From Capitulum mitella (Eukaryota; Arthropoda; Thecostraca; Pollicipedomorpha; Pollicipedidae), in assembly GCA_030062745.1 (NCBI GenBank), contig CP099853.1, forward strand, positions 1-64,000: a stretch of 64,000 nucleotides of DNA. The letters are read 5' to 3'. Shown piece by piece: positions 1-64,000 of the stretch (the stretch's first letter is position 1; each line of letters starts with the position of its first letter). A model generated the notes under the pieces. That model did not search any database, was not told where the DNA came from, and saw only the letters and a program-made list of their open reading frames with translations. The translations under genes and the position numbers were made by a program.

Positions 1-1
1 A

Positions 2-319
2 CTCCTGGCCCCCTCAGTGGCCCAGCCTAATGTGGCTCTGAGCCCGCCCTCCGGGAGCTCGTCAGGGAGCGACTCCTCTCCTCCTTCGGCTCCCAGGTCA
101 GGGAGGAGGTCCCTCTCCTCTCCTGGGTCCTGTCCATCCCTGGGGGTCTCGACCCCAAGCCAGGCAATGCAGGCCTCCCCTGCGTCCTCCAAATCGGAGC
201 CGACTCCTACTGAGTCTGAGGGAGCCTCTGGCCCCCCGACGCCGCGGGCTCGCTCGCGACTGCGAAGGGGCGGGGGTCTCCGCCGGACGCGCGACCCCGG
301 CCCCAGTAGCCTCCAGTGA
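2..319 (+). CDS. LINE ORF1 (gag-like) C-terminal part, partial
   Basis: The frame is open from the left window edge to a TGA at 317-319, so the true start is upstream. The visible part is low in complexity, rich in Ser, Pro and Gly, and ends in an Arg-rich basic tail (residues RSRLRRGGGLRR). No CCHC knuckle is visible in the part seen. The stop overlaps the next ATG as TGATG (317-321). Such overlaps are a known arrangement for stop-restart translation of ORF2 in non-LTR elements. Identity as ORF1 rests on its position directly before the endonuclease, not on a recognised domain. Confidence 0.6.
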   Translation, partial: LLAPSVAQPNVALSPPSGSSSGSDSSPPSAPRSGRRSLSSPGSCPSLGVSTPSQAMQASPASSKSEPTPTESEGASGPPTPRARSRLRRGGGLRRTRDPGPSSLQ

Positions 320-1017
320 TGTTTCGAACTGCCCCTGAATTTCTGCTCCAGTGGAATACCATTGGATTGGTGGGCCACTGGGCGGAATTCAAAGAGTATA
401 TCGTCAAAAACAGACCATTAGTTGCCGCCATTCTATTCCCTTTACAAACACTGCGTTAATGTAACTCCCCGCCGAGGTGGCACGGCCCTCTTTGTCTCCA
501 ATTCTCTCTTGCACTCTAGAATCTCCCTCAAAAGCAATCTCGATTTTGTCGCCATCAAAATTCAACTTGCACAGTTCCCCGTCACCTTGCTCTCGCTCTA
601 TCTATCTCCCTCTGACAGCGCTGTTACCTACCTCTCTCTCTCTCCACCTTGCTTAGCCACATCTCCGCCTCTTGCGTAATTTTGGGTGACTGCAACGCCC
701 ATCATGCCGCATGGGCTTGTCGCATCACAGACACTAGGGCCCGGTACATTGAAACGCTTTTACATGACCACAACCTAATATTCCTCAATGACCGAACCCC
801 ACACACGCAGCCCCAAGATTACAATCAGCCATCGACCTCTGTTGTTTCCAGTAACATATCTGCAAAGTTTACGTGGCGCGTACAACCGGACAGATACTTT
901 AGTGATCATTACCCCATACACATCCACCTGCATAACACTCCCTCAGGCCAACACGATTACCACTTCCTACCCAGGTGGAACATTAAACGCGCGGACTGGT
1001 CATCCTGCAACATGTAA
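319..1017 (+). pseudogene. LINE ORF2 N-terminal APE-type endonuclease, frameshifted
   Basis: ORF2 starts at ATG 319 with a typical endonuclease opening (FLLQWNTIGL..., about 340-420). The catalytic signature GDCNAHH lies near 685-705 and the C-terminal SDHYPI motif near 895-925. These match the APE fold motifs (GDxNAHH and SDHxPI) that nick target DNA during target-primed reverse transcription. Frame 1 stops at about 457, frame 2 carries the protein from 422 to 679, and frame 1 resumes from 649. At least two indels therefore break it. The usual Phe in GDFNAHH is Cys here. Confidence 0.75.
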
Positions 1018-1270
1018 ATTGACGCTAGTCAGCCTCCAAATCCGACGCCTCCGCTTGCACAATTTTTGGACACAATCCTTCAAGCAGCACACAACAATAT
1101 TCCTCACACCTCACGACCACACTGCCGCAGACACGCGGCTTGGTGGTCGGACGCCTGCCAGAAACCAGTAGCGATCCGGCGCCGAGCCGAGCGAGTTTTT
1201 AGACGCTGTGTCTGCGACCCGCACGAGGAGGCGGCTAGACAGGCACGTACACAATGCAGACGCATAATTC

Positions 1271-2889
1271 TTGCAGAAAAATGCAAATCCTGAGAACAGC
1301 ATAGCAACAGTTTCAACAGATTCACCCCTCTCACAAAAATCCGGAACACAGTACGCGCCTTTTCCTACAAAATTTTCATCCCCCAGAGTTTTCCCACAAC
1401 TGACTATTCAGGGCATGACGTACTCAGAACCGAGCGAGGTCGTGACACAGTTTGCACAGCACTACGCGGCAGTCTCTGCCAACTCACAGTACAACCAAAC
1501 CACACTCACGCACTTACATGCGACACTGCAGGCATGCCATTTCCACTCAGACAACACCGAAGCATACAATCAACCATTCTCCCTCGCAGAACTCACACAC
1601 GTCCTCAGCAGGTGCGGCAACTCCTCGGTAGGACCGGATCAGATTGCATACCCCTTTTTGCAAAATCTCTCTGAATTTCTGAATTCGGCCAATCACAGCT
1701 GTTGAATGCATTAAATAAAACCTGGTCAAACGAAGACTTTCCGGCCACCTGGTCTTCCTCTACCATAATTCCTATCCTCAAAGCTGGCAAACCTCCCACT
1801 AACCCTGCCAGTTACCGTCTCATCTCACTCACCAGCTGTGCTTGCAAACTTTTCGAGAAAATGGTCAACGATCGGATTAGAATCTATCTAGAAACAAAAA
1901 ACATCACCTCTTCTTACCAAAATGGCTTTCGATCGCGCCGCTCCACGGCCGATAGCCTTCTCCACATCATTTACTCCATCCAAAATGGCTTTTCCTACCG
2001 AGAAGCGACGGTTGCACTGTTTCTGGACCTAAAAGCCGCCTTTGACAAAGTTCACCGTTCTACCGTCTGAATTAAATTACATCGCGCCGGAATTCGTGGC
2101 CGAGCAGCTAAATTCATCTCTAACTTTTTTCGCTTAAGAACATTCACAGTGTGTTGCGGCAACGTCCACGCCCCTTCTTCCCTTCAGGAGCAGGGCTTGC
2201 CGCAAGGCAGCGTACTTTCCCCTACTTTTTTCCTCCTCATGATCAATGATGTCGCGGACGATCTCCCAGCCATACACCCGGGCCTCAAATACTCACTCTA
2301 CGCTGACGACATAGCGGTGTGGTTCACCCACCCTAGCGTCGACCGTGCCAATACATTTGTGCAGTTTGCACTTGATTCCATCCTTAAATGGTGCAACCGG
2401 TGGGACTTGCAGGTTTCTGTTGCTAAATCAGCCACGGTAATTTTTTCACACTTTCTCCGTAACATACAACCTGTAACCCCTTTGCGTCTCAGAGGCGAAG
2501 ACATCCCTGTCCACACTCATTTCAAATATTTAGGCATCACATTAGACCGCAAACTCACATTCAGCGCCCACGTTGCCGACTTACGACAACGTTGTCTTCG
2601 CCGCCTTAACATTTTACCATGTATTTCAGGACAGAACTGGGGGGCCAACAGGCGCACCCTCCTGCATCTCTACATATTTCTAATTCGATCGATCCTAGAA
2701 TATACTACGTTTCTTTTTGACAATATCTCTTCTTCCCTTGCTTCGGTTCTGCAGGCCATCCGGAGCCGAGCACTTCGGGTCATCACTGGGACCTTTGCTA
2801 CGTCCCCGTGTGAGAATCTCCGGGCTGACGTTGGCATTCCTTCTCTCGCACATAGGCGCACTCTACAACTCATGAAATACTCCATCTGA
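1271..2889 (+). pseudogene. LINE ORF2 reverse transcriptase domain, interrupted
   Basis: The pre-RT segment (1271-1705, frame 2) ends in the conserved SSVGPDQI block. The reading then shifts to frame 1 near 1695. RT blocks follow: the SYRLISLTSCACKLFE motif at about 1810-1860, NGFRSRRST at 1921, ALFLDLKAAFDKVHR ending in a TGA at 2068-2070, GLPQGSVLSP at about 2197, and the catalytic YADD at 2299-2310. A second stop lies at 2887. The catalytic aspartates are intact despite the stops. In life this domain would copy element RNA at a nicked chromosomal site. Confidence 0.88.
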
Positions 2890-3129
2890 GTCCATACTAC
2901 CCACAATCACCCATCGCAACACATTTTGACACGCACTCATTGCCCACAACGACGGAATACCTATTGCATCGCGCGACAGTTAAAAAACGTAATAAACACG
3001 TTGAGCTTCCCCAAAATTCCTTACCTCTCAACTCCAACTCCTGGCAATCATTGGAATTATCGCAATCTTGATATTAGATACCTTTTCACTGAGAAGAAAA
3101 ATTCTGTCGCCCCCACGGAAACACTCTAA

Positions 3130-3924
3130 ACCTTCATTGAATTTAGAGCAAAATTCCTGGACTACACCTTCTTTTACACTGATGGCTCTAGCACCCCTCA
3201 AGCCACGGGAGCAACATTCATAGGAGGCCGGGCTCGTCTCTCCATTCGGCTTTCAAAATTTTCACTCCTCGTTCATAGCGGAAATTCGGGTCTTGCTTGC
3301 TGCCTTGAATCATTTCAAAGCAAAAAATGACAGCGAGCCGTCATCTGAACGGATTCTCAATCAGTACTCCAATCGCTATACCGACTACACAACATTACAC
3401 ATCCAGACATCCACGAACTAGTGCAGACACACAATACACTTCCTGACAACACTCACCTCATTTTCCTGTGGGTGCCAGGGCACAGCTGCATCCCTGGAAA
3501 CGAGGCAGCCGACGCCCTCGCTAAACAGACGCAACACTTACCCAATCATGACAACGACCCAGTGCCTTGCTCAGACTTACTTGCCCTCGTCGCCTCAAAA
3601 TTTAAACAATACATACAAAGGCACTAGGACACTCATGCACACTTTTACATGCACCCCATCAAATTGGAATTCACACACTGGGAAACTTCCAATCAAAACA
3701 CTCGTCGGAAGGAAGTTGTCCTGTCTCGCCTGCGCATCGGTCACACCCGTCTCACACACTCGTACATCTTCGATGGACTCGGACCCACCCAGTGCCACGC
3801 TTGCCACAGACGTTACAACATCGTACATTTTCTCATACACTGTCCCAGATATGCCACACACCGACTTCCTCTCATCGCCTATGTGCGAGATAAGCATATC
3901 CCCCGGGACTGCCCACTCTGCTAG
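3130..3924 (+). pseudogene. LINE ORF2 RNase H domain and C-terminal zinc knuckle, interrupted
   Basis: RNase H motifs appear in order: FYTDGSS (about 3172), FIAEIRVLLAALNHF (in another frame, about 3270), TDSQSVLQSL (about 3350) and WVPGHSCIPGNEAAD (about 3470-3515). They supply the D-E-D-H/D catalytic set. Two compensating frameshifts fall around 3255 and 3330, with stops between. Downstream, VVLSRLRIGHTRLTHSYI and a CHACH...HFLIHCP knuckle (about 3715-3850) match the tail of I-type elements. The final stop is at 3922-3924. The function would be removal of template RNA after first-strand synthesis. Confidence 0.82.
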
Positions 3925-4910
3925 GAAACGATCATCCTGTCCTCATCAAGCTTGTTTTTTCTTTCCTCGAGAAAACGGGCTTAATCAATTTTATCTAGTT
4001 CATCTCCCATATCATTCAATAGAACTCTACCACGAAAAACAGGACACAAACATGAATATCAGCTCTCTAGAAAAATGAGTCCCACGAACATTGCAAGTTG
4101 AGGTTTCAAGTAATATCAATAAAAGGATTACAATCCCTAGCAACACTATACAAGATATCAATCACAAAAACATACACAAAAGATATTATGGAAAACCGCG
4201 TTACTAAAAATGAAATGTAAATTGTTTTTTTCCCGCACATTCCGGCCTCATGCGAGGTTTTTCCCAAACGCTGCAGCATATAATACATAGCGCCATAACA
4301 CATAACATATAGCACGCCGGATGACAGTGGAGCCAAGGGGGTCCCTGTTGCGGCATGCCATTGCTGGCTGAGCCAAGGGGCCCTCTGTTGCGGCAATGAA
4401 ACTGATGTCCCACTGTGTGGATCCAACGAAGCCAAGAAGTCCCATTTCAGCGCCCTTGGGCAAGGCGCGTCGTCATATTTCCAAGTTTTCTTGTCATGAT
4501 GTCGTCTAGCGCCTTTGAGCAAGGCGCATGGTCTTCCTCCCGTTTCGTCTTCAAGTCGTCTTTCTCTAGATCTCTGTTGCGGCGATGAAGCTGATACCCA
4601 CACAGTCTACACCCTCACAGTCTACCCACTCACACCGACAATCGTTATGTATTATATGTTGTGTGCTTGCCTTGCAAATGCATTTTTTTCAGATCTGTAA
4701 CAGTGTGGCGGTCTTCGGCAGCATCCTCCAAATCATCCCTACGGCGCGTACCCCTGTTTCGTCTTTGCTCCCCTTGCCTCTGGAAACCAGACATCTATGA
4801 GCTGGAATAAAGTAACTTTAGTTTAAACGGCAATATAAAGTAGTTTACCCCCAGGCAATGGCCTTATGGTCAGCCTGATGTCAAAAAATAATAAGAATAT
4901 CTCATCAGTG
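3925..4910. other. Intergenic; diverged local tandem duplication
   Basis: There is no convincing gene here. The first ~150 bp may be LINE 3' UTR. Between 4330 and 4610 two modules recur with a spacing of roughly 180 bp: CTCTGTTGCGGC followed by AATGAAACTGATG (4390) or GATGAAGCTGATA (4573), and AGCGCCYTTGRGCAAGGCGC (about 4450 and 4510). A shorter repeat, GAGCCAAGGGG, occurs at about 4331 and 4371. Open frames on both strands follow this repeat and are not credible proteins. Confidence 0.5.
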
Positions 4911-4914
4911 TTAA

Positions 4915-6122
4915 TCCGCGTCCTGTTGTGGGTCGGAGCCATGCACGTCCGACTGGAGGAGGGGGGGGGGGTCTGACCGCCCGCCTTTAACTCACAAGCG
5001 ATTGGTTGTAGGATAAAATAAACGTACCGCTGGAAAGCTCATGAGTAAAGCTCGAAACTGGTCTCATTTTTAGTTTTGTATAATATGTAAGCCACTCATG
5101 CTCTATATGTCTTTTCTTAGACGCCTGCATGAGACCGAGAAACGGCCTGGATCTCAAGGGCTGTGATCTCAAGGACCTCAAGGGCTGGCTAATAAGGTCT
5201 AGACAGAGGCACCAGCGGGCAGGTAAAAGTCCGCAGATGCCGATACACGTCTAATTTCCCTGATTTGTTTAATGTGTATGGGGGAACGCTGAGTTAAAGA
5301 CAAGGCGATTTTCGCACCGCTGCTGGGCGGGCGCCATAGGCGAGCGTGATATAAAATTAACGGGAATTAATTTTAGCGCTCCGTTATTATTGCGCAATAT
5401 GCCTTCCCAAGTGTTATTTCTTGATCCTAGTTTCTCGTACTTAAATGATGAAAAAACACTAGTTATCAGTCTACACAATTGGTGCAGCTTTATTTGCGAG
5501 GGCCTGTTTATTTCCAAAATTTCTAATCTTTTGAAACTTTTTGAACTTCTTGGTATTATTTGCAATCGTGCGGGCCAGTTCTGCCATTTTCTACTCGATG
5601 TGAGCCAGTCATCGCCGATTTTCGTGACGGTGCATTTTGATTCCTTACAGTTATTTGTCATCGGTCTCAGATCAGTGGTCGGAGGTCACTGAAACTTTGC
5701 TCATTGACTGAAACTGGATGTCTGGATCTCCCACACTCAAACTGATATAAAAAATCCACCAGTTTTGGAAAAAAACGATGACATGTTAAAAACGGGTTTG
5801 ACCTTAGGTCAATGACCCAGACATTATCGAAAAATCTGGGGTAGTATATTTGTTGCATTAGCCATAATCTCTTATCCTTGGAAGTTTAATTGTGATATCA
5901 TGTTTTGCGAAAAAATTAGAGGGCGCTAAACCTTTTTGGACATAGGTCATTTGACATGACCTAGGTCAGACGCCTTACTTCACCTGAGATCAAAAACTGG
6001 TCGCAATGTGTAAAAATGATAAAGCAAAAGGCACGCAGAGTTTCGTGGCGCTGCGTTAGTTTGTCCTCTCGCAATCTCGGAAAACGTCAGGGGGGGGGGG
6101 GCGGTTAACCAGTCGGGGAGGG
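4915..6122 (-). mobile_element. TTAA-flanked non-autonomous element, family 1, copy 1
   Basis: The element is bounded by TTAA at 4911-4914 and 6123-6126, has no coding capacity and is about 1.2 kb. In this orientation the CGCGTCC...CGTCCGACTGG end is at the left and the CCAGTCGGGGAGGG end at the right. It shares its interior with the copies at 15.4, 40.6, 42.8 and 61.2 kb: the GGGGG-rich subterminal block, TTGACCTTAGGTCAATGACC at about 5800, and the ATGAGACCGAGAAACGGCC block at about 5130. TTAA duplications and CCC..GGG termini are characteristic of piggyBac-superfamily non-autonomous elements. One terminus has drifted (TTAATCCGCG). Confidence 0.85.
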
Positions 6123-6126
6123 TTAA

Positions 6127-6902
6127 CAGCTACTGTTGCTTGCTGAAGTATTCGATATGGTATCGTTAGCAAAAAAAGACTCACGATCATTTACGGCGCA
6201 GGAAATAGCATTACATATCCTCGCCCTTTCCTCGGTTGAAACAGCCTGAGCGAAGGAAAACGGCGCAAGAAGACGCCAGTCATGACATTATGCCGTATAG
6301 GACGACACATTTATATGGGGTTTGCATTATCAGGTGCGTGAAGCTGATGCGGTTGATGTGATTGACCACTGGATTTGAATTACTACAAGCGGGCTCTTGT
6401 GATTAATGCGACTAATCATATAGTTTGCATTTCCACATGTGAGTTGATATGGTTCACACACCAGACTCACATACCGGACAACCGGTGCATTTGACCGCTA
6501 CTGACGGTCGACCGGTACGAGACATTGCCACCGACACAAAGAGGCTGCCGAACGTGAACAGAAATGCCGTAAAGGTTGATGGCAGCCCCGAGTACCGAAA
6601 CACTTGTAACGACCAGCATCATTCCGAGAGGAAGATGGGATAATGAACGGCGTATCTGTTTCTCGCTTAGCTTGATCGTCCCAACAAGGCTATTAATGCA
6701 GAATAAGCAAAAGTCTTACGTCTACACCAACTAGAAATACATGACAGAGAAGATGATCTTCTTTCTACTGGCTATGCAAACGACTCCAAACGTAAGTCCG
6801 GACTGGCTGGAACGCTCGCAGAAGGGGACAACGTATCCCAACGTCCCCTTGTGATCCGACTCTGTCACCCCTCTGGATCTGTCTCATCCATCCCATCCAT
6901 TT
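6127..6902. other. Intergenic, nothing recognised
   Basis: No coding frame with recognisable motifs, no repeat shared with the rest of the window and no regulatory site I can support. Confidence 0.5.
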
Positions 6903-7170
6903 CATCTCAGGTGTCCCATCCACTGTGGACCTGTCTCAGGACTGTGACTGTGAACCTGTCTCGGGGCTGAGCCATCTACTCTGGACCTGTCTCAGGACTG
7001 ACCCGTACACTGTGGACCTGTCGTGGGACTCACCCGGCCACTGTGGACCTGTCTCAGGACTGGCCCGATTATGACTGTGAACCTGTTTCGGGGCTGAGCC
7101 GTCCACTGTGGACCTATCTTGGGACTCACCCGTCCACCGTGGACCTGTCTCAGATCTCAGTCGTCCCACC
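6903..7170 (+). repeat. Degenerate minisatellite, ~34 bp period
   Basis: The phrase CCACTGTGGACCTGTCTCAG, followed by GACTGACCCG or a GTGAACCTGTCTCGGGGCTG variant, recurs about eight times with substitutions. Frames on both strands through this block (for example the minus-strand repeats reading DRSTV) only reflect the repeat. Confidence 0.8.
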
Positions 7171-7640
7171 ACCAACACAGGACAGCAGCAGCCTGGTCAG
7201 CTTCATACCCTCCAGCCGGAGATGGACCGGCGACGACGGACTCTACTCTCCGTTATGTTTAATGATGATAGACGTGGGTAAAACGTGCACATCATATCAC
7301 AACTTTGGGCCTTTGCGGGTATCATACTGATCTGTCTGGTGATGGTCTAGATGTTGATCTCATAACGGTCTACGAAGGAGAGGATATTAATGTCGAAACA
7401 TCTTCAGTCACCACGGCCATTTACTGCGCACACTGATGCCAGATCACAACCCGTTAGCCACCACTAAGTCAGCACGGCTGCAGTGCTTACTGTTTAAGGC
7501 ACCAAAGCACCAGCGTTTGTGGGCTGCCAAGAGCAGACTTCTCCATTTAAAGGAATTGTTCCACTCTCGTCAGCCAGCCATGCCCGGGCGTCGTCCTCTT
7601 CAGCAGATCTTGTCGGGCGGCGCCCTCTTCAGCCGGGGTG
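7171..7640. other. Intergenic, includes left edge of segmental duplication
   Basis: No gene recognised. Similarity to the second unit starts at about 7507 (GCACCAGCGTT) and becomes strong from 7587. This corresponds to 18143 and 18237 in the second unit. No clear AATAAA for gene A1 is visible here on the minus strand, unlike for A2. Confidence 0.5.
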
Positions 7641-8206
7641 TCATCCAAAGAAGCAGGGCCACCTCAGGCAGCAGAAGGGGCCGCAGCGCACATAGCAGTG
7701 TGGACACGGCGGGTACACGACGTTGAAAAAGCAGCCGAGGTTGGGCAGGAGCCGGCCGGGTTGTCCGCCGATGGTACAGCTCGGCAGCTGATTCAGGGAC
7801 GTCGCACGCCGTCCGTCGCTCTTGAAGCAGACAGAGAACGAGCCGTCACTGGCAGCCCTCAGACACCCAGGAACGAGCGTCAGCGGTGTGGACGGGGCCA
7901 GCCGGGAACCCAGACATGGGTGCACCGAAACATGGGACTGAACCGAGAAGAAAACACGAGAATCAACACAGATACGAAATCTGCAAATGACCAATGCTTC
8001 CACATAAAAATACATGAAGATGATCTGCTACATACTTGACTAACGACAGAACTTTTAAAAGTATTCTGGTGTACGTGAAGTCAAGATTCACTGTCACAAA
8101 AGATGAGGGTCAAATACAAGATAACTCTTCACCGCATCTCACGTACCATACCGAGGAGCAGACAGGTGAGGCAGATCAGAGCCGTGTAGCCAGTTCTCAG
8201 ACGCAT
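7641..8206 (-). CDS. Gene A1: small secreted cysteine-rich peptide precursor (2 exons)
   Basis: Exon 1 (8206 down to 8147) encodes a 20-residue signal peptide starting MRLRTGYTAL with a Leu/Cys-rich core. It ends at a strong donor (ATG|GTACGTGAG). Exon 2 (7937 down to 7641) follows a pyrimidine-rich acceptor (TTCTTCTCGGTTCAG). The 209 bp intron is phase 0, giving a 118-residue precursor. Exon 2 carries 11 cysteines spaced C-x16-C-x11-C-x16-C-x14-C-x8-C-x2-C-x3-C-x3-CC-x4-C and ends WPCFFG. Copy A2 keeps the same exon lengths, splice sites and every cysteine, about 91% identical, which argues for selection. The role is unknown: an antimicrobial, signalling or matrix peptide would all fit. There is no match to a named family that I can support. 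Gene B1 lies divergently upstream. Confidence 0.7.
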
Positions 8207-8526
8207 TGCTGGCGCTCTTCTCGGCGGCTAACACCACGCCAAAACACGGCTAGGGCAGACTGGTGTGCTGTCTTCTCCGGAATGCCCTTCTCGTCCTTAT
8301 GGCCACGGATTTCAGCGGTGCTGTTTTCCAAGTAAAATTTTCTTCTACCTTCCACAATGCTCTTTAAACATCCTTCCACGCTAGAGTGATGTTTCTCGCG
8401 ATCTGTGAGCGCTCTTTGAACCTAATGTAAGCCTTCGGCGGAAATCTGCGTTTGACGCACGCACGCACAGGGTGACGTTTCTCGTCGAGCTCTGCCACCA
8501 AAGTGTTCTGGAACTTTGCAGGGGTC

Positions 8527-8532
8527 TTTATA
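8527..8532 (-). promoter_or_regulatory. TATA box of gene A1
   Basis: TATAAA on the minus strand, within ATATAAAGA, lies about 320 bp upstream of the A1 start codon. The same motif occurs at 19168-19173 before A2 at nearly the same distance (about 314 bp). This implies a leader of roughly 290 nt. Conservation in both copies supports a real core promoter; transcription start sites were not determined. Confidence 0.55.
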
Positions 8533-8549
8533 TGAAGCCAAAACCTAAG

Positions 8550-9005
8550 TCGGATAAAGCTGGCGCAGAGCTTTCGAAACGGGCGTCCCTGTAAACCTGT
8601 TTTTGATGCGCATCAGTCCTGCACGCCACCCATGGCAGCTAAGGCCGACCATGGCGGCGACGGTCCGTTGAAAAACACCGGACGAGCTGAGATCATCACT
8701 GGCCACTGACGCCGCTCGGGGGAGTCGGTGGATTCAACCAGCGGCATCCACGGCACAAACGGGCGGTGAGGCTTGTTCGTTCGGCGACTGCTGACGTCAC
8801 ATGTGTCGCGGACACCGACACCGGCGGGGGACGGGGTGGGAGGGGGGAGGAGAGTCCACGCCGTCAGTCAGGTTCAGACTGTCGCCTGTCGACTGGCAGA
8901 GGCGGCAGTCTGAACTCATCGTTCTGACGCCCCGACTCAGATGTGGGAGTTTTTTATCCGTACGACAGATTTACATACAACACGCAGACGGAGAAATTAA
9001 AGGGA
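8550..9005. promoter_or_regulatory. Conserved intergenic block between divergent genes A and B (unit 1)
   Basis: This stretch matches 19190-19645 in unit 2 closely. The shared blocks include CTGACGCCGCTCGGGGGAGT and CAGACTGTCGCCTGTCGACT. Open frames here shift between the two copies, so coding is unlikely. Its position between two divergent TATA promoters suggests shared regulatory DNA. That role is inference. Confidence 0.4.
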
Positions 9006-11170
9006 GTGTGTCTAGAGTCAAATATCGAATTTTAGCTGTATACGTATCATTAAAGAGGACGCTGGCTTGAATCGTCACGTATCATTCGTTTTCCCTAAAT
9101 CCCGAAATTCCTTAAATAAATAATAAATATGATTCCTAAAATTCTCTAACTAAAAAGATGATCTACGACAGCCAAATATTTACCGCTATTTGCCATTACT
9201 CCAACACCGTGTTGCCAGCACGGATTTATCGGCTTTACTCCAGCTCCTTTTCGTCACTAAGTGAGCCTGATAGCACCGATAACATATCGTTAGCCCCAGG
9301 GAATCATTTTTTTTTAGCTGCGAGCTCGTCAGCAATGACAGCAAACTGTGCCCTGCGAATCATCTTTCGAGTTGCGAACTGATCGGCGACGACAGCAGAC
9401 TGTGAACATATCAAGCTCAGCAGCCTAGCTGCCGGGACCTTATAGAGGTATGTTGGTAAAAACTTGTACATTGGACGGGGTTTTGACTGTCTGATTGCGA
9501 AGGTTTCGTTGAATGATTTTTTTGCCGACATTCTCCACCACTGTGTGAATTTCCCTGATGAGGTTATCCAATTGTTCATCTATCCGCGTAAGTATTTTGC
9601 TACATGAGAGATATCCAGCAACTTCAAATAGCTATGGGCGGTCATAATTAGTGTTATCGGAATCCAAATTCGGGTTTTCAAAATATTCCAAGTTCCGTAT
9701 TGGAAGTTGGTTGGATAAAGCATGCATTTTTCTGTAAAAGTTGGACAGCTTATTGCACGTCAGCTGTCAAAAATGCGATAGTTGAATGTTTTCTAATATT
9801 CCAAACGTAAACTTGGTTCCATGCAGCATACACAAGTGACATTTTGGTGCTGTTATTCAGTACCATGGCTGGCTAAACTTGCTCCGTCTCAAACTGAGAA
9901 ATATGTTGGAATTTCCTCAGACTTGGATCTTGGGCAGTTGTGGGTAATTACATGCAGGATCTGAAAAGCTGATGTTTGTGTACTTGTGTTCCAGAAGACT
10001 TCGTGTTTCAGGATGAGATTGGGTCAGATGGAAAGTTTTGTATGCCAGCACAGACCTAAGCGAAAAATAAATCTTTGTGAGCACAAAAGTTTGCAGGTGA
10101 CTTAGCAATAGTCCTAGTCAAAGATTTCCTGGGGTAGGGAGATCACAGGCAGATAATTCTCATCAGTATTCTGTAATAGGTTGTAAGCTCTTTTTTCTTT
10201 CGCTATTGCAAACTGTTGTTTGGAATGACATGGATAGTTGCATTGTTAATGTTTGCGTTCTCTGTCCTGGCACCACACTTATGTAGCTCAACAGTGCGGC
10301 TATTCTTTGTTGCTCATTCTTGTATGTCACTTGGGCATGAGCTCTGTTCTTTTCTTTCACAGTGAATATTTGAACCAGATGGTTTTGAAACCAATGCAAA
10401 TAGTCAAGCCTGGCTGATGGGTGTCTGAACAAAAAACTGGCATGCAGTGTAGTGGCTGCCATTTTGTTGACTGCTGGTTAGTAAATGTAAAATTGGCAAC
10501 AGCCCATTTGCCATTTTGGCATATCAACCTCCCAGTCAGCTAGAAAACATTTAGAAGCTAACAAAAAGGCATGCACCAAATTGCTTAATGATTTTTTTGT
10601 CATAGAACTTGACTGATGTCTAGATTAAACCTATTCAAGCAAAGAATAGCAATGATGCTGTCTCACATACTGCTGTTTGTGGGTTATTGTTGTGTGTATA
10701 TGCAAATAATACCCACCAGTTAATGATGGGCAGACAGTAGTTATTTACATGGGACACTAGCATCGTCAAAATAATGGTGGCCATTTGCTTGTTGAACATT
10801 TGAACATTGCTACACATATCATTAACCCTGCTTCAAGAAATACATACCTGTGCAGATCTAACCAAAAATGGTAAAGCGTGCATCAGAAGAATTAACTTGG
10901 CTTTAAGGGGATGGCTTATGTTGTTCTGCTGACCGCGGGAACCACCATTCAGCAGATGGTGACGAAACATCGAAATATGCAACTTCTGAATATGAAACCG
11001 CCGGCCGCCAACGTAGCTCGCGGGAGCCTCGGTGGTTTCGTGACGCCACATAGCGTCGGGCGCATTTGAAGACCACTGTACCTTTCGGCGAGAATATTTC
11101 ATGAACGAGACGTCGCACAGCAGTCTGAATGGTATTTATGTAATCAGCGTCTACAGTTTATCGGATGAGT
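9006..11170. mobile_element. ~2.2 kb insertion-like segment present only in unit 1
   Basis: Similarity to unit 2 stops near 9005 and resumes near 11170, so this segment separates genes A1 and B1 relative to A2 and B2. Its left part (9049-9228) matches 58349-58478, which shows repetitive origin. A short internal duplication (about 9315-9400) repeats a module containing GCAATGACAGCAAACTGTG or GGCGACGACAGCAGACTGTG. I find no transposase motif and no clear target-site duplication. The open frames are short and unrecognised, including a minus-strand one at 10833-11102. Confidence 0.45.
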
Positions 11171-11755
11171 ATGAAAACAAAAAATCGGTCACTACTCAAT
11201 AAGCAGCTCCAGGCCGGGCCGAGGCCCGGCTGGCCACGGCGGGACATCGACGGAACTACCCCGGGGCGCCCGACACGACACCGGAGCCGATTAGAGGGCT
11301 CCGGACGGCACGCGACGGCGGCCCGACAGACAGACAAGTAGGCCGGCGGGCCCTGTGGCTGCTGCCAGCGCGCGCCAGGAGCGCCGGCGTCACCAAACAC
11401 GCCGTCAGCCGCCTCGTCCGCTGCTTCACCTGACTCGCCCCACCCGACAACGGGGCAACGTTTCCACGTGGTAGTCGTTGCTTCCGAATGCAACAAATGG
11501 ACTCGCCACCCATGAAGACGGCGGCGCACTTTCACCAGGCGTCGCATCGAGTCCACCGAACGGCCAACACTTCGACCTTGACGCCGAATCCGTCGCGCAG
11601 TTCCAGCCGTGATGGGAGAACATCCACGGAGGAAAACCCCCATCTGCGCAGGTGTTTTGTGGGGGGGGGGGGGCACGGCGTCCGACTGATAAACGGGAAG
11701 CCGGGCATTCCCAACGTCACGCACGTCTAGTCCCGCCCTGGGCTTCTGTGCGAAG

Positions 11756-11761
11756 TATAAA
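11756..11761 (+). promoter_or_regulatory. TATA box of gene B1
   Basis: TATAAA in the context GTATAAACGGTATGCGAGC lies exactly 294 bp before the B1 ATG. The second unit has the same sequence at 20153-20158, also exactly 294 bp before its ATG. The leader between them is well conserved. Confidence 0.6.
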
Positions 11762-12049
11762 CGGTATGCGAGCGGTCGGGCGGCAGCAGACGGTGGCAGG
11801 CGCCGTGTCCGAGCTGGCCCCTCCAGCCGTCTTCAGCGAGAACGGTTTACCAGGACAGACGCTAGGATCACCCCACACAGTGTGGAGCGGAGCAGAATCG
11901 AGTACGTCGACAGACCAGGACACCGGGACGACCAGGTCAGAGCAGGACGGCGGAACAGAGCGGAGCGGTCCAACTGCATACAAAAGACACAACAGCTGAC
12001 AAAAGACAGCCAGCCAGAAAATCTCCCCGCAAGAAGTGCCCCAGACATC

Positions 12050-12447
12050 ATGCAGACAAGAAACGTTATCAAGTTGGCCTTCATCGTTAGTGCCATATTC
12101 ACAATTTTACGCCCGGTAAGTTGCCCTTTTTGAGCGTTCCCTCCCTCCCTCTCTCTCTGTTTGTCTGTCTGTCTGTCTCTGCCTTTCTATCGGTTTACCC
12201 CTGTCGCTCCGTTTCCAGAGACGTGGGTGGACGGCTGACGGCCTCTGTCTCTGTTCTGCCTCAGACGGAGGGCCAGCGGCGAGCGGCGACAGCGTCGTTC
12301 TCGGTTGGCAACGGCTCCGACGTTCCGCCCTGTTTGGCCGTCCAGGCCGCACCCAAGTGCGCCATCATCGGCGACGCCTGCCCGCAGGGCTACCGCCGCT
12401 GCGGCCGCCGTTTCTGCTGCAGAATTTGGCTGTCCGGACGGAAATGA
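12050..12447 (+). CDS. Gene B1: small secreted cysteine-rich peptide, six-cysteine CC-ending framework (2 exons)
   Basis: Exon 1 (12050-12115) encodes a 22-residue signal peptide starting MQTRNVIKLAF, ending at donor CCG|GTAAGT. Exon 2 (12265-12447) follows acceptor TTCTGCCTCAG. The 149 bp intron is phase 0 and the precursor is about 82 residues. Exon 2 holds six cysteines spaced C-x8-C-x6-C-x6-C-x4-CC in a basic context ending RRFCCRIW. Six cysteines closing with an adjacent pair resemble the defensin-type layout in general form, but spacing alone does not prove that fold. The RCG..FCC motif is shared with gene A's C-terminus (RCGPFCC). Together with the same intron phase after a signal exon, this suggests A and B are distant paralogues. 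Confidence 0.65.
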
Positions 12448-14173
12448 CCGCCGCACGCCCAGCTACCGTCACAGATGTCCGGCAAAGGCGCTGTCACGTC
12501 AACGATGTCAGGCAGAGCAGCTGTCGCAGCAACATGCCTCCTTCAGAGCTTACCTGCTGACTGAAGATTATGTCCACCTGGGAGGTGTCGGCAGCGACTG
12601 TCGAGCTGCCATAAGAAAGCAAAACATGACCAAAACCGAACTCGGGAGTGTTGTATTGCACTGCATTAACATCGTGGAGTTTCCACTATGGGGGCAACTA
12701 TTATACTCCGAATGACGGTGATTAACACGTAAAAGGTGAAAAGGAAACAAGTTGTATAAATGTGGTACAAGAAGTGAACCTCTCGCCTTACCCTTGGTGT
12801 TTAGCTACAATTTGTATGGCATGATTTCACTGTTTTACTGTTTCTCTCATCCTCACTCACAATTGTTTTTGGTCCAGCTTTGTGTTATGCTGCTGGTTTA
12901 TGCTGTCAGGTAGTAAACACACACGGATGGCGTAAAGCATTCAAACAGAGAAAAGCTGATGTTCATGCAGTATTTGCACAGTGAAGAAACCATTTGTTTA
13001 CTTCTCCCGACGGAACACCTTGCTCTGGTTGCTTAAGATTAAGAGGAACTTGGTCTATGAGTAAGGGCACTCCGCAGTTAAAACACCACCAGCCGTTCGC
13101 AGGCATCGGCCGACAGAGATAAACCGCTGGTGTCACAATCTATTGACGAGAGCTGGCAGACGCCCCCGCGTAATTCTCGCCACGCTTGCCTGAAACTTTT
13201 TTTTCAATGAGCGCATGCACAAATGAAACGTCGCTATTTCCAAACCAGACGACACGACCAACCAATCGTCCGCGGCGGGGCGCCAAGCGACAACGGCGCG
13301 GGAAGCGGGGATAACTGCCCCCAAATTTTTTTGAAATCCAGCATTGACCCTGAGCGTGTTGGCTGGACAAAACCCACCCGAATGCTTCTTTCCCCCCCCC
13401 CCCAAACTGTGGAGGACCTCCCGCGACCCTGCCCAACCGGGACCGTAACTGGGCTCTGGGCGCGATGGCTGCAGGGGCGGTGGGGGTCGGGGGGGGAGAG
13501 GTTAGGCGATGATCCGGCCGCTCGCCGGAATTTCCAGACCACAAGCCGGCGCCCGCCGGAGCTGGCGGTCTGGCGGTGTTCACACCGCCCACCGGCGGGG
13601 GTGAGCGAAGGGAACCTCGAGTGCGGCGCAACGCAGCGCCGTCCAAGAGCGGCGAGTCTGGCGCAGGACGGAGTGCGACGGCGAGGAACGCCGCAGAACA
13701 ACCGCCGGAAGGCGGCTGAGGACAGTGGCTGAGAGGAGCTGCCCAAGTCTGGGTCTGTCCCCACTGAGGGCAAGACACACAGGGCATACGTCAAAGATGT
13801 TTGGTGTCATCGGCGATTTCGGCTACCCTTCCAAGACAGTGAGTCCTTTTCAAGTTCGTCAGTTCTGCGTGAAAATGACACGCGTCTGTCTTACTGTTTG
13901 GAGTTTCACGCGGAAACCCTTCACTGAAAAAAACAATGTTTTGCATTCGCATCACGTGACATCAGGGGCATACAGCGCAGTTATTACGGGCGATCAGGTC
14001 CGCTCAAGGACGAGATGTTTCAAACCGGTTCTTTCAATTCTGTCCCGATACCTTGGTTGGCAGTCGGCTGAGAGTTCGGCACGCTCCAGTACTTCGGTGA
14101 TTACGGGTGAGTCGTTGATGGAGCTTCAAACGCAAGTACTTCCTCTGACAAGGAGAAACATTAATGTTAGACA
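12448..14173. other. Intergenic between duplicated units; GC-rich 13.2-13.8 kb
   Basis: No firm gene. The stretch 13133-13810 is GC-rich and open in several frames on both strands, with no recognisable motif in any. I read it as compositional. A possible isolated short exon at 13797-13838 is listed separately. Position 14156-14173 begins a 13-mer tandem repeat (ACATTAATGTTAG) hit by two TTAA elements. Confidence 0.45.
13797..13838 (+). CDS. Candidate initiating exon (14 codons), unidentified
   Basis: ATG at 13797 begins MFGVIGDFGYPSKT and runs straight into a strong splice donor, ACA|GTGAGT, at 13838/13839. No downstream exon was identified. The call rests only on the start plus donor, so chance is a serious alternative. 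Confidence 0.2.
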
Positions 14174-14177
14174 TTAA

Positions 14178-15402
14178 CCCTATTCCCGGAGGGCTAGACG
14201 GTACGGTCGATTCCCGGCAGGGGGGGCGGATTCGGCCCCCCTGAGATCTCGAGAACTACTCGTCTGATTTCATTGCAACAAACGGCAATCGATTTGCCGT
14301 GATGTGAACTACATTTTTATCAAAAGAGATTTTCAAAATTTTGAAATTTGTGAATACAGGGGGCAAAAATTTCAAAATTGGGGGTACTTTTGGACTTCTT
14401 ATAACTCCGTTGTTTATCAACCGATTTCGATGAAACTGGCATGAATCGAGAGATTATCGACAGGGCTTTCACCATGGGTGCACAAATCTGAAATTTTGAG
14501 AAAATTCATGGGCGTTCACAGGGTTTCAAAAATAGGAGGATTAGTTTTCTAACAACTGAATGAACAAAAGAGGCAAACACCCTTTTATGGTTCCTGCTAG
14601 TAATGTTATACTAAAGGAGTACAAATTGCATTACAATGTTTGTATATATAATTATAATTATATTTATAATATAACATTATAATGTTACCAAAGGCGGTGT
14701 CAGGGGCATGAAAAAGGGGGAACGTTCATGGTCACACGTTTCTCAGATCAACTTGTGACCTTTGACCTTAAATAACCTCCAGTGACCTTGGGGTCACTTG
14801 GAATGATCTCCTATGCATTTAATATCATCTTTAAACGTTTTCAATCATTTGAATTCACTCTATTTCAAAAATTTCATTTTATGGCTATTGCGATATAAGG
14901 TATGCGCACTGACATTTCAGGTCATAGCTCCGTGACCCGACCTGATATCAAGCTGAAACTTGGTACACAAGTAGAAGGCACCCTTCTACGTCATATATAT
15001 TCCGAGTTTGGTATTTGAAAAAACGGCGCCGAAATTATTGCAAAAAGACAAATTTTGACTTTTGACCTTGACCTGACCTTGTCAAATGACCTCAGGTGAA
15101 CAAAATTACATCTGTGCATTGCCCAAATATTTAGCTATACATCCATATAAAGTTTGAAGTGCTATCTTAAAAACTCTGTTTTTGGCAGACTTCCTTCTAC
15201 CCTCAACATGGCCAAAAATGGCATGAGGTGCCTCCCAAAAACGTTGCCTGGCTCCGCCCCTGTGCAAAATAGAATTTTGAAATTTTGTCACGGCACGTAG
15301 AAAGAATAGCTAGGAAAAGTGACCAAGTTTCGTGAAGTTGCGGAATTGGCATGCAAAAAACCCGAGGGGGGGCGGATTCAGCCTCCCCTGCCGGGAATAG
15401 GG
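14178..15402 (+). mobile_element. TTAA-flanked non-autonomous element, family 2, copy 1
   Basis: The left end CCCTATTCCCGGAGGGC follows TTAA (14174-14177). The right end CCGGGAATAGGG is followed by GTAA (15403-15406), which reads as a TTAA duplication with one substitution. The termini are inverted relative to each other (CCCTATTCCCGG), with G-run subterminal blocks. The interior matches 36070-37136 in reverse orientation. There is no coding capacity. A perfect DR1-type AGGTCA repeat lies on the minus strand at 14756-14768. Classed as piggyBac-type from TTAA plus CCC termini. Confidence 0.75.
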
Positions 15403-15412
15403 GTAATGTTAA

Positions 15413-16643
15413 CCCGAGCACGACCGTCGGTCCGTCTCGAACACGGTCGACTGGGGGGGGGGGCAGTTCACCGCCCCCTCTAACTCACGAACGGTTGGTC
15501 GTACGATAAAAATAAGCACACCGTTGGAAAGCCTGTGACGAGTAGAGCTCGAATCTGGTCTCATTTTTAGTTTTAGATGATATGTAAGCAATTTACGCCC
15601 TATATATATGTTTTCTTATAGCCAACTGCATGAGACCGAGAAATGGCCTGAATCTCAAGGACTGTGCCTAAAAACGCTTAGGTAAAGGTACCAGCGCACA
15701 AGTAAAGGTCCGCGGATGCTGATACGCGACTAATATTTCCCAACTTTGTTCATATATATACGCTGAAACGTTGAGTTAGAGACACGGCATTTCTCGCGGC
15801 AGCTGCTAGGCGTGCGCTGGTGCCGTATGCGGTCACAAATTGACGGGAACTAATTTTAACGTTCCTTTATTTGGCAAGAAAAGACGATCTGTATGATCTG
15901 ATCACTATGTACATTTTATTGATTTTAGAGGTTTATGTGATGGTTTTTCATGCTTAAATTTTGGAAAAATTCATTTGTTACCAATGTACAAAATTGGCGG
16001 AGCTTTATTCGCGAGAGTCTGTTTGTTTCCAAAATATGCTAGTTTTTCAAACTTTTTGAGGTTCCTGGTATTACTTACGTCTGTGCAAGATAGTTCTGCC
16101 ATTTTCTACCCATTCTGAGTAATTCGTCGATTTTGACGGTGGTACATTTTAGCTCACTATAATTATTCGCGACGTGACCTCAGGTCAATGGCTGGAAGTC
16201 ATTAATACTTTGCCCAATGACGGTAACTAGATGTCTGCTTCACTCCACACTAAAAATATTATGAAATATTCCGTCAATTTCCGAGAAAACGGCGACATGT
16301 CTTAAAAATGGGCTTGACCTTAGGCCAATGACCCGAAAAATTCCAAAAAATCTGAAATAGCAGATTTTTTGCATCTATCACGATCACTAATCCCTGAAAG
16401 TATTATTGAGATATCTTGTTTTGCAAAAAAGTTGGAGAGCGCTAAACTTTTTTGGACATAGGTCTGTTTGACCTGACCTTTGTCAGGCACCTGACCTGAC
16501 CTGACGTCAAAATTTTGACACGAGATGTAAAATTGAGGAGACAAAAGGTGCACGAAGTTTCGTGACTTTGTGTTTGTTCGTTATGTCGCAATCTCAGAAA
16601 AACCTCAGGGGGGGCAGTCAACTGCCCCCCAGTCGGGGACGGG
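15413..16643 (-). mobile_element. TTAA-flanked non-autonomous element, family 1, copy 2
   Basis: Bounded by TTAA at 15409-15412 and 16644-16647. The left end is CCCGAGCACGACCGTCGGTC and the right end reads CCCCAGTCGGGGACGGG. It is about 1.23 kb and non-coding. It sits only 6 bp beyond the mutated right TTAA of the family 2 element, so two elements used neighbouring TTAA sites. Confidence 0.85.
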
Positions 16644-16668
16644 TTAAACATTAATGTCTTGCTACTAT

Positions 16669-16914
16669 TCACACATGATCCACATCCAAAACTGCACTTG
16701 AATCAGAGACAGGAAAAATTGATTTACGAGTTGAAAACGGCTGTGGGGCGGCTGAAGATCCTAGAGGATTTGGGGAGTCTAGACCCACGCTTTCTGTTGT
16801 TCTGTTGGCGGAGGGCGCAATTATCTGCATAGACTCCTCCACGGCTGGAGGTTTCCGAAAATTATTGGAGGGGGTCTGAACTCTGAGTAAGATTTCAGAC
16901 TGTTCCGTTACCAT
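16669..16914 (-). CDS. Unidentified open frame, possible exon
   Basis: An 81-codon frame starts at an internal Met (MVTEQSEILLRV) and ends DSSAVLDVDHV. It continues open upstream to 17130. Composition is protein-like (Ser/Pro/Glu mixed, not repetitive), but I recognise no domain and no conserved copy exists in the window. It could be an exon of an unknown gene or a chance frame. Confidence 0.2.
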   Translation of the reverse strand: MVTEQSEILLRVQTPSNNFRKPPAVEESMQIIAPSANRTTESVGLDSPNPLGSSAAPQPFSTRKSIFPVSDSSAVLDVDHV

Positions 16915-18140
16915 GATTGTCGTAGCCCGGATGTTAAAGCGTCTGCAGCACAGGCACATCATTCCCCTCGCGGGCAGTTGCGCTGCCCTCTTCACTAAAC
17001 ACACACACACACCTCCATGGCCGGCTGTGGCCACGGTCTCGGTTGACCAGACCGGTTTCCGTTGCACGGTAGGTGGTCGGAAGAGGAGGTGTGTCCTCCG
17101 TTTGGCCGCCGCGCTGTCCCCTCCTAACACTGCCGGATCCAGCCGGTTCGCAAGGGGGGCATATCATACTGGTAGACCCCCAAAAAACGAAGTCCTCGGA
17201 TTATGGTCACTAGAATTTACCTTTTTGAATTATTAAACGTTTCTGTGGCGCACACTGACAGATGGCTTTATACTCGGAGCATGCGTAGCACAGTAGTAAA
17301 TTTGCCATTTTCTGCCAAATCATACTATAAGGTGGGTTCGTTACTGATTATAACACTGCATAAACGTTCTTGGTAAAAAAACGTTATTTGCTGGTGAGCA
17401 CAAAGTTTGAAACTCAGTACCACGAGCATGCTACTGACATCCATCTGACATGTCTGGATGACCCTACAAGTCAGTTTGTCCATGCTGCACATTTCCACGG
17501 AATGTTGGGCAACATTGCAAGGCCGATATCTCCACACTGACCATCTTAAGCTTCATACACACGCCACCAGCTTGCTCGCAAAACTGAAATCTGCATAAAA
17601 CCATCAAAGGTCAAACCACGAAAAAACACTGCTATGTTGCAAAAAACTGCTGTGTGAAATGAACGTGCAGTTTGTTACAAGAAAATTCGGCAGTCCATCT
17701 GACCGCACACAAAAATCAGTTCATTCAGTTTGTCTTCTAAAATGTGTTCTCTGGATTTGGAAAATGCAAAATACGTAGTTGGCGTAGGATGACCTAACAT
17801 CAGGTCAGAGGGACTCCATACTGAGCTCTGAGGTCATGGTGATTGCTGACGTGCAATCACAGACAGGCCACAGTCACCATACATTGCAAAAGTACCGACA
17901 TACGGTGGTGAAGTAAAACTGGAAGTGAAATGGCAAAGCATGGTTGTCCTTATAACGTCATTACGACCTGACTAAAAATGACGTCGTTCCCACATTTTCG
18001 TCAGCATGTTCAAAATCCATGTAATTCAAAGCACAACGCACTGAAAGTTTCAGGATAATGCGTTTATTTTTTCGGATATTTCTAAGAAATGGGCCAGGGG
18101 TTGTTAAACGCCCCTCCCCCAGTCAATGCCGGGTTGAAGT
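16915..18140. other. Intergenic; possible remnant of a CCCGGCA-ended element
   Basis: No gene recognised. The right part (about 18060-18133) ends TCAATGCCGGG followed by TTGA. This mirrors the end of a block starting near 21644 (TTAG then CCCGGCAGTTGCGGGG), which suggests a further degraded TTAA-type family. The other end could not be fixed. Confidence 0.35.
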
Positions 18141-18171
18141 ACCTACGCACCAGCGTTCGTGTGGTGCCAAA

Positions 18172-18177
18172 TTTATT
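18172..18177 (-). terminator. Poly(A) signal of gene A2
   Basis: AATAAA on the minus strand lies about 114 bp downstream of the A2 stop codon. Position and motif fit a cleavage/polyadenylation signal. The equivalent is not obvious for A1. Confidence 0.4.
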
Positions 18178-18290
18178 TTTCCTTTCTAAAAGATGATTTA
18201 TACACTTTTTTCACCATCTTCCGTCCGTTCCGTCCGGGCGTCGTCCTCTTCAGCAGATCTTGTCGGGCGGCGCCCTCTTCAGCCGGGGTG

Positions 18291-18854
18291 TCATCCAAAG
18301 AAGCAGGGCCACGTCAGGCAGCAGAAGCGGCCGCAGCGCACATAGCAGCGTGGACACGGCGGGTACACGACGTTGGAAATGCAGCCGAGGTTGGGCAGGA
18401 GCCGGCCGGATTGTCCGCCGATGGTGCAGCTCGGCAGCTGACTCAGGGACGTCGTACGCCGTCCGTCGCTCTTGAAACAGACAGAAAACGAGCCGTCACT
18501 GGCAGCCCTCAGACACCCAGGAACGAGCCTCGGCAGCGTCGACGGAGCCAGCCCGGGGACCAAACAATGGTACGCCGAAACATAGGACTGAACCAAGAAA
18601 AATGACAATCAACGCCGACACATATTTCACAAATAACAAATACTCCTCAAAATAAATATACAAAGATGATTTACTACTTTCTTCATTGAAAGCAGACCTT
18701 TTCAAAGCACTGAGCCGGACGTAATGTCAAGAGATTCCCTGTCACGAAAGATGAGGGCCAAATACAAGATAACCCTTCACCGCATCTCACGTACCATACC
18801 GATGAGCAGACAGGTGAAGCAGATCAGAGCCGTGTAGCCAATTCTCAGACGCAT
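18291..18854 (-). CDS. Gene A2: small secreted cysteine-rich peptide precursor (2 exons)
   Basis: Exon 1 (18854 down to 18795) encodes a 20-residue signal peptide (MRLRIGYTAL...), with donor ATG|GTACGTGAG. Exon 2 (18587 down to 18291) follows acceptor TTCTTGGTTCAG. The intron is 207 bp, phase 0. Exon 2 is 297 bp, the same as A1, and keeps all 11 cysteines and the WPCFFG ending. Differences from A1 concentrate in the N-terminal part of exon 2 (for example SYVSAYHC versus SHVSVHPC) and at basic positions near the CC pair. The pattern suggests a live duplicate pair rather than decay. A role as secreted effector or structural peptide is inference. Confidence 0.7.
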
Positions 18855-19167
18855 TGTTGGTGCTCTTCTCGGCGGTCAAAATCACGCCAAAATACGGCTC
18901 GGGCAGACTGGTGTGCTGTCTTCTCCGGAATGTCTTTCTCGTTCTTACGGCTACAGATTTTAACGGTGCTGGTTTTCAGGTAAAACTCTCTGCCACCTGC
19001 CGCACTCCTCTTTCAACACCCTTCCAAGATAGTGTGATGCTCCTCACGACCTGTGAGCGCTCTTTGAACCTAATGTAAGCTTTCGGTGGAAGGTCTGTGT
19101 TTGACGCACAGCGTGACGTTTCTCGTCGAGTGTTACCACCACAGTGTTCCGGAGATTTGCAGGGGTC

Positions 19168-19173
19168 TTTATA
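19168..19173 (-). promoter_or_regulatory. TATA box of gene A2
   Basis: TATAAA on the minus strand, about 314 bp upstream of the A2 ATG, conserved with A1. It lies 980 bp from the divergent TATA box of B2. Confidence 0.55.
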
Positions 19174-19189
19174 TGAAGCGAAAACCTGA

Positions 19190-20152
19190 GTCGGCTGAGG
19201 CTGACAGCGAGTCATCGAAACGGGCGTCCCTGTAAACCTGTTTTTGATGCGTATCAGTCCTGCACGCCACCCATGGCATTTAAGGCCGACCACGGTGGCC
19301 AGCGCCTAGCCACGGTCCGTTAAAAGACACCGAACGAGCTGAGGTCATCACTGGCCACTGACGCCGCTCGGGGGAGTCTGTGGATTCAACCAGCGGCATC
19401 CAAGGCACGAACGGGCCGTGAGGCTTGTTCATAAGGCGACTGCTGACGTCACATGTGTCGCGGATGCCGACACCGGCAGGGGACGGGGTGGGAGGGGGAG
19501 GAGAGTCCACGCCGTCAGTCAGGTTCAGACTGTCGCCTGTCGACTGGCAGAGGCCCGACCTCTTCATTCCGACGTCCCGACTCAGATGTGGGAGTTTTCG
19601 GTCTCCAAGACGAGTTTACATGCAATTTCCAGGCGGAGATGTTAAATTCGAAAACATTGCTCCCAGGCAACGCCCACGCTCGATGGTCAACGCCAGAGAG
19701 TTCGGAGTCTGGAGTCCAGAGTCCAGAGTTCATATTCTAAGTTACGGAACATTTCACGGCCCGGAGTCCTGAGTCCTGACTTCAGGTTCTCGAGCCTAGA
19801 AGATCAGAATGCCTAGTCCGGAGTCCGGAGTCAGGCGGTTCAGCGTCGGCGGCCGGCGGGACGACTCTGCAGTGGCGAATCTGCGGCGCCGGGCCAGCAC
19901 CATTCGAGGCCCTGCCGGCCACGGCAGGACACGTGGCAACCGGCACCTCCGAAGTCCGAACGCCCCGAAACGGACTGGCGACGCCTGACGACGACGGCGG
20001 CACAGTTTTATCAGACGTCGCGTGCCGCCTGCCGAACGGACAACATTGACTTTGACGCACTCGCCGAGGGAAATTCGCATCTGATGAAACAGAAAACCGG
20101 ACACGAGAACGTCACGAACTGGGGCGTCGCCGCCCAGGGCGTCCGTGCTCCG
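19190..20152. promoter_or_regulatory. Conserved intergenic block between divergent genes A and B (unit 2)
   Basis: 19190-19645 matches 8550-9005, and about 19880-20150 matches about 11180-11750. Between these, 19680-19840 holds a short run of GGAGTCCGGAGTC-like repeats not seen in unit 1. This is the compact form of the divergent intergenic region, lacking the 2.2 kb segment of unit 1. Confidence 0.45.
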
Positions 20153-20158
20153 TATAAA
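20153..20158 (+). promoter_or_regulatory. TATA box of gene B2
   Basis: TATAAA in the context CGTATAAACGGTATGCGAGC, exactly 294 bp before the B2 ATG as in B1. Confidence 0.6.
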
Positions 20159-20446
20159 CGGTATGCGAGCAGCCGGGCGGCAGCAGAGGGTGACAGGCAC
20201 CGTGTCCGAGCTGGCCTCTCCAGCCGTCTTCAGCGAGAACAGTTCGTCAGGACAGACGGTAGGATCAAACCACACAGTGTAAAGCGGAGCAAAATCGAGG
20301 ACGTCGATAGACCAGGACACAAGGACGACCAGGTCGGAACAGGACAGCAGAAGAGAGCAGAGCAGGCCGCTTCCATACAGAAGAAACAGCAACAGCTGAC
20401 AAACAGCCAGCCAGAAAATCTCCCGGCAAAAACTGCCCTACACACC

Positions 20447-20709
20447 ATGGAGACAAGAAACGTTATCAAATTGGCATGCATCGTCTGTGCCGTATTTACA
20501 ATTTTACGCCCGGTACGTCCTTTTTGGTCTCGTTCCGATTCTGCCGCCAATACTGTCGCTCTGTCTCTGTCTCTGTCTCTGCCTCCGTCTCCGTCTCCGT
20601 CTCCGTCTCTGTCCCTTCCTCTGTCTCTGTCTCTGTCTCTGTCTCTGTCTCTGTCTCCTTCTCTGTCTCTGTCTCCGTCTCTGTCTCGGTCTCTGTCGGC
20701 CTATTCGTC

Positions 20710-20751
<42 letters not shown>

Positions 20752-20973
20752 TTGCGCATGGCTCTGCGTCCCTGTCGCCCCGTCTCTGGAGATATGGACG
20801 AACAGCTGACAGCCTTTGTCTCTGTTCTGGCGCAGGCGGCGGCGGTAGGGGCGGCGCCAGCTCACCGGAATGGCGGGAGCCGGCCTTGTCATCCCCCGTC
20901 GGGCGCCCACGGCGCCGAATGCCAGTCGGGCGCGGGTTTACTTTATGTGGAGAAGCTTATCTTCGTCACCTAA
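20447..20973 (+). pseudogene. Gene B2: diverged copy of the six-cysteine peptide gene, framework lost
   Basis: Exon 1 (20447-20512, METRNVIKLAC...) is nearly identical to B1, with donor CCG|GTACGT. The acceptor TTCTGGCGCAG at 20835 is also conserved. Exon 2 (20836-20973) stays open for 45 residues but holds only two cysteines. The region corresponding to B1's last four cysteines, including the CC pair, is replaced by unrelated sequence ending EKLIFVT. The intron has grown to 323 bp through CTGTCT and CT repeats. It may be a pseudogene after an indel or rearrangement, or a copy with a new tail. Confidence 0.5.
20561..20750 (+). repeat. CTGTCT/CT microsatellite in the B2 intron
   Basis: Imperfect CTGTCT and CCGTCT hexamers run from about 20561 to 20700, followed by pure CT to 20748. 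The B1 intron has only a short CTGT run (about 12160-12180). Long open frames reading Ser/Val or Leu/Cys on either strand here are repeat artefacts. Confidence 0.9.
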
Positions 20974-21643
20974 AAAGAGCATTACGTATCGCAATTATTC
21001 GCACACGGCACTGGACTTTGGACCGGAGAGATAATAAGTCTCTAATAAGAGAGACATAAGTCGACGCAACGCACGAAACAAGTCTTCGTTTAAGAGAAGG
21101 CAATTAGGATCGATGCCACATCTCGCGAGTTTCTGCCAAAGGACATAAAACGCACTACGAACTTCAGGGCTGCAGTGACATTTCAGGGAGCATCACTTGA
21201 AGGTTACGACTTAGCAAAAGGTCCTTCGTGGTAATAAGAGGCAACGACGCTACACAAACTCCACTTTTTCTATCTCTGAGCGTGAGCACTGCAATGCCTC
21301 TTGAGTACAGTTACAGGAGACACGAGGGACCTGTTTACACAGGGCCGCAACAGACGGTGGCAGCGGCGGCCGGCGCCGGCAGCGCCACCTGCCGAATACC
21401 GCCGTTCCGTAGCCCATGTGCCTAACGCCCATCCCATACGAACAGGTGGGCATGACGATCTTTACCGTATTGTTGGCCTGGGAGTGCTCAGGACAGATCA
21501 GACTGCGTTCAGGACAGACCCAGCTCATGGTCCGGACATACAGATTGTGACCATACGAGTCCACGGGCGTAGTTTTCTGTTCTTTGCCGCGGGTCCCTCG
21601 GCACCCCACATGTTGACTGGGCATTCCCAAAGATATGTGAATT
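20974..21643. other. Intergenic, nothing recognised
   Basis: No gene or repeat recognised. Unit 2 of the peptide locus ends near the start of this stretch. Confidence 0.45.
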
Positions 21644-21644
21644 A

Positions 21645-22331
21645 GCCCGGCAGTTGCGGGGGGGGGGGGGCGGCGCTAAACGCCTCCTTTTTTGGCTGTT
21701 CTGTAGTTCTGATTTAGCGTGGCGAAGTCGCGCCATACTTCGAGTACCCTTTGTTGCATTAGTTCTGCGCATTTTGGAAAATGTGCAGAAATCGGGCAGG
21801 GCCGCCTGACGCCATGTCAGAATGATGTGATGAAGGTAGCCATGTTTAACGATTTTGACATTTCTTCGATTTTGCTTGACAACCCTTACCCTACAACACC
21901 CTTAGACAGCAAGGTGTCAATAGTTTGAAGTACAGGCCATTTGGCAAGAGAGGTCAATACAGACTATCCATGACCTCACCCAAGGACATCATGGACCAGA
22001 TTTTACAAGCACGATCTCTTCAAAGACATGGTCAATGTTCTAGTTGTGGCCCCTATTTGAAGACTTTCCTTTTGCGCATATGGACATCTATCGGCACTTA
22101 AGTGTGATCATAATGTCACGACAGGCCAGTGTAGGCCACCCATAACCTCATCCAAGGTCATAATAGGAAAATTCACAATCACGATTCTTCAAACAAGGCG
22201 GCAATGTACACGTTATGGCAGCCATTTGCAGGCTTTCTGGGGCACGCATAACGCATAAATATTCAGGGGCACGTGAGTGTGGTCACAGTGTCATGAGAGA
22301 TAAATGTAAACTACCTATGAGCTCCATGAAG
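21645..22331 (+). repeat. G-run-ended repeat with ~172 bp diverged tandem units
   Basis: It starts TTAG-CCCGGCAGTTGCGGGG, resembling the reversed end near 18133. From about 21920 to 22330 a module recurs roughly every 172-176 bp. The aligned cores are CATGACCTCACCCAAGG (about 21969) with CATAACCTCATCCAAGG (about 22140), and GTGTGATCATAATGTCAC (about 22102) with GTGTGGTCACAGTGTCAT (about 22278). It is probably a non-autonomous element; its right end may be the TTAA at 22332. Confidence 0.4.
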
Positions 22332-22335
22332 TTAA

Positions 22336-22969
22336 CCCGGCACTGCCTGGGTGTGTCAAATGATGCCCTTTTCGGCTTTTCGTGAATAACTTCTGTCAGA
22401 TATCATTTCATTTCTGTACATGACGCAGTTAAAAATCCTAGTGAGTAATTATTGCTTTTTGGCAGGAAGAGTAATGCAACCTTATCTGACCTGACCCAGA
22501 GTGACCTTGACTGAATGCAAAGCAGGTAACGCAAAACTAGTCATGAGAAGGTTTCACTTCCGTCCTTTTTATGACGTGGATCAAAACGTCTGAGAGTAAG
22601 CATGAATCCTTACCATGTAAAATAAGACCAATATTTCATCTGACATAGGCTGACCTTGAGCGGACATTGTTTTAACGTTTTCGCCTGCTTCTGATGCAGA
22701 AGATTGTGACATTTCTTTTCATATCCAGTTGAAGGCTGCAAGACCAGTATTGCCAATGATATGATGTGCGAAATGGAGTGAGTTTTTTCCAACGCTGTGC
22801 TGTGCGTTTTGCGGGACCTGTGACGTCATTAGTCATGTGACCAGGGTTTACATAGTATTTTCTGAATCGCAAGACTCAGGGCTACCGATTGGTGGTGGAC
22901 CGGTTGAGATCTGACGGTTAGATCCTGCAACAAAGGGGTGCCCTTTTTGTCACCCCCAGGCAGTCACGG
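22336..22969 (+). mobile_element. Short terminal-inverted-repeat element (non-autonomous)
   Basis: The left end CCCGGCACTGCCTGGGTGTG follows TTAA (22332-22335). The right end CACCCCCAGGCAGTCACGG (22951-22969) is its imperfect inverted repeat. Inward similarity continues to the flanking GCCC/GGGTGCCC blocks. The right flank reads ATATAA rather than TTAA, so the duplication is eroded or the boundary is off by a few bases. No coding content. Confidence 0.5.
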
Positions 22970-24056
22970 ATATAAAAAACGCGCCAGGCGGTGCCGGACA
23001 AAGGACAGATCAGGTCAGGTCAGGTCACGGACGATAGCGCGTAAAATGTGTCTGTTTCATCCGGAAAATCATGACGTCACAGAACAGCTTTAAAACAAAC
23101 TCTCGTATGGTCAATATCGCCACGTATGGTCAACGCAGGTCAAATACATAAATATTTAATAAATGAATAATCCTTTAATAATCCACGAATATTCTGGAAA
23201 GACTAGGATTTAGCCAATGAACGGGCGTCAGAACGCACGAAGTTCAAATAACTGGCTGGTGTAAGGCGGAGTACAGAATACGCTAGGTCCGGCGCTTTGG
23301 TCCGTCTTCGCCTTCCCGAGGAACATCAGGGAACAGTGGCGGTCTAGGTCGGTCTGTTTGGTCAGTGCAAGCCAGTCGTGGCGAGGGACGGAATGTTCGG
23401 CCGCCGAGTGAGCTTCGAAGGGGGGAGGGGCGATGTGGTGTTGGATCGCATGGGTAACTTAGGAAGAAGGGAGAAGCCGAGTTTTGTAGTTTGTGGAGTT
23501 TGGAGTGATGAGAGCCCCACATATTCAACAACGATGTCCAAGTGACATCTCCAAATCCAAGTCCAAAAAAATCGATGGCCAAATCCAAGTGTATGCCTTG
23601 CCCTGTTGAAAGCATCCCAATTGTGGCCTAAGATACTACGCTGATGTCAGAATGGTGATGTGGTGGCTTACATCAGACTGATGGCTGGCAATCCCACTGG
23701 GTCGTTGAAGGGGGTCCGAATTCCCAATATTAAGGGATTTTAACATATGTCCTATCACGATGACTGGAAAGAAACGGTCTAAAATCCTATGTGGACCCCC
23801 TCCCATCGCAATTCTCCAACCATGATCTTCTCGGAATTCCCCATCCATGATCAGACTTCTGATGTACTTCTCCGGTTGGAGTTGTTGCCGACTGTTGTAT
23901 TCTTCAAATATTTCACATATTTTCCTGATCGACTTCCAGTGGCCAAATGCTTTTCGAAACCACAAATCGAAACGCGTGCATTTTGTGCTGAATGGCTCGT
24001 AGCCAGTGTCGTCTGGTGTGGGACTTCATTATCACAGCTTACGGATTATCCGCCAG
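22970..24056. other. Intergenic with two unidentified minus-strand frames
   Basis: Short AGGTC pentamer repeats occur at about 23010-23035. Two adjacent minus-strand frames (23636-23965, starting MWFRKAFGHWKSIRK, and 23283-23615) are protein-like in composition in parts. Neither matches a family I recognise, and no splice structure was resolved. Confidence 0.3.
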
Positions 24057-24191
24057 ATGGCGTCGGTGCAGGGCGACAGCGACGGAGACGGCAAGGGTCG
24101 AGAGCCGGCCAAGCCGGACAAGGTGGAGGCTTTCCGGCGCGTGTTCGGAGCCAGAAGCGCCTCCGTTGTCGACTTCGTCCAGTTTTACAAG
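24057..24191 (+). CDS. Candidate initiating exon, unidentified
   Basis: ATG at 24057 opens a 45-codon frame starting MASVQGDSDGDGKGREPAKP and ending DFVQFYK at a possible phase-0 donor (AAG|GTATTG). Without splicing the frame stops at 24221. The sequence is CpG-rich, as first exons often are. No downstream exon was assigned and no domain is recognised. Confidence 0.25.
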
Positions 24192-24221
24192 GTATTGGCC
24201 GCTGTGGCGGATCGCACCTAG

Positions 24222-24860
24222 GTCGGAGGATGGCCACGGCAGGCGCGGTGGCACGCTGTTCTGATGAGACACGGCCTCCTGCTCGGCCATTTTTGGCGCT
24301 GCAAAGCGTGTGTGTGGGGACCAAACGAGACAATGCGTGATTACGACAATGAAAACGTGCGACACTGTTAAATTATCCGTGCCGGAACACGAAACGATAT
24401 CGAAAGTTCAAAATCTAGTAAGGCGCAACAGAGGCTCCCAGTTTTTCCCTGCACTATTTCAGATGAAATCCAAAAGCATTACACAATTGTTTTCTTTGGC
24501 CCGCAAATCGACAAATGCTGGGACACAGCATAATTTTTTTTTCACGTTTTCGCCTAGCTCAGCTGCCGCCTACAGGCTACAACGCGAATTGACCTTGGCA
24601 GTCAAGAGCGTCGTGAAATAACCCAATAACCAACCATGAAATGCCGCTTTAGGGACAATACAGTGGTCAACCACTGATATATTTCGAAAACACCGTGGCC
24701 GTGCCACGCTATGGGCCCAACGTTGTGATCTACACAACATGCCTCTCAAGCGCATACTGTCGAGGACTGCGACACTGAATCCAGGCACGGTGTTATAAGC
24801 AGCAAGTATTAGTGTCGCTTTTCATACCGTGACATTAGCACGCCAACTGAATGTGTCCGG
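24222..24860. other. Intergenic, 3' side of the sulfotransferase gene
   Basis: No gene recognised. It includes the downstream flank of the minus-strand sulfotransferase; no clear AATAAA close to its stop was seen. Confidence 0.4.
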
Positions 24861-26045
24861 CTATGGAAGAAACTCGTCGGCGAATGAGTACAGTTCGAGA
24901 GGCAGGCCCGCGTACCCTCGACTTCGCAGCAGCTTGTGTAGTCGGTAAATGTACGTCCACACCATTAGGCGAATGTCCGAGCCATACACTGCTCTGTCGG
25001 CCGCGGCTGGGCGCCGTTTCCTGTGAAGATGCCCCCCGGCGTGCTGGAGGGCACAGCGCAGTCGCACGGGCTCCGGAGCCACGCCCAGGAAGGTCAGCAT
25101 TGCCTCCAGCTGTGTCTGCGTCTGCCGCTCCAGCAGCTCGTACGGCACCAGCAGGGTGTCAGCCGGATCGGTGGCCCAGTCCTCGTGAAGCCGCCACCAC
25201 TGCTCAATGCGCTCTCGAACAAATGTTGCCCAACCGCTCGCGTGCAATGGGAAGTCGTCCGCACGACTGCTGTTAATAAGGGGATGTTCTTGAAAGTGGT
25301 CGACAGAAATGAAGGCAGTGAAAGGGTCGCGCACGAGCAATACGGCTCTCAAAGGATAACCATGGGCCAGGTCTTTGGTGTTCCGCCATGGAGGTGAAAT
25401 CTCGTGCGTCTTGAACGCAATGCAATTTCTCATATGGGATGGCATGAGCTTCCCAACGAAGGCCATGTTCGGGGGAACAGGGTCACTGCCTCCCATCATC
25501 TTGAGAGCTTGCATAACTTCACCTGCTGACATCAGGCCCAGTTCACTCGGTGACACGGCTTCAGTTTCCGTCGACGCAAAGCCGCCGCAAACGGCCAGCC
25601 CGCTGGCCGCCTCCAGCAGGTAGTGCGCCCACGCGTCCCCGGAACGGAGGAACGAGACGAGCCGGACCGGCGGCAGACTCCCGGTGCGGGCGAACCCGGT
25701 CCGGTACCGGGAGCAGACCGGGTCCGTGAACCAGGAGCCGCTGGGCAGGGCCGGCTCCCGCAGGTCCTCCAGCGACAGCCGCAGGAGGCCGCCGTCGCCT
25801 GACGGGGCGGCGATGTGCGGCTGTGTGCTGCCCACTCCCGACTGCGGAGCGCCGGGGAAAGATGAGGAGCCGCCGGCCGGCCCGCCCGGAAAGACTGACC
25901 TCGCGAACACGAGGACGCACAGCACGAGCCCCGCGCAGAAGGCCATCACGACGTTCCGCCCGATGGTGCTGCTGAGACTTGCCATTTGGCGCCGGTATTG
26001 CGAGCACATCACACGCATCGATAAATTTCCAGTTACATAGTACAC
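24861..26045 (-). CDS. WSCD-like membrane-anchored sulfotransferase, single exon, 394 aa
   Basis: This looks like a type II Golgi-style enzyme. It has a short cytosolic N-terminus, one hydrophobic anchor (about residues 32-52) and a Gly/Pro-rich stem to about 100, then a sulfotransferase domain. Visible motifs are a 5'-phosphosulfate loop-like segment FLRSGDAWAHYLLE (132-145), the conserved FKTHE (211-215), a 3'-phosphate-type segment LLVRDPFTAFIS (236-247), a Trp-rich GWATFVRERIEQWW (271-284) and LLVPYELL (298-305). These fit PAPS-dependent transfer to glycan or protein, by family knowledge of WSCD-like proteins. The loop has DA where SGNT or SGTT is usual, and the WSC domains of vertebrate WSCD are absent. 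Met21 (25985) is an equally plausible start. No intron is apparent, so it could be a retrocopy. Confidence 0.8.
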   Translation of the reverse strand: MYYVTGNLSMRVMCSQYRRQMASLSSTIGRNVVMAFCAGLVLCVLVFARSVFPGGPAGGSSSFPGAPQSGVGSTQPHIAAPSGDGGLLRLSLEDLREPALPSGSWFTDPVCSRYRTGFARTGSLPPVRLVSFLRSGDAWAHYLLEAASGLAVCGGFASTETEAVSPSELGLMSAGEVMQALKMMGGSDPVPPNMAFVGKLMPSHMRNCIAFKTHEISPPWRNTKDLAHGYPLRAVLLVRDPFTAFISVDHFQEHPLINSSRADDFPLHASGWATFVRERIEQWWRLHEDWATDPADTLLVPYELLERQTQTQLEAMLTFLGVAPEPVRLRCALQHAGGHLHRKRRPAAADRAVYGSDIRLMVWTYIYRLHKLLRSRGYAGLPLELYSFADEFLP

Positions 26046-27049
26046 GGTTGCAAATCCGGTTTTTGTTTTTGTTTTCGGAGTAAAAGTAATGCTGGTTTAA
26101 ATACGTTCTTGGTGTAATTCAGGTATGACATCGTACCTGCTTCGTAGTGAATTGAGACGTAGTCATTTGCTTCGAAACTTAGGAATTTGTCAACGTGGTT
26201 GTAATGTAGCCTTTTTGTGGAGGTACAGCATTAGACTTCTGGAGCATAAAAGGTTTTTGAAGCACATAATTTCTGGTGTTCTTCAGCACCAAAAAAATAA
26301 CACCTTTTCCAGCATTGCCCTTGTAACCTGGCATTTACTAAGCTATCTCACCTCCTTCCATTTGCGTGGCGAATTATTTCGCATGCCGGTGGCCCTCTAA
26401 AGATCACACGTAGGGATGCACCGGACCTCCACGTGTATGATCTTTATGATCCGACGGGATACCGGGGTGTACCGGGGCAGTGTACCGGATATTATGTTTA
26501 CTTGTTTTTATTTGCCATTTTTACTGATAAATTAACGAAAATGACAAAAAAACGAGAGATTTGTAAAACTGAAAACTATTACATAAAACGTCAAGAGTGT
26601 GAATCATTCACCCTGGTACCTAATCTTACTGGGAGGTTTCCATAGATTTTCTTGCAAAACATAAATAGGTAGATAAAGAACACAACAATCATAGCGGAGC
26701 TCACCATCTCTCACTGCATTCAAAAGCATGGGTGTAACCGCGGTTGAGAAAATAGGGGAACAAGCTGGCTGCAGTCCACCAAGAACAGGTGGGGGGTGGG
26801 TCAAAATAACTTTTTCGGTCGTGGCATGATTACGTACGGTTGACATTCCTTTACTGAATTTCAAAGTCCCAAAAATTGCGTCGCCAATGGGAAGTGTCTT
26901 TTGATACTTTAAAAATTAGGAGGGCAAATCACCACTTCCGGAAAACTCCGTGGGACACGGAGTTTTCCGGAACTGGTCCGTCCCCCGTAGCCCCCGCAGA
27001 GACTACACCCATGGACAAAGGCTCAACAATATGCAAAATGTCATTACAG
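26046..27049. other. Intergenic, sulfotransferase 5' flank and hAT-like end
   Basis: Upstream flank of the sulfotransferase gene. At 26412 TAGGGATGCACCGG begins an hAT-like terminal sequence whose AT-rich continuation is non-coding. A perfect hairpin at 26936-26972 is listed separately. No gene recognised. Confidence 0.45.
26936..26972. repeat. Perfect 17-bp-arm hairpin
   Basis: The arms 26936-26952 and 26956-26972 (TTCCGGAAAACTCCGTG and its exact complement) are separated by the 3-base loop GGA. It lies just outside the inverted segmental duplication that starts at 27050. Confidence 0.85.
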
Positions 27050-28041
27050 CGCCTTGGTAGAACTGAAATACATTTCCTGATCAGGATTCTATACGAATGC
27101 TAAGGTGTGTCTCGTGAACTATTATTGCCTTTTAATTCGTCTGTATCAGAGAACTTGAAAACGATAAATGTCTGGATAATACACCACAAAACGGGCTACT
27201 GAGCACATGATGGGTATTGTTTCACAGCTTTGAGCTTCAGTCCCATTCTTACAAAATATGTCTCAACCGTACCAAACTAAGAAGCAAAAGTGGTGATTGA
27301 CTGATATTGGGTTTAGAGGCCTTCCTCGACCTATCGGTCATTATGCGCCGCCTGTAAGGTCTGTGTGAGCTACGTTACGTTAGAATGTATGTCGCGATTT
27401 TCAGGACAGCGCAAGTGTTTCATTTAACGTTACAGGGAGAAAGAATGGTGCATACAAGTGTTTTTTTTTTACGTTGGGTTGTATGTGTGTGAGCCAAATT
27501 TAGATGCCCCTTATAACATCGGCATGGTGTGGGGCCTCCATGAAGCGGAAGCAAGAAGCACAGGGGGTAGAGAAAGGGAGTCGTCGATTCCACCACTGTC
27601 AGTTACGTTACTTGTAGCCCTCCTGAAAAACAAGAAATTTAGGTTACGCTTTACGTTTGATCTTGATAAGGTGCCAGCACATGGCCTACTCTTCACGATA
27701 AACACCGAGAGGTCTTTATCGTGCAGACTAGGAGGAGACTGTCCACACCGCCTCTCACGCTGGCTAAGCGTTTCCCCTATCACGTCGGGTGTTGCGGAAG
27801 AATGGAAGGAGTGAGGAGGATTTGCAGTGTTGTGTAGTTGATATGTCGTGTAGTGTAGCGGTGCTGCCTGTTGGTGACTTGAGCTGGTAGGTCGCGCGGT
27901 CCCCACGGCTGCCTTGTGCGCGGGCGGGGACCGGGACAGATTGACCAATAAATAAAATGCGCGATCCTGGCCAAGTTCCCGTTAGGGAGGTCACCGATAC
28001 TGGTTGTGTGTGGTGTTATTTGTTGTCGTGCAGATGTTGCG
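27050..28041 (-). other. 3' side of I-like LINE subfamily B, copy 1
   Basis: No coding content supported. It is shared with 63036-64000. It probably contains LINE 3' UTR near the coding end, but the LINE 3' terminus could not be fixed because both copies share everything out to the window edge. Confidence 0.45.
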
Positions 28042-30560
28042 TTAGAGTTCTCCTGCTAGGTGTGTGTCATTAAAATATTTGAATAGTAGTTGCAATAGAT
28101 CTAGGTGCTGGTTGCCCAGGAGAGTGCTCAGGGTGAGCTGAATTTTCTCTTGTTGGCAGAAGACCTTAATGGGTCGTCTTTGTGCTTCAAAATCCTTACA
28201 TTCTAGCAGGAGGTGACTAACGTTGAGTGGTGTGTTGCAGCTGTTGCATTGTGGCATTTAGTAAGAGCCGTCCTCTAAGATTGGTTTTGTGCATTTCGTG
28301 CGACCCGTTCTGAGCCTGGTGAGGACGACTTCTTGCCGTCGGCATTTTTGATCTGATGTGTCCCAGGCGCCATGTGTGCTCTTGATTGTGTACAGGTGTC
28401 CGTGGTGGTTTTGTGTCCTGTTCCTCTGCTGTTTTTGACGGATGTGTTGCTGGAGGGATGCCTTGCAGTCGTCCAGTGAGAATTTTGTGTCAAAGCATGT
28501 GTCGAGGGCCAATGATTGTTTCGCAATTTGGTCTGCTCGCTCGTTGCCTTTGATGTTTGCGTGTCCCAGTATCCAACCGAATGAAATGTTGTTTACGTTA
28601 GGGGACACTTGCTGTTGTATGCAATCAGTGATGTAGTGTGATGGGTCGGCCGTATTGCTGATGGCTTGGAGTACTGATTTTGAGTCAGAGCAGACAACTA
28701 CATTAACCAGGTTGTGTCTGATTTCCATGCGAATGACTGTCAGGATGGCCATGGCTTCTGCTGTGAAAATTGATGTTTGGTCTGGGAGGGGTTGCCGAGC
28801 TCGAAGCCAGGCGATGATAGTCCAAATCCGACTTTATCGTCGATTTTGGACCCATCCGTGTATATGAATGATTTGTGGTTGTTGACAGTCGTGTCCTCGT
28901 TGAATTTGGCAAGGATTTCTGTTTGTGTTACGTCTGTTTTTCGTTCTGTAAGCCGATATTATACCGTCGGTGGTTTGTGAATCCAGAATGGCCTGAGGGG
29001 CGGTCTGCGTGCAGTGGGCGGTACGGCAAACTGAAGGTCTGCCAGAGCCGTGCTTATTTGGTCGTGAAATGGTGGGCGTTTGCATGCTGCACGGCTCTTG
29101 TTCAATCTGTCATGTCTGAAGCAGACTGTGCCGGATGGTTTTCCGTGGTCTGAACCGTTATGTAGTACCGCCACAGTTGCTGTGTTCGTCTGGTCTGTCG
29201 TGTTGGGGTGTCCGCGTCGGCCAGAAGGCTGGCGATGGGAGTACAGAGCAATGCTCGACTGGCTGCTCTAAAGCTGTGGTTTTGTATGATTTCGAGTTTG
29301 TGTGCCAGAAATGGAGAAATGCTGTTGAAAATGAAATTGTTGTATTCCAGGATGGGTGTAACGACGGCCATGTAGATTCTGAGCAATGTTTGACTTTCTC
29401 CACCCCAGTCTGTTCCTGAAAGGCGGCGGAGGATGTTGACGCGCTTCGCGCATCGTTTCGTCATGTTTTTGATGTGTTGTTGAAATGCCAGTTTTTCGTC
29501 TAAGTAGATGCCAAGGAATTTGAAGTTTTTGACCTGCTCTATGGCTTCGCCATCGATTCGCAGGTTGAGGTTACGTGGGCCTGGAGCGCGAGCGTATGAG
29601 ACTACTGCGGATTTTTCGGCGTACAAGGAGAAGCTCCATTTTTACACCACTTTGCAATGTGGTCTGGTCCTGATTGTAAGGTGTTTCGGCTTTTAAGAAG
29701 CAGTGGTTAGTGGCCCAAATGGCCACGTCGTCCACAAAACGCGAAGAGTGTAGTGTTTTGCCGTGGAAGTCGTCAAACATGTCGCTGATCATGATTAGAA
29801 AGAGTGCTGGTGAAATGACGCTTCCTTGTGGTAGGCCCTCATCCTGCTCTCCATTGCCGGAAAAGGTGTTGCCGCCTCTGACCTTTACTGTTCTGTCCCG
29901 AAGGAAGTTCAGTAGAAAGTGTGCTAGGTGTCCGCGTAAACCTAACTTGTAGAGTTTATGTGCATGTGCGGACTGGTGTACTCGGTCGAATGCGGCCGAG
30001 ATGTCTAAGTATGCAGCCACTGTGTTGCGTTGACAGTTGAGTCCGTGTTTGATGTCGTGTACGATGCGAATGAGATTGTATGCGGTTGACTTGTGTTTTT
30101 TTTTGAAGCCGCATTGGTGCTCGTCGAACAGTTTTTTTTTACTTTCCAAAAAGTGTGGAAGGCATGTGTTTATCATGCGCTCGACGAGTTTGCTGGCACA
30201 GCTGGTGAGTGATATTGGTCTGTATTCTTTTGGTTGAGTGTAGTCTTTTTGGGGTTTCGCCAAAGGGATGATTATACTTTGCCGCCAGTTTGGTGGAAAA
30301 GAGTCGTTTAAGAAGACATTGTTAATGGCCGTTAAGAAGTACGTTGTGGAAACTTTGCTCAAGTGTCTGAAAAACTGGTAATGGATGCCGTCTGGCCAAC
30401 TGACGTGTTGCCGCACTTGCTGGGGGCCAAGGCTAATTCGTGCATGGTGATTGGTGTGTTATATGCTTCAGTGTTTGTTGACTGAAAGTCTGAGGAAAAG
30501 TGGTGCCCCAGACAGACCATGGAACTGTCAGTTACGTCGACAATCGAATATAACAAGGCA
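28042..30560 (-). pseudogene. I-like LINE subfamily B, copy 1: RT and RNase H, 5'-truncated
   Basis: Reading leftwards: the CGNTSVG pre-RT block (about 30440), PLAKPQKDYTQPKEYRPISL (about 30240), ISAAFDRVH (about 30000), GLPQGSVISPALF (about 29820) and the catalytic FVDD at 29727-29738. Next come the thumb region (29102-29626), RNase H (FIYTDGSK about 28860; SDSKSVLQAI about 28690; GWILGHANIKGNERAD about 28560) and a CNSCNTPLNVSHLLLECKDF knuckle (about 28250). Several frameshifts and a stop at 28258 break it. ORF1 and endonuclease are absent, as in 5'-truncated LINEs. The YADD tyrosine and alanine are FV here. Confidence 0.85.
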
Positions 30561-30609
30561 CATTTCTCCTGAAACGGTTTTGTAGGCAGACATTAGAGCA
30601 ACGTCTTGA

Positions 30610-30722
30610 TGGTACACCAGAAGGCTAAATATCCGGCAGTATCCGGCCGTATACCGGATACCGGATAATCCCTAGTATCCGGCCGGGTATCCGGCCGGAC
30701 CGGATATCCGGCGCATCCCTAG
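30610..30722 (-). mobile_element. hAT-like terminal sequence with CCGGATA repeats
   Basis: A cluster of CCGGATA/TATCCGG units ends in GCGCATCCCTA (about 30712-30722), complementary to the TAGGGATGC start typical of hAT termini. The inverted copy is at 59242-59340 and a related single end is at 26412. No 8-bp target duplication links 26412 with 30722. Non-coding; probably a solo end or miniature element. Confidence 0.55.
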
Positions 30723-30925
30723 GTCCAACCGCCATTGAAAGTTGTTCTACACCGATGAACCGCAGAGCATGCTTTATTGCTATGGAGGCGAGGCGGACCA
30801 ATGTCCATGTAAAGAATATCGCCCACCACGGCTGGTCTGTTTAACTAACGTCGCACACATCTAAAACGCCACATGGAAATTGAGAGACGACTCGAGGCTT
30901 GCGCTCAGTGATCTAGACTGCTGAT

Positions 30926-31399
30926 AGTGCCAAACCGCATGAACCGAAGAGAATGTAGCAGTTTGTGAGCGGAAAAATCACCTTCAAGCGTCATTGGAAG
31001 GTGTCATTAGATCTGATGCAGGAGTCGGCCCGTCCATTGCATCATGCTCTTGTCATCGCTGCACTCAAAGCAGAATGCAAAAATAACATTAAGTGGGAAG
31101 CCCAGCTTAGGAAATCTGAAAATGGCCATAGACAATGCCAAATCAATGGCTAAAGCACGTTTTTATCACTAGTGATAAATGGAACCTGCCGTTGGCTGTC
31201 TGTGTACACATGATTGTGACAGGGAGACACGTTTTTTTTTAAAGCAAACACTGCAACTCTTTTGTTTATAGTGTAATTACAAACTATGGAAAAACATTGT
31301 CAGAAATGCCATCCTAATACACAACACAAAGTAAAATGCACACAAAGTAAGCCTGCGGCTTTGCTACACTCGTATCACTGGTTTAATTCTCCCCGTTTA
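30926..31399. other. Intergenic, nothing recognised
   Basis: A short open frame at 30965-31153 (MSGKITFKRHWKV...) has no recognisable domain. Otherwise featureless. Confidence 0.4.
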
Positions 31400-33870
31400 C
31401 TTTAGGAGTTAGTTTGAACCATTTCTTCCTTATCATTGAAGAATTTAATACCCAGGACTTCCATTTTGCCAACCCAATGCATGACAAAATATTGGCAGAT
31501 TGGTTAACGTTCTGCTTGATGTCCATCCCACATGGCTTAAGATTTTACAATATCAGGAAAGCACCCGAGTTCCTGGCAACCACGCCACACGGAGTGTCAA
31601 CTGCGTAACAAGACACTGTGATCTCTGTTATCCCATACGAACGCCTCTGGCCTTGGGATTATTTTTGTCTTCAGAATGAGACATTCCATCCCTAGCAAAA
31701 TAAACAGCAGCTTAATGGATCTCCTCGCCAGCAAGGTCTTTCCAAAATTATGGTTTCTGAATTATCCCCACTTAGCGTTATTCCAACCACTGAGTTTTCA
31801 TACAGTGTTCTGAACCAATGCAATTGATAATACACCATTATGCATATCCTTTATTCATTCAAAACATTTTCAAGATGGTATGCGGTCTTGAGGTATAGGT
31901 TGGCCCTCTTCAAATTACACAACACATTGTCAGGTGTTTTCGTCTTCGGCAGACGATCTTCTCATTTTCCTCATTTTGAGCGGGATTACAGATCATCTTG
32001 GGATCCTGCATGATACCGCTTTTGCTCTTAGGATTTTCAAGGCGATTTTGCGACTCGTATGTTTGTTTTTCATGTGAAGATTGCCACATGTCTGAAGTTC
32101 TATGACAGGATGATTAAAGTAATTGTTAAAAATGGCAAAGTTTGAAGTTGCCCTCTTGGTTTTGCATTCGTTGGCGACAGTCGGATGCTCGTAACGAAAG
32201 ATCTTTTAAGTCTTCGCTTTCGGAACAGCTGCTCAGAAACGTCCATGGCTTTTAACGGAAAGACCTTACTGGTTTCGGATTCGTTAAGAAAAACGGTGCA
32301 GAGCTTGGGTCTGAAAACGGAGGACTGACCCTAATCTTAATGTCATTCTAAAAAGATATAGCATTAGGTGCTAAAACAAAAACATCATAGTTTTACAGTA
32401 GCACGCACAAATTCTTTTTGATATATAATGCCACAATATCACAAAAGCTACATATAAAAAATGGCTGTCTACGGCCTGGCTGAACGCAGCAGCCGGAGCT
32501 TCTTCCCGTTGGTCCGAGCCGCAGCAGCCATCGCGCCTAGACGACATCCGGCCGTTGCTGGCGCGGCCGGTAAAAAACAAATATTCTGTCCATCATGCAA
32601 CTTCATGAGGTGTAAAATTTCCGCAATCGGCACCAGATTTTTTCCAACCCTGAATGACAGTCTTTCAGCACTCAGGTTTCTGATCTTCTTATCACTAAAA
32701 AAAACATAAGAAAACAGGACACAGTAGGCTTTAGTAACAATTATTCTAGACTTTTTTCGAAGTAAGTAGCTAGCCAGCTTTGAAGTATGAACACATACCT
32801 CGGTATCACACCGACAAGCAGCTACTTATAAGTTACACAATACAGTGCCGGCCGTGTTTATATTTAGAAATTAAGCTTTAGCAGCATCATGATAAATATA
32901 TCGAGCCGTCGGATGATATTCCTTACCATACAGCAGGTTACCACCAAGCTGAACTTCCAGTGCCATATGGACACCTCTGAGGGGGCACGACCGCGACACA
33001 GCAGAATTAGGAGCAAAAATGGCGACCGGCCGAAGGACGCCGTAATATTGCAATATCTATCTTCATCAAGATTATGGAAATCTACGTAAAGAAGTGCGGA
33101 AACAAAATCAATCCGGAAAGTGAATGACATTTGTCTTACAAGATAAAAATTTAGGAGAGACGTTCACAGATCTTTTAACAGACTTTTTTGTGAAAAAGGC
33201 TTTCAATGCAACGGCGCAATGCAAAGTCATACTCAGTCAAGGTTATTCCGGAGTTTTTCATCTTCCAAAACTATATCTTCTGATTCGTGCAAAACACCTC
33301 ACCGCATGTTCTTCTTCGCAGTTTTGAGTTTGGTGGGGAAAGCCCGGTCGTCCTGAGGAACTTCCAACTTACAAAATTAAAGGCATCCCCAGTGTTTTAA
33401 CTTATGAAAAACAGGCCTGTCTAGTGGTGTTGTTAGGAATGTGCAGCATCAGCCATGATGTGAATATTATTCCGAGAGATCTTCCCTTCATAAACCCTGT
33501 TTGACTAGCGTCAATCAGCTTGACCATGAATCCCTGTAACCTGTCTGCCATTGCCCAAGAACTTTCTCTATAACCATCCTTTGGCAATGTGATTGGTCCG
33601 CACCAGTTCTTCAACTGTCTGACCTTATTACCTATGGGAATGAGTGTAACAATTCCATTCTCCAGGGTTGTCGATAGCACTGCGCGTAAAAGCTCTCGAA
33701 ACGTGTGGAAAACGAATACCTCTAAGTCCACCCAACAGAACTTAGAAAGAAAAATCCGTGGGAAATCCATCACTCACAGGGGATTTGTTATATTTTGTCG
33801 AGAAAAGACCACCTGGTATCTCTCCATCTCACCCGGACGACTCAGCCCAATCCAATCCGAGATGAACTAC
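31400..33870 (-). pseudogene. L1/Tx1-like LINE reverse transcriptase, fragments split by ~1.5 kb
   Basis: At 33870 down to 33400 the minus strand reads an RT N-terminal half: ENGIVTLIPIGNK, LKNWCGPITL, MADRLQGFMVKLIDASQTGF and MKGRS, as in L1/Tx1 elements. At about 31830 down to 31690 it reads HWFRTLYENSVVGI then WRGDPLS, the equivalent of the RQGDPLSP palm motif, followed by broken frames to about 31400. The order is colinear. The 1.5 kb between (about 31850-33390) shows no RT motif and may be inserted or too decayed to read. Multiple stops and frameshifts make it an old fossil. Confidence 0.65.
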
Positions 33871-35829
33871 AGCTCTTCATATCAAATCCCTGAAAAAGGG
33901 ACTCAAAAAAGGTTCTGAGTCATGAGTGTGAAAATAACTCTGAAATGGTGCACAAGGCACTTCAGCATCTTTTACTGACCATGTTTTTTAGCCCGTTAGG
34001 TAGCTTTAGAACAGGAATAAGTTAGCGAAGGGTATTTTCGTCCTCCAAATTCAAGAAACATTTCCTTGATTTTTTCGCATGCTCGTAAAAATCTCGCCCC
34101 TGAACGGATAACATCTCACAGCTAAATGTTTTCAGAATTTTCAAGATTTGTCTTTCTTAAAGTCTAGCTCTTCTGCAAGGCCATTAGAGGGCTGAAGATC
34201 CAATCGTCTTTTGTATCTCTCTACCTCGGTCTAAAGCGACTTCTCCGCGCGGGGACTGCATGGCAGAGGTCGGCCGCCCGGCCGGGCCGGAACTCCTCAC
34301 ACCAGCGGCGAACGAGTCTGAGGGGTCTGTTTGAAATCGTCCATAATGACCGGGCAAATGCCGCAGGAGCCCTCTGGCAGTAAGCGCTCGTGTTGCGGAA
34401 AATCCCGGCCGACGAGCGCGGCCGCCTCGGCCGCGTCAGCGCCGCGCGGGGCGATTTGGCGCGCGGTCCAGTTAGCGCACTCCTCCTAGGAGGGCGTTGC
34501 TATACCAACGGCCGGGCGCGCAAACTGCGAGAGGCGCCCCAACAGGAGCATGCTAGAGTCGGGCGGGGTTCGGGAAATGTCGTCAGAGATCCGGTCTCCG
34601 GGCTGAAAAGTATCTCAGGGACAGACTGCCGTGAAAAATTCCAAATATTTTCTCAAGTTAAATAAGAGGAATGCAGTAGATTAATCAGACATCAGGAATG
34701 GTCCATGAAATGATAACACGTCCTGACTTGAGGCTAAAAACCTCCCTTGCTGAGCTCGAGGGAAAAAAGGACCGAATTAAGCCAACACCTGCAAATGTTG
34801 CAGCTTATTTGGGGAGAAGAAACCGTGACACCACTCATCGCAAAGACTGTGAAAGTCTAGAGGAGCAATAATCTTCTAAACAATTAATTATAGCGTTAAT
34901 AGACATAAAAAAACAAAATCACCGGGGTCCAATGGCAATACGGCTTGCTTTTTCCAACACTTCAAGCGACGGGAATACATGCAGAACATTTTCGCAACAC
35001 AGCTCACAGGTAGACGCCCAGCCAAACGCAATGTCGGATTGGTACGGACAAATTTTGATAGGCCGAGTAAGAGTTGGCCTGCCCTACGAACAAGACTCTT
35101 TTCGTCTCACTCCATTGCTTCCCACTCAGATTGAAAGATGGAACTACTGTTTATCTCACCGCGTTCGGTCTGCGAACAAGTACTTGCCCACGCACCGGAC
35201 GAAGTTTCTGCGATCGTTGACCCTGGCGCCCTTTGCCGGAGGGGACGACCGACCGGCGACGGACGGAACGCGTAAACAACAATATTTTCGAGTTCCCGCG
35301 CGGGCCGGGTGCCGGGCCCTCCGAAGGGGTTGACGACCTCTGGGACTGCGGAATTCGCCGCACTGACCTAACCGCGCCCAGTTGTTCTCTCAACGTTTCA
35401 GTTCCCAAAGGCAGCAGCCGAAGCGTACGAGCGATGTGGGCCCGGAATGGATGTGCTGCGTGAGCGAGTGAAACGAGGAACGGGCATTTGTAATGCTCGT
35501 AATAAAGAGTGACAAGGGTGACGGACAGATGTTGAAGTGAGGAACAGATTGAACGATGACGCCGACAGGGCGTAACTGCCGACTTCGTTTAGGTCGATGG
35601 TACGCGGGGAAAAAACGAGACCAGCCAGCGTGGCAGGGAACAGAAAAGCAAGGATCGAGATAGTTTATAGTGTGCGAATGTAAAAAAAACGGGACGAACA
35701 GAAGTTGTAGAGGACGAAGATAAGGAAAGGAGGTAGTTTATAGTCCGATCGCGAGCGAACAAGTCAGGGCAGAGAAATGACCGTAAACGGAGGAACTTCA
35801 GGGTGAAACGTCAGCCGATCTGAAATGTT
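33871..35829. other. Intergenic; GC/CpG-rich patches
   Basis: 34230-34600 and 35150-35460 are CpG-rich and open in several frames, but no frame shows a motif or splice structure I can support. They could be promoter-associated islands of genes outside view. The rest is featureless. Confidence 0.35.
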
Positions 35830-38520
35830 ACATGGACCCCGAATGGGTTTCACGGACCTGTGTGAAACGCCGAAGGTTCTTGATGCAGTCAGAGGGCCTC
35901 TGGGAGGCTTAATGAGACCCTGAGACGGAAAGATGGCCCTAAGATGAATAGAGGGGCCCCTGAAGCCTTACAAGGGTGCTTGGGACCGCAAAGAGGGGCC
36001 CCAACGTGGCAAAGGGTCCATGAAACCGTTTGAGGTGCCACAGGGGTCCCTGAGACGACAAGAGCTTAACCTTTCCGCGGCGGAATCCCCCCCTGGTTTT
36101 GTTGCAATTCCAGGCTTTTTAACGAGCTTCCGAAACTTGGTCTTTTCCTAGTATTTCTTCTCGCGCCGTGAAATTTGAAATTTATTTTGTGGCGGAGCCA
36201 GGATTTTTGGGCACTAGGTTTTTTGGCCATGTTGGGTAAAGGAAAATGTCTGCCAAAACGAGTTTTTGAGATAGACTAAACTTTATATGAATATATAGCT
36301 AATAGTTGAGAATGTGCATATGTAGTTTTGTTTATCTGAGGTACTTTACAGGCCAGGTCAGGTAGTAAATAATTTGTTTTTTAGAAAAATTTCGGCGCGT
36401 TTTTTAAATGCCAAACCCGGAACATATATGCGTAGAAGATGCCCTCTACTTGTGTACCAGTTTCGTTGATATGTTCGGTCACGGGCTATGACCTAAAATG
36501 TCGTGCACGTACCCTATATCGAAAGCCAAAAGATGAATTTTTTGGAATAGAGTGAATTTAATCGATTAAAAACGTTTACAGATAATATTGAATGCACACG
36601 ACATATTAGGTCCCAAGGTACTGGGGTCATTTAAGGTCAAGGTCACAAGTTGATCTGAGAACGTGTGACCATGAAGTTCCCCTTTTATGTCCTGGCACCG
36701 CCTATGCTAACATTATCAAACATTGTATGTTTGTACTTTTAAGCATAAATGACTAGCGAAGCTAAAAAGTGTTTTGGTTCTTTTGTTATTCGTTATTGGA
36801 AAACTAATCCCCTATTTTTGAAACCCTGTGACGCCCATGAATTTTCTCAAAATTTCAATTTGCATCCCATGGTAAAGCCTATCTAATCTCTCGATTGATG
36901 CCAATTTCATCGAAGTGGTCTATAAACAAAGAGTTATAGAAGTAAAAGTACCCCCATTTTGAAATTTTTGCCCCTGTGTAATTTCAATTTTTAAATTTAT
37001 TTTTTAAGTGTAGTTCACGTCACGGCAAATGATTGTCGTTTGTTGCGATGAAATCGGATAGTGTTCTAATCTGGGGGGGGCCAATCCGCCCCCCCTGCCG
37101 GGAATCGGCCATACCGTTAGCCCTCCGGGAATAGGGTTAAGAGGGTGCCTGGCACAGCATAGGGAGACCCTGGCCAGCCAGAGGGACCCCTGAACGGGGA
37201 TTCATCAATGGTTTTCTCAACTCGAGAGGAGCCCAAATGGGCTAAACCAGTCGGTTTGAAAACCTGTGGGGTTTCTTGATGCAGTCGGTGGCCCCGGGAA
37301 GATCAAGTGGGTCGTGAAGCGGCAAGGTGGCCCTCTACGCGGCAGATGGCCCCTGAGACCGCCAAAAAGGCCGGAGCGCTCCAGCGAGGCAAAGACGATA
37401 AGAGGACTTCTGAGGTGGTATGGGGGCCCTGGACGGCCAGAGGGCCCCCGAGTGTGAAAGGTGGGCTCCTGGCACAAAGGAGTCGCCGCCCGGACCTGGT
37501 GGTTGAGGAGCCGGACAACTGAGTCCGGGGTTGTGACAAGCGCTGGGCTCGAGTCCCAGAACGGGCGTCTGTATTTGGACCGGGACCGGAAGGGTCAGCC
37601 GGTCACGGGGCAGCCGTTTCTTGGAGTTGCACGGCACGATATCCTCCAGCGCCATCTGGTGGGGCGTCTGGGGCAAAATTACTCCATATTTGGGAACACC
37701 TGCGTGGCGGGGTCAGGTTCCAGCAATAAGGTCGGCTTAGCATGGGCGTTGATCCCAGTGTCCCTCCCCCCACTTCAGCATATTCGGGATAGATTTATTT
37801 TTCTTTTAAAAATGTCCACCTGAGACTGCCAGCGAGGCCCTGAAGCGCCAACAAAAGCCCTGATACGACTAGAGGGCACCCAAGACTGCTAGGTATACCC
37901 CTATGCAACAGAGGAAGACGCCTGATACAGCCATTGGGATTACCGGAGACGTTCTGAGGACCCATGACATTGCAAAGGTGCCCTGAAATCGCCAAAAGAT
38001 CTTTTGTAACTGCAGAGGGTCCCTGAGACGGTAAAAATGTTCCCCAGAGACGACAAGAGAGGCACCTAGGACACCATGCGATCCACTGAGACTGCTAAAG
38101 AGGGGTCTTTGAGACTGCTAACCCGCAGTCTCTAGCGACAGGAGCCACTGAGACGACCAGAGGGGCCCCTGAAGCTACTAAGCCTTGAGACGCCCAGATA
38201 GTTCGTTAAACGGCCAAAGGACCTAGACCATTGTCAGAGATGCCTGTCATGGCAGAGAGAGACTTATAGAGATCCCTTGCTGCTTTCTAAGGGGCTCCGA
38301 AGACGGCAAAAATTTCCCAGGGACGGCAGGAGGGGACCCGAGATGTCTTAAGCGTCCCTGGAACTTCCAGTCGGGTCCATGAAACTGTCCGAAATACCCC
38401 TGAAACAGCCAAAGGATCGCCTGAGACATCCCGAGGACACGTAGACTTTTAGAAGGAACCTGAGACCATTAGAGGACCCTGACACGGTAGACGGCCAGAC
38501 ACCACCGAAACGTTAGCAAA
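35830..38520 (+). repeat. Degenerate minisatellite array, ~20-26 bp period, split by an element
   Basis: Phrases like CCCTGAGACnGCnAAAGAGG recur many times in two blocks, 35830-36065 and 37141-38520, with heavy substitution. They were one array before the TTAA element at 36070-37136 inserted. Long open frames at 37217-37823 on both strands follow the repeat and are not credible genes. Confidence 0.75.
36070..37136 (-). mobile_element. TTAA-flanked non-autonomous element, family 2, copy 2
   Basis: Exact TTAA duplications lie at 36066-36069 and 37137-37140. The right end GGAATAGGG complements the CCCTATTCCC end of copy 1. The left end CCTTTCCGCGGCGG is diverged. It is 1067 bp, non-coding, and inserted into the minisatellite. 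Its interior includes AGGTCAAGGTCA near 36637. Confidence 0.85.
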
Positions 38521-40595
38521 AAGGCCCCCAGAAGCTGCGGTGGCAGAGGGTCTCCTGGATCAGATTCAGCCACGAGATTTCAAAATAGAGGGAGTGGCGC
38601 AGCCACCTAAAATCCCGCCGTTGTTGTTATTTCGGCCACTTTGTAGGGGACAAAACTCGAAATTTTCTCAAAGAGGTGGCATACTGAAATTATTTCTGCA
38701 ACCTTATATAGAAAAAATGCAAAATACATAAAGTATTTCAGCCTGGAGCCGAGCGGACCAACTTTTTTACGTCATAACAGAAAAATAAAGGTGGCCAGGC
38801 GCTGACCATTCCCCCGTCCGATTTTGAAATATCATCTATTTGCGTTTCGTATTACTGCAGAATGCTAGGTATACGTTTTGGAACCATGCATAAATGATTC
38901 AGTGATACTGCTTTATGATCATCTATCCGCCCTTGTTAGGGGAGAGAGCTTTCCGCCTCGGGCGCTGGACGCGAGCGTATTCTGATTATTTTCGTTGCGC
39001 GGATTCGAGTAGATGCCCAGTTTGCTCTAGCTTTATTTGCAGATGCAAACAAAACACCGACATCGATGAGCCATGCAACATTCCTTTTGTGCGCCTCGAT
39101 CTGAACAGGGTCGGATACCATGCACGGTTTAATAATTAGACAACGTATATAGGAAAAGCAGCCTTATGAAAGACAGTTTGCGAAAGACGGAATGATCGGA
39201 ATAAATTTTGCACTGTGCCTTAGGTGTATGTGAGACCACGAGCCTCCACTGCAAAGGTCTGGCTCTAGATAAACTCCGAGAAGTATCTGACGTTCACAAA
39301 AATAAAACCACTCATCCCATCGGATTTTCAACATTTGCCAATCCCCGCCCGTCACGGCTGGTGCTCTCCTCTTTGGGGACGCACGCAGCCTGTGTCCTGG
39401 TCCACCACCAGAATCTCAAACTGAAAATGTTTGCGGACGGGTGTAACTGTTATACAGAGCTCTTGTTGTTGCTGCCCTCCCACAATTCCTGGCCCTGCCC
39501 CGTCCCCACTCTGCGCCGCCTCAGACGTCGGACGCGGGGAGAAAGGGGACTGGGCAAACGGCGGCCGGCCGCGGCGCCCGGGAGGGACGACGCGAGACGC
39601 GTTGCCAGAGATGGCATGAAAATGTCCGCCATGATCTACACTTGTTCGGGTAGTAACAGGCATGCACAGTTCAAAAGTGATGGTTTTTAACATCGAACTT
39701 GAAGATTTCATCTGCAATTTATATATAAACCATAGTTATGATTGTAGTAATTTTGGTGCGCAATTATGGCCGAATTTAGCCTCTGTTCGTCTGTGTTGAA
39801 GCCAAGCGCCTGTGACGAATGGTGCATGAGATACGGTCGTTTGAAACTTGTTCTTTTCCAAAGCTTGAAAATGGGAAATTGCCGATAACTTCAAAACTTT
39901 AATTCCATTCAATCCAGTTTTCCCAGATCGCTTTATTGCGAGCGTGGCCGAAGGCCAAATTAATCGTACTTCACCTAGCATAAAAAATTAGCCTGAACGG
40001 ACCGACCCGGCCACGTCACTTTGTGGGGTCTAATAACATTGCAGTCACCAGGCACCGACTCATGAAATTTTCACCAGAAGATACCCTACTTCTCTAAGTT
40101 TCATGCCTTTGCATGACGTAACTTTTCCAAGTATAATGCTTTATCCGACATAAAGGAACACAAAGGAACTCGACTCCATTTATCCTGGCGCATTTAAGGC
40201 AACAAGTCTATGACAACTTGTTTCGCGTCGACATAAATTCGATTTAACTCAACGCAAAAAACATCGCCTACCCTGGAGGAAAACCCCGGCGCCAACGGAA
40301 TGGACGCAAGGCTACGGACGGTCTAGCCAGTCAGCAGAAATTTGCTGGCAAAATGTACGAGCAAAATACAACATGCTCGATCATGCGGCACAGGTCTCTC
40401 GGTCGTCACTTGGCAGTTGGCGGCTACACACGGGACAACCAGCATGACACTCCAGACAACGTCAGTCGTCCCAACACTCCAGACAGCGACAACGGTCCGA
40501 TCCGAGACGGCAGAGAACGACTGAACCACTCAACGTGCATACAGAACATCATTCAAATGGAAGGTATTGTCAATGAAAAACATGGAGAGGGAACA
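38521..40595. other. Intergenic, nothing firm
   Basis: There is a GC-rich patch at 39480-39610 with overlapping open frames on both strands and no motif. No repeat shared with the rest of the window was seen. Confidence 0.4.
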
Positions 40596-40599
40596 TTAA

Positions 40600-41778
40600 C
40601 CCGCCCCCGACTGGGGGGCACGGTTGACCGCCTCCCTGAGGTTTTTCTAGGATTGCGAGAGAACAAACAAACGCAGCCCCACGAAACCTGGTGTACCTTT
40701 CACTTAATCATTTCTACCTACACCTTGCGTTAAAATTTTGATCTCAGGTCAAGTCAGGTGTCTGACGTAGGTCAGGTCAAGCGCACCTATGTCCAAAAAG
40801 TTTATCGCCCTGTAACTTTTTCGGAAAATAAGATATCACAATAATACTTTCAGGAATTAGAGATCTTGATAGATGCAACAAAGATACTATCCCAGATTCT
40901 TCGGAATTTTCCGGGTCATTCACCTAAGGTCAAGCCCATTTTTAAGACATATCGCCGTTTTTTCGGATATTGGCGGAATTTTTGCACAACATTTTTAGTG
41001 TGGAGTGATGCAGACATTTAATTGCCGCCAATGGGCAAAGTATCAATGACTTCCAGCCATTGACCTTGGGTCAGGTCACGAACAACTGTTATGAGACAAA
41101 ATGTACCGCCGTCAAAATCAGCGATGAGTTACTCAGAATGGGTAGAAAATGGCAGAACTGGGTTGCAAGGACGCAAGGAATATCAAGAACCTCAAAAAGT
41201 AAAAAAATGCATGTTTTGGAAATAAACAGGCTCTCGGGAATAAAGCTCCGCCAATTGTGTAAATTGGCAGCTAATGAATTTTTTTCAAAATTTAAGCATG
41301 TATCACAAGAACCGCTAAGATCAATAAAATTTACATGTATAGGCTATGTGGCGGAAATAAAGACACGCTAAAATTAGTTCCCGTTAATTTTTTACTGCTT
41401 ACGGCTGCGGCGCCCGCCGACAACCGACGCGAAAATTGCCGTATCTTTAACTAAATGTTTCGGCGTATATATTGAACAAATCTGATACCTTAGACGAGTA
41501 TGGGCATCTGCGGGTCTTCACCTGTGTTGGTGCCTTTACCTATGCGTTATTAGTCTTGAGATTCAGGCCGTTTCTCGGTCTCATGCAGTCGGCTATGATC
41601 AAATATATATAGGGCATTAATGGCTTACATATTATCCAAAACTAAAGATGAGACCAGTTTGGAGCTCTGCTTGTCACGAGTTTTCCAACGGTGTGCTTAT
41701 TTTTTATCGCGCGACGAACTGTTCGTGAATTAGAGTCCAGTCGGGCGTAATCGCCGCCAACGTACGGTCGTGCGCAGG
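40600..41778 (+). mobile_element. TTAA-flanked non-autonomous element, family 1, copy 3
   Basis: TTAA at 40596-40599 and 41779-41782. The left end is CCCGCCCCCGACTGGGGGGC and the right end GGTCGTGCGCAGG. It is 1179 bp. Interior blocks are shared with the other four copies. Open frames within it (for example 41060-41371) are not conserved between copies, so it is non-coding. Confidence 0.85.
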
Positions 41779-41782
41779 TTAA

Positions 41783-44700
41783 GACATTAAAGTTCAGCGC
41801 CGCTCTAAGTCTAGACATAGCCGTCGCCATTACAGAAAGGGTTTAGTGAGCAGCCCCCCCAATGTTTTTTCGCAAGTTTTACCCCAGGACGACTGTTCCG
41901 ATCTCTCTGACACTTTACACAGCTGAATTTTTAGTGTTTTTACATACTTTCAGAAAGCTGACGTTTCATTCTTGGACATGACACTGATATATGGCCTTCT
42001 TGAGGGCATGTTACCGCGAAATCGCGAAACGAACCTTGATCGGGCATGAAACGTTTCAGTTGTTTTAATTCGTTGGTTTGAACAGTAAGCATTACTAACT
42101 ATAATGCATGGTGTCATTCACGGTGCCAGTGGCCTCTGCACTATAATGCTTACTTGGGTCCAGGTCGTCTCGGGCCAAAATGAGGAATTGAGTTTACTTA
42201 CATTTTTGCCTGTTATTGACCTTCGAAGGGTCATAATTAGATCGAAAATGTTGAACTGTTTAGCAACAATAGCTTGAATCCTTTATCGTCAGCAGTCGTC
42301 CTGGAAACCTTAAAAGCATTCCTATGGGTTACATGCCATGAATGGATAGGATCTAATAAAAACAGAACCCATTGGCTTGACCTACTTTGAGGTCTCCTAC
42401 CACTTGATTGCGCTGCTTGAAAGGGTCAAACGGAATACCGTTGGGTAGCCAAAATAACGAGCTAAACGCTCTGTTTTGTTTCGTGGAAATATCATGTCAT
42501 GTTTGAAAATAACGGGAGGATCGCACGAACTCAAAGATGGCCAGATAGCTAATACTGATGAGGTTCAATATGGGGTAAATTTTCCGGTATTGTCAGACAT
42601 CCCTGTAGTGATTTTTGTGAGCCCTCGCAACCAACTCATGGACGCCCCTGGACTACGTATTGTTTTTCACAAAAAGGCTGAGCAGAGGCTTCGTATGCAT
42701 TCCTTTGGTAAGGGTCCAGCCCCACCAAGACAAATTTGAGCACTGTCGATATGGATTTGGGCCCCACCACTGCATTTGGCCAGAATGATCTTAACCCGTC
42801 CCCGACTGGGAAGGGGCAGTTGACCGCTCCCCCTGAGGTTTTTCTGGGATTGCGAGAGAACAAACAAACACAGAGTCGCGAAACTTCGTGTACCTTTTGC
42901 TTAATCAATTTTACATCTCGTGTCAAAACTTTGACCTCAGGTCTGGTCAGGTGCCTGACCTAGGTCAGGCCAAACAGACCTACGTCCAAAAAGTTTAGTG
43001 CTCTCTAACTTTTTTGGAAAACAAGATATCTCAATAATACTTTCAAGGATTAGTGATCGTGATAGATGCAACAAATCTGCTATCTCAGATTTTTTGGAAT
43101 TTTCCGGGTCATTGACCTAAGGTCAAGCCCATTTTTAAGGCATGTCGTCGTTTTTTTCGGAAATTGACGGAATATTTCATAACATTTTTATTGTGGAGTG
43201 AAGCAGACATCTAGTTACCGTCATTGGCCAAAGTATCAATGACTATCCAGCCATTGACCTGAGGTCAGGTCACGAACAATTGTAGCGAGCCAAAATGTAC
43301 CATCGCCAAAATTGGCGATGAATTACTCAGAATGGGTAGACAATGACAGAACTGGCTTGCACAGACGTAATACCAGGAACCTCAAGAAGTTTAAAGAATA
43401 CATATTTTGGAAATAAACAGACTCTCGCGAATAAAGCTCCGCCAATTATGTAGATTGGTAACTAATGAATTTTTCCAAAATTTAAGCATGAAAAACCATC
43501 AGAAGAACCACTAAGATCAATAAACTTTGCATAGATCGTCTTTTTGGCGAAAATAAAGCAACGCTAAAATTAGTTACCGTCAACTTCTTACCGCATACGG
43601 TTGCGGCGCTCGCCAACAGCCGGAGCGAGCATTGTTGTGTCTGTAACTCAACGTTTCGGCGTATATATTGAACAAATCTGGGAAATTAGACGTGAATCGG
43701 CATCCGCGGGCCTTTACTTGTGCGCTGGTGCCTTTACCTATGCGTTATGAGTCACAGTCCTTGAGACTCTGGCCATTTCTCGATCTCACACTGTCGGCTA
43801 TGAGAAAACATATATGGGACGTAAATGGCTTACATATTATCTAAAACTAAAAATGAGACCAGTTTCGAGCTCTACTCGTCACAAGCTTTCCAACGGTATG
43901 CTTATTTGTATCGTGCGACCAACGGTTCGTGAGTTAGAGGAGGCGGCCAACTGCCCCCCCCCCCTCCCAGTCGCGCATGTTCGAAACCGACCGACGGTCG
44001 TGCGCGGGTGAAGGAATGATGATTTAAGCTGATAGTGACAGCCGTTCCAAAAGTTTGTTTTGAGAATGCATTACATTTGCAATGTCAGGTTGGGTGAAAA
44101 CTCCCGTGCTTTGTACATGCCAGTGTCTATTAAACGCGCAATGAAGACATTTTTTACATCAGTTAAACCATCTTCATCAGCTGCCGGTGGACAAAATACA
44201 TCGGCCCCAGAGAAATTCATATTTAGGGGACGTCGGAATGACCAGCGGTATCTCGGGACCTCACCTATCACGAAACGTTGACCAAACGACGGCCCTGCGC
44301 TTGACCCAGTAAAGGTTACCGTCTGAACTTGGCAACAAGCCAAATCCCGGCACATATTGTCTCCCTAGTCACAATTTCGAATAAACACGGCCCACTTATT
44401 CAAAGGCCCGTGCACCGAAGCTCACTTGCACGGAACTGACCCGGAAGATGACACCGTTTCGCCTGACCTCAGATAAAAATATCCGGTATCGATTAACATC
44501 ATGATAGCTGTAGCAGTTTTCGCGAGTTGCGGCCCGATTCTGTCTCCCCCTGAACAAAAGAAAGATAAATTGCGTAGGGGTATTTCAGTTGGTGTAAAAG
44601 ACGTCATCACGATATACGTCTACTTTGTGTAAAAGTATTCCAAACCGTTCTGCGGCTGGTTCACGACGGGATGGGTTTGCGGCCTTCGCTACAAAGGCTC

Positions 44701-44990
44701 ACATGTGTAAATGCTATGCAATAGCTTGCTAACAGGATCATCGAATACGCTGCATTGTTTTCTACCATCCATACATTATTTCATTCATCCTGCACCTTAG
44801 TCCTGATTCTACCAGCTTCTGGATTGGTCGGACGTGTTTTTTTCTAGCTCCCGGTTTAAGTGTTAATTATGGCGTATCTGTGTACAGCTGGCGTTAGCGA
44901 AGCTTGTGAAAGATTACTGGATCATTAGCGATCATTTTTGGTGCTGTTTGGGATGTGAATAATTTTCCCAGCAGGATATTTGTCGTAAAA
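41783..44990 (+). repeat. Dispersed repeat hosting a TTAA element
   Basis: About 42060-42790 and 44013-44150 match 58490-59036 in reverse orientation, so this is a repeated sequence. A frame at 42476-42739 (...FVSPRNQLMDAPGLR...) is also readable on the minus strand at 58623-58805, including FVSPRNQLMDA. That hints at an old transposon-encoded or host protein fragment I cannot identify. 44150-44990 shows nothing recognisable. Confidence 0.5.
42795..44008 (+). mobile_element. TTAA-flanked non-autonomous element, family 1, copy 4
   Basis: It starts after TTAA (42791-42794) with CCCGTCCCCGACTGGG and ends GGTCGTGCGCGGG before TGAA (44009-44012), a mutated TTAA. The related locus near 58618 carries a single TTAA at exactly this point (CATCATTCC-TTAA-GATCATTCTGG in reverse), an empty site. 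It is 1214 bp and non-coding. Confidence 0.92.
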
Positions 44991-44995
44991 TCTAA

Positions 44996-47900
44996 GTGGT
45001 TTTCCAGTCTTCGGCGAATCATTTGTCATTGCCGTTCCCGATATTTTTTTGTCCTTGTGCGCAATTTTTGACAATTAAGAATGTGACGTTTGTTGTCGAG
45101 TGCTCGACTGACCGGGCTTACATCAACGGCTTGGCAATCATCATCAACGAACTGCTTTACTATATGCTAAACGAGATTGATAGTGTAACCCAAAATGCAC
45201 TCGGTCGCCTGATCAATGAAAAGTTTAACGAGGAGAAAATTGAGACGTCTAAAACACTGCTCTGCACTCATGTTGATGGCACTGAAAGCTGAGAACAGAC
45301 GTGGTCAGAACAAAAACTTCTGAAAAAAATCGTGATATTTTCAAGACGATCACTGAGTGCGGCCGTGTTACCTCACCGAGATTTGTAGCCCTGAATCTCT
45401 CAAAGCTGCCACCAATGTCCATCGACTGCACTGATGTCACTGCTTTAATGCACAAGCAGCAACTGTTGTACATGTAAATTAGTCAGGTGAACAAGTTGGT
45501 GAATGGCCTTCTCAAGGTGAGCGTGAGGACATCCCGGAGAGTTGAGACCGTGCTATTGTAACTCTAAATAGCGACGAATCCGCAGATACCAGGGCCAGTG
45601 TAAGGATGGTCTCTGAGACTTGTTCGAGACGGAAGACTCCCAGAGACTCGTTGGGAACGGCCCCCTCAACTCGTGGACCCGTCGCGTGGTCCTGTAGAGC
45701 TGGTCCCGGGGACCGCGGTGCGGGCCCGCGGGGACGACGCGACGACACTGGTGATGATGGCGCTGCCTCATATGCAGCAGTCGCTGCGGCCCCGTCCCTA
45801 ATGACGGAGGACGGACTGTGGAGAACAAAGCAAAGCGAGACAGGGTCCAAGCAAACACAACAGCCAAGATAAAATTCGCTTGCAGTAACAGCGTGGTTGG
45901 TCTACACAAGACTGACACAATCAAGGCCATAAAAGTTGTCAAGCGCTTTGCCTTGTTCATCTCAAGGCGTTCACCTAAAACAGACACGGAAGGTCTACAG
46001 ACTTATGTGAAAGGCCAAGTCGGTGCCACTGAGGTTGAAACAACACAACTGAAAACGAGGTTCAACACATATGAGTCCTATAGATTGGGTATCTTAGCCC
46101 GTCTGTGAGCGACTTACTTGATCCTAAAATCTGGGCCTGAGTTCTTCTTGTCCGACAATTTTTCCCAAGAAATCAGAACCTGCGTCTCCAGAAACCAGGA
46201 GCAGAGTAACTGTATGAGTATGTATTACTGTCAACTTGCCATGCGAGTGCTGTTATGTACTTCCTGACATATCAGCTTCTTGAAAATAGTTCATCCTGCT
46301 GTCAGTCATTAAAACGAAGTGCCGTAGGAATCCTACTGCTCTGTAATGGATCCGATGCCATTTTCTTGCTAGAACATTGGTTATTTCCCTCGGATCTCCC
46401 AGCTCTAAATAGCTTTCATTCAGAATTCATGTTTTTTGGAATCTCCTCAAAGAATATTTCTGATGGGGTACTAATGGGACGGTCATGAGGTGGGGTTCCT
46501 GTGACGTGGAGGAAACATCTAGCTTCAATAATGAAACCAGTCACTTTTGGTAATTACAGAATAATTGGGTTAGAAGGCAACTTTGAGAACATTAAAATGC
46601 TATTGTTGGGCGTGTATTTGCCATACAATTTTCATGGAAATTTTCGACAATATTTATTCTGTTTGGGCAAAATCACGACAATATCTCAAGAGTTCGACTA
46701 CCCTCATGTTTGCGTCCTTGGCGACTTCAGTGCGGATATTGATATACAAATTGCCTTTGGCTATGAGTTGATGGACTTTTGTCGAGAATCTGAGCTGATC
46801 ACAGCTGATTCAATGTATTTCGCTAAAGGGTCGGTAACGCATGTCAATGATGGATTCGGCACAGCGTCATTGATCAGTTGTGTGTTCCTGGGATTTTTAT
46901 GGGCTTATTTAAAGCATTTGCATTTGTTATTCCACAGTTAGCTTTGCCCATTTCCTCATGTCCGGTATAGTATTCATTTCAAGTTAATCAGAGAAGGCAG
47001 TTGCAGTCGCATCGGAGAGATCTTTTAATTGGGCAATCCACTGGTCATCTGTGGATCAGATTGGTCGGGAAGTGTGTACCACTGGCGTTGAAGAACGACT
47101 GAATGCCATTCATGTTCCATTATATGTTTTGCACTGTCAGTGAGGTTCCTGGGACCATTACTGGTAAGCCTAGGGATGACTATATTTATAGTCAGTTACG
47201 TGTGGCCAAATCCTGTTTTAAATTCGCACTGCGATGTTGTATTAGAAATGAGAAGAACCTCCTGGCTAAATCGTTGGCTGAGAAATTCTCCAGTAACCCC
47301 TTTCGATATTGCCTCATTTGGAAAGAAGTCAAAAACTTAATAGTTCTCGTCCTCTGGCGTCTGCAGTCGGCGGTGCCAGCGGGCCTGAGAACACCGGACG
47401 CACGTGGAAAGATCGTTTCTCGGATGTCCTGAACTCGGTCTCCGATCAGTGTGTTAAGAGCTCTGTCATGTCGAGACTTAATGAAAATTCAGATGCCTCG
47501 ATCAATGTGAGTGTTCATGAGATATCGAACTCCACACGTGACCTGACATCAGGCCGAGCTAGTGGACATGATCGATCAACGGCTGATGGTCATTTTGCTG
47601 CTGATGGTCATTTCTGCGGGACATTTTAAATTTGCTGGCCACTCATGCGCTACGCACCTGTGTATATGTTTCTCGATGATGCTTAAGCGTGGCCACTTGC
47701 CCTCTGGTCTTACCAAAGTGTTCTAGTTAGTTTTACCAAATAGTTCCAATACTAGAGGAAGAAACGGGAATATTTCGGACAAGGACAATTATAGACCTAT
47801 TGCGTTAGCGAGCGTCACTTAAAAGATACAAGAAACTGTGATCTTAAGGAAGTGTCTTTGCACAAGTGATCATCGGCTTGGTTTCAGATCGGGTAATTCT

Positions 47901-48526
47901 GTGATTATGGCTAGTTATGCCGCCAAAGAAATACATGAGTATTATCTACGCAGCAGCAGTCCTATGCTTGCTTTCTTGATGCTAGAAAGGTATTTGATTG
48001 AGTTAACCAATGTAAACTTTTTGACAAACTGCTCGGAAAGAGTATAAATGTACATATGGTTAGGATGCTCACTTCGTGGTACACTTTCCAACTGTTCCAT
48101 ATTCATTGGGGCAACTTTGACACTGATGGTTTTACCGTGTCAAAGGCTGTTCGTAAGGGTGAAATGTTGTCGGCGTTTTTATATGATTTTTACACTGGTA
48201 TATTGTTCTCGGCTCTTGACAGCACTGATACGGTTTGCCACTGCCTGGGCTGCATGAATCATATCGCGTATGCCGACGATATGGTTCTCCTCTCGCCGTC
48301 ACCTGTCGGTTTGCAATCTTTGCTGTATACATGTCAGAAATTTGCCAAAGAGCGTGATGTAATTTACAATGCAAAGAAGACTGTGTGCATGGTTATGCGA
48401 TCTAAGGTGTTTAAGAACATGATGTTACTACAGCTTACATTGTGTGATGTACAGTTAGCATACTTTTACGAATATAAATGACTTGGCTTCTTTCTGTCGG
48501 TTGCGTCACGTGGCAGCTCTGAGATT
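44996..48526 (+). mobile_element. LINE with RRM-like ORF1, APE endonuclease and RT, degenerate
   Basis: ORF1 pieces: 44996-45292; a LSKLPPMSIDCTDVTALM block at about 45396-45450; an SYAAVAAA linker at about 45770; and an RRM-like segment (RFALFISRRSP, then TRFNTYESYRLGIL; 45850-46108). Endonuclease from about 46255 (LLEHWLFPSDLPAL; CVLGDFSADID near 46710), with a TGA at 46486 replacing part of the GRPYGG motif. The linker is 47140-47460. RT: DNYRPIALASV at about 47785, AVRKGEMLSAFLY at about 48150, YADD at 48269-48280. Clade is uncertain (CR1/RTE-like features). Frames shift repeatedly, so it is dead. Confidence 0.8.
45386..47900 (+). repeat. Left arm of a 2.5 kb inverted repeat
   Basis: It is the reverse complement of 48539-51075 with only scattered substitutions and one short insertion (near 48760 in the right arm). 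It carries LINE ORF1, endonuclease and the start of RT. The spacer is 638 bp. Confidence 0.92.
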
Positions 48527-48538
48527 AGAATTAGAATT

Positions 48539-51075
48539 AGAATTACCCGATCTGAAACCAAGCCGATGATCACTTGTGCAAAGACACTTCCTTAAGATCA
48601 CAGTTTCTTGTATCTTTTAAGTGACGCTCGCTAACGCAATAGGTCTATAATTGTCCTTGTCCGAAATATTTCCGTTTCTTCCTCTAGTATTGGAACTATT
48701 TGGTAAAACTAACTGGAACAGTTTGGTAAGACCAGAGGGCAAGTGGCCACGCATGATGCATGGTCATGATGATGCATTTGCATCATCGAGAAACATATAC
48801 ACAGGTGCGTAGCGCATGAGTGGCCAGCAAATTTAAAATGTCCCGCAGAAATGACCATCAGCAGCAAAATGACCATCAGCCGTTGATCGATCATGTCCAC
48901 TAGCTCGGCCGGATGTCAGGTCACGTGTGGAGTTCGATATCTCATGAACACTCACATTGATCGAGGCATCTGAATTTTCATTAAGTCTCGACATGACAGA
49001 GCTCTTAACACACTGATCGGAGACCGAGTTCAGGACATCCGAGAAACGATCTTTCCACGTGCGTCTTGTGTTCTCAGGCCCGCTGGCACCGCCGACTGCA
49101 GACGCCAGAGGACGAGAACTATTAAGTTTTTACTTCTTTCCAAATGAGGTAATATCGAAAGGGGTTACTGGAGAATTTCTCAGCCAACGATTTAGCCAGG
49201 AGGTTCTTCTCATTCCTAATACACCATCGCAGTGCGAATTTAAAACAGGATTTGGCCACACGTAACTGACTATAAATATAGTCATCCCTAGGCTTACCAG
49301 TAATGGTCCCAGGAACCTCACTGACAGTGCAAAACATACAATGGAACATGAATGGCATTCAGTCGTTCTTCAACGCCAGTGGTACACACTTCCCGACCAA
49401 TCTGATCCACAGATGACCAGTGGATTGCCCAATGAAAAGATCTGTCCGGTGCGACTGCAACTGCCTTCTCTGATTGACTTGAAATGAATAATACGCCGGA
49501 CATGAGGAAATGGGCAAAGCTAACTATGGAATAACAAATGCAAATGCTTTAAATAAGCCCATAAAAATCCCAGGAACACACAACTGATCAATGACTCTGT
49601 GCCGAATCCATCATTGACATGCGTTATCGACCCTTTAGCGAAATATATTGAATCAGCTGTGATCAGCTCAGATTCTCGACAAAAGTCCATCAACTCATAG
49701 CCAAAAGCAATTTGTATATCAATATTCGCACTGAAGTCGCCAAGGACGCAAACATGAGGGGAGTCGAACTCTTGAGATATTGTCGTGATTTTGCCCAAAC
49801 AGAATAAATATTGTCGAAAATTGCTATGAAAATTGTATGGCAAATACACGTCCATCAATAGCATTTTAATGTTCTCAAAGTTGCCTTCTAACCCAATTAT
49901 TCTGTAATTACCAAAAGTGACTGGTTTCATTATTGAAGCTAGATGTTTCCTCCACGTCACGGGAACCCCACCTCATGACCGTCCCATTAGTACCCCATCA
50001 GAAATATTCTTTGAGGAGATTTCAAAAAACATGAATTCTGAATGAAAGCTATTTAGAGCTGGGAGATCCGAGGGAAATAACCAATGTTCTAGCAAGAAAA
50101 TGGCATCGGATCCATTACAGAGCAGTAGGATTCCTACGGCACTTCGTTTTAATGATTGACAGCAGGATGAACTATTTTCAAGAAGCTGATATGTCAGGAA
50201 GTACATAACAGCACTCGCATGGTAAGTTGACAGTAATACATACTCATACAGTTACTCTGCTCCTGGTTTTTGGAGACGCAGGTTCTGATTTCTTGGGAAA
50301 AATTGTCGGACAAGAAGAACTCAGGCCCAGATTTTAGGATCAAGTAAGTCGCTCACAGACGGGCTAAGATACCCAATCTATAGGACTCATATGTGTTGAA
50401 CCTCGTTTTCAGTTGTGTTGTTTCAACCTCAGTGGCACCGACTTGGCCTTTCACATAAGTCTGTAGACCTTCCGTGTCTGTTTTAGGTGAACGCCTTGAG
50501 ATGAACAAGGCAAAGCGCTTGACAACTTTTATGGCCTTGATTGTGTCAGTCTTGTGTAGACCAACCACGCTGTTACTGGAAGCGAATTTTATCTTGGCTG
50601 TTGTGTTTGCTTGGACCCTGTCTGGCTTTGCTTTGTTCTCCACAGTCCGTCCTCCGTCATTAGGGACGGGGCCGCAGCGACTGCTGCATATGAGGCAGCG
50701 CCATCATCACCAGTGTCGTCGCGTCGTCCCCGCGGGCCCGAACCGCGGTCCCCGGGACCAGCTCTACAGGACCACGCGACGGGTCCACGAGTTGAGGGGG
50801 CCGTTCCCAACGAGTCTCTGGGAGTCTTCCGTCTCGAACAAGTCTCAGAGACCATCCTTACACTGGCCCTGGTATCTGCGGATTCGTCGCTATTTAGAGT
50901 TACAATAGCACGGTCTCAACTCTCCGGGATGTCCTCACGCTCACCTTGAGAAGGCCATTCACCAACTTGTTCACCTGACTAATTTACATGTACAACAGTT
51001 GCTGCTTGCGCATTAAAGCAGTGACATCAGTGCAGTCGATGGACATTGGTGGCAGCTTTGAGAGATTCAGGGCTA
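48539..51075 (-). repeat. Right arm of a 2.5 kb inverted repeat (inverted LINE copy)
   Basis: It carries the same LINE segment inverted, including the same premature stop in the GR-stop-GG endonuclease motif (about 49975). The copy was therefore made after the element had decayed. The left junction is marked by three AGAATT-type units (48526-48545). The right junction runs into a GATGATGCA-AA-TGCATCATC palindrome (about 51077-51096). Confidence 0.92.
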
Positions 51076-51106
51076 TGATGATGCAAATGCATCATCTCGA
51101 TCGATC

Positions 51107-52260
51107 GGACAATTATAGACCTATTGCGTTAGCGAGCGTCACTTAAAAGATACAAGAAACTGTGATCTTAAGGAAGTGTCTTTGCACAAGTGATCATCGG
51201 CTTGGTTTCAGATCGGGTAATTCTGTGATTATGGCTAGTTATGCCGCCAAAGAAATACCTGAGTATTATCTACGCAGCAACAGTCCTGTGCTTGCTTTCC
51301 TGATGCTAGAAAGGTATTTGATCGAGTTAACCAATGTAAACTTTTTGACATACTGCTCGGAAAGAGTATAAGTGTACATATAGTTAGGATGCTCACTTCG
51401 TACACTTCCCAACTATTCCATATTCATTGGGGCAACTTTGACACTAATGGTTTTACCTTGTCAAAGGCTGTTCGTCAGGGTGAAATGTTGTCGGCGTTTT
51501 TATATGATTTTTACACTGGTATATTGTTCTCGGCTCTTGACAGCACTGATACGGTTTGCCACTGCCTGGGCTGCATGAATCATATCGCGTATGCCGACGA
51601 TATGGTTCTCCTCTCGCCGTCACCTGTCGGTTTGCAATCTTTGCTGTATACATGTGAGAAATTTGCCAAAGAGCGTGATGTAATTTACAATGCAAAGAAG
51701 ACTGTGTGCATGGTTATGCGATCTAAGGTGTTTAAGAACATGATGTTACTACAGCTTACATTGTGTGATGTACAGTTAGCATACTTTTACGAATAATAAA
51801 TGACTTGGCTTCTTTCTGTCGGTTGCGTCACGTGGCAGCTCTGAGATTCGCCAGCTATATCGTCTTTTATGCTCCCGCACGAATCCTCATATACGCAGGT
51901 TTTTCATGTCTTCCTACTTAATCAAAAAGTGTTTATTTCCGACATATTGCTCCACTGTACATTGTGTTCACCTACGGCGCATGTATAACGCGACACTTCT
52001 TGGGAAGTTCAAGGTGTGTCTGAACAATGCATAGTTTGTCGCTATGGAAGATTTTGTAGTTTTCCGAAATGTATGTCAGAACGTGTTGCCAACTACGGCA
52101 CTATGTATAGAAGAGCGACTTGGGAAAGGCCTCCGCGCTGCGTGCCATCGTGTCATGACGACATTCGCTGGTAGTGCTTTGGAAAAACACTTGTTGCTTA
52201 CGATATCATTGAACCGGGTGTTACTCACCCTGTCAGGTGATTACCTTGGGATGTGAATTG
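51107..52260 (+). mobile_element. Second RT segment of the same LINE, continuing to the 3' end
   Basis: 51107-51848 repeats 47783-48526 directly. It carries AVRQGEMLSAFLY and YADD at 51590-51601, with the Gln that is Lys in the first copy. Unlike the first copy it continues: SSYLIKKCLFPTYCSTVHC (about 51910-51965) and LLGKFKVCLNNA (about 51990-52030) are the post-RT C-terminal region of LINEs of this type. The element seems to end before the CT microsatellite at 52283. Confidence 0.75.
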
Positions 52261-52282
52261 GAACATGAGTCTGTAAATACAT

Positions 52283-52284
52283 TG

Positions 52285-52337
<53 letters not shown>
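52283..52337 (+). repeat. CT microsatellite, possible LINE 3' tail
   Basis: A pure CT run of about 50 bp lies directly after the LINE C-terminal region. Some LINE clades end in microsatellite-like tails, so this may be the element's 3' end. It may equally be an independent repeat. Confidence 0.85.
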
Positions 52338-52630
52338 TTTTAATGAGATCCTGAGCGTTTCTGTTACGCCCGTCTACCCGTTTGCGAAAGGATACTTTTC
52401 GCCACTGGATGCAGGCTTTTCAATTTTGAGACTTCTCGCACATTCCGTCGTTAACCACAGGAAATCCTCCCCAACCTATTCCCCTTTCTCTCTGTCTTTT
52501 CTATTACTAACAAACCGGTGGATACGACACACACGACACACCTGGACGTCATCCGGCGGCCGCGGAGGGCCTGACGGGCGCTAGCGGATCAAGGGGGGTA
52601 TTCCGTGCGCCACCCTCTGGTTCAGAAGGG
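52338..52630. other. Intergenic, nothing recognised
   Basis: No gene or repeat supported. Confidence 0.4.
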
Positions 52631-52692
52631 GGCCAGCATATCTCACCCCCTTACGACTGTTGCCTGTCGTAAGGGGGTGAGATATGCCGGCC
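52631..52692. repeat. 27-bp-arm hairpin with 8-base loop
   Basis: The arms 52631-52657 and 52666-52692 are complementary with one mismatch (GGCCAGCATATC versus GGCCGGCATATC) around the loop TGTTGCCT. A third partial copy, CCCCTTACGACTGG, follows immediately. It could be a foldback element, a transcribed hairpin, or the centre of a palindromic rearrangement. Confidence 0.9.
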
Positions 52693-52699
52693 CCTTACG

Positions 52700-54020
52700 A
52701 CTGGATTATCGGGCTTTTTGATCTGTTGTCATGTCGATTCATGAATATTTTTTTGCAACACAAATCCTTCTTTGCGAAAATAGGATATACACCGCTCATT
52801 GTATTTCAAACATATACATGCCATAATTATGGACGCAAAAGTAGATGTGCGTAGTTTGGAGGGTTCTGTCCAACAAGCGGTGCTGATGTCACGTTATACT
52901 GTTTTCACTCTTCTCTGCCACTGCATGCTGTTCTGGTGATCAGAGATTATCTGTCGTCTTCAAACAGCCATTGATTAGCGCATGAACTGCAAGCTGTAAA
53001 AGCCAGCAGCTGTTAGCAGGAAGCGGACGAAACTGGAACAACCAGTGATTGCCGCTAAACTCAAGGTCCTGTGACAGCTGAACTGAAACAAGGTGGTTAT
53101 TGAGGGTTGCTTACTACGACGAAAGCGCATATATTGCGGTCGTTTTTTTAATGGGCTCGAGATCCTGTTAGGAGCAATATAGGACGTCGTAAATGCGCAG
53201 TCGACCCTTGGAGACTTCCTAAAATGGAAGAGAGGTTAGAAGTGGTAGGTATCCTCTATGCTGTATCCCGCGGATTTAATGATATTGTCCCTATACTGTG
53301 AAAAGCAGCGGGGGTATAGCATTGTTTTCGCAGGAAACTGAGATACATTTAACGAATTGCAATAAATTGCGGCTATGCGTTTGCATCTCTTGACCATTCA
53401 GTGCATAGATACACCTGTAATTAAGGGTTCACAGTGCAGGTTGCTATTAGAGATGGACTGCTAAAGAGAAATGTGCGAGGAAGGGTTAAACAATGGTACA
53501 AAATGAAATAACTTCAGTTTTGTATTATACCAAAGCTGATAATGGCATATAGGGCTGAACCGATTTTTTTAGCCTTGTGATGACCGCATTATTTCCGAAA
53601 AAGGCCATAGCCAGTAAACCCAGTACCCAAGCTGTGGGATTTTTGTTAACCAGAATTGTGAATTTCCGAAAAAAAAATCATGGAAATAAACCACCAACAA
53701 GATGCAGTGAAAACCATGCATTATTACCAATGTGCATGTAAATAAAAGCAGAGATGAATGGTGTATCTACGTACGTACACAGTGAGGGTGGGCTGCTCAG
53801 GACCGAAATCAGCAGGTGTGACTGAAAATAGCAGTAGGGGTGATTTTTGCAGAGGTGTAGCATTAAGGGTAATACTTACAAAGGTAAAGACAATTTTTAG
53901 AATCATCTTCAAACTAGTCTTCAAAATTCTGCAGGGAATCAGCTCGCGTCTGGCCATGAACCAAAACAACCTCAGACACATGCATGCGCTTTACACGACA
54001 ATTTTGAAAAGATACACCTC
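52700..54020. other. Intergenic, nothing firm
   Basis: Opposing open frames at 53678-54075 show no recognisable domain. No shared repeat was seen. Confidence 0.4.
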
Positions 54021-54029
54021 AATATTGCA

Positions 54030-54360
54030 AAAGGGAGTTACAGTCCTCTCCAAGACCTGTTATTTAAACAAATAACACAGAGGAAAGAAATGACACTATA
54101 TTAAATTACAGGCAGAGCTACACAAGATGCTACTTGGGTTATCTCCCATCCTATGACCACCTTTGCTCAAAATACAATTTTTAAGGGGCACTCATGGACA
54201 GATCCAGGCTGTAAAAGGGTGCCACGGTCGTCTCCAAGGCATGTTATTTAAAATAAATGACAAAGGAGGAGAGAACTGAAGTTTGATGACATGTTAATCA
54301 GAGCTACGCAAAATACTCTTGCTTATCCCTTCCCCTCCTTCCCCATCATCATGACCACCA
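54030..54360 (+). repeat. Diverged tandem duplication, ~183 bp
   Basis: Two units align, with cores TGTTATTTAAACAAATA (about 54058) and TGTTATTTAAAATAAAT (about 54241), and GCAGAGCTACACAAGATGCT versus CAGAGCTACGCAAAATACTC downstream. Non-coding. Confidence 0.5.
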
Positions 54361-54694
54361 ACTGATGTGCTTGATGTCGTCATCCTAGGACAGCTGCCAG
54401 AGACCTGGTCAGTGGTAATTTAATAGATAGTATCTCAATAGCTTTAACAGTTTGTGTTCCCACTTCGGTATTCTAGGCGCAGGCTTCCCACTTCTCATAA
54501 CTCCAGAAATCCGCGTAGTTGTCGGGCCATATTGGCACCAAAAGATGCGCAATGAAAAATAGCCCAATCCAAGTTGTGCACTTTTAAAACATTACAACTT
54601 CCCCAAAATAATCGCATGAAGCCAACGAGTCACCCACCGCTTGCACAACTAGCACGATCTCAAAGCACGGAGCATCTTCACGAGACAGATCAAC

Positions 54695-54795
54695 GACTTG
54701 ACCTGACCTGACCTGCCCACGGCCACACCCTGACGCCGCTTCCTAACGGCGTGACCTGACTTGGCCCGGCCTGACCTGACCTGACCTGGCTAGGA
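54695..54795 (-). repeat. ACCTG pentamer clusters
   Basis: Two runs of CCTGACCTGACCTG flank a GC-rich inner segment. The same pentamer occurs at about 23010 and inside TTAA elements (about 16490). Confidence 0.7.
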
Positions 54796-54856
54796 CCACC
54801 CCTGGCACCGCCCCTGATGACGTCATATGACCTCTCCGTGACCGGTGACTGACCTC

Positions 54857-54970
54857 TTAGGTGACCGCCGCCGACACGCTGGAGGTCAGGGGGAAGTGAC
54901 TCAGCACTACGTTTACGCTGTCGGCCAGCGGCGTTGCCGTCCGGTTCAGCGCCGCTGAGATCGTGTCCAC
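54857..54970 (-). CDS. Candidate terminal exon, unidentified
   Basis: On the minus strand a clean acceptor (TTGCGTTTCAG) at 54971 precedes a 37-codon frame starting VDTISAALNRTATPLADSV and ending SSVSAAVT with TAA at 54857. The residues look unlike the repeat-derived sequence upstream. No partner exon was found, so this is tentative. Confidence 0.25.
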   Translation of the reverse strand: MDTISAALNRTATPLADSVNVVLSHFPLTSSVSAAVT

Positions 54971-54989
54971 CTGAAACGCAACACGGACC

Positions 54990-55310
54990 GTCACAAGGGC
55001 AAACGTGGCCTTCAGGCGGGTACACAGACCGTCACACGGACACACGGGCCTTTTAGACGGGTACATGTGGCATTCGGATGGACACACGTGGACCTCAAAA
55101 GGGCGGGCACACGGGCCCTCAGACGGGCATAGGTGACTTTCAGACAGACAGTGGACCCTCAGGAGACCTTCAGACCGGCACAGGTGGCCTTCAGACAGGC
55201 ACACGAGACCTTCATACGGGCACACATATCCTTTCGACAGACGCACGTGGTTGTCAGAGAAGCACACATGCGAGGACACGGGAACACAAGTGGCCGTCAG
55301 CCGTGTGAGG
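54990..55310 (+). repeat. Degenerate minisatellite, ~20-27 bp units
   Basis: CACACGnGGCCTTCAGACGGG-like units recur about a dozen times. On the minus strand the array stays open and reads repeated CPSEG/CLSEG units. That is a repeat effect unless it is truly translated with the candidate exon at 54857. Confidence 0.75.
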
Positions 55311-57740
55311 CATCTTGTCACCGACCACGCTGTTCCACTGTTGAGGATGGGTGATGTATCTGACGGTAACACTCCGCTGTGACACCACCAGAGGTTTTTA
55401 GATAATGACGTCACGATGCACCGTCGGGTCTGTGGTCACCTGTCTGCGTGCAACGTCACCAGTGTCAACCGCGGAGCATTAGCAAGGGACGCCTGTGATG
55501 GGGCAGTGGTCCCGGACGAACGTTACGACGCATATAGCTGCAGCGTCATCAGCGTGTTCGCGTGACGTCACTCCGTGAGACACCATTGACGTTTACATGA
55601 CTTTTTAAGTACACCAACAATAGTCTTGTGAATTTTCCTTGCTCCAATATTACACGAAGTACGCCTCTGCTCTAGAATATGCCATTCATATAATTTATAA
55701 AATAATTCGCGACGGATACCGGGTTCGGAAAGGCGTTTCGTTGACAGTCCGCCATCCGGGACCCCTGGATCCGGCCCGGCCGATGCCGCCCTGGCCGTCG
55801 GTACTGTGCGCGCCCCTGCGCGGGTCGTGGCGCCTGAGGGTGGACCGGCGGGCGGCGGCAGTGGGCGGTGTCTGGCACACTGGCGGACCTCAGTCGCGAG
55901 AACGACGGCGAGTGGGAGGGATAGCGCCGACAGCGGACGCTGAGTGGAACAGTGTGGTTATTATTATTTTTAGTGGTAACAGTGTGTTTACTCGTCACGC
56001 TCCAGCCTGTTACCAATTAAGGGAGTATGAGCTGCTACAGACTTCGGAGCACTGTATTCATTAATGTAAGCCAATTAAATTTATGAAGTGCGGCTAAACG
56101 TGACCATTCATTGTCTTCTGTGAAATTTAAGTGCATCTCCAGTAGCACTTTCTGTCATGATGAGGGCTGTGAATAAAAATTTTGCGACAGAAGTTCGTGT
56201 CACAGAAGTTGGTCGGGTAGACGTTTGTCGGGCTTAAGTTCGTTGGACAACAAACAAATTTCGTCCAGGGCAAAAGTTCGTTTAGGATCAGTTCGTTTAG
56301 CAGAAGCTTGTATGAGGCAAAAGTTCGTCCTTGGAAAAGTAATTCTGGGTGAAAGCTTGTCCGGTGCTCATGATCATGTTCAGCTTGTCACGTCGGAACT
56401 GAAATGTGACGTAATCGTTCAGGGCAAATATTTCTTATGCAGAGGGTTATGGGCATCTGCTGTGCGCCATTTTTAAATGCCAGCGAAAAGGCATATGTGC
56501 CTATGTATAGAACTCTTAAGGCAATCTCTTCAAACTGCAGCTCTGGCTTACATTCAATACCTACCGCGCCGATGCTGCATTCCCTTCTTCATTCACATGC
56601 TGCACAAGTAACCCGACTGATCCCCGGGATATTCCAGACGTTGCAATGGAACCATCCAGTCATTCGCCTGCAGTAAAAGCATGGATCGTGAGGTGCCTAG
56701 CAGGGCACTCAGTCACGCCATCTGCACCAGATATTCACATCGCCCACCACCACCACACACATGTAAGTTTTTCGCCTGTTCTGCGATTGTGGTGCTCTTT
56801 TTGTACGGACTGCATGTCCAACGGAAACCAACGTAACAGAAACGGATATGTCTTTATCCTACAATAATCCTAGTCATGCATCAGGACCTTTGAAAGGTCA
56901 ACCACGTTCACTGTCATCGGTTGACCTTGGATTATCTGTTTCCACCCGGGGTCACTTAGAGATTTTTGGGCACTGATTTCGATTTTTAATTCATTTTGCA
57001 GGATTCGAGTCATTTATGTTCAACTGATATCCTGAATACAAGCTGATTTCTTTTTTTGCAAGTATATCAATCATCACTCCTGTCTGCTTCTATAAAAAAT
57101 CGTCATTTCATTTGTAACTAGTGCAACATTCAAGGAATGATGTTATGACAGAAAAAAAACAGCGCCCTCTTGTGGACATGGAATTTGAATCATGCAATGC
57201 CCGTAAAAATAGGTGATCTTTTGTGTCCTGTAACTTTGACCTCAGAGGCCACCCAGGGCAAAAAAGTTGGAGTTGGCCATTTTCCGATATGTGCTATGAG
57301 CGTACCAGACATTACCAGAATCGAACGGGGTTGGGTCAATTTTTGTGCATTTCATGTGGAATGACCCATATGTAGCATTATCACGCAACTGTTTATCAGT
57401 TGCTGTACCCTGGGCCCCAGCGGTTTATCCTCGCACTCTTAGAACTGCATGGGCCCCCAGTAATTCATGTGGGAGCTAATCATCAGCTTCATGTTTTAGA
57501 CCCAGGTAGCTTCGAGCGCCTGTCGACGACACCTGTGCGATTGCCTGGTTCTGATGGTGGTATTTTCTTTCTTCCTTTGTCTCGTTAATGACTGACGGGG
57601 ACATTGGTCATTGTGTGTCAGTCAACCTCCGCTCTGTAGGTGCGTGGTGATACGGTGACATAGCGTGGTGATAGTGCGGTCCACATAGCCAGGGGCTTTG
57701 GTTTGTATTCTTTCGGGGGGCCTTGGACACCCTCCCAATG
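55311..57740. other. Intergenic, with a short degenerate repeat
   Basis: A GC-rich patch occupies 55740-55930. At 56185-56365 an AAGTTCGT core recurs at intervals of about 15-20 bp (at least eight times, for example CAAAAGTTCGTTT and CAAAAGTTCGTCC). No gene recognised in the rest. Confidence 0.45.
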
Positions 57741-57747
57741 TGCCCCA

Positions 57748-58350
57748 ACTGATCGGAGACCGAGTTCAGGATATCCGAGAAATGATCTTTCCACGTGCGT
57801 CTTGTGTTTTCAGGCCCTCTAGCACCGCCGACTGCAGACGCCAGAGGACGAGAACTATTAAGTTTTTTGACTGACTTTTTCCCAAAACGAAACAATATCG
57901 AAAGGGGTTACTCGTTAATTTTTCAGCCAACGATTTAGCCGGGAAGTTCTGCTCATTCCTAATGCACCATCGCGGTGCGAATTTAAAACAGGATTTGGCC
58001 AAACGTAACTGACTATAAATATGGCCATCCTTAGGCTTATCAACAATGGCCTATAAGCAATTAATGTCGCCCAGGTGGGATGTTTTTTAACGTAAATTCA
58101 TTCCAACCCGGAATATTTTCCCTGCGTCCGCCCATTTCTTTCGCAGTACTAAATCGTGAAGACTCATTTGAACAGGACAAGATTTCGGTATAATACCTGT
58201 CAATAGAGTCTGAATGACCAGTACAGGAACCCCACTGACAATACAAAACGTATAATGGGACATGAATAACATTCAGTTGTTCTTCAGTGCCAGCGGCATA
58301 CACTTCCAGACCAATCTGATCCACAGTTGACCAGTGGAGTATCCGTGAGA
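57748..58350 (-). mobile_element. Fragment of the 45-52 kb LINE family
   Basis: 57748-58045 and about 58220-58350 match 49013-49435, the EN-RT linker region, in the same orientation as the right inverted arm. About 175 bp (58046-58220) between them is not shared. It is more diverged than the two arms are from each other, so it is an older independent copy. Confidence 0.75.
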
Positions 58351-59036
58351 TCAAAGAGGACACTGGCCTGAATCGTCACGTAGCATACGTTTGTCCCATA
58401 TCGCCTTTGTTGACCTACGACGACCGAATATTTTGCGATATTCCCCATTACTCCAGCACTGTGCTGCCAGTACAGATTTTCATCGCACATTCAATACACA
58501 CTGGCATGCACAAAGCAGAGGATTTTTCACCCAACCTGACATTGTAAATGTACTGCATGGACTTCTCAAAACAAAGTTCTGGAACGGCTGTCACTACCAG
58601 CCTAAATCATCATTCCTTAAGATCATTCTGGCCAAATGCAGTGGTGGGGCCCAGATCCATATAGATAGTGCTCAAATTTGTCTTGGTGGGGCTGGGCCCT
58701 TACCAAAGGAATGCAAACGATGTCTCTTCTCAGCCTTTTGTGAAAAACAAAACGTAGCCCAGCGGCGTCCATGAGCTGGTTGCGAGGGCTCACAAAAATC
58801 ACCACAGGGGAGTCTGACAGTACTGGAAAATTGACATGATATAATATATTATATATATTTATTACCTATAATTGACCCCTGAAAGATCAATTATAGCTAA
58901 AAAGGTAGGTGACCTCAGTTGATGATTTGGCCTGAGACGACCTTGACCCACGTACGCATTGTAATGCAGAGGCCACTGACACCGTGAATGACGCCATGCA
59001 TTATAGTTAGCAAGGCTTACTGTTCAAACTAACTAA
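58349..59036 (-). repeat. Dispersed repeat, empty-site copy for the 42.8 kb element
   Basis: 58349-58478 matches 9049-9228. 58490-59036 matches 44013-44150 plus 42060-42790 in reverse. At about 58618-58621 a single TTAA stands where copy 4 of the TTAA element is inserted at 42795-44008. Confidence 0.8.
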
Positions 59037-59241
59037 TCAGCAGTCTGGATCACTGAGCGCAAGCCTCGCGTCATCTCTCAGTTTCCATGTGGCGTTTTAG
59101 ATGTGCGCGACGTTAGTTAAACAGACCAGCCGTGGTGGGCGATATTCTTTACATGGACATTGGTCCGCCTCGCCTCCATAGCAATAAAGCATGCTCTGCG
59201 GTTCATCGGTGTAGAACAACTTTCAATGCCGGTTGGACCTA

Positions 59242-59340
59242 GGGATGCACCGGATATCCGGTCCTGGACGGATACCCGGCCGGATACTAGGGATTATCCG
59301 GTATCCGGTATACGGCCGGATACTACCGGATATTTAGCCC
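59242..59340 (+). mobile_element. hAT-like terminal sequence with CCGGATA repeats, copy 2
   Basis: It begins TAGGGATGCACCGGATATCC and continues with CCGGATA units. It is the inverted partner of 30610-30722. Confidence 0.55.
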
Positions 59341-59479
59341 TCCGGTGTACCATCAAGACGTTGCTCTAATGTCTGCCTACAGATCTGTTTCAGGAGAAAT
59401 GTGCCTTGTTAGATTAGATTGTCGATGTGACTGACAGTTCCATGGTCTGTCACTTTTCCTCAGACTTTCAGTCAACAAA

Positions 59480-62400
59480 CGCTGAAGCATATAACACACC
59501 ATTCACCATGCACTAATTAGCCCTTGCCCCCAGCAAGTGCGGCAACACGTCAGTTGGCCAGACGGCATCCATTACCAGTTTTTTCAGACACTTGAGCAAA
59601 GTTTCCACAACGTACTTCTTAACGGCCATTAGCCATGTCTTATAAACGACTCTTTTCCACCAAACTGGCGACCAAGTATAACCATCCCTTTTGCGAAACC
59701 CAAAACCACACTCAACCAACAGAATACAGACCGATATCACTCACCAGCTGTGCCAGCAAACTCGTCGAGCGCATGATAAACGCTCGCCTTCCACATTTTT
59801 TGGAAAGTAAAAAAAAAAATTGCTCGACGAGCACCAATGCGGCTTCAAAAAACACAAGTCAACCGCAGACAACCTCATTCGCATCGTACACGACATCAAA
59901 CACGGACTCAACTGTCAAACGCACCACAGTGGCTGCATTCTTAGACATCACGGCCGCATTCGACCGAGTACACAAGTCCGCACATACACATGCACTCTAC
60001 AAGCTAGGTTTACGCGGACACCTAGCACACTTTCTACTGAACTTCCTTAGGGATAGAACAGTAACAACACTCTTTCTGATCATGATTAGCGACATGTTTG
60101 ACGACTTCCACGGCAAAACACTACACTATCCGCTTTTTGCGGACAACGTGGCCATTTGGGCCACTAACCACTGCTTCTTAAAAGCCGAAGACGTCGTACA
60201 ATCAAGACCAGACCACATTGCAAAGTGGTGTAAAAATGGAGCTTCTCCTTGTGCGCCGAAAAATCCGCAGTAGTCGCATACGCTCGCGCTCCAGGCCCAC
60301 ATAACCTCAACCGGCGAATCGATGGCGGAGCCATAGAGCAGGTCAAAAGCCTCAGATTCCTTGGCATCTACTTAGATGAGAAACTGGCATTTCAACAACA
60401 CATCAAAAACATGACGAAGCGATGCGCGAAGCGCGTCAACATCCTCCGCCGCCTTTCAGGACCAGACTGGGGTGGAGAAAGACAAACATTGCTCAGAATC
60501 TACAAGGCCGTCGTTAGACCCATCCTGGAATACAACAGTTTCATTTTCAACAGGATTTCCCCATCTTTGGCACACAAAGTCGAAATCATACAAAACCACA
60601 GCTTTAGAGCAGCCAGTGGAGTACTGCTCTGTACTCCCATCGTCAGCCTTCTGGCCGACACGGACACCCCAACACGACAGACCAGACGAACACAGCAACT
60701 GTGTCGGTACTACGTAACGGTTCAGACCACGGAAAACCATACGGCACAGTCTGCTTCAGACATGACAGATTGAACAAGAGCCGTGCAGCATGCAAACGCC
60801 CACCATTTCACGACCAAATAGCATGGTTCTGGCAGACCTTCAGTTTGCCGTGCCACCCACTGCATTTAGACAGCCCCTCAGGCCATTCTGGACTCACAAA
60901 CCGCCCACGGTATAATACCTACTTACAGAACGAAAAGCACGTAACACAAACAGAAATCCTCGCCAGGTTCAACGAGGACACGACTGTCAACAACCACAAA
61001 TCATTCATATACACGGATGGGTCCAAAATCGGCGACAAAGTCGGATTTGGACTCTCATTGCCTTGCTTCGAGCTCGGCAGCCGCCTCCCAGACCAGGCAT
61101 CAATTTTCACAGCAGAAGCCGTGGCCATCCTGATAGTCATTCGCATGGCAATCAGATACAACCTGGTTAACCCGTCCCGGACCGGGGGGGCAGTGACCGC
61201 CCCCCTGAGGTTTTTCTGGGATTGCGAGAGAACGAACAAACACAGAGCCACGAAACTTTTTTACCTTTTGCTCCATCAATTTCACATCTCGTGTCAAAAC
61301 TTTGACTCAGGTCCGGTCAGGTCAAACAGACCTATGTCCATAAAAGTTTAGCGCCCTCTAACTTTTTCGCAAAACAAGATATCTCAATAATAGTGTCAGG
61401 GATTAGTGATCGTGATAGATGCAACAATGATTTTTCTGCCCTCTCAGATTTTTCGGAATTTTCCGGGCAACTGACCTAAGGTCAAGCCCATTTTTAACAC
61501 ATGTCGTCGTTTTTTCGGAAATTGACGGAATATTTCATAACATTTTTAGTGTGGAGTGAAGTAGACATCTAGTTACCGCCATTGGGCACAGTATCAATGA
61601 CTTCCAGCCATTGACCTGAGGTCAGGCCACGAATAACTGTAGTGAGCCAATATGTACCACCGTCAAAATCGACGATGAATTACTCAGAATGGGTAGAAAA
61701 TGGCAGAACTAGCTTCCACAGACGTAAGTAATACCAGGAACCTCAAAAAGTTTGAAAAAGTAGCATATTTTGGAAATAAACAGGCTCTCGCGAATTAAAC
61801 CCCGCCAGTTGTGTAGATTGGTAACTAATGAATTTTTCAAAAATTTAAGAATGAAAAACCATCACAAGAACCTCCAAGATCATTAAAATGTACATGGATA
61901 GGCTTTTTCCGCGAAAATAAAGGAACGCCAAAATTAGTTCCCGTCAATTTGTTACTACATACGGCTGCGGCGCTCGCCGACAGCTGGCGCGAGAATTGCC
62001 GTGTCTTTAAATCAATGTTTCGGCGTATATATTGAACAAATCTGGGAAATTAGACGTGTATCGGCATCCGCGGACCTTTACTTGTGCGCTGGTGCCTTTA
62101 TCTATGCGTTATTAGTCACAGCCCTTGAGATTCAGGCCGTTTCTCGGTCTCATGCAGTGGACTATGAAAAAACATATATAGGACGTAAATTGCTTACATA
62201 TTATCTAAAACTAAAAATGAGACCAGTTTCGAGCTCTACTCGTCACAAGCTTTCCAACGGCATGCTTATTTTTATCGTGCGACCAACGGTTCGTGAGTTA
62301 GAGGGGGGGGCAGCCAACTGTCCCCCCTCCAGTCGCGCATGTTCGAAACCGACCGACGGTCGTGCGCGGGTTAATGTAGCTGTCTGCTCCGACTCAAAAT

Positions 62401-63035
62401 CAGTACTCCAAGCCATCAGCAATACGGCCGACCAATCACACTACATCATTGATTGCATACAACAGCAAGTGTCCCCTAACGTAAACAACATTTCATTCGG
62501 TTGGATACTGGGACACGCGAACATCAAAGGCAACGAGCGAGCAGACCAAGTTGCGAAACAATCATTGGCCCTCGAGACGTGCTTTGACACAAAATTCTCA
62601 CTGGACGACTGCAAGGCATCCCTCCAGCAACACATCCGTCAAAAACAACAGAGGAACTGGACACAAAACCACCACGGACACCTGTACACAATCAAGAGCA
62701 CACATGGCGCCTGGGGCACATCAGATCAAAAATGCCGACGTCAAGAAGTCGTCCTCACCAGACTTAGAACAGGTCGCACGAAGTACACACAACCAATCTT
62801 AGAGGTCGGCTCTTACTAAGTGCCACAATGCAACAGCTGCAACACACCACTTGAAGTTAGTCACCTCCTGCTAGAATGTAAGGATTTCGAAGCACAAAGA
62901 CGACCCATTAAGGTCATCTGCCAACAAGAGAAAATTCAGCTCACTCTGAGCACTCTGCTGGGTAACCAGCACCCAGAACTACTGCAACTACTATTCAGAT
63001 ATCTCAATGATACACACCTAGCAGGAGAACTCTAA
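59480..63035 (+). pseudogene. I-like LINE subfamily B, copy 2: RT and RNase H, interrupted
   Basis: RT: EYRPISLTSCASKLVERMI (about 59725), ITAAFDRVH (about 59950). About 75 bp carrying the GLPQGSV motif is deleted near 60065. The catalytic box reads FADN (60136-60147) instead of YADD, losing an aspartate. Thumb region is 60249-60773. RNase H starts FIYTDGSK (about 61005), is split at 61170 by the TTAA element and continues SDSKSVLQAI (about 62390), GWILGHANIKGNERAD and the CNSCNTP knuckle to 63035. The element plus one TTAA is 1204 bp; ignoring it returns the flanking frames to register. The RT was already dead by deletion and substitution. Confidence 0.85.
61171..62370 (+). mobile_element. 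TTAA-flanked non-autonomous element, family 1, copy 5
   Basis: Exact TTAA duplications at 61167-61170 and 62371-62374. The left end is CCCGTCCCGGACC and the right end GGTCGTGCGCGGG. It is 1200 bp. The uninterrupted LINE at 28.7 kb has a single TTAA at this point (ACCTGGTTAATGTAGTTGTC on the minus strand), which proves insertion at TTAA with duplication of the four bases. No transposase. Confidence 0.95.
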
Positions 63036-64000
63036 CGCAACATCTGCACGACAACAAATACCACCACACACAACCAGTATCGGTGACCTGCCTCACGGAA
63101 ACTTTGCCAGGATCGCGTATTTTATTTACTGATCAATCTGTCCCGGTCCCCGCCGGCGCACACAGAGGCAGCCGTGGGGACCGCGCGACCTACCAGCTCA
63201 AACCACCAACGGGCAGCACCGCTACACTACACGACATACCAACTACACAACACTGCAAATCCTCCTCCCTCCTTCCTTTCTTCCGTAACACCCGACGTGA
63301 TAGGGGGAACGCTTAGCCAGCGTGAGAGGCGGTGTGGGCAATCTCCTCCTAGCCTGCTCGATAAAGATCTCACGGTGTTTGGTCAAGATCAAACGTAAAG
63401 CATTGCCTAAATTTCTTGTTTTTCGGGAGGGCTAAAAGTAACGTAACTGACAGTAGTCGGGGCGACGACTCCCTTCCTCTACCCCCTGCGCTTCTTGCCT
63501 CCGCTTCACGGAGGCCCCACACCATGCCCATGTTATAAGGGGCATCTAAATTTGGCTCACACACATACAACCCAACTTAAAAAAACACTTGTATGCACCA
63601 CTCTTTCTCCCTGTAACTTTAAATGAAACACTTGCGCTGTCCTGAAAATCGCGACATACACTCTAACGTAACGTAGCTCACACAGACCTTACAGGCAGCG
63701 CATAATGACCAATAGGTCAAGGCAGGCCTCTAATCCCAATATCAGTCAATCAATCATCACTTTTCCTTCTTAGTTTGGTACGGTTGAGACATATTTTGTA
63801 AGAATGGGACTGAAGCTCAAAGCTGTGAAACAATACCCACCATGTGCTCAGCAGCCCATTTTGTGGTTTATTATCCAGACATTTATCGTTCTCAAATTCT
63901 CTGATACGGACGAATTAAAAGGCAATAATAGTTCACGAGACACACCTTAGCATTCGTATAGAATCCTGATCAGGAAATGTATTTCAGTTCTACCAAGGCG
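63036..64000 (+). other. 3' side of I-like LINE subfamily B, copy 2
   Basis: Non-coding; matches 27050-28041 in reverse. No gene recognised. Confidence 0.45.

Follow-up and report, generated by a model that had tools for sequence, protein, structure and literature searches.

Divergent pairs of small secreted cysteine-rich peptide genes in Capitulum mitella: a candidate lineage-restricted family

The genome of Capitulum mitella very probably encodes small secreted disulfide-rich peptides that form a lineage-restricted multigene family of two branches, A and B, whose genes lie mostly head-to-head. Judged from the sequence, the best overall explanation is a family of defence peptides, for which we would put the probability at about 0.45. 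Two of the gene pairs are found in the window, i.e., the 64,000 nucleotides of contig CP099853.1 analyzed here, and had been pointed out in an earlier note on this DNA.

Structure of the two gene pairs in the window

As the earlier note had described, gene A is on the minus strand and gene B on the plus strand at two loci, with the start codons at 8206 and 12050 in pair 1 and at 18854 and 20447 in pair 2. Between 7584-9001 and 18234-19646 the identity is 85%, and between 11713-12184 and 20108-20584 it is 81%. At E 0.001 the neighbouring sulfotransferase has a single relative among proteins, which comes from the lobster Panulirus ornatus (27%). Every gene had been assigned a signal-peptide exon, a phase-0 intron and a cysteine-rich exon. 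The donors and introns of this model hold, whereas B2 lacks the cysteine exon and the acceptors given for gene A (7938 and 18588) are probably misplaced.

The predicted exon 1 of A1 (8147..8206, minus strand) codes for a signal peptide of 20 aa, ends at the donor GTACGTGA and is open in all ten A copies. It is followed by an intron of 326 nt in phase 0 (7821..8146), for which we propose an acceptor AAG ending at 7821, and by an exon 2 (7641..7820) coding for 59 aa with eight cysteines and the stop. A2 on the same strand has exon 1 with the signal peptide at 18795..18854, an intron of 324 nt (18471..18794) with the corresponding proposed acceptor, and exon 2 (18291..18470), read from 18471, again with 59 aa, eight cysteines and the stop. 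From acceptor 7821 (18471) the frame is open in 10/10 copies, compared with 3/10 (A1-A3) for the stretch 7821..7937, which the earlier note had added to exon 2. The AG of the earlier acceptor is gone in A4, A5, A6, and A10, and a stop is present in A8, A9, and A11. Exon 2 is 86-95% identical and the intron 71-77% in five comparisons (A1-A2, A1-A3, A1-A11, A2-A11, and A3-A11). Gap lengths are a multiple of three in 10/10 cases in exon 2 (from five of the ten copies), in 2/18 between the two acceptors and in 6/47 in the intron (six of the ten copies); this test is partly circular because exon 2 is bounded by the stop of its own frame, and our confidence in the acceptor is therefore reduced. We consider it likely that gene A is spliced at 7821. 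A1, A2, and A3 could use the upstream acceptor, in which case 7821..7937 would be an alternative 5′ extension in these three copies only.

B1 consists of a predicted exon 1 (12050..12115, plus strand) with a signal peptide of 22 aa, an intron of 149 nt in phase 0 (12116..12264) and an exon 2 (12265..12447) coding for 60 aa with six cysteines in the spacing C8C6C6C4CC and the stop. This spacing is common to B1, B4, B5, B6, and the cysteine frame of B11. Signal peptides were judged by hydrophobicity, a rough substitute for a dedicated predictor. In B2 exon 1 with the signal peptide (20447..20512, plus strand) is followed by an intron of 323 nt (20513..20835), expanded by CT-rich repeats, and by a remnant of the start of exon 2 (20836..20887) resembling exon 2 of B4, B5, and B6, which is broken by a dispersed repeat (20888..20963). 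With 20888-21300 as query, 27 of the 42 genome matches come from 12 other contigs, each of these 27 falling in the first 76 bases of the query. The cysteine-rich second exon that had been ascribed to B2 is missing: homology with B1 tapers off at the acceptor, a tblastn search of the window with B1 found no cysteine module downstream of the repeat, and the frame has 45 residues with two cysteines and runs within the repeat from 20888. The nearest copy of B2, B3 (94.9% DNA identity over 2 kb), has a different frame of 74 residues there.

The reported TATA boxes are present. For B1 (11756..11761) and B2 (20153..20158), both on the plus strand, the box lies exactly 294 nt before the ATG, as stated earlier. 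The TATA-like boxes of the A genes are on the minus strand, CATATAAAG of A1 at 8526..8534 (328 nt before the ATG) and that of A2 at 19167..19175 (321 nt before the ATG); the A1 box is within a 14-nt block identical in the 8/10 A copies that were aligned. A motif resembling a CRE in sequence, TGACGTCA, is found upstream of A1 (8792..8799, minus strand) in a 17-nt invariant block and is identical in the 8/10 copies aligned. The signal frame is open through the B leader in both window copies; we discarded hidden coding, as dN (0.184) is about equal to dS (0.193) and this frame contains no ATG.

The gene family in the genome

We searched the organism's own genome (477 Mb, 16 contigs) and scored the best candidates. 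At least ten A signal exons, at least eight B signal exons and at least one lone B exon 2 were found, and among the matches listed all are on one contig, C15, where eight A/B pairs are head-to-head; these include further pairs on the same scaffold, for which the earlier note had suggested looking. The distance matrices of A and B agree over the eight pairs (Mantel r 0.82, 66/40320 permutations), hence the proposal that the whole arrangement was copied is supported: the A/B pair appears to have been duplicated as a unit along one chromosome. Eight further weak matches were inspected (two on C3, one on C8, two on C9, one each on C11 and C16, and one on C15 at 18.69 Mb), a set separate from seven others on C2, C4, C5, C12, C14 (two), and C16; none of the eight inspected was convincing.

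The earlier view that both members of the pair are kept was not supported. Four of the eight B genes are broken and three more are weakened, and two A genes, at 3.17 Mb and 10.10 Mb on C15, are unpaired, with no B in the 7.9-8.0 kb fetched upstream nor nearby in the genome search. B2 and B3 are both interrupted, B10 is interrupted and has lost one cysteine, and B11 is out of frame with its own acceptor, as is the lone exon B12. B4, B5, and B6 have an altered TATA box and an arginine within the signal core. The A frames, in contrast, are open in 10/10 copies. With B decayed in this way and two A genes unpaired, pairing is not obligate, and it is unlikely that A and B are obligate partner peptides.

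The A genes fall into three types: type I with eight cysteines (spacing 14-8-2-3-3-0-4), type II short and cationic with five to six cysteines, and type III long with 18-residue repeats. In types I and II exon 2 carries a net charge of +4 to +13, and in B one of +5 to +10; the type III proteins are acidic, with a net charge of -4 to -7, and rich in repeats.

A and B had been regarded as two unrelated families, but a C-terminal cysteine module is common to the second exons of both. With the longer A exon, the similarity of A1 and A2 to B1 exceeded that in all 2000 shuffles with fixed cysteines, and an alignment of the A and B profiles gave an hhalign probability of 78.5 over 23 columns. Apart from some members, A and B resemble each other weakly, and for many A x B combinations p 0.05 was not reached. 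We are highly confident in the gene-family structure as a whole, in which A and B represent two paralogous branches.

Amino-acid change in the family is fast, as far as the coding sequences indicate. The dN and dS values are 0.063 and 0.023 for exon 2 of A1/A2, 0.121 and 0.193 for A1/A11, 0.065 and 0.064 for B1/B11, and 0.195 and 0.138 for A8/A9, where the likeness is 0.84 in exon 2 versus 0.94 in the intron. Lower ratios were obtained only for B4/B5 (0.051/0.124) and B5/B6 (0.017/0.074). Because dN/dS is mostly not low, relaxed constraint is possible.

Homology and structure searches

Profile searches found no credible Pfam or PDB family for the A or B peptides, including no defensin match for either. 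Pfam, which presumably includes chorion models, gave no match to the chorion central domain in A or B. In a large protein set, searched with A as the 118-residue precursor containing the longer exon, there was no A or B homologue at the sensitivity of that search. With no credible match in Pfam, PDB, and this set, the suggestion of an undescribed peptide family is a fair one. The PDB entry 8pjs (SAKeCEref), which we take to be a designed repeat protein, was hit by the B profile at E 2e-7; we rejected it, as no single stretch passes alone and the paired cysteine end is uncovered. The AlphaFold models, both from three-sequence alignments, were poor (pLDDT 36.8 for A with the longer exon and 53.5 for B). 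The B model has three short strands at a block pLDDT of 58-72, and its best Foldseek match in the PDB had an E value of 4.0; the fold of the beta-defensin/panusin group is a three-stranded sheet with the disulfides 1-5, 2-4, and 3-6. With such models and E values not below 4.0 we make no claim about the fold.

Function

As the sequences show, the A/B pair was duplicated as a unit along one chromosome, and a phase of birth and death came later, in which decay was stronger in B and the A genes diverged into three types. In the proposed scheme each mRNA would be spliced once, the signal peptide would be cut off, and the product of the cationic cysteine exon would fold with disulfides and act extracellularly; its most likely role in this crustacean would be defence, as a peptide of antimicrobial type. 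The charges of exon 2 in B and in A types I and II are consistent with this function; the type III A proteins, acidic and repeat-rich, are unlike antimicrobial peptides, and we found no NF-kB-type site common to at least six of eight promoters.

A structural role, in which co-expressed A and B would be cross-linked in an extracellular matrix (egg case, cuticle, or cement) like the high-cysteine chorion proteins HcA/HcB, is a less probable but serious alternative. The gene plan equals that of silkmoth chorion, with head-to-head A/B pairs, two paralogous branches, a short signal exon followed by a major exon, and one chromosome that carries many pairs as well as pseudogenes and genes without a partner (as described in an extract of PMC4639761), and type III A with its repeats could serve structurally. 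Against such a role, the two genes of a pair are separated by 1.59-8.7 kb, compared with 330 nt in chorion (same extract), several pairs have lost B and retained A, and Pfam gives no match.

Reproductive, pheromone or venom-like signalling peptides seem to us rather unlikely. Such secreted ligands change fast, with signal and leader outlasting the mature region, and the DNA of the B1 leader and signal is indeed 83-85% identical to the other seven B copies, compared with 44-46% protein identity of the mature exon to B4, B5, and B6. A conserved leader with a divergent mature region is, however, also usual for defence peptides. It is somewhat less likely still that the family consists mostly of decaying relics, one or two genes still working and the others, B2 included, being pseudogenes without function. 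The interrupted or frame-shifted B2, B3, B10, B11, and B12, the changed signal and TATA of B4, B5, and B6, and a dN/dS often near 1 would fit such decay, but the A frames are open in 10/10 copies from acceptor 7821 and both A1 and B1 are intact. About equally doubtful is a two-peptide effector, in which the paralogous head-to-head A and B peptides would work together: pair 1 seems to be the sole pair with both members clearly intact, and elsewhere A is unpaired, repeat-bearing or highly cationic. Finally, that the frames are open by chance in duplicated DNA, as short exons without homologues in the databases searched and the A8/A9 values might suggest, is very improbable given splice sites, cysteine spacing and frame conserved over up to ten copies and the five exon-intron comparisons.

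Comparison with known systems

Genome mining has yielded other cysteine-rich crustacean antimicrobial peptides, PpRcys1 from a barnacle and TjRcys1 from a copepod, which are secreted, as the Capitulum peptides are predicted to be (extracts of PMC12195476 and PMC12842719). The gamma-core of TjRcys1 ends in KFCCKV, by eye somewhat like RFCCRI of B1. In these extracts PpRcys1 has 12 and TjRcys1 11 cysteines, compared with six in B and eight in type I A, and the printed cysteine positions of PpRcys1, checked by hand, fit neither branch.

The lobster beta-defensin-like peptide panusin (table in PMC10301333) and B1 are both cationic and have six cysteines, a final adjacent pair and CPxG at the third cysteine. 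The spacing is 6-4-9-5-0 (C6C4C9C5CC) in panusin and 8-6-6-4-0 in B. With cysteines fixed, panusin is not significantly similar to B1 (p 0.27 and 0.17), nor to A1 or A2 (p at least 0.17 in every comparison with B1, A1, and A2). Defensins are likewise small and secreted with a six-cysteine domain in the last exon. According to an extract of PMC7203481, big and vertebrate beta-defensins have a phase I intron ahead of the cysteine domain, and gastropods and horseshoe crabs have additional introns of phase 0, whereas A and B have a single phase-0 intron after the signal; for panusin genes the extract states no phase. As spacing, sequence and intron phase all differ, we rejected membership in the beta-defensin/panusin group. 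Should A and B prove to be antimicrobial, they would represent a family of crustacean peptides in which no ancestry from defensins can be detected.

The closest architectural analogue is silkmoth chorion A/B, especially HcA/HcB, where two paralogous branches form head-to-head pairs on one chromosome, together with pseudogenes and unpaired genes. Clustered paralogous pairs with a minor exon 1 and a major exon 2 are common to both systems. In the extract of PMC4639761 chorion pairs have a common promoter of about 330 nt and second exons of 300-500 nt, compared with mostly about 160-185 nt in Capitulum. A promoter shared by A and B is unlikely in Capitulum, since the ATG-to-ATG spacing, determined by hand, is 1.59-8.7 kb. 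Unlike in silkmoth chorion, B has been lost while A was kept. In Capitulum the duplication unit of an orphan secreted peptide family would be a divergent paralogue pair, as in silkmoth chorion, whose two members have met an asymmetric fate.

Genomic organization of the gene pairs

Genes A and B are predicted to encode small secreted cysteine-rich peptides, and the head-to-head pair reported in the earlier note is indeed present twice in the window. Scripted annotation of positions 7507-20973 placed the start of A1 at 8206 on the minus strand and that of B1 at 12050 on the plus strand, and in the second copy the starts are at 18854 (A2, minus) and 20447 (B2, plus). The two copies are 85% identical on the A side (7584-9001 vs 18234-19646) and 81% identical on the B side (11713-12184 vs 20108-20584). 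Donors, phase-0 introns and TATA boxes were all found as previously described, as was the 294 bp spacing between TATA box and ATG of B.

The window also contains an inverted duplication (45386-47900 and 51075-48539, 97.5% identical over 2.5 kb) with reverse-transcriptase-like frames within or adjoining it, and inverted copies of a non-LTR-type element that carries frames for RT and RNase H (27050-30925 and 59036-64000, 92-93% identical). A repeat family of about 1.2 kb, 71-87% identical, occurs in both orientations at 4944-6126, 15409-16650, 40596-41735, 42791-44012 and 61164-62374, and short tandem arrays with 31-bp and 21/41-bp units lie at 6915-7151 and 54981-55247. A single-exon sulfotransferase-like gene (24861-26018, minus) has a single database relative at E 0.001, from the spiny lobster Panulirus ornatus (27%).

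We searched the genome (477,042,490 bases on 16 contigs) for further copies; this search scores the best candidates only, so that all gene counts are lower bounds. With DNA and protein queries, A signal exons were found in at least 10 places, all on C15, a contig of 20.46 Mb whose first 64 kb are the window (8.2 k, 18.9 k, 72.2 k, 190.8 k, 299.2 k, 435.2 k, 3.17 M, 10.10 M, 12.32 M and 16.10 M), with an additional A fragment at 533 k. At least eight C15 loci carry a B leader with its signal exon, and at 16.04 M a B exon 2 (B12) stands alone. Looking for further pairs on the same scaffold, as had been proposed, thus gave at least eight head-to-head sets, all on C15, with ATG-to-ATG distances, calculated by hand from the positions, of 3844, 1593, 1592, 6385, 5226, 5229, 5246 and 8724 bases. 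For two A genes (3.17 M and 10.10 M) no B was found, neither in the 7.9 and 8.0 kb upstream nor nearby in the genome search. The leaders of these two genes are split by about 3.3-3.5 kb, and their products are short and strongly cationic (+13; L033 and L034).

That the whole arrangement was copied is borne out by pairwise distances over upstream region plus signal exon, calculated separately for A and B: over eight pairs they agree with a Mantel r of 0.82, a value matched or exceeded by 66 of all 40320 relabellings, counting the true order among them. One pair, that at 12.3 M (L035), departs from this pattern. Its A is near A4-A6 (0.02-0.03) and its B is not (0.14), and these different nearest relatives suggest an exchange between copies after duplication.

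Upstream of A, a TGACGTCA site lies within a 17-nt invariant block in all eight aligned copies (of 10). Given the youth of the copies, descent alone accounts for the identity of some blocks. An NF-kB-like site common to at least six of the eight aligned A upstream regions was not found.

Splice acceptor of gene A

The A acceptor given in the earlier note (7938 in A1) is probably not the one used. In an alignment of ten A copies its AG is lost in A4, A5, A6 and A10, the frame behind it runs into a stop in A8, A9 and A11, and only A1-A3 read on from it. All ten copies have a second, phase-0 acceptor 322-345 nt past the donor, an AAG followed by a conserved RGYGACGGA, and the frame from it is open to the stop in each; eight of the ten ends are alike and A6 and A10 run further. 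We propose exon 2 of A1 at 7820-7641 and of A2 at 18470-18291, both on the minus strand. Gap lengths are divisible by three in 10 of 10 gaps after the second acceptor (five copies), compared with 2 of 18 between the acceptors and 6 of 47 in the preceding intron (six copies); the copy pairs are not independent, and this test is partly circular, since ending each exon 2 at its stop codon guarantees a length divisible by three. The inter-acceptor stretch itself has a length divisible by three in 7 of 10 copies, and a longer exon from the first acceptor may be formed in A1-A3. Identity between copies is a weaker guide, being 0.85 in the inter-acceptor stretch and 0.95 in exon 2 for A1 vs A2, 0.85 and 0.87 for A1 vs A11, and 0.89 and 0.86 for A2 vs A11.

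The peptides and their kinship

The A peptides fall into type I (A1, A2, A3, A11; 58-59 residues, eight cysteines, net charge +4 to +6), type II (A8, A9; 52 residues, six and five cysteines, +13) and type III (A4, A5, A6, A10; 126-185 residues, five or six cysteines, -4 to -7). At the type III loci (L029 at 190 k, L030 at 299 k, L031 at 435 k and L035 at 12.32 M) an 18-residue (54-nt) coding repeat is amplified before the cysteine module, with a copy number that varies among loci. The B peptides have 54-60 residues, with the pattern C8C6C6C4CC in B1, B4, B5, B6 and the cysteine frame of B11; the B12 exon has a seventh cysteine and B10 has lost one.

The earlier note treated A and B as separate families. 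All ten A forms, however, end in a C...CG..CC module resembling the B end C-P-x-G-Y-R-R-C-x-x-R-x-C-C. With the longer A exon, local scores against B1 were 68 for A1 and 79 for A2, above all of 2000 shuffles with cysteines fixed (maxima 63 and 68). With the shorter exon, A1, A2, A3, A8 and A9 reached p 0.002 against B1 and B11, the floor of 500 shuffles; A6 vs B1 gave p 0.112, and many A pairings with B4, B5, B6, B10 and B12 did not pass p 0.05. Hhalign matched A type I to B with a probability of 78.5 (E 1.7e-5, 23 columns). The A and B leaders show no DNA similarity. We interpret these results, with moderate confidence, as an old paralogy of the cysteine exons.

State of the copies

All ten A genes are open and B1 is intact, its exon 2 encoding 60 residues with six cysteines. 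The cysteine-rich second exon formerly ascribed to B2 is absent: homology to B1 fades at the acceptor, and exon 2 begins like that of B4, B5 and B6 for about 17 residues and then enters other DNA. As sole genome query, 20888-21300 gave 42 matches, 27 of them on 12 other contigs and all 27 inside its first 76 bases. Since a B4/B5/B6-like start runs into DNA with many matches on other contigs, B2 is best called an interrupted gene. B3, the copy nearest to B2, shares 94.9% identity with it over 2 kb, yet has a different reading frame there, and is likewise interrupted. B10 has the same interruption, together with TATGAA and a second exon start. B11 retains TATAAA, but its exon 2 begins with a +1 frame shift, which use of a later acceptor would avoid; B12 is also out of frame with its acceptor. 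B4, B5 and B6 are open with an arginine in the signal core and TATTAA in place of TATAAA, the maximum 10-residue hydrophobicity of the signal being 1.85 in B5 vs 2.74 in B1. Judged by frame, interruption, signal core and TATA box, four of the eight B genes are broken and three weakened, whereas A is kept.

With a Nei-Gojobori script and small site numbers, dN and dS were 0.063 and 0.023 for A1/A2 exon 2, 0.121 and 0.193 for A1/A11, 0.195 and 0.138 for A8/A9, 0.400 and 0.477 for B1/B5, 0.051 and 0.124 for B4/B5, 0.017 and 0.074 for B5/B6, and 0.065 and 0.064 for the cysteine part of B1/B11. Identity between A8 and A9 is even lower in exon 2, at 0.84, than in the intron, at 0.94, which fits fast amino-acid change and equally weak constraint.

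Comparison with known systems

The peptides, unrecognized in the earlier note, have no credible relative in Pfam, PDB or the protein set searched. Pfam gave no match for A and a single sub-threshold one for B (E 0.058), NCBIfam gave none for B, and PDB none that is credible. The A1 and A2 precursors with the longer exon and B1 had no match among 5.8 billion proteins in a search that depends on 5-residue words in common. For panusin (sequence tabulated in PMC10301333), no significant alignment with A1, A2 or B1 was obtained. The crustacean cysteine-rich peptides PpRcys1 and TjRcys1 differ from A and B in cysteine number; one TjRcys1 segment ends in KFCCKV, a possible lead. Such a peptide family was not found in the open-access literature searched. 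We conclude that A and B are a real, undescribed peptide gene family that was copied largely as pairs. Its mechanism (duplication, splicing, secretion) is ordinary and its sequence new as far as searched; the function of the peptides we infer.

The closest gene plan is that of silkmoth chorion, for which PMC4639761 describes 21 pairs of HcA and HcB genes in a strictly head-to-head arrangement; exon 1 of these genes is the minor and exon 2 the major one. The silkmoth genes are 330 nt apart, whereas the A/B pairs described here are 1.6-8.7 kb apart.
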